Origin: Opitutaceae bacterium
GTDB lineage: Bacteria; Verrucomicrobiota; Verrucomicrobiia; Opitutales; Opitutaceae
DNA: 34,805 nt
Direction of reading: 5' to 3'
Assembly (NCBI GenBank): GCA_024711005.1
Contig: JANJTQ010000087.1
Span: forward strand, 1-34,805
A model generated the notes under the pieces. It searched no databases, was not told the DNA's origin, and saw only the letters and a program-made list of their open reading frames with translations. Below are positions 1-34,805 of this stretch, in pieces. A program made the translations under genes and the position numbers. Position 1 is the stretch's first letter. The number at the start of each line of letters is the position of its first letter.

Positions 1-84
1 CACACCGTCACGCTTTGCCCGATCAAATCCTCTTCAACCTTTGTCACCTCCCATGGCTCGGGCAGCAGCAACAGTCGGCGATAA
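1..84 (+). other. Possible 3' end of an upstream gene
   Basis: Frame 1 is open from the window edge to a TAA at 82-84 and encodes 27 residues rich in Ser and Thr. It may be the tail of a gene that begins outside the window. It is too short to recognise and could be chance. Confidence 0.15.
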
Positions 85-161
85 TGTTCGTGAACGCTCA
101 TCTCCTTACTCATTGCCCTCCACTAGCTCAGATCCGCCTCCACACCCACAACAAAACGTGA

Positions 162-446
162 AGAACCGCGGAAAAGCGGCTGCGCTGGGAGTCGGGAGAT
201 GGTTCCCCCAAGTCGATCCATGTAACATCCGCCATCAAGGATGCGGTCCCGTTCGTCGCCGACATCACCCCGAAGGGAACGTTCACTGCCTCTGTGGCGA
301 CCACCAAAGAATCTGGTGGCGGTTATCAACTCAACATCACGCCGGAGTCTGCCTCCACGGCTTTCAAGCGAGCCATCGTCAAAATCGGCGTTCGTTCACC
401 CGACGGCGTTACTTATTATGAGAGCGTCGCGGTTTCGCGCCGCTGA
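162..446 (+). pseudogene. Remnant of a DUF1573-like secreted protein
   Basis: An open frame of about 94 codons, without a usable start, ends at TGA 444-446. Its pattern is an opening with W and SGDGSPKSIHV, then PFVADI, a Gly-rich turn followed by YQLNITPES, and a final AIVKIGVRSPDG. This resembles the C-terminal half of DUF1573-type beta-sandwich proteins common in Planctomycetes and Verrucomicrobia. Upstream in the same frame is a TGA at 159-161. The preceding residues that would fit the fold (QNVKNRGKAA) lie in another frame, reached through a shift near 175-182. A frameshifted or decayed gene fits best. A sequencing indel or a gene with an odd start cannot be excluded. The family call is from pattern only. 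Confidence 0.35.
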
Positions 447-450
447 TACC

Positions 451-1239
451 ATGACAACACATAACATGCTTAAGAGCGCGTTCTTAGCCGGTACTTTCAG
501 CACCGTGATTCTGGCTGCGAGTGAGCCCGCGATTTCCATCGAGTTCGATACACTTCCGCCTTTGGACGAAACTCAGCGCGTGCTCGCCACCAAACTGGTT
601 CGCTTGGGTAAAGACACGCTGACTTATACACGAGTAACACCTCCGGCAGTTTCTTTTTCTGCGTCGGAAAACGTGCAACTGGTTAAGGCGATTGTCCCGC
701 TTCTTTCCGAAACGGAAGAACCGGTTCGGGGGTATCGCTACTTCTGTTGCAGCATCGTTCCTTATCCGTTCGGCGTATCGGAAATCCAGTGGAGCGACGA
801 AGCGGGTCATCAAAAACGCATCTTCGTGCATGATGACCTTACGTATCTTGGCTTTTCTTTCGGCGTCCGGGTGGATGACTGCGACTACGATTACACAACA
901 TTGAACTATGGCGGGTATGGTACCGCCCAACTTTCCGATTTTCCCGCGGATATTCAGGGCTATATCGCGACTGCGAGGAACCTTCCCGGCGGCGAGTTTT
1001 TGGCGGTGCCGGCTGCCACCAACAAACTGATACCCCTGACGGAGGCCGAGTCAGACGCAATCGATATCATGTTGGCCTACTATCAAATTCATCACGATGC
1101 GTTGAAGGCCGCACGGGAAGTGGCCATCGCACAGGCTGAAGCGGAAGCCGAGGCCAAGCGCATCCGTAACCTCAATCCCAAGGCGATGGAAATCCGTCTG
1201 TGGCCGGTGATCAGCCAACGCTACTCAACCGTCAAATGA
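451..1239 (+). CDS. Secreted protein of unknown function
   Basis: This gene encodes 262 residues if it starts at ATG 451; ATG 466 is an equally good start and gives a tighter signal peptide. The N-terminus has a hydrophobic stretch (LAGTFSTVILAA) typical of export. The middle is mixed beta-rich sequence with two adjacent Cys (YFCCSIVPYPFG) and a further VDDCDYDY segment. The C-terminal 60 residues form an Ala/Glu-rich helix (AIAQAEAEAEAKRIR) that may be a short coiled coil. I do not recognise the family. Its TGA overlaps the ATG of the next gene (ATGA at 1236-1239), so the two are probably translationally coupled and may act together at the cell surface. Confidence 0.7.
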   Translation: MTTHNMLKSAFLAGTFSTVILAASEPAISIEFDTLPPLDETQRVLATKLVRLGKDTLTYTRVTPPAVSFSASENVQLVKAIVPLLSETEEPVRGYRYFCCSIVPYPFGVSEIQWSDEAGHQKRIFVHDDLTYLGFSFGVRVDDCDYDYTTLNYGGYGTAQLSDFPADIQGYIATARNLPGGEFLAVPAATNKLIPLTEAESDAIDIMLAYYQIHHDALKAAREVAIAQAEAEAEAKRIRNLNPKAMEIRLWPVISQRYSTVK

Positions 1240-1817
1240 ACCTCTCTCATCTTCGCCAACTATGCGCGGCTTGTGCGGCCGTGGCTTTGTCCGCCCGTCT
1301 TGCGGCGGTCACGACGCCAGAAACCCTGCTCGCCTTCGATGCGGGAACCAGCACTTACACGCTCTCTTGGTATGGATCGGCCGGGCATACGTATTTCATC
1401 CAGCACAGTCTCGACCTCATGACTTGGAATACGGTGCCGTTAATCGAGTCTGGGACCGATGCCCCGCTTGCCTGGTCGATGCAGCTTACCGCAAATCGCA
1501 CTTTTTTTAGAGTGCTGGCCAGTGATCTGCCGACTGGCGGCAATCCCGAAACGGCCGATTTTGACGGTGATGGCATCAACAACATCACGGAAATCAACAT
1601 GGGTTCCAACCCCATCAGCCTCGACTCGGACCGCGATGGGATGCCCGACGCGTGGGAATACGCCCATGGGTTCAACCTGACGATGCCCGATGCAACCGGG
1701 AATGCGGACTTCGATAGCCTGTCCAATCTTGCGGAGTATTTCGTTGGAACGGACCCGAATGTCGCCGATGCCGCGGCGCCAGCGGCGAATTTCGACTTGG
1801 TCGTGCTGTCGCCCTGA
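1236..1817 (+). CDS. Secreted protein with thrombospondin type-3-like calcium repeats
   Basis: The product is 193 residues. ATG 1236 overlaps the stop of the preceding gene and opens a signal peptide (LCAACAAVALSARLAA). Residues about 30-105 have the look of a small beta domain seen in Verrucomicrobia exported proteins (YTLSWYGSAGHTYFIQHSLD). Then follow Asp-rich calcium-binding units: DFDGDGINNITEI, then DSDRDGMPDAWEYAHG, then a third NADFDSLSNLAEYFVGTDP. Such units normally act as spacers in much larger surface proteins. Here the protein stops about 20 residues later, 38 bp before the stop of the convergent gene, so it may be a truncated remnant of a longer gene. Confidence 0.7.
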   Translation: MNLSHLRQLCAACAAVALSARLAAVTTPETLLAFDAGTSTYTLSWYGSAGHTYFIQHSLDLMTWNTVPLIESGTDAPLAWSMQLTANRTFFRVLASDLPTGGNPETADFDGDGINNITEINMGSNPISLDSDRDGMPDAWEYAHGFNLTMPDATGNADFDSLSNLAEYFVGTDPNVADAAAPAANFDLVVLSP

Positions 1818-1855
1818 ACGAAATCTTCCGGCTGCAAGGTCGTGCCGCCGGTCGA

Positions 1856-3631
1856 TCACTGATCTTGGGCGAGGTTGCGCCAGTATTGCTGGACCCAGGC
1901 GGAGTACTCGGCGGGATAGCGTTCGTTCTGCAGGGCGGTGAAGGCTTCGCGTTCTTCACGGCGGAGCGCGCCGACGACTTGGGCGGGGTCGGCGGTCGAG
2001 GGACCGCGGCCGGTGATCTGATTTTGGGCATTACCGAAACCGCCTGCGCTCGACTGGCCGCCGTCTTGTACCATTTGAGAGTTGTGGAGGCCCTGGGGCT
2101 GCTGCTGTTGCTCCCCCTGTTGCAGGCCGGACTGTTGGGCGTTCGCCTGCTGCTGTCCTTGAGGACTGTTTGGCTGACCGGGCTGGCTTTTGCCCTGTGC
2201 GGCCTGGGCCTGACTTTGGGCTTGGGCAAGGGCTTTCTGAAGGGCGGCTTCCGCGGCGGCGAGCGACTCGGCGGCGGCGGATTGCGCTTTCGACTCTTCG
2301 CCGGGTTGCGGTGCACCGGCTTGCTGCTCTCCGGATGAACTTTCCGGGGGTTGAGTGCCGGCGGTTTGCGTGGACGCTTTGCTTGGAGGTTCCGCGCCAG
2401 GTTCGTTGCCGGACTCCCGGCTGGTGCCGCTGGCCGGAGATGTGGCGGCCTGTTGCTCTCCGGACGAAGTTTCCGGTGTTCCTTTGCTCGCTGTCTGTTG
2501 AGGTTCCGTGTTCGGATCCTTGGCGGGTGGAGGGGTAGTTTCGCCGTCAGGCGGGGTGGTGGGATCCGAGGGGGAAGGGGGCGGAGGCTCGACGGTTGCA
2601 AGAAGCACTTCCTTGGCCGCTTCCTTGAGGGCGGCGGCTGCTTCCGGACTGAGGGCGGCGACTTGGTCGGCGAGTTTTTGGGCCTGTTCCGCGGCGGCTT
2701 GTTTGCTCTCCTCGGTCGAAGTCCGGGTTTTGGCGCGGGCCTCCTCCTGCTGGCGAAGGGCGGAGACTTCCTGAAGGGCGTTGGCGAGGCGTTGCTCCTT
2801 GGGCAGGCTCGAAAGAATGCCTTGGAGAATTTTGCGAAGCTCGACGACCAGCGCGCCCTGGCGGGCATAGCCCTCGGGGAAGCGTTTGCCTTTCACATGA
2901 TCGAGGGCCTCGGTGGACAGGGTGTTCAGATACGCTCCGTTGATGCGTTCGGAGAACGTGTTTCCGGCGGCGCCGGGCGTGTCGGCAGAGGGCGCGGAGG
3001 GTGCGGCGGGAGAATCGGTTTCGCGAAGGCGGGAAAGGAGGTTTTCGCCGGTTTGGAAAAAGGAACCAAGGTCTTCGCCGATGCCGGCTTGGTCGCTTTC
3101 GAGAAGGCGCTGACGTTCGGCGTCGGCGGTGGCGGTGGCGATGGAGCGGGTTTCGCGCTGGACGGCGATCTGGCGGGCGATGAGCGCTTCGAGGCGGCGG
3201 GCAGCCTCTTCGCGGAGTTGTTGGATCGAGATTTGCCGGGCGAGGGACTTGAGGCGGGTTTCGATGGCTTGTTGCGCAAGATACGCCTCGGTGGCGGTGG
3301 CGCGCGGATCGGTCTTGGCGTTTTCGCCGAGACGGCGGAGGCGAGTGGCGATGGCGGTCATTTCGGTGCCGCCCAGTGCGTTCAATTGTGAGGCGAGTTC
3401 GCTGAGTCCGGAGAGACTTTGGACCGGGAAGCCGTTGCGTTGAAGTTCGTCGATCAACTCGTCGATGGCGCGGGCGAGTTCGGCGGTTTCGGTGCCGAGT
3501 GACTGCTGGTTGATGCCGTTCTGAAAGGCGATGGGGCGAAGGGCATCGTCGGCGGCGGCGAGGAGCGCCGCCGATGAAAGAACCAATGACGAATGACCAA
3601 TGACCAAGGCGAGACGGCGGGTGGGATTCAT
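1856..3631 (-). CDS. Exported coiled-coil, Q/P-rich protein at the end of the MoxR operon
   Basis: The protein has 591 residues. ATG at 3629-3631 opens a signal-peptide-like stretch (LALVIGHSSLVLSSAALL) ending near AAAD. Residues about 45-220 are long Glu/Arg/Ala helices predicted to be coiled coil. Residues about 340-520 are low-complexity: Pro/Thr/Ser/Gln, with three ESSSGEQQA/ETSSGEQQA-type repeats and Gln runs. A conserved-looking tail (ALRREEREAFTALQNERYPAEYSAWVQQYWRNLA) closes it. In related operons the DUF4175-like protein often has a long coiled-coil C-terminus of this kind, so this may be its detached second half. Function is unknown. The hydrophobic core of the signal peptide is encoded by a short tandem repeat (3583-3608), and there is no clear ribosome-binding site. 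Confidence 0.8.
   Translation of the reverse strand: MNPTRRLALVIGHSSLVLSSAALLAAADDALRPIAFQNGINQQSLGTETAELARAIDELIDELQRNGFPVQSLSGLSELASQLNALGGTEMTAIATRLRRLGENAKTDPRATATEAYLAQQAIETRLKSLARQISIQQLREEAARRLEALIARQIAVQRETRSIATATADAERQRLLESDQAGIGEDLGSFFQTGENLLSRLRETDSPAAPSAPSADTPGAAGNTFSERINGAYLNTLSTEALDHVKGKRFPEGYARQGALVVELRKILQGILSSLPKEQRLANALQEVSALRQQEEARAKTRTSTEESKQAAAEQAQKLADQVAALSPEAAAALKEAAKEVLLATVEPPPPSPSDPTTPPDGETTPPPAKDPNTEPQQTASKGTPETSSGEQQAATSPASGTSRESGNEPGAEPPSKASTQTAGTQPPESSSGEQQAGAPQPGEESKAQSAAAESLAAAEAALQKALAQAQSQAQAAQGKSQPGQPNSPQGQQQANAQQSGLQQGEQQQQPQGLHNSQMVQDGGQSSAGGFGNAQNQITGRGPSTADPAQVVGALRREEREAFTALQNERYPAEYSAWVQQYWRNLAQDQ
3575..3610. repeat. Short tandem repeat ATGACCAATGAC type
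   Basis: Four imperfect units of 8-9 bases based on AATGACSAATGACC lie at 3583-3608, within the first codons of the coiled-coil protein gene. In the coding direction they read TTGGTCATTGGTCATTCGTC and give the hydrophobic core of its signal peptide. The style matches dispersed intergenic repeats I recall from Verrucomicrobia, but that recall is not a database result. Confidence 0.6.
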
Positions 3632-3644
3632 GGGGGCAGGGGGG

Positions 3645-3797
3645 CGGGATCAGGGTGGTTCGTTCTCGTTCTCTTACTCGTACTCGTTCTCTCAGGGGCG
3701 GGGCAATTGGTGTCGGCGGGAATTTCAGAGGAGGATTCGAACGAGAACGAGGAAGAGAACGAGGCGGCGGCAGGGGACTCGGGATCAGGGTTGTTCG
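3645..3797. repeat. CGTTCT-hexamer hairpin element, copy A, with flanking 18-bp direct repeats
   Basis: Left arm 3660-3692 consists of CGTTCT units with CTTACT and CGTACT variants. Right arm 3736-3763 is its near reverse complement. About 43 bases separate the arms. The element is bounded by two copies of CGGGATCAGGGTKGTTCG (3645-3662 and 3780-3797, 17 of 18 identical). The second contains the stop codon of the DUF4175-like gene. It fills the gap between that gene and the coiled-coil gene, so it would form a large hairpin in the operon transcript. Confidence 0.8.
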
Positions 3798-5452
3798 CCG
3801 GTCTGGCGGAGGGCTTCGCCGAGGGTTTCGCGAACTTCCCCTTGGCGGCGGGCGACATCTTCCATCCGTCGGGAGGTTTCCTCAAGGCGTTTAAGTATTT
3901 CGGCCTGCTTCTCGGCAAAACTGACGATGGTGAGTTGCCTGCGCTCGCTCGCGCCGATGCCCGGGCCGGTGACGTTGTTGTTGTCGGTCGCTTCAATCCA
4001 CCAGGTGAGGTGGGCGCCTTCGATCAGCGGGGGGCGCTCGGAGACCGGGACGAAGGTGTGGGTGACGACGCCGTTGTCCCCGACGGCGAGCGACCGGCGG
4101 GACTGATTGCCCTCGGCGTTTTCGGTCACGAGTTCGACGCGGGTCAGGGCAAAGTCGTCCCGTACGCGGGCACGAACCTCGAGTCGGGCGGTCGGGACGA
4201 TCGTTTCCGAGGCCGCGGCGGGTTCTTCGACGCGCACGGCAGGAACCTTGTCGATTTCGAGGCGCACCGGATAGTCGGTGGTATCGATGGCGGCGATACC
4301 GTCCGCGCTGACGAGCGGGACGCTCAGACTGGTGATGCCGGTGGCGGGGACGGTGAATCCGCCCCGGGCGACACGCGGGGCAACCGTGTCGATGGAGAGT
4401 TGGATGGGCGGAGGCGCGTTGTCTCCGGCAAAGCGGAGTTCAACCATGCCCAACGGCTGGCTGGCTTGGGCGACGACGCTGACCTTGGCGCCGGGGAAAA
4501 GCGTGAGCGCTCCGGCGGGCTGACGAAGTGGAGGACGCCGGGTGTACGCCGGGAACTCCTGGAGGAACTCGGCCTGTTCCAGCAACGGGGCGGGCAGCGC
4601 GGCGACCTTGAAAACGGGACCGCGACCATCGCCCAAATAGAAGCGATAGGTGAACGACTGCTGGGTGTTTTCGAAGACGAAGGCGAAGCGGGCGGGATCC
4701 TCGGCGGTGGGACGGACGAGGATCGTGCGGTGTTCGCCGCTGGCCAAGGTGAGTTCGATCCGGCCTTGCGGGGGAAGCACCCCGCGCGCGAAAGCCGACA
4801 GCGTGACGTTCGTGCCCGCGGCGGAGTTGAGGTCGCGAGTCTCGGGCTCGACCACGGTGGCGGTGGGCAGGGGGATGTCGGCCAGCGCGGCGCGGCGCAA
4901 GAGGACGGAGGCGAGCGGCCATTGCAACCAGGCGAGGACGGAGACGACCGCGACGAGGATCGCCGTGATGAACACGCGACGGACGGTGGGTCTGGCGGGG
5001 ACGACTTGGCCCAGCGCGAGGCCGGGCACAAATGCGGTCATCTCTCGCACGAGTGCTTGCACGAGGAGCGGGGAGCCTGCGCCGCGTTGATCGGGCGAGG
5101 ACTGGCTGAGTTCAACGGCCGAGATCACGCGGCTCCCGAGGGCCGGCCAGTGACGCTGGATCGCGAAAGCGGCCTCGGGGGCGTGCCAGCGGCCGCGCCA
5201 TGGGATGAACAATTTGCGCCAGATCACCGTGCCGAGCACGCCCGCGTCGAGCACGAGAAAGGCGATGCGCACGGAGCGGGGGAAATCCATCAGCCGGTCG
5301 AGCAAGGTTTGCGCGACCAGCAGAAGCACGGCGGCGGTGACCAACCAGGCAAGCCCGGTGAAGACCTGGGTCGAACTGTGTTTGCGGGCGACGCGGTTGA
5401 GCGCGCGGCGCAGCGGGACGGGGAGGGCGGAGGTGGACGAGGGCGCGCTCAT
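3785..5452 (-). CDS. DUF4175-like membrane protein
   Basis: The product has 555 residues. Two membrane segments lie near the N-terminus (FTGLAWLVTAAVLLLVAQ and VRIAFLVLDAGVLGTVIW) and a third around residues 157-180. A conserved-looking segment (APEAAFAIQRHWPALGSRVISAVELS) precedes the third one. The rest is periplasmic beta-rich sequence, and the last 60 residues are a coiled coil (ILKRLEETSRRMEDVARRQGE). The start ATG is one base after the stop of the upstream VWA gene (TTA 5454-5456 on this strand), so the two are coupled. The layout matches DUF4175 proteins found in MoxR/VWA operons of the PVC group. The biochemical role is unknown. It is shorter than the usual roughly 1000-residue members, and its stop codon sits in an 18-bp sequence repeated on the other side of a hairpin. 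Confidence 0.75.
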   Translation of the reverse strand: MSAPSSTSALPVPLRRALNRVARKHSSTQVFTGLAWLVTAAVLLLVAQTLLDRLMDFPRSVRIAFLVLDAGVLGTVIWRKLFIPWRGRWHAPEAAFAIQRHWPALGSRVISAVELSQSSPDQRGAGSPLLVQALVREMTAFVPGLALGQVVPARPTVRRVFITAILVAVVSVLAWLQWPLASVLLRRAALADIPLPTATVVEPETRDLNSAAGTNVTLSAFARGVLPPQGRIELTLASGEHRTILVRPTAEDPARFAFVFENTQQSFTYRFYLGDGRGPVFKVAALPAPLLEQAEFLQEFPAYTRRPPLRQPAGALTLFPGAKVSVVAQASQPLGMVELRFAGDNAPPPIQLSIDTVAPRVARGGFTVPATGITSLSVPLVSADGIAAIDTTDYPVRLEIDKVPAVRVEEPAAASETIVPTARLEVRARVRDDFALTRVELVTENAEGNQSRRSLAVGDNGVVTHTFVPVSERPPLIEGAHLTWWIEATDNNNVTGPGIGASERRQLTIVSFAEKQAEILKRLEETSRRMEDVARRQGEVRETLGEALRQTGEQP

Positions 5453-5453
5453 G

Positions 5454-7886
5454 TTACTTCAGGCGGTTGAGGCGGCGTACGAGCCATTCGGCGCAGGCGA
5501 AGAGGATGAGCAACGACAGGAGAATGGGCGAGTAGGTGAGTTCGAAGCGCTTGAGCGAGGTGACGCGTCCGCTCTTTTCCTCCAGGAGTTGCGGAAGCTC
5601 GAAGAGGTTTTCTTCGCGGAGAAGGCGACCGTCGGCCGCCGCTGCGGTGGCTTCGAGCAAGGGCAGGTTCATCGCGGCATTGGCCTGCTCAAGCCGCGGT
5701 GCGACGACGTCGAACTCCACCACGGCCGAAGGATCGAGGAGCGTGAAAAAACGATAGTGGCCGGGGATGGTCGGGGAGAATTCGGCGCGATAACCGCCTG
5801 CTTCGTCGGGGACGGGGCGGAGCATGACCTCCTGCTCGATCGCCGCGGAGGCGTCCGCCGGAGAGAAGGAGGCCCGTGCCGGCACGACGTCGGCGACGAG
5901 TGGTTTGAAATCGGCCTGATACAGCCGTCCGGAAATCACGACGCGTTCGCCCAGTTGGTATTCGGGACGGTCGACGCGTAATTGCACCTGCTTGGAGGCA
6001 CCGGAGAGACGCTCCAACGAGAGAGCCTGGAAAATCTGGCTCCAGATTTGCGCGTAATATTTGCCACCGAGTTCGCTGCGCCAGCGGTAGGTTTCGTTGA
6101 AGCCAAAATACATGACCTCGCCGCGACCGAACCGCTGACGGGCGAGCACGGGACCGGGGCCGGCGGGTGTGGAGCGGGCCGGCGAGGGATCAGCCAGGAG
6201 CACCTCGGCACCGGGGCGGGCGCGGGCGACCTTGGCGGTCCAGCGCACGCCGGCGAACTTCGTCCATAACGAAGAGTTGGCGGTCGGGTTGTCGGAAAGG
6301 CGCAGCAGCGGCGAACGTGCACCGGCGGGGGTGAGGGCGAGTTTCACCGGCTCGGCGTGACGCGCCGTGAGCTGCTCGGCGGGCCCTGAGAGCGGGACGA
6401 CGGGAAGGAGCGGTTCGAGCGGCGTGCCCAGATACGAACGCGGGTTGTGGTTGGGTCCGGCGAGGAAAACGAGTCCGCCACCGGCTTGATCCACCCATTC
6501 GCGGATGAGCTGCATGCGGTCGCGACCGAGACGCACCGGGTCGACGTCGCCGAGAAGAATGATGTCGCTGTCGTAGAGAGCGGTGCGGTCCTCGGGCAGT
6601 GCGGCGATGAAGGGCGTATCGGGGAGCTTGAGGAGGCTCGGATCTCCGTCGAGCAACACGCATTGAAGGGAGAGGCGACGATCGTCCTGAAGGAAATCGA
6701 GGAGATAACGCCAGTCCCAGCGCGGCTCCTGCTCGATCATGAAGACGCGTACGCGGTCGTCGATCACACGTATCCGGATTGTGGCGACGTTGTTGTCGGT
6801 GCTGGCCTCGCCTTCGAGCGGTTGCGCCGTGACTTCGAGGGAAAGCTCGCCGTGTTTCTCGGGAATAAAGGAGAGCTCGGCGCCGACGTCGCCGCGGACG
6901 GGAAGGGTGGCCGTTGTCTCGGCGAGCGCGGGGCCTTGCGAAGAGGCGGAGTCGCGGAGCGAAATGACCACGGGCTGGCCCTCGTAGCCGTTGGCGGTGA
7001 GGCGCACGTGAACGGTGACCTTCTCCTTGAGGAATGCGATGCGAGGGGCGTCGGCGGAAGCGAGGGCGACGTCCCGGGGCTCGGTGACGCCCACGCCGTA
7101 GAGGAACAGTGGCACGCCATCGGAGCGGGCGGAGACGGCCGCCTCGACGGGGGCGAGTCCGCGGTTGTTGGCGCCATCGGTCATCACGAAGACGCCGGCG
7201 AGCGGTTCGCCGCGATGGCGGTCGAGGACTTGGCGGAGGCTTTCGCCCAGGGCGGTCGTCTGATCGTTGGCCGGCAGATTATCGAAGAACGCGCGGGCGG
7301 TTGCGACGCCATCGGTATTGTCGGCGGGCGGCGGATTCTCGGTGGCGTCGTGTCCGAAGGAATAGAAGACCAACTCCGCGCGCTCGTTGAGCTGCTTCCA
7401 GAGGGCGAGTTTGGAGTTGGCGGCAATGGACTTGAGAACGTCGCGGCGGGTGGGACGTCCGGCATCGTCGGCGGGGACGGTTTGCGAAAGACCGTCGTCG
7501 GGCGACAAACGGCCGGATGCGATGAGGGCGCGGGCACGGTCCTCCGGCGTGCTGCGCAGATCGGCGAGGTCCATGCTCGCGGAGGCGTCGACCAGGACGA
7601 TCAGTTTTTGGCGGACCTTTTCGACGAGCGTGGTGATGAGGACCGGACGTGTGGCGGCGAAGAGCAGCGCGGCTGCGAACAGCAGGCGCAGACCGACAAT
7701 GACTCCGCGTTTGAAACGAGGGGTGTTGGCGATGAGCCGGGAATGCAGCCACCAGAGCAGGAGGGCGAAGACGATCCAGATGATCAACGCCCAGCCGGGG
7801 TCGAGCCCCTCGAATGTGAGCATGGTGCTGGAGCCATTGCTTGTGCTGGCGGAGCCGGGGAAGAAAAGAGTACGAAGCCAGTCCAT
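5454..7886 (-). CDS. Large VWA-domain membrane protein (glutamine-amidotransferase-like class)
   Basis: This 810-residue protein has two N-terminal membrane segments (WALIIWIVFALLLWWL and LRLLFAAALLFAATRPVLI). A VWA domain follows with an intact MIDAS start, LIVLVDASASMDLADL near residues 90-105, and the second motif FVMTDGANNRG. Next come Ig-like beta segments and a region resembling a class I glutamine-amidotransferase fold (VFMIEQEPRWDWRYL, GGLVFLAGPNHNPRSYL). I see no catalytic Cys-His-Glu triad there. A final membrane helix (PILLSLLILFACAEWLV) anchors the C-terminus. Most of the chain should lie outside the cytoplasm. The start follows the upstream BatA-like gene by 6 bp. It probably forms a membrane complex with the other VWA proteins under control of the MoxR ATPase. 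Confidence 0.85.
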   Translation of the reverse strand: MDWLRTLFFPGSASTSNGSSTMLTFEGLDPGWALIIWIVFALLLWWLHSRLIANTPRFKRGVIVGLRLLFAAALLFAATRPVLITTLVEKVRQKLIVLVDASASMDLADLRSTPEDRARALIASGRLSPDDGLSQTVPADDAGRPTRRDVLKSIAANSKLALWKQLNERAELVFYSFGHDATENPPPADNTDGVATARAFFDNLPANDQTTALGESLRQVLDRHRGEPLAGVFVMTDGANNRGLAPVEAAVSARSDGVPLFLYGVGVTEPRDVALASADAPRIAFLKEKVTVHVRLTANGYEGQPVVISLRDSASSQGPALAETTATLPVRGDVGAELSFIPEKHGELSLEVTAQPLEGEASTDNNVATIRIRVIDDRVRVFMIEQEPRWDWRYLLDFLQDDRRLSLQCVLLDGDPSLLKLPDTPFIAALPEDRTALYDSDIILLGDVDPVRLGRDRMQLIREWVDQAGGGLVFLAGPNHNPRSYLGTPLEPLLPVVPLSGPAEQLTARHAEPVKLALTPAGARSPLLRLSDNPTANSSLWTKFAGVRWTAKVARARPGAEVLLADPSPARSTPAGPGPVLARQRFGRGEVMYFGFNETYRWRSELGGKYYAQIWSQIFQALSLERLSGASKQVQLRVDRPEYQLGERVVISGRLYQADFKPLVADVVPARASFSPADASAAIEQEVMLRPVPDEAGGYRAEFSPTIPGHYRFFTLLDPSAVVEFDVVAPRLEQANAAMNLPLLEATAAAADGRLLREENLFELPQLLEEKSGRVTSLKRFELTYSPILLSLLILFACAEWLVRRLNRLK

Positions 7887-7892
7887 GTGAGG

Positions 7893-10022
7893 TTAGCGGG
7901 AGCGGCTGGAGCGAAGAGCGAGCAGGAGCTCGGCGCAGGAAAGGAAGGCGGCGGCGGCGAGAGCGATGGTCCAGAGCTGCCGGGCGGTGAGCAATGGTGC
8001 GGAGGGGGGGGCCGGAGCGGCGGACGTCGGTTCGCCGGAGGCCGGATCGGCGGGCGACGTGAGGATGTCCTCGGCGGCGGTTTTGAGATTGGACTCGTCG
8101 GCCGGGGGCTGCACCGCGAAGTAGAAATCCGGACGTTCGTTCTGGCCGACGTAGACGGCGTACCGGCCGGCGGCGGCGGTGCTGCGGGCGCGTAGCATGG
8201 CTTGCGTATCCACGAGTTCGGTACGGCCGACGGCCACGGGTTTCGCGTCCTCGGCGGGGCCGCGAACGTAGACGTCGCGATTGAGCTGATCGATGGGGAC
8301 TGGGGCCTGGAAGACGTCGCCGGGCGCGAGGTTGAGCTTGAGCGAAGAGGCGCGGGCGGTGGCGGCGTAGAGCCGATGCATGAGCGGCACGAAGGCGGGG
8401 TGCAGCGGAAGATTGGTCCAGGCGGGGACGGGTGGCGCGGCGAATAACACGACGCGGCCCTTGCCCACGCTGCGTTCCATGATGACCGGCGAGGAGTCGG
8501 CCAGTCGAAGTGCGGTGGAGACCTCGGGTGTCTGGACTGGATCGAGCGGGAAAATCTTGGCGAAACGAAGCGCGGCGAGATTTCCGGCGGCGGGGTCGTT
8601 CCAAAGCGTAAGTAACGGGTAGTTGTACGGACCGGCCTCAATGGTTCCGTCGGGCGGTTCGGACGGCGGATTGATCGTCGCGGGAAGGAGATCGGGCCAG
8701 GGCGTATCGAGGAACAGGCCGGCCGGGGTGGCGTCGCCAGGCATGACAACGAGGCCGCCGCCATTCTGCACGAACTCGGCGAGGGCGGTCACCACCAGCG
8801 GCGGAAGCGGCTCGGTGGCGGCCAGAAAGATCACCGCGTATTCGGACAGTTTGGACGGATCGAGTTCGGCGCCGGTGATGCGCGTGACGTGCAGGTAGTG
8901 GCGCGAAGCGGCTTCTTCTTCGACAGGAGCAAGGGCGGTCGCGAGGAAATGGCCGGTGCCCTGCCAGGCCGCGGGACCGCGACGGGATTCGACGACGAGC
9001 ACGTCGCGAGCGGGGGCGATTTCAAGGGCGATGGTGCGGCGGTTGTCGAAGGCGAGGCGGTCGGGCGGAAGCGAGGCTGTGAGGGTATGGAAGCCGCTGC
9101 CGGGAAGCCGGACGAGGAGCGGTACGTGACGCGTCCCGCCCGGGGCGAGCTGGCTGATCACGGCGTCTGCGGAGGGCGCATCGTCATTGATGGCGAGCGT
9201 CAGACGAATGCCGTTGGCGGGGGTGTCGCCGAAATTGGTGACCTCGGCGAGGACACGCAGCGGTTGGCCGGCGACGGGAATGGCGGTGTCGAGCTTGAGA
9301 TCGGTGACGGCGAGATTGCCGGTGGAGGCGGCGGCCGCGCCGGGCGTGACGATGAAGACCCGGATGTCGGGTGCGGTTGCGAGAAACTCGCGGATGGGTT
9401 CGAGCGCGCGCCAGCCGGCGAGTTGGTTGTCGGTGAAGATGTGGATCTCGCGGCGGCCCTCAAGATTGCGCAGGGCTTCGATTGCCGCGCGAAGGGCGGG
9501 TTGAAAATCGGTGCCGCGGTCGGTGGGTTTGGCGAGTTCGACACTGCGGCGAACGAGGGAGAGATCGCGGGAAGGGCGGGAGACGGGGCTGGCGTAGCCG
9601 TCGTGGACGAGAAGCAGGCCGGCGGCGGAACCGGTCGGGAGTTCTTCGAGAAAGTTGAGGGTCGCCGTGCGGGCCGCGGCGAAACGCGTTTCGATTCCGT
9701 CGCTCGCACCCATGCTGGCGGACTGGTCGAGGAGAACCATGACCGTGAGCGGATCGCCGGCGACGAGGCTGGATTTTTCCACGGCCTCGAAAGTGGGGCG
9801 GGCAAAGGCGAAAACCAGGAGCGCGAGGACCAGACAGCGAAGGATGAGCAGGAGGAGGTCCTGCATTTTGACGCGCCGCTGGTTCTTTTTTGCGGCGGTC
9901 TGGAGAAAACGCATCGCGGCCCAACGCACTTCGCGGACGCGGAGTTTGTTGAGCAGGTGAATGATCACCGGCAGGGAGAGTGCGGCGAGTCCGGCGAGGG
10001 CGGCGGGGGCTAGAAATTGCAT
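7893..10022 (-). CDS. BatA-like VWA membrane protein
   Basis: The product has 709 residues from ATG 10020-10022; a GTG three bases earlier is possible. The N-terminus MQFLAPAALAGLAALSLP with IIHLLNKLR and VRWAAMRFL is the classic BatA opening. A second membrane helix (LLLLILRCLVLALLVFAFARP) follows. The VWA domain begins with a full MIDAS, VMVLLDQSASMGAS near residue 95, and a later IFTDNQLAGW. The C-terminal half holds beta-sandwich and amidotransferase-like segments and ends in a membrane helix (LWTIALAAAAFLSCAELLLAL). In Bat/MoxR systems such proteins are thought to act with the MoxR AAA+ ATPase in envelope maturation or stress. It lies 16 bp downstream of the DUF58 stop and 6 bp before the next gene. 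Confidence 0.9.
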   Translation of the reverse strand: MQFLAPAALAGLAALSLPVIIHLLNKLRVREVRWAAMRFLQTAAKKNQRRVKMQDLLLLILRCLVLALLVFAFARPTFEAVEKSSLVAGDPLTVMVLLDQSASMGASDGIETRFAAARTATLNFLEELPTGSAAGLLLVHDGYASPVSRPSRDLSLVRRSVELAKPTDRGTDFQPALRAAIEALRNLEGRREIHIFTDNQLAGWRALEPIREFLATAPDIRVFIVTPGAAAASTGNLAVTDLKLDTAIPVAGQPLRVLAEVTNFGDTPANGIRLTLAINDDAPSADAVISQLAPGGTRHVPLLVRLPGSGFHTLTASLPPDRLAFDNRRTIALEIAPARDVLVVESRRGPAAWQGTGHFLATALAPVEEEAASRHYLHVTRITGAELDPSKLSEYAVIFLAATEPLPPLVVTALAEFVQNGGGLVVMPGDATPAGLFLDTPWPDLLPATINPPSEPPDGTIEAGPYNYPLLTLWNDPAAGNLAALRFAKIFPLDPVQTPEVSTALRLADSSPVIMERSVGKGRVVLFAAPPVPAWTNLPLHPAFVPLMHRLYAATARASSLKLNLAPGDVFQAPVPIDQLNRDVYVRGPAEDAKPVAVGRTELVDTQAMLRARSTAAAGRYAVYVGQNERPDFYFAVQPPADESNLKTAAEDILTSPADPASGEPTSAAPAPPSAPLLTARQLWTIALAAAAFLSCAELLLALRSSRSR

Positions 10023-10038
10023 CACTCGGGCGGTGGGG

Positions 10039-10932
10039 TCAGCCGGCCTTGGACCGGAAGGCGAGATAGCCGGTCAGCGCTTCGGCGAGGGGGCGGCTGG
10101 TGTCGCAGAGGGTGTAGTGGACGCCGCATTGCTCGCAGACGCGACGCACGGCCTTTTGGTGTTCGTTGAACGCGGCGAGATAGCTTTTGCGAAGGTCGGC
10201 GGGGTTCGTCTGCAGACGGGAGTCGTCTTCGAGTCCGATGAAGCGAACGTTACCTTCGAGCGGGAAGGTGATCTCCTCCCGGTCGAGGACCTGAAAAACG
10301 ATGACTTCGCTGCGCGTGAGGCTGAGTCGGCGCAAGCCTTGCAGGAAGTCGGCGGGATCATCCAGAAGGTCGCTGATAAGGACGACGATGCCGCGGGCGG
10401 TGAGGCGGCTGGCGTAATCCTGAAGGCAGGCGCGGAGGTTGCCCGGCCGGGCGGGGGTGAACGCGGTGAGGCGCGTGCAGAGGTTGTGGATTTTGCCCAG
10501 GCTGTCGGTGCGCTGGAATGTCTCGCGCGGGCGGTCGTCGAACACCGTGGCGGTGACGGCGTCGCGTTGCTGAAGGATCAGGAAGCCGAGGCAGGCGGCG
10601 AGGCCGCGGGCGTAGTGGATTTTGGTGACGCTTGACGATCCGAAGGACATCGAGGCGGAGCCGTCGAGGAGCAGGTGGGCCACGTAGTTGGTGTCCTGCT
10701 CGTATTGCTTGATGTAATACTTGTCGGAGCGGCCGAGGACCTTCCAGTCGAGGTGACGCGGATCGTCGCCCGGGGAGTATTCGCGATGCTGGGAGAACTC
10801 GATCGCGAAACCGTTGAAGGGCGAACGGTGTTCCCCGACGCGGTAACCCTCGACGACACGGCGCGCGAAAAGACCGAGCGGTTCGGCGCGCGACAACGTG
10901 TCGGGATCGAGGAGGGTGTGGGTGGCGGCCAT
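10039..10932 (-). CDS. DUF58 protein with VWA-like fold
   Basis: The protein has 297 residues. An in-frame extension to 11145 exists, but it runs through a CGTTCT-hexamer repeat and gives nonsense such as RERERER, so I choose ATG 10930-10932 (MAATHTLLDP). The DUF58 signature is clear: EYSPGDDPRHLDWKVLGRSDKYYIKQYEQ, followed by LLLDGSASMSFGSS, a MIDAS-type motif, and VVLISDLLDDP. No membrane helix is seen, so it is probably cytoplasmic and membrane-associated through partners. DUF58 genes almost always follow moxR. It sits 139 bp downstream of moxR, and that gap is filled by a long hairpin element. Confidence 0.92.
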   Translation of the reverse strand: MAATHTLLDPDTLSRAEPLGLFARRVVEGYRVGEHRSPFNGFAIEFSQHREYSPGDDPRHLDWKVLGRSDKYYIKQYEQDTNYVAHLLLDGSASMSFGSSSVTKIHYARGLAACLGFLILQQRDAVTATVFDDRPRETFQRTDSLGKIHNLCTRLTAFTPARPGNLRACLQDYASRLTARGIVVLISDLLDDPADFLQGLRRLSLTRSEVIVFQVLDREEITFPLEGNVRFIGLEDDSRLQTNPADLRKSYLAAFNEHQKAVRRVCEQCGVHYTLCDTSRPLAEALTGYLAFRSKAG

Positions 10933-10958
10933 GGGGTGCGGACGAAGGGCGGATGGGG

Positions 10959-11065
10959 CTCGTTCTCGTTCTCGTTCTCTTACTCGTTCTCCTTTTCCGT
11001 CGCGATCACAGGCGAACGGCTTCAATCGGGGAGAACGAGAACGAGTAAGAGAACGAGAACGAATC
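10959..11065. repeat. CGTTCT-hexamer hairpin element, copy B
   Basis: Left arm 10959-10991 holds three CGTTCT units, CTTACT, then CGTTCT. Right arm 11030-11064 is the reverse complement of two CGTTCT, CTTACT, then two CGTTCT. The arms therefore pair almost completely, with a one-unit slip. The 38-base loop contains CACAGGCGAACGGCT (11008-11022 region), which matches 13 of 15 bases of the 3' end of moxR (11071-11085). The element fills most of the moxR-DUF58 gap. Confidence 0.85.
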
Positions 11066-11071
11066 GGAGAC

Positions 11072-12151
11072 TCAGGCCAACGGCTGGTTGGCGGGGATGA
11101 GTTGAAGGAGCTCGGTGATGACGGCGTCGGTGGTGACGCCTTCACTTTGCGCGGTGAAGTTGACCGCGATGCGATGACGAAGAATCGCGTGCGCCACCGC
11201 GGCCACGTTTTCGCAGCCGGTGTGGTTCTGGCCGTGGATGACGGCGTGGGCCTTGGCGGCGGTGATCATCGAGAGGCTTGCGCGCGGGCCGGCGCCGACG
11301 CTCAGCCACTTCGTCGCGGGTTCGAGCGCATCGGGTTCTCCGGTGCGCGTGGCGCGGACGAGGCGTTTGGCGTAGTGGTAAACGTGATCGGCGACCGGCA
11401 TCGATTTCACGATCTCCTGGAGCGCCATCACCTGTTCGGCGTCGATGACCGCCTGCGGTTGTTCGCCCCTGGCCGAGGCGCGTTTCATGATCTCCAGTTC
11501 CTCAGCGTCGCTCGGATAGCCGACGCGGATGAGGAACATAAATCTGTCGAGTTGCGCCTCGGGGAGCGGATAGGTGCCTTCCTGCTCAAGCGGATTCTGG
11601 GTGGCGAGCACGAAGAACGGAGCGGGAAGTTTGTGCGTCTTGCCGCCAACGGTGACGCGGCGTTCCTGCATGGCTTCGAGCAAGGCGGCCTGGGTTTTCG
11701 GAGGCGTGCGGTTGATTTCGTCCGCGAGAACGATGTTCGCAAAGAGCGGGCCGTTGATGAACCGGAAACTGCGCTCGCCGGTGTTGGGATCCGAATAGAT
11801 GACCTCGGTGCCCGTGATGTCGGACGGCATCAAATCGGGCGTGAACTGCACGCGCTTGAAGCTCATCTGAAGGGTGTCCGCGAGAGTTGAGATGAGGAGC
11901 GTTTTGGCCAGGCCCGGCACGCCGACCAGGAGGGCATGCGAGCGGGTGAAGATGGCGATGAGGATCTCTTCCACGACTTGTTGCTGGCCGACGATGACCT
12001 TGGAGAGCTCCTGCTGGATTGCGGCATAAACCTGGCGGCAATACTCGATCTGTTCGGGGCCGACGGGCGAATCGACCGCGGGATCGACGGCTTCGGGGGC
12101 GATGGCTTCGGGGGCGACGGGCGAAACGGGCTGTTCGGTGGAGTCGGACAT
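11072..12151 (-). CDS. moxR: MoxR-family AAA+ ATPase
   Basis: This 359-residue protein has the full MoxR motif set. Walker A is GVPGLAKT near residues 77-84. Walker B is IVLADEINRTPPKTQAALLEAMQE around 138. Sensor 1 lies in VLATQNPLEQEGTYPLPEAQLDRFMF, and the lid region GASPRASLS has the variant form VGAGPRASLSMI. An acidic, Ala/Pro-rich N-terminal tail of about 30 residues precedes the core. MoxR ATPases act as chaperone-like motors on VWA-domain proteins, which fits the DUF58 and two VWA genes directly downstream. It is first in the operon, and the 475 bp upstream should carry the operon promoter. Confidence 0.95.
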   Translation of the reverse strand: MSDSTEQPVSPVAPEAIAPEAVDPAVDSPVGPEQIEYCRQVYAAIQQELSKVIVGQQQVVEEILIAIFTRSHALLVGVPGLAKTLLISTLADTLQMSFKRVQFTPDLMPSDITGTEVIYSDPNTGERSFRFINGPLFANIVLADEINRTPPKTQAALLEAMQERRVTVGGKTHKLPAPFFVLATQNPLEQEGTYPLPEAQLDRFMFLIRVGYPSDAEELEIMKRASARGEQPQAVIDAEQVMALQEIVKSMPVADHVYHYAKRLVRATRTGEPDALEPATKWLSVGAGPRASLSMITAAKAHAVIHGQNHTGCENVAAVAHAILRHRIAVNFTAQSEGVTTDAVITELLQLIPANQPLA

Positions 12152-12626
12152 AGGAGATAAGGGCGGGGATAGATTCGCAGGATTGGCGTGCGGACTACGC
12201 GGGAAACGGAAAGAAATTTAAAAGGCGGGAAGGGGAAAACGGTCGGCCAATCCTGGGTGCCGTTGTTCAGTAACACAAAGCGGTCGGAGAGGGCGGCGAT
12301 GGGGGCGGGGGATGACGGAACGAGCATCCCAAGCGGATAAGAGGCGGTTGTCCAGACGAGGATGAGTTTATCCGTTCATCGGAGCGGAGCACGGTCGGAG
12401 GGATTGCTATATTGTCTCACGAAACCAAGGCGTTGAACCCAAGGGATTCGAACCTTGGGAGGAGGGCGGTTGAATTGCTATAATTGAGGACGAAAAAATT
12501 ACGGAGCGGGGTGCGTTTTGCGGCCGAAAAGCTGTGGGTGGAGTGATGTGACGGCGCCGGCGATGCCGTATTCAAAATAAAACTACGGACGGACGCCGAG
12601 TGACGGGCGGTTGTTTCCGCGGCGAC
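12152..12626. other. Gene-free stretch upstream of moxR
   Basis: No convincing ORF is seen in these 475 bp. It should hold the leftward promoter for the moxR operon, but I cannot place it with confidence. It carries a perfect 7-bp hairpin, CCCAAGG and CCTTGGG around GATTCGAA, at 12438-12459. The hairpin is flanked by two copies of ATTGCTATA(A)TTG at 12403-12414 and 12474-12486. A rightward TTGGGA/TATAAT pair (12455, 12479; 18-bp spacer) has no gene to serve. Confidence 0.5.
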
Positions 12627-13493
12627 TCATTCGATGCACTTCCAAGGGGCGCGGTCGGTGACGAAGGTGGCGCTGTCGGATGGGTGCGGTGCGAGTTGGA
12701 AGAGAGGGAGGATCGCCTGGCCTTTGGCGTTGGAGGAATAGCGTTCGCCTTTTTTCTCGTAGAGGAGAACGCCGTGAAACCGGCCGCCGGGGCGTTCGCC
12801 GATGAGGATGTCGATGTCGACCGGTTGGTCGGCTTTCAGGTTCATCCAGGTTCCATATTTCGCGAGAGTATTGGCCGCGACGGTCGGGCCCTTGTCCGGG
12901 GCTTCCCTCCACGCGAGCTTGGGCAGACGCGTGTCGGGGCGGCTGCCGTCAAGAACGACTTTGCGGTTGATGGCGACGACGAGCAGATCATCGACGTTGC
13001 CCACGAAACGGTAGGTGCCATCGGCAGGCGGGGCGATTTGCCCCTTGTAGTGAACCACCCAATACCGGGGCTTCACCAGCCCCTCGACGCCGAATGCCTT
13101 GGGGGCGGCGCTCGCATCCATGTTGGGCATGGAAAACTGCGTCGTGTAGAGCGGGAGGGCCGCGCGGAAAAAGCGGTTGAACAGCGCCTCGTCGAACTCG
13201 GATTCCAGGAATGCGTCGATCTCAATGACGTAACGGCGGGCGAAATCCGGGATCGGTTCCCGCTGCTGGGTCTGCTTCAGGTCGTAGAAGATGCCGATCA
13301 GCGTGGCGCCGTCCCGCTCGTGGCGTCCGAAGACGTTCTCGTTTTGGCCGATGGCGGGTGTGGCGCTCAAGAAAGCCATGAGCACGACCGGGGCAAAGAG
13401 TCCCTTGGCGTCTTGGCGAACGCGTCGGGGACCGATGAAAGCGCGGCGAAGTGCGTGCTGGGGGCGGGTCTTGGAACTGAGGGGCGGGTACAT
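12627..13493 (-). CDS. Secreted PA14-like protein
   Basis: The protein has 288 residues from ATG 13491-13493. A longer in-frame extension runs antisense through psd and is rejected. A basic N-region (RRAFIGPRRVRQDAKG) and hydrophobic core (LFAPVVLMAFLSATPAIG) form a signal peptide; ATG 13377-13379 is an alternative start that would remove the basic region. The mature part has a helical segment, then IAPPADGTYRFVGNVDDLLVVAINRKVVLDG, which resembles PA14-type beta-sandwich domains that bind carbohydrate or act as surface modules. It closes with DIDILIGERPGGRFHGVLLYEK. It is transcribed divergently from psd, with 144 bp between the starts. The specific role is unknown. Confidence 0.75.
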   Translation of the reverse strand: MYPPLSSKTRPQHALRRAFIGPRRVRQDAKGLFAPVVLMAFLSATPAIGQNENVFGRHERDGATLIGIFYDLKQTQQREPIPDFARRYVIEIDAFLESEFDEALFNRFFRAALPLYTTQFSMPNMDASAAPKAFGVEGLVKPRYWVVHYKGQIAPPADGTYRFVGNVDDLLVVAINRKVVLDGSRPDTRLPKLAWREAPDKGPTVAANTLAKYGTWMNLKADQPVDIDILIGERPGGRFHGVLLYEKKGERYSSNAKGQAILPLFQLAPHPSDSATFVTDRAPWKCIE

Positions 13494-13637
13494 GGATGGG
13501 GCGCGCCAACGCATAGAGGAATTCGACAAAGGCAAACAGCCCGTTTTTAGGGAGGCGTTCCGCTGGGCTCGGCGACGTGCAAACGCCGATTTTTCTTCTT
13601 TGCCCTCGCGCCGGGGGCGGTGAACGTTGCCGTCATC

Positions 13638-14540
13638 ATGTGCGCCGAGCCGATTCGTTTTTATAACCGTTACACCCAGTCCGTCGAAACCGAGCAGGTT
13701 TACGGCGAGAAATGGCTGCGCTGGTCGTACGAGACCCCGCTCGGCCGCATCGCGGTGGGCGCGTTGCTGACGCGGGCCGTGTTTTCTCACTGGTATGGCT
13801 GGCGGATGAATCGCCGCATCAGTGCGCAACGCGTGCTGCCATTCATCGCCGACTACAATCTCAACGTGGAGGAGTTCGCCCGCTCGCCGCTGGAGTTTAA
13901 AAGCTTCAACGAGTTTTTTTACCGTGCATTGAAGCGCGACGCCCGTCCGATTGCCGCCGGAGAGGACGTGGCGGTGTTCGCCGCGGATGGGCGGCACCTG
14001 GCGTTTCCCGATGTGGACGCGGTGCCCGGGTTCTATGTGAAAGGTGCGAAGTTCACGCTCGGGCGGCTCTTCGATGACGAGACGCTGGCGGGTGAGTTTG
14101 CCGGTGGCTCGATGGTGATTTCGCGTCTTTGTCCGGTGGACTACCATCGGTTTCACTTTCCTGTTTCCGGGGTCCCCGGAGAACCGCGATTGATCAACGG
14201 ACTGCTCTACTCGGTGAGTCCGATCGCGCTGCGGCGCAATATTGGCTACCTCGTGCAGAACAAACGCGCGCTCACCCTGATTGAAGGCACGCGTTTTGGG
14301 CGCGTGGCGATGTTCGAGGTGGGGGCGACCTGCGTGGGTACGATCAAGAATGTATTCGCGGACGGGCGGCCGGTCGCGAAGGGGGACGAGAAGGGATTCT
14401 TCACTTTTGGCGGCTCGTGCGTGATCACGGTTTTTCAGAAGGGTCGCATCCGGCTCGACGAGGATGTGGTGGCGCAGAGTGCCCGGCATGTTGAAACCTA
14501 CGCCCGGATGGGGGACCGGTTGGGCGTGGCGGGGGAGTAG
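13638..14540 (+). CDS. psd: Phosphatidylserine decarboxylase
   Basis: This enzyme converts phosphatidylserine to phosphatidylethanolamine at the membrane. The product is 300 residues from ATG 13638 (MCAEPIRFYNRYTQ); GTG 13620 would add six residues. Family motifs are FNEFFYRALKRDARP, the Asp of ADGRH, the His of SRLCPVDYHRFHFPVSG, and VGATCVGTI. The self-cleavage site reads FGGSC, where the Ser becomes the pyruvoyl group. The third position is usually Thr or Ser (LGST, GGST), so Cys is a mild oddity. With autocleavage the protein would split into a beta chain of about 265 residues and a short alpha chain of about 35. It stands alone, upstream of a tRNA gene. Confidence 0.93.
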   Translation: MCAEPIRFYNRYTQSVETEQVYGEKWLRWSYETPLGRIAVGALLTRAVFSHWYGWRMNRRISAQRVLPFIADYNLNVEEFARSPLEFKSFNEFFYRALKRDARPIAAGEDVAVFAADGRHLAFPDVDAVPGFYVKGAKFTLGRLFDDETLAGEFAGGSMVISRLCPVDYHRFHFPVSGVPGEPRLINGLLYSVSPIALRRNIGYLVQNKRALTLIEGTRFGRVAMFEVGATCVGTIKNVFADGRPVAKGDEKGFFTFGGSCVITVFQKGRIRLDEDVVAQSARHVETYARMGDRLGVAGE

Positions 14541-14598
14541 GGTGCCTTCGGTCTTGCCACAATCCATCCATACCTCCGATATCGGCCCCCTCATCGCC

Positions 14599-14682
14599 GC
14601 CCGGGTGGTGGAATGGCAGACACGAGGGTCTTAGAAGCCCTTGCCGTAAGGTGTGCAGGTTCGAGTCCTGTCCCGGGCACCA
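14599..14682 (+). tRNA. tRNA-Leu (anticodon UAG)
   Basis: The acceptor stem GCCCGGG (14599-14605) pairs with CCCGGGC (14672-14678), and ACCA follows, with the CCA encoded. The anticodon stem AGGGT/GCCCT encloses the loop CTTAGAA, giving anticodon TAG at 14632-14634. The T-arm is GCAGG TTCGAGT CCTGT. The long variable arm is that of a class II tRNA. It reads CUA leucine codons, which are rare in this GC-rich sequence. Confidence 0.95.
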
Positions 14683-14888
14683 ACTTATATAATGAGAGCC
14701 TCTCTATGAGGCCGGCTACTTAATCGGGTATTTGGCCCAGATGCTGCCAGAGCCTTGAATAGGCTTGTGAGTACCATTGGCAGGAGAGGGTGTTTTTAGG
14801 GCCGCAAGTGCAGCCTTCCTGCGTTGCTTTCGGTATTTTTTCACAATTCGGAACGAATGCGTTGACGTAATTCCGGGGAACATTTCCC

Positions 14889-17792
14889 ATGTCCGGGTTT
14901 TTCCTTATGCGTCTACCCCTGCGCCGATTTTCGCCTTCGACTGGTACCGCCCGCTTCGCCTGCGGCCTTGGCGTTGCCATGATCACAGCCACGGGCGCGC
15001 AGGCCCAGATCCAGGTGCCGCTCCCTCAGATTTTGGGCGAGGCCGACATGCAGATCAAAGCCCGGAAATCCGCCGATGCGGCCGCGCTTTTGGACATGGT
15101 CTTGGCTCGCGTTGAAAAAGGCGAACCCCTGCCGGCCGGCGTGTCGCTTGCGACGGTGCAGTTGCTCGCGGCCAATACCTATTTCCAACTGCAGAATTAT
15201 GCGCGTGCCGAAGAGATCGGAACCGCCCTCCTCAAACACACGACCACGGGCCAGGTTGCGGCGGACGCTCGTCTGGTACTCGGTCTTTCCTTGGCCCTGC
15301 AGAAGAAATTTGCCGAGGCGGTGCCGGTTTTCCAAGCGCTTGAGGAGTCCACGGTTCATCGAGATAAGGCGCTCATGTATCGCTCGATGGCCGCGCAGCA
15401 GGCCGATCAGCCGTTGGTCGCCATTGACGCGCTGAACCGTCTGCTCGCCTCCGCTCCCCGTGATGCCGACTGGGCCGATTCCGCGCTCACTTTGATCGCC
15501 TTGCAGCTCGAGCAGGGAAATCTCCCCGCCGCCCGCCGTGGGTTGGAACTCCTTCGAGGGAGTCTGAACACGGTCGACAATCTTGCCGGTCTCAATGTCC
15601 TCAGTCTTCGACTGGGCGACACCCTCCTTACCACCGATCCGGCCGGAGCGCTCACCGCCTATCGAACGGTGTTGCCGCGCGCAGAACTGCTCCGCCTCCA
15701 AAAGCAGCGTATCGATCGGATGGAGGCTCTTCTTGCCCGGCAAAAAGCGATGTTTCACGGTTCCATCAGCGATGCCGACATGGTTCGTCGCGTTGAATCG
15801 CGCATCAAAGCCACCAAGGAAGCGCTCGACGAGATCGGCAAGCGGGCCGATTACGATGCCACTCTTTTCTATCGTCTTGGCCATACGTTCCTTCTGCGGG
15901 GAGGCGCTTGGGAGGCGGCCATCGTCTTCGAGCGCCTGATCAAGGAGTACCCCCAGGCCGAGGAGCGCGAGCTTGCGTACGCGGAACTCGTTCGTGCATA
16001 CGCGGATTCGGGGCGCGTTGATAAAATGCGCATCGCCCTGGACGATTTCATGCGCGCGCTCCCGGACAGCAAATTGCTGCCCCAATCCCTCTATGTCGCG
16101 GCTCAAGCGGCTTTCGAGAAAGGACGCGCCGACTTGCAGCTTGAATTTCTTGAGGTTGGCATTTCCCGGTTCCCCGAGGCCGAACTCGCCGAGTTTATGT
16201 TGCTGATGCAGGCCAACGCCCATTTTGCCGGTGGCCGTTTCGAGGAGGCGCATGCGTCGGCGAGCAGCTACGTTACGAAATATCCCGAGGGGAAATTTGC
16301 GGAGGACGCGACGTACCTGCGCGCAATGGCGACCCTCGTCTTGGGCCGTGCCTCCGACGCCGTCAAAGAGATCAACGAATACCTCGCAAAGTATCCGGAG
16401 GGACGTTTCGTCGCCGATGGCCGGTACCGCATCGCCGCCGCGTTCTACGCGATGCAGGATTATCCGGCCGCCGAGAAACAGCTCGACGCATGGCTGGCCG
16501 ATTACCCGGAAGGTCATCCGCAGCGCGGCGAAGCCTACTCAACCCAAGGCGACGTGTATGCCGGTCAAAACCTGATCGAAAAGGCGATTGCGAGCTACCG
16601 CGCGGCCTTGGCCACTCCGTTGGGCGACGACCAGCTCGGCTACGTTCTCGACGAATTGACCAAGCACTACCAATCCAAGCGCGACTACAATGCCGCCGCT
16701 GTGATTTGGGAGGATTTTGCCCGCGAACGTCCGGATCACCCCTTCGTCATCAACGCCGCTTACTGGATCGGTCGCTTGCGGTCACGCGAAGGCAAGACCG
16801 ACGAAGCAATCGGACAGATGGGCGAAATCGCCCGTCGCTATATCACCGATCCCAATCGCGACGCCGTCGAACGTCTGCTGACGCAAATGGCCGCTCTTCT
16901 GGCCCGCAACCCCCGTCCCGGCCCCGACGGAGTGCGTCCGCCTCCGCCTTCACCACGGCAGATCGCCGCGCGCATCGAGCGGGAGCTGGTGACCAACGAA
17001 AACCACGGTCAGCCCACGGTGAAAGCACGTGTGCTCTTCACCGAGGCAGAGGTGGCCTCGCTGCGAAAAGACGCCGCCTTGCGCGATCAGCTCCTGGCTC
17101 GAATCGGCAACGAGATTCCTCCCGAGGCGCTTCCTCCCGGCCTGTTGGGGCGCGTGGGTGATCTTCTCCGCGAGCAGGGCAAACTGGAGGCCGCCCGCGC
17201 CTGTTATGATCAGCTGGTGTTGCGCTATCCGCGTTCGATGTATGCCGATTTCGGATACGTCGGGCTTGGCGAGTTGGCGTATCTCGCAGGCGATTACGAC
17301 AGCGCCCTCGTTCATTTTACCAACGCCATCGATCGCGCCGGCGCACGCTTCAAGCTCCTCGAGGCCACCCTTGGGCGGGCAAAAACGTTGCTCGCCGCCA
17401 ACCGACTCGAAGACGCCAAGGAACTGTTCGAGCAGGTCGCCGGCACCCGTGCCTGGCGCGGCGAGGCCACCGCCCAGAGCATCTATTCGCTCGGCGAAAT
17501 CCTTCTTAAACGCGGCAGCTCCGAAGACCTCGCGCAAGCCCAGGCTCACTTCCAGCGCGTCTTCATCTCCTATCGCAAGTTCACCCCGTGGGTTGCTCGC
17601 GCCTACCTGAGCGGCGGCCAGACGTTTGAAAAGCTCGGCAAACCCGCCGAGGCGCTTGCCACGTACCGTGAGATGCTGAGGGACGAACGTCTCGCCTCCT
17701 ACCCTGAAACTGCGCGGGCTCGCGAACGTATCGCGGTCCTCGAACTGCAACTCCCCGCAACGGCCACGGCCAGCACAGGAGGCGCCTCATGA
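14889..17792 (+). CDS. Large exported TPR-repeat protein
   Basis: The protein has 967 residues from ATG 14889; ATG 14907 is an alternative with a tighter basic N-region. A signal peptide ends near ATGAQAQ. The rest is almost entirely tetratricopeptide-type helical hairpins, for example YLRAMATLVLGRASDAVKEI and AAAFYAMQDYPAAEKQLDAW. A proline-rich break (RPGPDGVRPPPPSPRQ) near residues 675-690 separates two TPR arrays. Such proteins are scaffolds for envelope complexes. Its stop overlaps the start of the next gene (ATGA 17789-17792), and the set continues with ExbB/ExbD, so it likely serves as the periplasmic platform of a proton-motive-force-coupled machine. Function is inferred from context only. 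Confidence 0.85.
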   Translation: MSGFFLMRLPLRRFSPSTGTARFACGLGVAMITATGAQAQIQVPLPQILGEADMQIKARKSADAAALLDMVLARVEKGEPLPAGVSLATVQLLAANTYFQLQNYARAEEIGTALLKHTTTGQVAADARLVLGLSLALQKKFAEAVPVFQALEESTVHRDKALMYRSMAAQQADQPLVAIDALNRLLASAPRDADWADSALTLIALQLEQGNLPAARRGLELLRGSLNTVDNLAGLNVLSLRLGDTLLTTDPAGALTAYRTVLPRAELLRLQKQRIDRMEALLARQKAMFHGSISDADMVRRVESRIKATKEALDEIGKRADYDATLFYRLGHTFLLRGGAWEAAIVFERLIKEYPQAEERELAYAELVRAYADSGRVDKMRIALDDFMRALPDSKLLPQSLYVAAQAAFEKGRADLQLEFLEVGISRFPEAELAEFMLLMQANAHFAGGRFEEAHASASSYVTKYPEGKFAEDATYLRAMATLVLGRASDAVKEINEYLAKYPEGRFVADGRYRIAAAFYAMQDYPAAEKQLDAWLADYPEGHPQRGEAYSTQGDVYAGQNLIEKAIASYRAALATPLGDDQLGYVLDELTKHYQSKRDYNAAAVIWEDFARERPDHPFVINAAYWIGRLRSREGKTDEAIGQMGEIARRYITDPNRDAVERLLTQMAALLARNPRPGPDGVRPPPPSPRQIAARIERELVTNENHGQPTVKARVLFTEAEVASLRKDAALRDQLLARIGNEIPPEALPPGLLGRVGDLLREQGKLEAARACYDQLVLRYPRSMYADFGYVGLGELAYLAGDYDSALVHFTNAIDRAGARFKLLEATLGRAKTLLAANRLEDAKELFEQVAGTRAWRGEATAQSIYSLGEILLKRGSSEDLAQAQAHFQRVFISYRKFTPWVARAYLSGGQTFEKLGKPAEALATYREMLRDERLASYPETARARERIAVLELQLPATATASTGGAS

Positions 17793-18589
17793 AAACAATT
17801 CTTTGTGCATTACTCGCTCTGGCCGCTGTGTCGCCCCTGTGCGCCCAGCGTTACCTTCTCAAAGACGGACGGGTGCTCAATCACGCGGACGTGACTCTGA
17901 GCGGTACCAACCTCGTTCGCTCGGTCGGCGACGGTGCGGAGATTGCCTATCCGGTGTCCCAAGTGATCCGCCTCGACTGGCCTGAGCCCGAGGAAATCGC
18001 GCAGGCTCGCGAGCTCGTACTCACGGGCAAAGGAGCTGAAGCCGAGGAGAAGATCACCCCGATTTATCGCCAGTTTGCCCCTTTCTCGAAATTGCCGGGG
18101 TCTTGGTGGAGCGAAGCGGCGTTGATTCGCGCCCGTGCGCTTCTCGCCCAAGAGAAAAACAGCGAGACCGAGCGTGCGGCGCGCGAGCTCATGTCCACCT
18201 CCACCGATTCGGAGACCGTCGCGGCCGCGCAATTGATCATGGCTCGCATCCAGATGTTGCTCGATAAAGCCGACATCGCCGATGCGATGCTGGACGAAAT
18301 CATGCGGAAGGATGCCTCCGCCGAGATCGAGGCTCGCGCCGCCATCCTGCGCGGCGACATCGCATATGCACGGAAGGACTTCGAGAAGGCGTTGGAGTTT
18401 TACCTTCAGGTGCCCGCTTTTTACGGAACCGAAGAAGCCGTCATGCCGGTCGCCCTGTTGGGCAGCGCACGCGCCTACCAGGGCTACGGCGACAAGACCA
18501 GGGCTGAACGCGCTTATCTCGATATCATCGTAACTTATCCCGATAGTGCGGAAGCGGCCATAGCCACGACCGAGTCCGCAGCCCTCTGA
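17789..18589 (+). CDS. Small exported TPR protein
   Basis: The product has 266 residues with a short signal peptide (ILCALLALAAVSPLCAQ). Residues about 20-60 form a small beta-rich module (YLLKDGRVLNHADVTLSGTN ending at VIRLDWPEP). The remainder is helical TPR-like repeats (RAAILRGDIAYARKDFEKAL, GSARAYQGYGDKTRAERAY). The start overlaps the stop of the large TPR gene, so both should be made in fixed ratio. It probably binds the same envelope complex. A 41-bp gap with little structure leads to exbB. Confidence 0.8.
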   Translation: MKTILCALLALAAVSPLCAQRYLLKDGRVLNHADVTLSGTNLVRSVGDGAEIAYPVSQVIRLDWPEPEEIAQARELVLTGKGAEAEEKITPIYRQFAPFSKLPGSWWSEAALIRARALLAQEKNSETERAARELMSTSTDSETVAAAQLIMARIQMLLDKADIADAMLDEIMRKDASAEIEARAAILRGDIAYARKDFEKALEFYLQVPAFYGTEEAVMPVALLGSARAYQGYGDKTRAERAYLDIIVTYPDSAEAAIATTESAAL

Positions 18590-18630
18590 TCTTTTTGCTT
18601 TCTTAGAAATAAACATATCTCCCGCGAATT

Positions 18631-19446
18631 ATGAAATCCACCCTCCGCCGCCTCACCGGCATTGCCGGTCTGATCACCGCCAGTCCGCTCGCCCTCCTTG
18701 CTCAGGAAGCTGCCGCCGCCGCTCCCACGGTCGTTAAGCAGTCCCTATTGCAGGACCTCAGCGCCCCTGCGATTCTTCCTCTTTGGCTCTGCTCCGCGCT
18801 CATCGTTTATCTGGTGATCGATCTTTCCATGAAGACGACGGCGAAGGCATTCATCTCGCCAGTGGCGGTTGATGCGTTCCGCGCCTATTTCCGGGCCGGC
18901 GACTACCGCGGTGCGTACGCTTGGGCGCAAGCCAACCCCGGTCTTTTGGCCAATGTCGTTTTCGCCGGCCTCAAGCACGCTCCCGGAGGCAAGCAGGCCG
19001 CCGAAGATGCGATGGCCTCGGCCATCATCGGCGAAAATGCCCGCTTCCAGAGCAAAATCGCCTATCTCTCCGTTATCGGCGTTATCGCTCCGATGATCGG
19101 TCTCACCGGTACGGTTATCGGCATGATCCAAGCCTTCGCGGCGATGGGCCAGGCCGGAGCCGCCGATCCTTCCAAGCTCTCGGGCGCCATCGGTCACGTG
19201 CTCTACGCGACGGCCTCCGGTCTGGCGGTCGCAATCCCTGCGTTCATCTTCTACTACCTCATCCGCAACCGCGTGGGACATGCCGTTCATGCGCTGTCGG
19301 ATGTCGCCAACGATCTGTTCCGCAAGTTCCCCTACAACCACCTCGCCGACGTTGAGTTTGAAGGTGGCGAGAGTTTTGCCGCTACGCCCAACTGGGTTGC
19401 CGGCAGCCCGACCTTCGTGGCCTCCGCCGAAGGGCAGCAGGCCTGA
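18631..19446 (+). CDS. exbB: ExbB/TolQ/MotA-family proton channel protein
   Basis: This is the inner-membrane motor subunit that, with ExbD, uses the proton motive force to energise envelope work. Its 271 residues start with a signal-like segment (GLITASPLALLAQEAAAAA). Then comes TM1 (ILPLWLCSALIVYLVIDL), a cytoplasmic loop (about residues 70-140), TM2 (YLSVIGVIAPMIGLTGTVIG) and TM3 (YATASGLAVAIPAFIFYYLI). The conserved Thr residues of TM2 (LTGTV) and TM3 (ATASG) that line the proton path are present. The extended N-terminus is common in this branch. A stem-loop follows the gene before exbD. Confidence 0.93.
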   Translation: MKSTLRRLTGIAGLITASPLALLAQEAAAAAPTVVKQSLLQDLSAPAILPLWLCSALIVYLVIDLSMKTTAKAFISPVAVDAFRAYFRAGDYRGAYAWAQANPGLLANVVFAGLKHAPGGKQAAEDAMASAIIGENARFQSKIAYLSVIGVIAPMIGLTGTVIGMIQAFAAMGQAGAADPSKLSGAIGHVLYATASGLAVAIPAFIFYYLIRNRVGHAVHALSDVANDLFRKFPYNHLADVEFEGGESFAATPNWVAGSPTFVASAEGQQA

Positions 19447-19455
19447 TCCCCGTTC

Positions 19456-19481
19456 GCGCGGGAGGCTTCGGCGTCCCGCGC
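19456..19481 (+). promoter_or_regulatory. Intra-operon stem-loop between exbB and exbD
   Basis: GCGCGGGA (19456-19463) pairs perfectly with TCCCGCGC (19474-19481) around a 10-base loop. There is no T-run, so full termination is unlikely. It may stabilise the exbB mRNA end and set ExbB above ExbD levels, as the motor stoichiometry requires. Confidence 0.5.
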
Positions 19482-19510
19482 TCCTTTCAACCCTTTAACT
19501 CCTTAAACTC

Positions 19511-19936
19511 ATGGCAGGTGGTGGTGGTGGTGCTGATGGCGAGCCCGAATTCCAAATCGCCCCGATGATCGACGTGCTTCTCGTGCTGCTCATCTTCTTC
19601 ATGAGCATCGCGACGACCGCGGTCTCGCGTTACGACCCGTCCATCGAGCTCCCCGTGGCGCCCGACGCCAACAAGAAGGACGACTCGGAAGGCGAACTCG
19701 TCTTCAATGTCGCCTGGCGTGCGCAGACACAGTCGGCGGTGACCACCTTCGAGGAGCATGTCGTCAACGTTGACGATGTTGTCGCCACGTTGATCGCCCG
19801 AAAAAAGGCCAATGACAAAGTTCGTGTGCTGGTGCGCAGCGATGCACTCACGCCTGTTCGTTATATCTCCGCCGTCGTGGAGGCCGCCGCCAAGGCGGGC
19901 ATCTCCGACGTGACTTTCGCCACCCTTAGCCGCTGA
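19511..19936 (+). CDS. exbD: ExbD/TolR-family protein, first copy
   Basis: The protein has 141 residues with one N-terminal membrane helix, PMIDVLLVLLIFFMSIATTA. The helix carries the essential proton-binding Asp of the PMIDV motif. A periplasmic domain follows, with DDVVATLIARKKANDKVRVL and the terminal YISAVVEAAAKAGISDVTFA typical of ExbD. A Gly-rich start (GGGGGADGEPEF) precedes the helix. It lies 65 bp after exbB and 10 bp before a second exbD. Two different ExbDs suggest a hetero-oligomeric peg in the ExbB channel. Confidence 0.93.
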   Translation: MAGGGGGADGEPEFQIAPMIDVLLVLLIFFMSIATTAVSRYDPSIELPVAPDANKKDDSEGELVFNVAWRAQTQSAVTTFEEHVVNVDDVVATLIARKKANDKVRVLVRSDALTPVRYISAVVEAAAKAGISDVTFATLSR

Positions 19937-19946
19937 ACTTCCGACC

Positions 19947-20393
19947 ATGAAAATGCCCCTCCAGCAGGCCAACTCCGATGTGGGCTTCCAGATCGCGCCC
20001 ATGATCGACGTGGTGTTCGTGATCCTCGTCTTCTTTATGGCCATGGCCGCGCAGATCCGCATCGAGCAGATCTTGCAGACCAAGCTTCCCGGTATCGCCG
20101 TCTCCTCCACGTCCACCGAGTTTGTGGATGAGCAAATCCTCCAGATCGGCGAGGACGGCGAGGTTTCGCTCAACGACGAATCGTATGATTCGGCGCAGAG
20201 TCGCGAACTGCCGCTGCTTACGGGTACGCTCATGCGGCTCAAGGCCTCGAGTGAGGCGGCCAAGAGCAAGCTCGTGGTCACGCTGATCAGCCATCCTGAG
20301 TCCCCGTACTTCCGGACCATCGACGTGCTCAACGCCCTGTCTGTCGCAGGCATCACCAACGTCACCTTCACCTCCGATTCCGAAGATTATTAA
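19947..20393 (+). CDS. exbD: ExbD/TolR-family protein, second copy
   Basis: The protein has 148 residues, again with PMIDVVFVILVFFMAMAAQI as the single membrane helix and its conserved Asp. The periplasmic part differs from the first copy, with an insertion rich in Glu and Ser, then SPYFRTIDVLNALSVAGITN as the conserved C-terminal helix. It starts 10 bp after the first exbD and ends 9 bp before the VWA-like gene. The divergence of the periplasmic parts suggests different partners. Confidence 0.92.
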   Translation: MKMPLQQANSDVGFQIAPMIDVVFVILVFFMAMAAQIRIEQILQTKLPGIAVSSTSTEFVDEQILQIGEDGEVSLNDESYDSAQSRELPLLTGTLMRLKASSEAAKSKLVVTLISHPESPYFRTIDVLNALSVAGITNVTFTSDSEDY

Positions 20394-20402
20394 TCCCCTG
20401 CG

Positions 20403-21863
20403 ATGAGCACCCCCCATCCCAACCTTTACAAGCGACTCACCGCCAGTGTACCGCTGCTCGTCACGGTGATTGTGCATGTGATCCTTATCGCCGTCGCCGG
20501 GTACTTCGTCAGCGAACAGATCATTGGCAAAAAAAAGATTTTGGAGGCGAGGGCCCCCACCGAAAATGTCGCGCAGAAGCAGGTTGAGCATCGCCTGCAG
20601 GTTGCCCGTAAGGGGGGCGGCTCCGCGAGTTCCTCGCCGGTGTCCGCTTCGCGTATTTTTTCGACCGCCGCGAACGCCTTGCAGATGCCTGAAATGCCCG
20701 ACCTGCCGTCCGTGGGAGCCAGCTCATTGAGCGGCATGGGCTTCGGCAAAGGCATGGGTGCCGTCGGCACCGGTACGGGCTATAACACCGGTATCGGCTC
20801 GGGAAGCGGACTTGGGCGGGGATTCATGAGCATGAGTTTTCTGGGCGTGACCAGTCAGAGCGCGTCCAAGATCGTATTCATTGTGGACGTGGGACGCAGT
20901 CTGCTCGACATCCGCAAGGGCGGATTCGAGGCCTTCACCATCATCCGTGAAGAGATCATGAAACTGGTCAATCGCCTGCCCCCGACCGCCGAGTTCGGCG
21001 TGGTCCTTTATGAAGGACAGCGTTGGAGCAATAACTCGGTCGCGGCCTTCGACGCGAAGCTATTGCCCGCCACGGTCGGTAACAAACAGGAATTTTTTGA
21101 ATGGATCGGCCCCGTGAATGCGACACCGGACCGCATTGGATTGTCATCGGTGTCGGGACGCCGGCAGCGCTGGACCCCCAAAGATATTTCGAGCGCCGGG
21201 ATCGATCCGCTGCTTAACACCCCGGAATGGTCGCGCGCCCTTCACTATGCTTTCGAAATGGAACCGGATACCATTTACATCATTTCCGGTAGCCAGGGCT
21301 CGCTCAAACGGGATGTCTCCGAAGCCGAGTTGGCCCGTCGCAAGCGGGCGTATGAAGAACGCATCGCCGACCTAAAGCGCCAAGGTTATGACTTGGCCGC
21401 AGTCTCCGCCGCGCGCAATCGGGCTCTCAGCAAAGCCCGGGCGGAATTGAACGCGATCAACAACCAACTGCGCGCGAAGGGCAAATCGCCGTTCATTATC
21501 ACGGATACAAGACGTATCTTCGAGTCGGACTTTCAGGCGGCCCTCAAGCGTGCCGGCTTTAGCATCAAGCTCGATAAGACGGGTTGGACCAATAAGCAGG
21601 GGCAGCTGATGTGGGGCGATGGCTATTCGGATGACACGGCTGCTCCGTTCAGCGACCTTATCCTACACGTCTCCAAGCTTAAGCGCGCATTGCTGAAAGA
21701 TCAGACGGCCATTAACTATTTCCTCTTCGTCGGTCCGGACGAAAAACCCCAGTCCTCGATGGACAACCTTAGCGACTTTACGCGTCGCAATAACGGCAAG
21801 TTCGAGTTGCTGACGACCAAGCGGCTAAAGGAAATCGCCGCTCGCGACGAGCAGGGCAACTGA
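20403..21863 (+). CDS. Membrane-anchored VWA-like protein in the TonB position
   Basis: The product has 486 residues. A short cytoplasmic tail and one membrane helix (VPLLVTVIVHVILIAVAGYF) give TonB-like topology. A Ser/Gly-rich linker follows, with GMGFGKGMGAVGTGTGYNTG repeats (about residues 110-145). Then comes a VWA-like domain opening with SKIVFIVDVGRSLLDI, where the MIDAS DxSxS has become D-V-G-R-S, so metal binding is doubtful. Residues about 305-365 are a charged helical insertion (LARRKRAYEERIADLKRQGY). The C-terminus is not a TonB domain. It probably transmits ExbBD movement to the TPR proteins or another periplasmic target. No terminator with a T-run follows. Confidence 0.75.
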   Translation: MSTPHPNLYKRLTASVPLLVTVIVHVILIAVAGYFVSEQIIGKKKILEARAPTENVAQKQVEHRLQVARKGGGSASSSPVSASRIFSTAANALQMPEMPDLPSVGASSLSGMGFGKGMGAVGTGTGYNTGIGSGSGLGRGFMSMSFLGVTSQSASKIVFIVDVGRSLLDIRKGGFEAFTIIREEIMKLVNRLPPTAEFGVVLYEGQRWSNNSVAAFDAKLLPATVGNKQEFFEWIGPVNATPDRIGLSSVSGRRQRWTPKDISSAGIDPLLNTPEWSRALHYAFEMEPDTIYIISGSQGSLKRDVSEAELARRKRAYEERIADLKRQGYDLAAVSAARNRALSKARAELNAINNQLRAKGKSPFIITDTRRIFESDFQAALKRAGFSIKLDKTGWTNKQGQLMWGDGYSDDTAAPFSDLILHVSKLKRALLKDQTAINYFLFVGPDEKPQSSMDNLSDFTRRNNGKFELLTTKRLKEIAARDEQGN

Positions 21864-22280
21864 GTTCCGGTCGTTTGGTTTGAGGCCAGCGCTCGGGGCT
21901 ACCGAATGCCTCGGGCGACTTGTCTAAACCTAGTGTAGGCGAACCGCTCAATGGGTTCCCGGATGAATCTCCGAGAACCCCTCGACTGAGGGAGGCGTTA
22001 CTCCAGTGGGAAAATTATAGATCGGGTCCACGGCTTTGCGCGGGGCCTTCGATGAAGTCGGTTGTCGGCGAGTATCATTCCCGGGCTCCCGGGTGAGTAA
22101 TGGACACCTCTGTCTGCCGAGACCAAAGCGGGTTTGCTCGCCGTGTCATCACTGGCTGACCGGCTGCCCGCATCGGGTGAGTGATGGGTTTCGCGTTTCC
22201 GGCACCGTGCTCCCGCCTGCTTGCGCAGGCTTCACCGGCCGTGCCACGTGAGTCGATAAGCCGGTAATTACTGGCGCATT
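21864..22280. other. Gene-free, hairpin-rich spacer before the BMC locus
   Basis: No convincing gene is seen. Hairpins present are GGGTTC/GAACCC with inner CGGA/TCCG (21953-21980), CCCGGG-ct-CCCGGG (about 22080-22096), and GCCTGC-ttgc-GCAGGC (22215-22230). CGGGTGAGTRATGG occurs twice, near 22091 and 22174. None has a T-run. The region may be a decayed dispersed repeat and may also end the ExbBD transcript. Confidence 0.4.
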
Positions 22281-22310
22281 TTGACAGAATTGGCAAAAAA
22301 CGATCATAAT
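22281..22310 (+). promoter_or_regulatory. Promoter of the BMC operon
   Basis: TTGACA at 22281-22286 and CATAAT at 22305-22310 are separated by 18 bp, a strong sigma-70-type match in a GC-rich background. Transcription would begin near 22317, leaving a leader of about 90 bases before pduL. Confidence 0.75.
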
Positions 22311-22319
22311 CTACCAAAA
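22301..22319 (+). promoter_or_regulatory. Putative operator, copy 1
   Basis: CGATCATAATCTACCAAAA covers the -10 box and start point. Its reverse complement recurs with a single mismatch at 30314-30332 in front of the second BMC transcription unit. Together with ATTTTGACAGA at 22279-22289 it forms an imperfect inverted repeat (9 of 11 bases), so a dimeric repressor is likely. Confidence 0.65.
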
Positions 22320-22354
22320 TCCAGCAGGCGTGACTGCGGAAATCGGCGTAGGCT

Positions 22355-22381
22355 GGGACTTCTTCGAACTGGGTCCCTTTT
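22355..22381 (+). promoter_or_regulatory. Weak leader hairpin before pduL
   Basis: GGGAC (22355-22359) can pair with GTCCC (22373-22377), followed by TTTT. It lies in the predicted 5' leader. It could attenuate transcription but is short, and chance is possible. Confidence 0.25.
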
Positions 22382-22405
22382 GGCTATCTGGACCGTCACG
22401 CTGCT

Positions 22406-23080
22406 ATGTTAGCTCCTCCCCAACCTCATCCTGCAGAGATCGAACACCTTGTCCGTCGGGCGCTTTACCAGCGCCTCGGCCGGGTTGCTCCGCTTCAGGT
22501 GAGGGCGCCAAATCCGCTCCTCGTCAACGTTTCCGCCCGGCACTGCCATCTCACGCCGGAGGCCGTCGAAATTCTGTTCGGCAAGGGCCGCAAACTGACC
22601 CCCAAGAAGTGGCTCTACCAGAAAGACCAATTCGCAGCCGAGGAGAGAGTCACGCTCATCGGTCCGCGTAGCCGCGTGATTTCCAATCTCCGCATTCTCG
22701 GGCCTTGCCGGGATTTCAACCAGGTGGAACTCGCCCTGACCGATTCGATCGCGCTCGGCTTTGAAATTCCGGTGCGTCAGTCGGGCAACATCAAAGGCAC
22801 CACCGGTTGCATGCTCATGGGCCCGGCCGGTTTTCTGGAACTGACCGAGGGCGTGATTCGTGCCGCACCTCATGTCCACATGCATCCCGACGACACCGCA
22901 TTTTATGGCGTGAAGGCCGGCGACTTTATGCGTCTGCGCATCGGCGGACCGTGCGCCGTCACCTTCGAGCGGCTGCTCGTGCGCGAGCACGTCGATTTCA
23001 AATTGGAGGTCCATATCGACACCGACGAGGCCAACGCCTGCGACCTCCGTCCCGACACGCCGGTCGAACTCCTCAAGTAG
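22406..23080 (+). CDS. pduL: PduL-type phosphotransacylase
   Basis: PduL swaps CoA for phosphate on an acyl-CoA inside the microcompartment, recycling CoA and giving acyl-phosphate. The 224 residues start with an amphipathic helix (AEIEHLVRRALYQRLG) that fits an encapsulation peptide. The two PduL half-barrels follow. Zinc-ligand motifs are VNVSARHCHLT near residue 40 and the HVHMHPDDT cluster near 157. RQSGNIKGTTG and GPAGFLELTEGVIRA are also typical. As first gene of the locus it is 45 bp before the first shell gene. In this pathway the substrate is probably lactyl-CoA rather than propionyl-CoA, an inference from the aldolases nearby. Confidence 0.95.
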   Translation: MLAPPQPHPAEIEHLVRRALYQRLGRVAPLQVRAPNPLLVNVSARHCHLTPEAVEILFGKGRKLTPKKWLYQKDQFAAEERVTLIGPRSRVISNLRILGPCRDFNQVELALTDSIALGFEIPVRQSGNIKGTTGCMLMGPAGFLELTEGVIRAAPHVHMHPDDTAFYGVKAGDFMRLRIGGPCAVTFERLLVREHVDFKLEVHIDTDEANACDLRPDTPVELLK

Positions 23081-23125
23081 CCCGACCCGACTTTTTCGCT
23101 CCATCACCCGTCAACTCACCTCACT

Positions 23126-23395
23126 ATGAATGATTCCATCGGATTAATCGAAACCCGCGGCTACACCGGCTCCGTCGAAGCCAGCGATGCCATGGTCAAA
23201 GCCGCCAGCGTCACCCTCGTTCGCACGTTCCAGATCGGCGGCGGCCTCATCACCGTCGCGGTCAAAGGCGATGTCGGCTCCGTGAAGGCCGCCGTCGAGG
23301 CCGGTTCAGAAGCCGCCAAACGCGTCGGCGAGCTCGTCAGCTCGCACGTCATTCCCCGCCCGCATCCCGACCTCCTCAAACAAATCGGTCTCTAA
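23126..23395 (+). CDS. BMC-H shell protein 1
   Basis: This is a hexameric shell facet protein of 89 residues, a single BMC domain. The typical features are IGLIETRGYTGSVEASDAMV at the start, GDVGSVKAAVEAGSEAAKRV in the middle and the HVIPRPHPDL tail. The pore loop reads IGGGL, against GSG in PduA, so the central pore is lined by glycine only. It starts 45 bp after pduL and is followed by the second BMC-H. Confidence 0.96.
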   Translation: MNDSIGLIETRGYTGSVEASDAMVKAASVTLVRTFQIGGGLITVAVKGDVGSVKAAVEAGSEAAKRVGELVSSHVIPRPHPDLLKQIGL

Positions 23396-23478
23396 CGAAA
23401 CGCGTCCGTCCGCGGCCCCTTTTGCCGCAGCGAACATCGCGCCCTCTCTCAACGTTCATCGCTCAACACCTCCTCCCC

Positions 23479-23769
23479 ATGGCACAACTCGCCCTCGGTA
23501 TCATCGAAACCAAAGGTTTCATCACGCTGCTCGAAGCCGCCGACTCCGCCCTTAAGGCCGCCAACGTCACCATGACCGGCTATGAAGCGGTCGGCAGCGG
23601 CTACGTCGCCGCTTTCTTCCGCGGCGATGTCGCCGCCGTCAAATCCGCCGTCGAAGCCGGTGCCGAATCCGGCAAACGCGTCGGCGAAATCATCAGCGTC
23701 CAGGTCATTCCCCGTCCGCACGACGACCTCGCCGGCCTGGGCAAATGGCTCGCCGCTCCCGCCGCCTGA
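23479..23769 (+). CDS. BMC-H shell protein 2
   Basis: This 96-residue, single BMC-domain protein starts at ATG 23479 (MAQLALGIIETKGF). An in-frame extension to 23422 is unlike the family and is rejected. The pore loop reads VGSGYV, the canonical PduA-type motif. The tail VQVIPRPHDDL is standard, followed by a short Ala-rich end. With BMC-H1 and BMC-H3 it should form the facets of the shell. It lies between BMC-H1 (83 bp) and the kinase gene (37 bp). Confidence 0.96.
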   Translation: MAQLALGIIETKGFITLLEAADSALKAANVTMTGYEAVGSGYVAAFFRGDVAAVKSAVEAGAESGKRVGEIISVQVIPRPHDDLAGLGKWLAAPAA

Positions 23770-23806
23770 CCGCGTTCGCCCAACCTCCGGGTTCAACCTT
23801 CGTTCA

Positions 23807-25045
23807 ATGAACATCCTCGTCGCCAACCTCGGTTCGACTTCGTTCAAATACCGCCTCTTCCGCATCGACGGCTCCACCGAGCAGCTCGTTGCCAAGGGCG
23901 GTTATGAACGCGTCACCGACTATGGCCGCGCCATCGACGACTGCCTCGCCGCGCTGCGACAAGCCGGCCATGTGCGCGACGCGAGTGGTCTTCATGGCAT
24001 CGGTTTCAAGACCGTTCAGGGCGGCGAGGTGACGGGTTGCCTGCCGGCGGATGAACGGGTCGAGAACGCGTTGCTTGCCACCGCCGACTTGGCGCCGGCT
24101 CATAACCCGCCCTACGCCTCCGGCATCCGCCAATTTCGCGAGAAGCTTCCCGGCGTGCCGCTCGTCGCGCTCTTCGAGACGGCGTTCTACCAATGGGTGC
24201 CAAAGTACGCCAACAGCTACGCGGTTCCGTTGTCCTGGCGTGCGGTGGGCGTGCGTCGCTACGGATTCCATGGCGCGAGCCACAAGTATGTCGCCGAACG
24301 ATCCGCCGAATTACTCGGACGCGCCGATGTCGCCGACTTGGTGCGCGGTCTTTATCAACACGGTCCGCGTCCCGTGCCCGGCGTGTTCTTGCGAGTGATC
24401 TCGTGTCATCTGGGCGGTTCCAGCTCCGTCACCGGCATCGTCGATGGCGTGGCGATTGGCACCAGCATGGGTCTGAGCCCGCAGAGCGGACTTCCCCAAA
24501 ACAACCGCGTTGGTGATCTCGATTCCGCCGCGATTCCCTACGTTCAAAAAAAGCTCAATCTCACCACCGCCGAGGTCGAGCATCAGCTTACCAAGGAAGC
24601 CGGCCTTCTTGGGCTGTCGGGCATCAGCAACGACCTTCGAGAGATTCGCGCCGCCGCCCTCGCCGGCGATCGCCGCGCCGAATTGGCCATTGATGTTTTC
24701 GTTCATTCCATCCGCCATTGGATCGGTGCCTTCTGGTTTGAGATGGGCGGCTGTGACGCCCTCGTATTCACCGCCGGTATCGGCGAAAACAACCCGTGGT
24801 TGCGTGAAGCGGTCTGCGCCGGCCTCGGCGACCTGGGCCTCTATCTCGACTGTGAGCGCAACGAGATCGCGCTGCCCGAAACGGATCTCGCCACCTCCGA
24901 TTCGCGTACGCGTGTCCTCGTGATTCCCGCCAACGAAGAACTCGTCGTCGCCCGCGAAACCTTCCGCCACCTCGCCGCCGCATCCGATGCAAGCGGCACC
25001 GCATTCTCCCGCTCTCTTTCGTCTCTCTCAATCACCTCAACCTAA
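23807..25045 (+). CDS. ackA: Acetate-kinase-family acyl kinase, BMC-associated
   Basis: The protein has 412 residues from ATG 23807. It should transfer phosphate from acyl-phosphate to ADP, giving ATP as the last step of the pathway. Family motifs are NLGSTSFKYRLF at residue 7, LAPAHNPP, YGFHGASHKYV with the catalytic His, GTSMGLSPQSG, NRVGDLDSA with the catalytic Arg and Asp, GISNDLREI, and FTAGIGENNPW near residue 320. The substrate motif that normally reads GHRVVHGG is GFKTVQGG here (Lys 68, Gln 71), and the segment before it is about 20 residues shorter than in classical AckA. This suggests a different acyl group, possibly lactyl. It sits between shell genes, a typical PVM arrangement. 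Confidence 0.9.
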   Translation: MNILVANLGSTSFKYRLFRIDGSTEQLVAKGGYERVTDYGRAIDDCLAALRQAGHVRDASGLHGIGFKTVQGGEVTGCLPADERVENALLATADLAPAHNPPYASGIRQFREKLPGVPLVALFETAFYQWVPKYANSYAVPLSWRAVGVRRYGFHGASHKYVAERSAELLGRADVADLVRGLYQHGPRPVPGVFLRVISCHLGGSSSVTGIVDGVAIGTSMGLSPQSGLPQNNRVGDLDSAAIPYVQKKLNLTTAEVEHQLTKEAGLLGLSGISNDLREIRAAALAGDRRAELAIDVFVHSIRHWIGAFWFEMGGCDALVFTAGIGENNPWLREAVCAGLGDLGLYLDCERNEIALPETDLATSDSRTRVLVIPANEELVVARETFRHLAAASDASGTAFSRSLSSLSITST

Positions 25046-25057
25046 ACTCCACTCGTC

Positions 25058-25372
25058 ATGTCCCAAGCTCTCGGCCTCCTCGAAACCCGCGGTCTCACCG
25101 CTCTCGTCACCGGCACCGATGCCATGCTCAAGTCCGCCAACGTCACCTTGGTGTGCCCCATGAAGCAGGTCGGCAACGCCCTCGTCACCGCCCTCGTCAC
25201 CGGTGATGTCGCCGCCGTGAAAGCCGCCGTCGACGCCGGCGCGCAAGCCGCCCGCACCGTCGGCGAGGTCGTCTCCGTCCAGGTCATCGCCCGGCCGCAC
25301 GGCGACGTCGCCGCGATTCTACCCAAGCCCGCCGCGCCCGTCGCCGCCCCGGCACCCACCGCCAAAAAATAA
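25058..25372 (+). CDS. BMC-H shell protein 3
   Basis: This single BMC-domain protein has 104 residues and starts [12 protein letters not shown], 12 bp after the kinase. [20 protein letters not shown] and [11 protein letters not shown] are standard. The pore loop reads VGNALV in place of GSG, placing Asn and Ala at the central opening. A flexible tail rich in Ala and Pro ([16 protein letters not shown]) extends beyond the domain and may bind cargo or another shell protein. Confidence 0.95.
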
Positions 25373-25438
25373 CATCGTTCGGTAACCTCTCTTCGTCGTC
25401 TGCGGTTGCCTCGTCGGCCGCCGATGTGCGCTCCCTCC

Positions 25439-25753
25439 ATGTTCCTCGCCCGAGTCATCGGCTCCCTGGTCGCCACCAAAAAAGACGCGGCCATGACCGG
25501 CCGCAAACTGCTCCTTCTTCGCCCGCTCCTCATCGACGAGGCGAATCCCGGACAGTTCCGTCCGGGCACTAACACCGTCGTCGCGGTCGACTCGCTCGGA
25601 GCCGGCATCGATGAGGTCGTCCTCTTTTGCCAGGGAAGTTCCGCTCGCGGCGCCGCCGGCATGAAGACGCTGCCCATCGACGCCGCCGTCATCGGGATCG
25701 TCGATACCGTCGATGTGTTGAACAAGAAAATCTATCCCTCCGCCAACGGCTGA
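25439..25753 (+). CDS. BMC-P (EutN/CcmL) pentamer protein 1
   Basis: This pentameric vertex protein has 104 residues from ATG 25439 (MFLARVIGSLVATKK). The family pattern is KLLLLRPL, NTVVAVDSLGAGIDEVVLF, GSSAR and the closing PIDAAVIGIVDTVDV. It is the most canonical of the three BMC-P proteins here. Pentamers cap the vertices of the icosahedral shell. It is followed after 5 bp by the aldehyde dehydrogenase gene. Confidence 0.95.
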   Translation: MFLARVIGSLVATKKDAAMTGRKLLLLRPLLIDEANPGQFRPGTNTVVAVDSLGAGIDEVVLFCQGSSARGAAGMKTLPIDAAVIGIVDTVDVLNKKIYPSANG

Positions 25754-25758
25754 TCCTC

Positions 25759-27228
25759 ATGAGCACCACGCTCCCTTTAGACGAAACCTCCCTGCGCGCC
25801 ATCGTTGACGAGGTCCTCCGCGGACTTCATCGCAACCCCGCCGCGCCCGTCGTCGCGCCCGTCGTCGCGGCCGCGGTGGTCGCGCCCCGGCGCGAATCGC
25901 GCTTCGGTGTTTTCACCGATGTCGGAGCCGCTTGCGGAGCCGCCCACCGTGCCTTCCTGCAGCTTCAGGAAAAGGGGGTCGCGGGCCGCGTGAAGGTCAT
26001 TGAGATCGTCAAAGGTCTCGCGGAAGCCAACGCCGTCGAGTGGGGGAAAATCGAATTCGAGGAGACCAAGATCGGCCGTCTCGCGCACAAGATTGAAAAA
26101 CTTCAAATCGTGAAACTGGTTCCCGGCGTCGAGTGGCTGCGGCCCTACGCGCTCTCCGGAGACAACGGCATCACCCTCGAAGAATGCGCGCCCTTCGGTG
26201 TCATCGGTGCCATCACGCCTGTCACTCATTCGGTTCCGACCATCTCCGGCAACATTGTCAGCATGGTCGCCGCGGGCAACGCCATCGTCTTCAACCCGCA
26301 TCCCGGCGGAGCCCGTTGCGCCACCGTTGCCGTGCGTGCCTTCAACGAAGCGATTCATGCCGCGCTTGGCATTGAGCACCTCATCTGCGTCATCGCCGAT
26401 CCGTCGATCGATACGTTCAACGCGCTCTGCCAAAACGAGCATGTCCGCATGCTCTGCGTCACCGGCGGTCCCGCCGTCGTGAACGCCGCGATGAAATCCG
26501 GCAAACGCGCGGTCTGCGCCGGTCCGGGAAATCCGCCCGTCGTGGTTGATGGCACCGGCAATCTCGCCAAGGCCGCCGCCGACGTCATCAAGGGCGCGGG
26601 TTACGACAACAACCTTCTCTGCATCGGCGAAAAACAGGTCTTCGTACTCGAACACGTTGCCGAACGTTTCATGAACGAGCTCGCCACCGCCGGCGCCGCC
26701 AAGCTCACCGCGCCGCAGCTCGCCCGACTCACCTCGGCCGCGTTTACCACCGGCAAGGACGCCGGCGGTTGCTCGCATCCCGTGCTCAACCGGAAGCTCG
26801 TCGGTGTCGACGCCTCCGTTCTCGCGCAACAAGCCGGTGCGACCGTGTCCGCCGACGTTCCGCTGCTCTTCGCCGAGACGGATGCCGAACACCCGTTCGT
26901 CATGGAAGAGCAGATGATGCCCATGATCCCGGTCGTGCGTGTGAAGACGTTTGGAGACGCCGTCTCCGCCGCGCTGAAGAGCGAGCACGGCTACAAACAC
27001 TCCGCCATCATTCACTCGCTGAACGTCGAGCACATGACGCAGATGGCCCGCGTCCTCGACACCACGCTCTTCGTGAAGAACGGCCCGAGCACCGCGGGCC
27101 TCGGCCTCGGCGGCGAGGGCTACCTCAACTACTCCATCGCCACCACCACCGGCGAAGGCATCGCCACGCCTCGCACGTTTACCCGCACGCGTCGCTGCGT
27201 GATGGTCGAAAACCTTCGCATCTACTAA
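25759..27228 (+). CDS. CoA-acylating aldehyde dehydrogenase (PduP/EutE type), microcompartment-targeted
   Basis: The enzyme has 489 residues and converts an aldehyde, CoA and NAD+ to acyl-CoA and NADH. ATG 25759 is chosen; earlier in-frame codons overlap the BMC-P gene. The N-terminal 18 residues after the start (DETSLRAIVDEVLRGLHR) form an amphipathic helix like PduP targeting peptides, joined by an Ala/Pro/Val linker. The catalytic Cys is C288 in NNLLCIGEKQVF. GAITPVTHSVPTISGNIV and the substrate loop GKDAGGCSHP are conserved. The likely substrate is L-lactaldehyde, made by the aldolases encoded downstream. It lies 2 bp before the next shell gene. Confidence 0.95.
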   Translation: MSTTLPLDETSLRAIVDEVLRGLHRNPAAPVVAPVVAAAVVAPRRESRFGVFTDVGAACGAAHRAFLQLQEKGVAGRVKVIEIVKGLAEANAVEWGKIEFEETKIGRLAHKIEKLQIVKLVPGVEWLRPYALSGDNGITLEECAPFGVIGAITPVTHSVPTISGNIVSMVAAGNAIVFNPHPGGARCATVAVRAFNEAIHAALGIEHLICVIADPSIDTFNALCQNEHVRMLCVTGGPAVVNAAMKSGKRAVCAGPGNPPVVVDGTGNLAKAAADVIKGAGYDNNLLCIGEKQVFVLEHVAERFMNELATAGAAKLTAPQLARLTSAAFTTGKDAGGCSHPVLNRKLVGVDASVLAQQAGATVSADVPLLFAETDAEHPFVMEEQMMPMIPVVRVKTFGDAVSAALKSEHGYKHSAIIHSLNVEHMTQMARVLDTTLFVKNGPSTAGLGLGGEGYLNYSIATTTGEGIATPRTFTRTRRCVMVENLRIY

Positions 27229-27230
27229 AA

Positions 27231-27497
27231 ATGCAGCTCGCGCGCATCGACGGAACCGTGCTCGCCACCGTGTGCCATCCCAGCATGCGCGGACGTCGCA
27301 CCGTCATTTGCCAGCCGCTCGATGCCGACGGACGCGACGATGGCCCGCCCGTCCTCGCCGTCGATCCGCACGGAGCCGGCCTCCATCAGCACGTGCTCGT
27401 TAGCACCGATGGCTCCGCCACCCGCGAGCTCGTGCGCGACGAACACTCGCCTCTCCGAAACTTCGTCCTCGCGATCGTTGACGAAGCCACCGCGTAA
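27231..27497 (+). CDS. BMC-P (EutN/CcmL) pentamer protein 2
   Basis: The protein has 88 residues from ATG 27231, two bases after the dehydrogenase stop. LARIDGTVLATVCHPSMRGR, then VICQPLDADG and VLAVDPHGAGLHQHVLV follow the EutN fold. The pore region reads STDGSATREL and the sequence is the most divergent of the three. Three BMC-P paralogues are usual for PVM-type loci. Confidence 0.9.
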   Translation: MQLARIDGTVLATVCHPSMRGRRTVICQPLDADGRDDGPPVLAVDPHGAGLHQHVLVSTDGSATRELVRDEHSPLRNFVLAIVDEATA

Positions 27498-27515
27498 GAG
27501 CCGCCCGCGCCACCT

Positions 27516-27548
27516 CTTTCAGCCCTTCAGCCTTTCAGTCCTTCAGTT
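27516..27548 (+). repeat. Short tandem CTTTCAGCC-type repeat
   Basis: Four imperfect units (CTTTCAGCC, CTTCAGC, CTTTCAGTC, CTTCAGTT) fill the 63-bp gap between two BMC-P genes. A looser relative (TTTCAACCCTTTAACTCC) lies before exbD at 19484-19501. No function is evident. Confidence 0.5.
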
Positions 27549-27560
27549 CTTTTCTTCCTC

Positions 27561-27860
27561 ATGCGCCTCGGACACGTCATCGGCACCGTCACTCTTCACA
27601 CCGCGGACGCGGCGTTGAGGGGCGGATGCCTGTTGATCGTGCAACCCTTGTCGCGTCAGCAATTCGCCGGAGCACCGCTGCTCCCGCCGGCCAAGGGCAA
27701 CACGCTCGTTGTTTACGACAACCTCGGAGCCGGACTTGGACAGGTGATCGGCTTCACCGAGGGCGCCGAAGCCACCATGCCGTTTTCCCATCCGATCCCG
27801 ATCGATGCGTTCAACGCCGCGATCATCGACTCGTTTTCTTACACACCGCCCGCCGCCTAA
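27561..27860 (+). CDS. BMC-P (EutN/CcmL) pentamer protein 3
   Basis: This 99-residue protein starts MRLGHVIGTVTLHTADAAL. LLIVQPLSRQQFAG, then NTLVVYDNLGAGLGQVIGFTEGAEA and PIDAFNAAIIDSF are EutN-like. It ends 12 bp before the aldolase gene. The three vertex proteins here differ strongly, so mixed vertices or distinct roles are possible. Confidence 0.93.
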   Translation: MRLGHVIGTVTLHTADAALRGGCLLIVQPLSRQQFAGAPLLPPAKGNTLVVYDNLGAGLGQVIGFTEGAEATMPFSHPIPIDAFNAAIIDSFSYTPPAA

Positions 27861-27872
27861 TTCACTTCCGCC

Positions 27873-28967
27873 ATGCGCCAAGTCATCACCGCTCAGGACA
27901 TCGAAACGCTTTTTCGCAACGGCACCGCGCTGCCCGACGACGCGATCCTCACACCGTCCGCGCGTGATGCCCTGCGCAGCCGTGCGTCGCTCCTGCCCGC
28001 CTCCGGTGTAGGCCGCCCGATCGCGGGCACTTCGTCTTCCGCTTCCGCCTCGCAATCCGACGAACCCGTCGTTCCCGATTACGAATTCAAATGGAAGCCC
28101 GGCTCCGATCCCAAGACGCCCGCCGAAATCGCCGCGTTCTTTAACTCGCCCGCGATCAGAATCCTCAAGGAGCGCATGTGTGACATGGGCCGCCGCATGT
28201 GGGCGAAGGACTACACCGACGGCAATGGCGGCAACATCACCATCCGCGTCGGTGACAACCTCGTGCTGTGCACGCCCACGCTCATCTCGAAAGGTTTTAT
28301 GCAGCCGTCCGACATCGGGCTTATCGACATGGACGGCAAGCAACTCGCCGGGACGCGCAAACGCACCAGCGAAGCGATGACGCACCTGGGCATCATGAAG
28401 CGCCAGCCGCTTTGCAAAGCCTGCGTCCACGCGCATCCGCCGCACGCCACCGCCTTTGCGGTTGCCCGCGTCCAGCCTCCGACCTGCCTCATTCCCGAGG
28501 CCGACATTTTCCTGGGCAAGATCGCCCTCGCTCCCTACCAGACGCCTGGCTCGCCCGAGAACGCCGACACGGTGGGCGAGATCGGCAAGGACAATCAATG
28601 CGTGCTGATGCTGAACCACGGCGTGATCACCTGGGGCAAGGACGTCGAAGACGCGTATTGGAAAATGGAAAACGCCGACGCCTACTGCAAAACCATCTGG
28701 ATCGCCTCCCAGCTTGGCGGCCAACTCGGCGAAGGCGTGGGTGGCAACAAGGCCAAGGAGTTCGTCAAAATCCGCAAAATGCTCGGCATGCCGGACAATC
28801 GCGACGGCCTCAAAGAGTGCGAGCTCTGCGACAACAGTGATTTCCGTCCGGGCGTCCAATGCCAGATCCCCGACAAAGCCGAGCCCGCATCGCCCGCCGC
28901 CGATCCGGCCGTCGAAGCAATGGTCCGCACCATTGCCTCCCAAATCCTCCAACGCCTCAAAGGCTGA
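27873..28967 (+). CDS. Class II aldolase (fuculose/rhamnulose phosphate type) with C-terminal encapsulation helix
   Basis: The protein has 364 residues. It should split L-fuculose-1-P or L-rhamnulose-1-P into DHAP and L-lactaldehyde using zinc. The N-terminal 75 residues are an extension with a Ser/Ala-rich linker. The aldolase domain spans about 80-310: GGNITIRVGDNLVLCTP, the zinc ligands in CVHAHPPHATAF, and a third His in MLNHGVITWG. A Cys-containing segment (CELCDNSDFRPGVQCQ) follows. The last 21 residues form an amphipathic helix (AVEAMVRTIASQILQRLKG) after a Pro/Ala linker, resembling encapsulation peptides. This makes it the probable lumen aldolase. It ends just before an inverted-repeat element. 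Confidence 0.92.
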   Translation: MRQVITAQDIETLFRNGTALPDDAILTPSARDALRSRASLLPASGVGRPIAGTSSSASASQSDEPVVPDYEFKWKPGSDPKTPAEIAAFFNSPAIRILKERMCDMGRRMWAKDYTDGNGGNITIRVGDNLVLCTPTLISKGFMQPSDIGLIDMDGKQLAGTRKRTSEAMTHLGIMKRQPLCKACVHAHPPHATAFAVARVQPPTCLIPEADIFLGKIALAPYQTPGSPENADTVGEIGKDNQCVLMLNHGVITWGKDVEDAYWKMENADAYCKTIWIASQLGGQLGEGVGGNKAKEFVKIRKMLGMPDNRDGLKECELCDNSDFRPGVQCQIPDKAEPASPAADPAVEAMVRTIASQILQRLKG

Positions 28968-28973
28968 GTTATT

Positions 28974-29070
28974 TTACCACGGAGGTGACGGAGAGCACGG
29001 AGGAGAAGATGAGCCACGGAAGGGACTTCATAATACTTCTCTCCATCTCCTCCGTGAGCCCCGTGGTTAA
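28974..29070. repeat. ACGGAG-type inverted repeat between aldolase and dehydrogenase genes
   Basis: The left arm (28974-29005) contains TTACCACGGAGGTGACGGAG and related ACGGAG units. The right arm (29041-29070) is its imperfect reverse complement, ending CCGTGGTTAA. The arms are about 35 bases apart. A single-arm relative with CTCCGTGACCTCTGTG is at 31171-31190. It would form a hairpin in the operon RNA and may affect stability. Confidence 0.75.
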
Positions 29071-29114
29071 GGACCCCCGATTTCCGGCCTGATCGCTACT
29101 CGCTACTTCTAAAA

Positions 29115-30044
29115 ATGAAAGTCTCCATCATCGGCGGCGGCGGCCGCGTCGGTTCCAACGCGGCCTTTGCCCTTCAATGCGCGGGCATCGTATCTGAAAT
29201 TCAAATACTCGACGCCAACGCGGACCTCGCGGCCGGCGAGGCGCTCGACCTCCTGCACGGCAGCTCGGTCATCGGAGGACAGCGGATTTACGCCGGCGAC
29301 TATGCGACCGCCGCCGACAGCGACATCTTTATCATCACGGCCGGCCTGCGTCGCAAACCCGACGAGTCCCGCCTCGATTTGATCAACCGCAACGTTGCGC
29401 TCTTTTCGCAGATCCTGGCCGACATCGCGAAGGCGGGCTTTGGCAAAGACGCCCTTGTTTTTGTCGTCTCCAATCCGGTCGACATCCTTACGCAACTCGC
29501 CGCCACCAAGCTCGGGCTCCCGTGGCGGCAGGTGATCGGACTGGGCACGATGCTCGACACTGCGCGTTTTCGTTCGCTCATCGCGCAAGACCTCAAGCTT
29601 TCGCCCACGCAAGTCGAAGCGCTCATCTTGGGCGAGCACGGTGACACCATGTTGCCCATCTGGTCATCGGCTGGCTACGCCGGTTTGCCGCTCACCAAAG
29701 TGGCGGGCTGCACGGCGGCATTTCAGAACCGGATTTTCGAACGCACGAAAGGCAGCGGGGCCGAAGTCATCCGTCGCAAGGGTGGGGCGGGCTGGGCGGT
29801 GGGTCTGACGATCGCCGAAGTGGTGCATGCGATTTCGCTCAATAAACGTACGGTGCTGCCGGTTTCGACGGTGCAGCAAGGAGCGTATGGGCTGCGCAAC
29901 GTGGCCCTCAGTGTGCCGACCCTGATCGGCAGGGCAGGGGCCTTGGCGCATCTCGAAATCGAACTCTGGCCCAAGGAACTGCAAGGCCTGCAAAACTCCG
30001 CGAAGGCGCTTCAAGAAACCTACGCCAAAGTCACGTCCGGCTGA
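29115..30044 (+). CDS. L-lactate/malate dehydrogenase family protein
   Basis: This NAD-dependent 2-hydroxyacid dehydrogenase has 309 residues. The Rossmann motif IIGGGGRVGSNAAF opens it, with ILDAN as the acidic end of strand 2 (NAD preference). The active-site loop reads AGLRRKPDESRLDLINRN. The residue before KP is Arg, as in malate dehydrogenases (Gln in lactate dehydrogenases), while the following SRLDL resembles lactate dehydrogenases. VSNPVDILT and the catalytic His in LGEHGDTMLPIWS are intact. It may oxidise lactate to pyruvate or recycle NAD+ for the aldehyde dehydrogenase. No targeting helix is evident. It follows an inverted-repeat element and is the last gene of the first BMC unit. 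Confidence 0.9.
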   Translation: MKVSIIGGGGRVGSNAAFALQCAGIVSEIQILDANADLAAGEALDLLHGSSVIGGQRIYAGDYATAADSDIFIITAGLRRKPDESRLDLINRNVALFSQILADIAKAGFGKDALVFVVSNPVDILTQLAATKLGLPWRQVIGLGTMLDTARFRSLIAQDLKLSPTQVEALILGEHGDTMLPIWSSAGYAGLPLTKVAGCTAAFQNRIFERTKGSGAEVIRRKGGAGWAVGLTIAEVVHAISLNKRTVLPVSTVQQGAYGLRNVALSVPTLIGRAGALAHLEIELWPKELQGLQNSAKALQETYAKVTSG

Positions 30045-30255
30045 TTTTGAAGGAGCGGCGGTAATCCTGCCGCCGGATCGAAGAAAATTGCGCAGGCCTC
30101 CAGTCGGCATCCGCTTCCACAGCAGACCGGAAGCCGCGCTACTTTTTCATACCGGCGATCCGCCCACGCCGAATCCGATGCGAAAGCGCTCCGAACGTTC
30201 CTTTCCGGCGCCGATCGTAGTTGCGTAACGCTTTCTGCTCAAACGGACCAAACCT

Positions 30256-30280
30256 ATTTGTCACTTAATAAGTGACAAAT
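30256..30280. promoter_or_regulatory. Perfect 25-bp palindrome, putative operator
   Basis: ATTTGTCACTTA and TAAGTGACAAAT flank a single central A with no mismatch. It sits about 70 bp upstream of the predicted promoter, the position of an activator or upstream repressor site. It is AT-rich within a GC-rich region and lacks a T-run, so a terminator is unlikely. Confidence 0.65.
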
Positions 30281-30313
30281 CTTCAGGCTGGGGGCGTGCG
30301 CTGTCTTTCGGTG

Positions 30314-30353
30314 TTTTGGTAGATTTTGATCGAAAACGTCCAGAATCTATCAT
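30314..30353 (+). promoter_or_regulatory. Putative operator copy 2 with overlapping promoter
   Basis: TTTTGGTAGATTTTGATCG (30314-30332) is the reverse complement of the pduL operator with one mismatch. A second, weaker half (CAGAATCTATCAT, 30341-30353) faces it, forming an imperfect inverted repeat. The promoter pair TTGATC and TATCAT lies within it. If correct, the mRNA begins near 30360, only about 7 bases before the ATG at 30367. Confidence 0.55.
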
Positions 30354-30366
30354 CACTCTATGGGGC

Positions 30367-31131
30367 ATGTCATCCGCTAATGACCCTTTGTCCCGTATGC
30401 TCGAGCTGTCGCACCAGCTCGGTCGCGAAGATCGTAAGCTCGCCATCCTCGGCGAAGGCAACACCTCCGCGCGTCTTTCCGACGACACCTTTGTCGTCAA
30501 AGCTTCCGGCTCCAATCTCGCCACGCTCTCGCCCGCCGGCGTCGCCGAGTGCCGTTTCGACAAGCTCGTGCCGTTGCTCTCCGCCGACTCGATGTCGGAT
30601 GCCGCGGTGGACGAGGCGTTGTTCGCAGCGCGGGTGTCGCCCGACGCCAAAAAACCGTCCGTCGAGGCGATCTTCCACGCTTACCTGCTGACGCTGCCCG
30701 GAGTGAACTACGTTGGTCACACGCATCCGGTCACCGTCAACCAAGTGCTCTGCTCCAATCACGCGCGCTCGTTCGCCTCGCATCGTCTTTTTCCGGACGA
30801 GATCGTGTGCTGCGGTGTTGAGAGCGTGTTCGTTCCCTACACCGATCCGGGGTTGAAACTCTCGCAGGCGATCAAGGCGGCCGTGGAAGAGTACATTCAA
30901 CGCCTCTCTCGCGCCCCTCGCATCATTCTCCTGGCCAACCACGGACTCATCGCGCTCGGGGCCACGCCCGAAGCTGTCCTCGCCGGCACGCTCATGGCCA
31001 CGAAGGCCGCCGAGATTTTCACCGGTGCCGCCGCCATCAGCGCCGTGCCGCGTTTCCTCAGCGCCGAACAAGTCGAACGCATCGCCGGCCGCCCCGATGA
31101 ACACTACCGCCAAAAAGCACTCGGGCTCTGA
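30367..31131 (+). CDS. Class II aldolase/adducin-family protein
   Basis: The protein has 254 residues from ATG 30367 (MSSANDPLSRMLELSHQLG). The in-frame extension to 30316 crosses the operator and is rejected. Motifs are LGEGNTSARLSDDTFVVKAS, the catalytic-type Glu in KKPSVEAIFHAYL, the zinc ligands in VGHTHPVTVNQVL, and a third His in LLANHGLIALG. It probably cleaves a phosphorylated deoxysugar or sugar acid. Its exact substrate is not visible. It lacks the N- and C-terminal extensions of the aldolase at 27873 and so is probably cytoplasmic. It begins the second co-regulated unit. Confidence 0.88.
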   Translation: MSSANDPLSRMLELSHQLGREDRKLAILGEGNTSARLSDDTFVVKASGSNLATLSPAGVAECRFDKLVPLLSADSMSDAAVDEALFAARVSPDAKKPSVEAIFHAYLLTLPGVNYVGHTHPVTVNQVLCSNHARSFASHRLFPDEIVCCGVESVFVPYTDPGLKLSQAIKAAVEEYIQRLSRAPRIILLANHGLIALGATPEAVLAGTLMATKAAEIFTGAAAISAVPRFLSAEQVERIAGRPDEHYRQKALGL

Positions 31132-31170
31132 TCCGGAATTTTGTCATTTCTCTCATAAAATCGCCCCGTC

Positions 31171-31200
31171 TTTCCTCCGTGACCTCTGTGTCCGCGCTCC
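31171..31200. repeat. Single-arm relative of the ACGGAG repeat
   Basis: TTTCCTCCGTGACCTCTGTG at 31171-31190 resembles the right arm of the inverted repeat at 28974-29070. No matching second arm is seen nearby, so it is a solo or decayed copy in the leader of the fusion gene. Confidence 0.4.
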
Positions 31201-31269
31201 GGCTCGGCTCCGTGACCAATCCGAAAAACTCCCCGTAACTCTCAATTCACACACCTCACACCTCCGTCC

Positions 31270-33459
31270 ATGTCCTACAACTACGTCAACTTCCTCTGGG
31301 ATGATGCCAAGGCCGCGTCCCTCGATCCCGTCGCCCGCCTCGTTTACCGCTCCAATCTCCTCGGTTCCGACCAACGCATCACCAACACCGGTGGCGGCAA
31401 CACCTCCTCCAAGCTTAAGGAAAACGATCCGCTCACCGGCGAATCCGTCGAGGTCCTCTGGGTCAAAGGCTCCGGTGGCGATCTGCGCACCAGCCAGCGC
31501 GAGAACTTCTCCTCCCTCTATCAGGACAAGCTCATCGCCCTCCAAGGCGTCTACGCCGCGAAACCCAACAAGGGCATCAAGTCCGAATCCGAGGACGCGA
31601 TGGTGAACATGTATTTCCACACCACGTTCAACCTCAACCCGCGCGCCTCCTCGATCGACACGCCGTTGCACGCCTTCCTGCCGGGCAAGCACGTCGACCA
31701 CATGCACCCCAATGCGATCATCGCCATCGCCGCATCGAAGAACTGCGAACAACTCACCCGCGAAATCTTCGGCGGCGAAATGGCCTACGTTCCCTGGATG
31801 CGCCCCGGCTTCGAGCTTGGTCTCGCGATGCAGGAAATCGCCCGCAAGCAGCCCGAAGTGAAAGCCATCATGATGGGCCAGCACGGCTTCATCTCGTGGG
31901 ACGATGACGAGAAGGTCTGCTACACGCGCACCCTCGACTTCATCGAAAAAGCCGCCGCCTACATCGAACAAAAGTACGCCGCCAAGGGTGGTGACACCAA
32001 GGCCTTCGGCGGTCGCAAATACGCGTCCCTCCCCCCCGAGGCTCGTAGCGCCGCATTCGCCGCCATCCTCCCGTGGCTCCGCGGACAAGTCTCCCAGCAG
32101 AAGCGCTTCATCGGCACCGTGCAGGACGACGAAAAGATTCTCCGTTTCGTCAATTCCAAGGACGCCGCCCGCCTCGCCGAACTCGGCACGAGCTGCCCCG
32201 ACCATTTCCTCCGTACCAAGATCAAGCCGCTCTACGTCGACTGGAATCCGCAATCCGAGGACGTCGCCGCGCTGAAGAGCAAGCTCGCCGCCGGTCTTGC
32301 GCAATACCGTAAGGACTACGCCGCGTATTACGCCGCCTGCAAACACGCCAATTCCCCGGCGATGCGCGACCCGAACCCGACGGTCGTGCTCATCCCCGGT
32401 CTCGGCATGATTGCCTGGGGCAAGGACAAGTCCGAAAGCCGCGTCACCGCCGAGTTCTACAACTGCGCCGTCGAAGTCATGCGCGGCGCCGAGGCGATCG
32501 ACACCTACATCTCCCTTCCGCAACAGGAAGCCTTCGACATCGAGTACTGGCTCCTTGAAGAGGCGAAACTCCAGCGCATGCCGGCGGAAAAAGAACTCGC
32601 CCGCCAGACGATCATCGTGATCGGCGCCGGCTCCGGCATCGGCAAGGAAACCGCCCACCGCCTCGTCAAAGAAGGCGCGCATATCGTGTGCGTCGACCTC
32701 AACGCCGCCGCCGCCGAAGCGACCGCCAAAGAAATCACCGACAAACTCGGCCTCGGCATTGGCGTCGCCGGCACGGGCTTTTCCAACTGCGGCCCCGCCA
32801 TCGGACTCGCCGCCAACATCACCGACCGCGCCAGCATCCGCACAATGCTGGACCAGGTTGCGCTCGCCTATGGTGGCTTCGACAGCATCTGCGTGACCGC
32901 CGGCATCTTCGTGCCGAGCGACACCACGGGACATATTCCCGACGATAAGTGGGCGCTCACCTTCAACATCAACGTCACTGGCAGCTACCTCGTGGCCGAC
33001 GAAGCGTTCAAAACCTGGAAAGACCAAGGTCTGCGCGGCAACCTGGTCCTCACCACGTCCGCCAACGCGGCCGTCGCTAAGAAAGGCTCGCTCGCCTACG
33101 ACACGTCGAAGGCGGCGGCCAACCACCTCGTGCGCGAACTCGCGATCGAGCTGAGTCCGCTGGTGCGCGTCAACGGCGTCGCCCCCGCGACGGTCGTGCA
33201 AGGCAGCGCGATGTTCCCCCGCGACCGCGTGATCGGCAGCCTTGCGAAATACAACATCGCCTACACGGACGACGAAGCGACCGAGTCCCTCGTGCGCAAG
33301 CTGGCCCAGTTCTATGCCGACCGCACGTTGACGAAGAGCCCGATCACCCCGGCCGACCAAGCCGAGGCGTATTTCCTCCTGGTGACGAAGCGCCTCAGCA
33401 AAACCACCGGTCAGATCGTCACGGTGGACGGCGGCCTCCACGAAGCCTTCCTGCGTTAA
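31270..33459 (+). CDS. Bifunctional rhamnulose-1-phosphate aldolase / alcohol dehydrogenase (RhaD-ADH fusion)
   Basis: The product is 729 residues. Residues 1 to about 430 are a class II aldolase: TNTGGGNTSSKL, zinc ligands in VDHMHPNAIIAIAA, and a third His in GQHGFISWDDD. Residues about 445-729 are a short-chain dehydrogenase: IIVIGAGSGIGKETAHRL for the nucleotide, catalytic Ser in TTSANA, and Tyr 610/Lys 614 in YDTSK, ending GQIVTVDGGLHEAF. The aldolase makes L-lactaldehyde and DHAP; the second domain may reduce lactaldehyde to 1,2-propanediol or oxidise it. Such fusions are known from rhamnose pathways. The 138-bp gap upstream contains part of a dispersed repeat. A strong terminator lies downstream. 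Confidence 0.93.
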   Translation: MSYNYVNFLWDDAKAASLDPVARLVYRSNLLGSDQRITNTGGGNTSSKLKENDPLTGESVEVLWVKGSGGDLRTSQRENFSSLYQDKLIALQGVYAAKPNKGIKSESEDAMVNMYFHTTFNLNPRASSIDTPLHAFLPGKHVDHMHPNAIIAIAASKNCEQLTREIFGGEMAYVPWMRPGFELGLAMQEIARKQPEVKAIMMGQHGFISWDDDEKVCYTRTLDFIEKAAAYIEQKYAAKGGDTKAFGGRKYASLPPEARSAAFAAILPWLRGQVSQQKRFIGTVQDDEKILRFVNSKDAARLAELGTSCPDHFLRTKIKPLYVDWNPQSEDVAALKSKLAAGLAQYRKDYAAYYAACKHANSPAMRDPNPTVVLIPGLGMIAWGKDKSESRVTAEFYNCAVEVMRGAEAIDTYISLPQQEAFDIEYWLLEEAKLQRMPAEKELARQTIIVIGAGSGIGKETAHRLVKEGAHIVCVDLNAAAAEATAKEITDKLGLGIGVAGTGFSNCGPAIGLAANITDRASIRTMLDQVALAYGGFDSICVTAGIFVPSDTTGHIPDDKWALTFNINVTGSYLVADEAFKTWKDQGLRGNLVLTTSANAAVAKKGSLAYDTSKAAANHLVRELAIELSPLVRVNGVAPATVVQGSAMFPRDRVIGSLAKYNIAYTDDEATESLVRKLAQFYADRTLTKSPITPADQAEAYFLLVTKRLSKTTGQIVTVDGGLHEAFLR

Positions 33460-33474
33460 AGATTCGTCTGAGGT

Positions 33475-33590
33475 AGGGGCGGGCCCGCTGGGCCCGCCGC
33501 TCCGTCCCCGCGTAGCAGTCGAGGTAACGAGACTGGGTTCGGGAAAGGCACCGCCCGCCAGCCTCCTTACGTCGTCTGCTACGACTGACG
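33475..33590. repeat. Dispersed inverted-repeat element
   Basis: It has two parts. A GC hairpin has GGCGGGCCC (33478-33486), loop GCT, and GGGCCCGCC (33490-33498). Next to it CGTAGCAGTCGAGGTAACGAG (first 20 bases at 33511-33530) pairs with CTCCTTACGTCGTCTGCTACG (ending 33583), 18 of 21 positions. The whole would fold into two hairpins at the 3' end of the BMC transcript. Confidence 0.7.
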
Positions 33591-33649
33591 GCCACTACCA
33601 CGCGAATTTCCTGCGCTGTTTACGACCCGGCGCAGGCCAATACAGGTTA

Positions 33650-33693
33650 AGGAAAAAGAGCCGCGCATCCCGAAACGGTGCGCGGCTTTTTTG
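33650..33693 (+). terminator. Rho-independent terminator
   Basis: AGCCGCGCA (33659-33667) pairs perfectly with TGCGCGGCT (33679-33687) around an 11-base loop, followed by six T. A run of A before the stem lets it work in both directions. It ends the BMC transcription unit. Confidence 0.92.
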
Positions 33694-33895
33694 TCGTCCG
33701 ATCACGGCTCAGGGGCCTATTCGCCAATTGACTTTCCGTTCACGGTGCGACGATCCGACGTGGTCGTGACGAGCCAGCGAGGTCAGAGGTCCGTAAAACG
33801 ACCATTGCAGAGTATCCGCGTCGGAATCCGAGCATCACGCCTGCGCGTTTGATGCCGAAATTGACAGGCTTTAGCAAAGCTTGCACGTTTCCCTC
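33694..33895 (+). promoter_or_regulatory. Upstream region of the toxin-antitoxin pair
   Basis: TTGACA at 33861-33866 is a good -35 box, but the -10 position (CACGTT at 33884) is poor. GCTTT-agc-AAAGC at 33868-33880 is a small palindrome inside the spacer, where an antitoxin could bind for autoregulation. The rest of the stretch shows nothing clear. Confidence 0.4.
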
Positions 33896-34135
33896 ATGAA
33901 CATTTCGCTCACCCCGGAGTTGGAAAAGCTGGTTCAGGCCAAAGTGGCATCGGGCCTCTACAACAACGCCAGCGAGGTCATTCGCGAGGCTCTGCGGGAT
34001 TCGTTGCGCCGCGAAAGCGAGAGCGACTGGCTCCGGACTCAGGCTGCCATTGGTTACGCTCAACTCGAAGCGGGCGAAAGCATACCCGTTAAATCGAAGA
34101 AAGAGTTCGTCGCTCTCGTGCGCGGTACGAAATGA
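33896..34135 (+). CDS. parD: ParD-family antitoxin
   Basis: The protein has 79 residues from ATG 33896 (MNISLTPELEKLVQAKVASG). NASEVIREALRDSLRRESE is the ribbon-helix-helix pattern of ParD/CopG antitoxins, which bind their own promoter. The C-terminal part (QLEAGESIPVKSKKEFVAL) would wrap the toxin. It overlaps the toxin gene by four bases (ATGA), the usual coupling in such pairs. A start at 33881 is possible but adds only five residues. Confidence 0.92.
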   Translation: MNISLTPELEKLVQAKVASGLYNNASEVIREALRDSLRRESESDWLRTQAAIGYAQLEAGESIPVKSKKEFVALVRGTK

Positions 34136-34431
34136 AACTCGAACTCACCCCGGCGGCCTTGGATGATCTCCGTTCCATCCGCACCTACACTTTAGAGCGC
34201 TGGGGCTCCGCGCAGGAGGCGGCGTACTTGGATCGAATGTGGGAAAAATTCGAAGCCATCCAGGCGGACGCCTCCTCGTATCGTTTCCGTCCCGATCTCT
34301 TTCCCAAATGCCAAATTGCCGCAGAGGGGAAACACGTGATCCTTTTTCGCGTAAGAAAATCGACTCTTCAGGTCGTGCGCGTCCTGCACAGCGCGATGGA
34401 TTTTAAGCGTCACGTTCCACCCCTGTCGTAA
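34132..34431 (+). CDS. parE: ParE/RelE-family toxin
   Basis: The 99-residue protein shows the ParE fold order: MKLELTPAALDDLRSIRTYT, a helix with WEKFEAIQAD, the FRPDLFPKCQIAAEGKHVILFRV strands, and VVRVLHSAMDFKRHV at the end. ParE toxins usually poison DNA gyrase and RelE relatives cut mRNA; sequence alone cannot decide here. The pair forms a simple accessory module right after the BMC locus. Confidence 0.92.
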   Translation: MKLELTPAALDDLRSIRTYTLERWGSAQEAAYLDRMWEKFEAIQADASSYRFRPDLFPKCQIAAEGKHVILFRVRKSTLQVVRVLHSAMDFKRHVPPLS

Positions 34432-34553
34432 GCGCGTTGAGATCCGTTCGGGCGAACAGGGGGTGGTCGGGGTGGGTCGGGCCGAGATGAGGAGCAGGTC
34501 ACGTGCGTAAGAAAGCTGGAGGCGCACGTGGGCTCTGATCAGCCTTGTTGATC

Positions 34554-34805
34554 ATGCGAGGCCCCCTCCTTTTTCTGTTTATCGCGTCGTTGCAGATCAT
34601 CGTTGGTCTCACGACCGGCCATGCTGCCGACGACAAAACCTCGTTGGAGGATCTGATCGCCAGGATACCCCAAGTCGCCAGAGGCGATGCAGGAATCAAC
34701 GAGGCTGAACAGCAACTTGCCCGCGAACTCCGAGGTTTTGGTCCGACCTCGGTTCGCCGTTTGGTGGGGCTGCTCGACAGTGATAACGAGAAGGTGAGAA
34801 CGTTT
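34554..34805 (+). CDS. Exported HEAT-like protein, 5' part only
   Basis: The frame is open from ATG 34554 to the window edge (84 codons). A signal peptide (LLFLFIASLQIIVGLTTGHAA) is followed by a helical segment. The segment SVRRLVGLLDSDNEKVRTF looks like the first HEAT-type repeat. The rest of the gene lies outside the window. No function can be given. Confidence 0.65.
   Translation, partial: MRGPLLFLFIASLQIIVGLTTGHAADDKTSLEDLIARIPQVARGDAGINEAEQQLARELRGFGPTSVRRLVGLLDSDNEKVRTF

Follow-up and report, generated by a model that had tools for sequence, protein, structure and literature searches.

A proton-motor operon ending in a VWA force transducer is related to the Mul1 locus and may serve TonB-independent glycan import

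The window analysed here, a stretch of 34,805 nucleotides from an Opitutaceae bacterium (GenBank assembly GCA_024711005.1, contig JANJTQ010000087.1), is one whole contig (C262) of a genome of 351 contigs and 5.01 Mb. Six genes lie head to tail and tightly packed on its forward strand between positions 14889 and 21863, with the start of the second overlapping the end of the first (17789 versus 17792). Scans for promoters and terminators found nothing exceeding shuffled sequence. The operon and the gene that precedes it are:

14599-14682: tRNA-Leu gene, preceding the operon
14889..17792, + strand: TPR1, a 967-aa TPR protein (Pfam TPR_16, 1.4e-27) whose N-terminus reads as signal-like
17789..18589, + strand: TPR2, 266 aa, a short N-terminal region followed by TPRs; a distant Mul1B homologue
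18631..19446, + strand: ExbB/TolQ-type motor subunit, 271 aa (PF01618, 8.5e-27)
19511..19936, + strand: ExbD1, 141 aa (PF02472, 4.5e-18), with the conserved Asp read as D21 in IAPMID
19947..20393, + strand: ExbD2, 148 aa (PF02472, 4.2e-15), with the conserved Asp likewise read as D21 in IAPMID
20403..21863, + strand: VWA force-transducer protein, 486 aa, in the TonB place; exact open reading frame with an ATG start

The preliminary description of this DNA had given the order TPR, TPR, ExbB, ExbD, ExbD, VWA, which is borne out by the Pfam matches and coordinates, and its reading frame 20403-21863 is exact. It had also claimed that the unit encodes no TonB domain or TonB receptor. Indeed, neither was matched on C262: the three TonB_C places and 16 TonB-receptor barrels of the genome all lie on other contigs, so the unit holds neither of the two hallmarks of a TonB system. 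The two ExbDs are unlike one another. ExbD2 represents a subfamily distinct from ExbD1, and profiles of the two separate the paired ExbDs of each locus, with the exceptions of the second gene of L107 and one gene of L209.

The 486-aa VWA protein matched zero Pfam families at E ≤ 0.1. An AlphaFold2 model, built from the window protein and five relatives, delineates its parts:

20427..20525, + strand: single TM helix, model residues 9-41 (AlphaFold2), which holds the conserved H25
20475-20477, + strand: codon of H25, a TonB-type histidine
20526..20858, + strand: disordered linker, residues 42-152, Gly-rich in its second half
20859..21854, + strand: C-terminal head of VWA fold, residues 153-484 (AlphaFold2, Foldseek, VIA-align)
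20886..20900, + strand: degenerate metal motif DVGRS (D162), placed by alignment A1

The pLDDT is below 50 over residues 37-152, whereas the head (153-484) is mostly confident and includes a long helical insertion at about residues 307-383. Foldseek matches of the head are VWA folds, and VIA-align superposes it on ITIH1 (6fpy_B) with Z 16.5 over 163 residues at 2.4 Å and, again with Z 16.5, on the VWA domain of ITIH4 (9c4f); 160-163 residues are aligned across ITIH1 and ITIH4. The profile of A1, an alignment of 23 transducers comprising 22 VWA proteins and one row with a PA14-like head (L108), reaches 6fpy_A by sequence alone with E 1e-3. The earlier claims of a single-pass protein with a Gly-rich linker and a VWA-like fold are therefore upheld, and the structure prediction that had been proposed as a check, run on the single chain, returned the VWA fold. 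H25 is kept in 22 of the 23 rows of A1, although the literal string SHLS is absent from the window protein. The reported degeneracy of the metal motif is also correct: the window reads DVGRS in place of the DxSxS of MIDAS-type VWA domains, and the same loss runs through A1, where DxSxS is intact in 1 of 22 VWA rows, making degeneracy a trait of the family. What is conserved is the TonB/TolA-type motor histidine, not the metal site. Together with the linker, the VWA fold and the conserved gene order, this histidine agrees with the earlier placement of a VWA protein at the TonB position of a PMF motor.

This architecture has been described before. PMC12204202 (Mol Biol Evol 2025) describes TM-linker-vWA proteins of PVC bacteria whose genes follow TPR, tolQ-like and two tolR-like genes. 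It predicts that these proteins dock at the TonB site of the motor through a conserved TM histidine, likens the family to YfbK, and states that their function is unknown, perhaps gliding, with no phenotype known for any of them. The window operon is a real and conserved member of this kind: it shares with those transducers a TM helix with the conserved motor-type histidine, a disordered linker, a vWA head and an upstream TPR-tolQ-tolR-tolR set. It differs from the kind described there in having a second TPR gene (the Mul1B homologue), additional transducers without a motor, and a chassis that also occurs with PA14-like heads. In its main text, PMC12204202 never uses the words Akkermansia, mucin, PA14, polysaccharide or MUL1. 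As far as our searches of the open-licence PMC literature show, both the kinship with the Mul1 complex and the exchange of heads on a common chassis are new.

TonB itself is laid out as a TM histidine, a linker and a head. The window unit resembles TonB-ExbB-ExbD in motor type and in this layout, but it carries a VWA head instead of TonB_C, lacks a receptor, and adds two unlike ExbDs and a TPR scaffold. The VWA fold is also common to the window protein and E. coli YfbK-type proteins; in contrast, PF12034 and PF12450, present in L043 and L044 of the same genome, are absent from the window protein at E 0.1. L043, L044 and L077 were rejected as transducer copies for being YfbK-type proteins. In two genus genomes a YfbK-type VWA protein lies beside a sigma-70-type (ECF-like) factor (L043, 7012-9801; L077, 9067-11799), and the one in L043 has a further match to an anti-sigma model.

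The operon is conserved. VWA matches at E ≤ 1e-3 occur in 31 of 56 genomes, the window's own included: every one of the 13 genus members, 7 of 23 genomes from elsewhere in the family and 11 of 20 from the order. At 1e-6, the A1 profile matched at least 87 of 288 genomes of the phylum when the best five candidates per genome were scored, a search that the PA14-like row (L108) of A1 may have widened. The six-gene run recurs in 12 loci of the same family (L045, L047, L050, L059, L062-L069), with TPR1 ending at the contig edge in L050 and L064 and the VWA gene interrupted in L068, and more distantly in L074-L076, where VWA identity is 21-29%. The preliminary description had proposed to look for co-occurrence of this gene order, and these loci provide it. 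Three further loci (L070, L071, L073) hold TPR1, ExbB, two ExbDs and the VWA gene, a separate TPR2 not having been picked there; L072 consists of TPR1-TPR2-VWA with no motor match. The operon is also present in G088 (L203) and G131 (L222). TPR proteins, named earlier as partners of the motor, are constant across loci. Five relative loci whose VWA proteins are 46-75% identical (alignment A2) come from MAGs labelled Opitutaceae UBA4094, Rariglobus, Opitutus and others. Some loci depart from the standard arrangement: L222 (1731-15000) has one motor alongside two large TPR genes, a pair of single VWA transducers and a double-VWA protein of 781 aa; in L068 (8866-11659) the VWA gene is split by about 1.3 kb, possibly an insertion; and L207 of G088 (8018-13353) is a second TPR1-TPR2-ExbB-ExbD1-ExbD2 set with no transducer in the 650 downstream bases fetched.

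The scaffold and motor connect this operon to the Mul1 locus of Akkermansia, whose Mul1B protein is a subunit of the mucin-uptake complex. Transport of mucin and its accumulation inside the cell are reported to require the MUL genes, which encode pili and a periplasmic complex (PMC12418764, PMC12928651, PMC12997984). MUL1 has been described as Sus-like, and according to PMC13174399 (2026) its synteny is absent in aquatic Akkermansiaceae. TPR2 matches the Mul1B family model NF052542 at 9.8e-5 with 21.7 bits (19.6 bits in six frames), under the 75-bit cut-off, which makes it a distant homologue and not a member of that family. The cut-off of the model is exceeded in 27 of 288 genomes, 21 of which belong to genus g60, taken to be Akkermansia. 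ExbB, two ExbDs and a large TPR gene adjoin Mul1B in L103, L106 and L109, in the order ExbB-ExbD-ExbD-TPR-Mul1B; ExbB-ExbD-ExbD lies upstream of Mul1B in L104, and just the large TPR gene and Mul1B were seen in L105 and L110. L106 and L109 belong to f23 genera other than g60, and their gene order argues against this statement of PMC13174399 if f23 corresponds to Akkermansiaceae.

Every component of this set has a homologue in the window. In an ExbB tree of 58 rows, 55 of them different, a 30-row clade with support 97/94 unites the ExbBs of the operon with those of Mul1 loci and excludes, among others, the ExbBs adjoining TonB (C13, C57). The tree holds four of the seven ExbB-type places of the window's genome (G000) and does not include the L203 motor of G088. 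The other three G000 places were scored by profile instead, giving 71 bits, 69 bits (a fragment) and no match, compared with 229-285 bits for the ExbBs of L108, L195, L198, L203 and L208; the window ExbB is thus the only one of the seven to fall in, or score like, the Mul1-related clade. The first and second ExbDs of L103, L104, L106 and L109 match ExbD1 and ExbD2, respectively. In HHalign, TPR1 and the large TPR protein of the Mul1B neighbourhood align at 99.94% (6e-37, 852 columns), against 78% over 121 columns and 94% over 158 columns for TPR controls. The TPR2 and Mul1B families align at 97.6% (E 3.2e-12) over 215 collinear columns, the Mul1B set for this comparison excluding L080, L081 and L083, wrong or empty ORFs among an initial 13. 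Controls against Mul1B gave 6.7% for TPR1, 0.3% for another TPR set and 49.5% for the large TPR. TPR2 also aligns with TPR1 at 95.8% over 148 columns, and the 97.6% is thus due in part to TPR units that the proteins have in common.

Two loci bridge the families. L108 is a full operon with all five partners, and its TPR2 protein matches both TPR2 (1.6e-53) and Mul1B (9.4e-8); L107, from genus g107, has the TPR-TPR-ExbB-ExbD-ExbD order of the window and a Mul1B match of 3.4e-10, under the cut-off. The window operon brings together the elements of a MUL1-type locus: a homologous ExbB, two unlike ExbDs, a large TPR protein and a Mul1B-like protein. It differs from the Mul1 loci in that their gene order is permuted (in L103, L106 and L109, as given above), its TPR2 scores below the Mul1B cut-off, and a search of the g60 and f23 Mul1 loci for transducer genes, VWA or PA14-like, found none. 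No g60 genome appears among the A1 matches listed from the best five candidates per genome. Five of the six f23 genomes outside g60 with Mul1B over the cut-off have an A1 match elsewhere, at 4.7e-9 to 6.4e-16.

Transducers also occur apart from the motor, and with a second type of head. The window's own genome carries two more full VWA copies (C45, 66%; C198, 53%), with no motor found adjoining. Among 15 such orphan VWA transducers from six genus genomes, the TM histidine is kept in 14, the fifteenth being cut at its N-terminus. G004 and G010 hold a second five-gene operon (L198, L195/L236) that ends in a transducer with a PA14-like head, whose N-terminus resembles that of the VWA protein (27% over 123 aa, E 1e-6); the head in the L108 operon is of the same type. 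Twelve further proteins with this N-terminus, eight long and four short, are encoded in G088, and the 3.5-6.5 kb retrieved around them contained no motor gene; all 11 of the 12 that were aligned have the PA14-like head. In the alignment of PA14-like transducers (A3), S23 and H27 are invariant in 13 of 13 rows. Matches to A3 were found in at least 64 of 288 genomes, taking the best four candidates per genome, and these include all 21 g60 genomes with Mul1B. The PA14-like membrane proteins displayed from g60 (L243, L247, L249-L255) have a TM-like helix and a linker, but the TM histidine is missing in 9 of 9; among the f23 proteins it is present in L241, L244 and L245 and missing in L242.

PA14 is a domain fold often found in sugar-binding proteins. 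PF07691 was matched by 1 of 13 A3 members (E 0.018) and a profile search with the PA14-like set found no PA14 structure, hence the name 'PA14-like'. The transducers of L211-L217 are about 630 aa long and have a further C-terminal part; SHD1 was matched by 4 of 13 A3 members, at best with 5.5e-8.

A PA14-like protein is also encoded in the window, upstream of the operon:

12627..13460, − strand: PA14-like protein without the TM-linker chassis (PF07691 4.7e-5, 0.3 bits under the cut-off; start codon uncertain)

It is 39% identical over 235 aa to the head of the L198 transducer and is a possible partner of the operon. At least three more PA14-like proteins (C204, C107, C81) were found among four places scored in the same genome. 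Directly downstream of the operon, positions 22406-33459 hold a sugar-type bacterial microcompartment locus with genes for a PduL-type phosphotransacylase, a BMC shell protein, acetate kinase, an aldehyde dehydrogenase, two class II aldolase-domain proteins and a member of the lactate/malate dehydrogenase family. The PduL, BMC, acetate-kinase and aldehyde-dehydrogenase genes and the PA14-like neighbour were not found in any of 19 relative loci, two of which are orphan loci of the same genome and some of which reach less than 4 kb past the operon. We therefore dropped the link between microcompartment and operon, and the neighbours in the window are no proof of glycan uptake.

The surroundings of the orphan VWA genes were likewise considered. 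CAZymes made up 4 of 8 random neighbours (10 of 55 drawn at random, eight of them scanned) against 3 of 10 random control proteins; this is no difference, and enrichment around orphans was not borne out. A LacI regulator lies within 2.5 kb of 5 of the 15 orphans, where 0.70 would be expected; the P value of 4e-4 is optimistic, since the orphans all come from a single genus and are related to each other, and the test was post hoc, its distance picked after the loci had been inspected. A LacI-like protein beside L042 was left uncounted, scoring 21.7 bits against a Pfam cut-off of 27 and falling outside the E limit of the genome count. Very large GspK/Verru_Chthon-A-like pilin-type proteins (for example, L049 4762-8391) occupy 12-52 candidate places per genome in the six genomes. 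On the reverse strand of the window, two proteins are encoded at 5454-10025: a BatA-type one (7893-10025), which contains a VWA_2 domain, and, adjoining it, one of 810 aa with no Pfam match at 1e-5.

Several functions could be served by such a machine. TPR1 scores above the cut-off of the YbgF/CpoB model (158.7 versus 90.1 bits), and the best NCBI models for ExbB and both ExbDs are TolQ and TolR, all under cut-off. Both results would suit a Tol-Pal-like system that uses the PMF for envelope maintenance or outer-membrane tethering, the VWA head and TPRs stabilizing or remodelling the outer membrane with no import. We regard this as unlikely: neither Pfam nor NCBI models matched TolA, TolB or Pal among the six proteins, the ybgF match of TPR1 rests on seven TPR stretches, and the scaffold is related to Mul1. 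Moreover, 16 of 23 sampled family genomes from other genera show no VWA match at 1e-3, unlike what a housekeeping system would show.

A machine for adhesion, gliding or surface export (gliding being the suggestion made in PMC12204202) would be in keeping with the pilus adhesins 6m48 and 7ba2 among the VWA fold matches, with the weak resemblance of TPR1 to T9SS PorW/SprE (64.8 bits against a cut-off of 250), and with the large Verru_Chthon-A/GspK-like pilin-type proteins found within 10 kb of 6 of the 15 orphans, some of whose flanks are shorter. However, these pilin-type proteins are so common genome-wide that the co-location carries little weight, and the metal motif of MIDAS adhesion is lost; this reading, too, appears improbable. 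Least credible, and in our view very improbable, is a sensor whose motor would detect envelope load, or the binding of a ligand to the VWA/TPR scaffold, and signal inward. The anti-sigma/YfbK VWA proteins beside a sigma-70-type gene (L043, a separate family) are similar to the window protein in the linker stretch, but that stretch is of low complexity, and the window protein has a short N-terminus before its TM helix and no cytoplasmic regulatory domain.

The preliminary description had concluded that the operon is not a nutrient-uptake system. This was the least supported of its claims: the TPR/TPR/ExbB/ExbD/ExbD set is related to that around Mul1B, and PA14-like heads occur on the same chassis. 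Because the motor and scaffold are related to a mucin-uptake system, a polysaccharide importer is likelier than a non-nutrient device. Our leading hypothesis, resting on the Mul1 homology and the PA14-like heads and given a probability of roughly 0.47, is that the operon may encode a TonB-independent, PMF-driven glycan importer with exchangeable heads. The LacI neighbours of the orphans add some, though weak, evidence from gene neighbourhood. Against it count the TonB systems and 16 receptor places that the genome has of its own, the TPR2 score below the Mul1B cut-off, the permuted order of the g60 and f23 Mul1 loci, in which no transducer gene turned up, and the lack of a TM histidine in the nine PA14-like proteins displayed from g60.

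In such an importer, the inner membrane would contain a proton motor of the 5:2 type, built from ExbB and the ExbD1/ExbD2 pair. The VWA protein would dock at the side of the motor via its TM histidine H25, as TonB and TolA do, and the long linker would bring the VWA head into the periplasm. There, the two TPR proteins may act as a scaffold that the head engages, or may guide cargo; by Mul1 homology, the most likely cargo would be either large glycans themselves or a glycan importer of the outer membrane. As protons flow, the transducer would move and its head would pull, drawing polysaccharide into the periplasm without TonB or a TonB receptor. It is plausible that VWA or PA14-like transducers encoded elsewhere in the genome could plug into the same motor, giving it different heads.

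How Verrucomicrobiota import large glycans such as mucin, fucoidan and laminarin is only partly understood. We tentatively extend the importer reading, as a possibility that we hold somewhat less likely than its opposite, to the phylum and probably to other PVC bacteria: these may share a TonB-independent, proton-driven route of polysaccharide import, in which a constant motor/TPR scaffold in common with Mul1 would work with exchangeable VWA or PA14-like heads, of which one genome would carry several, often apart from the motor genes, much as several TonBs serve one ExbBD. Should the motor-TPR module prove widespread, with the VWA and PA14-like proteins as its pulling heads, glycan import would become open to direct testing, and, if true, this would be the first function for vWA force transducers.
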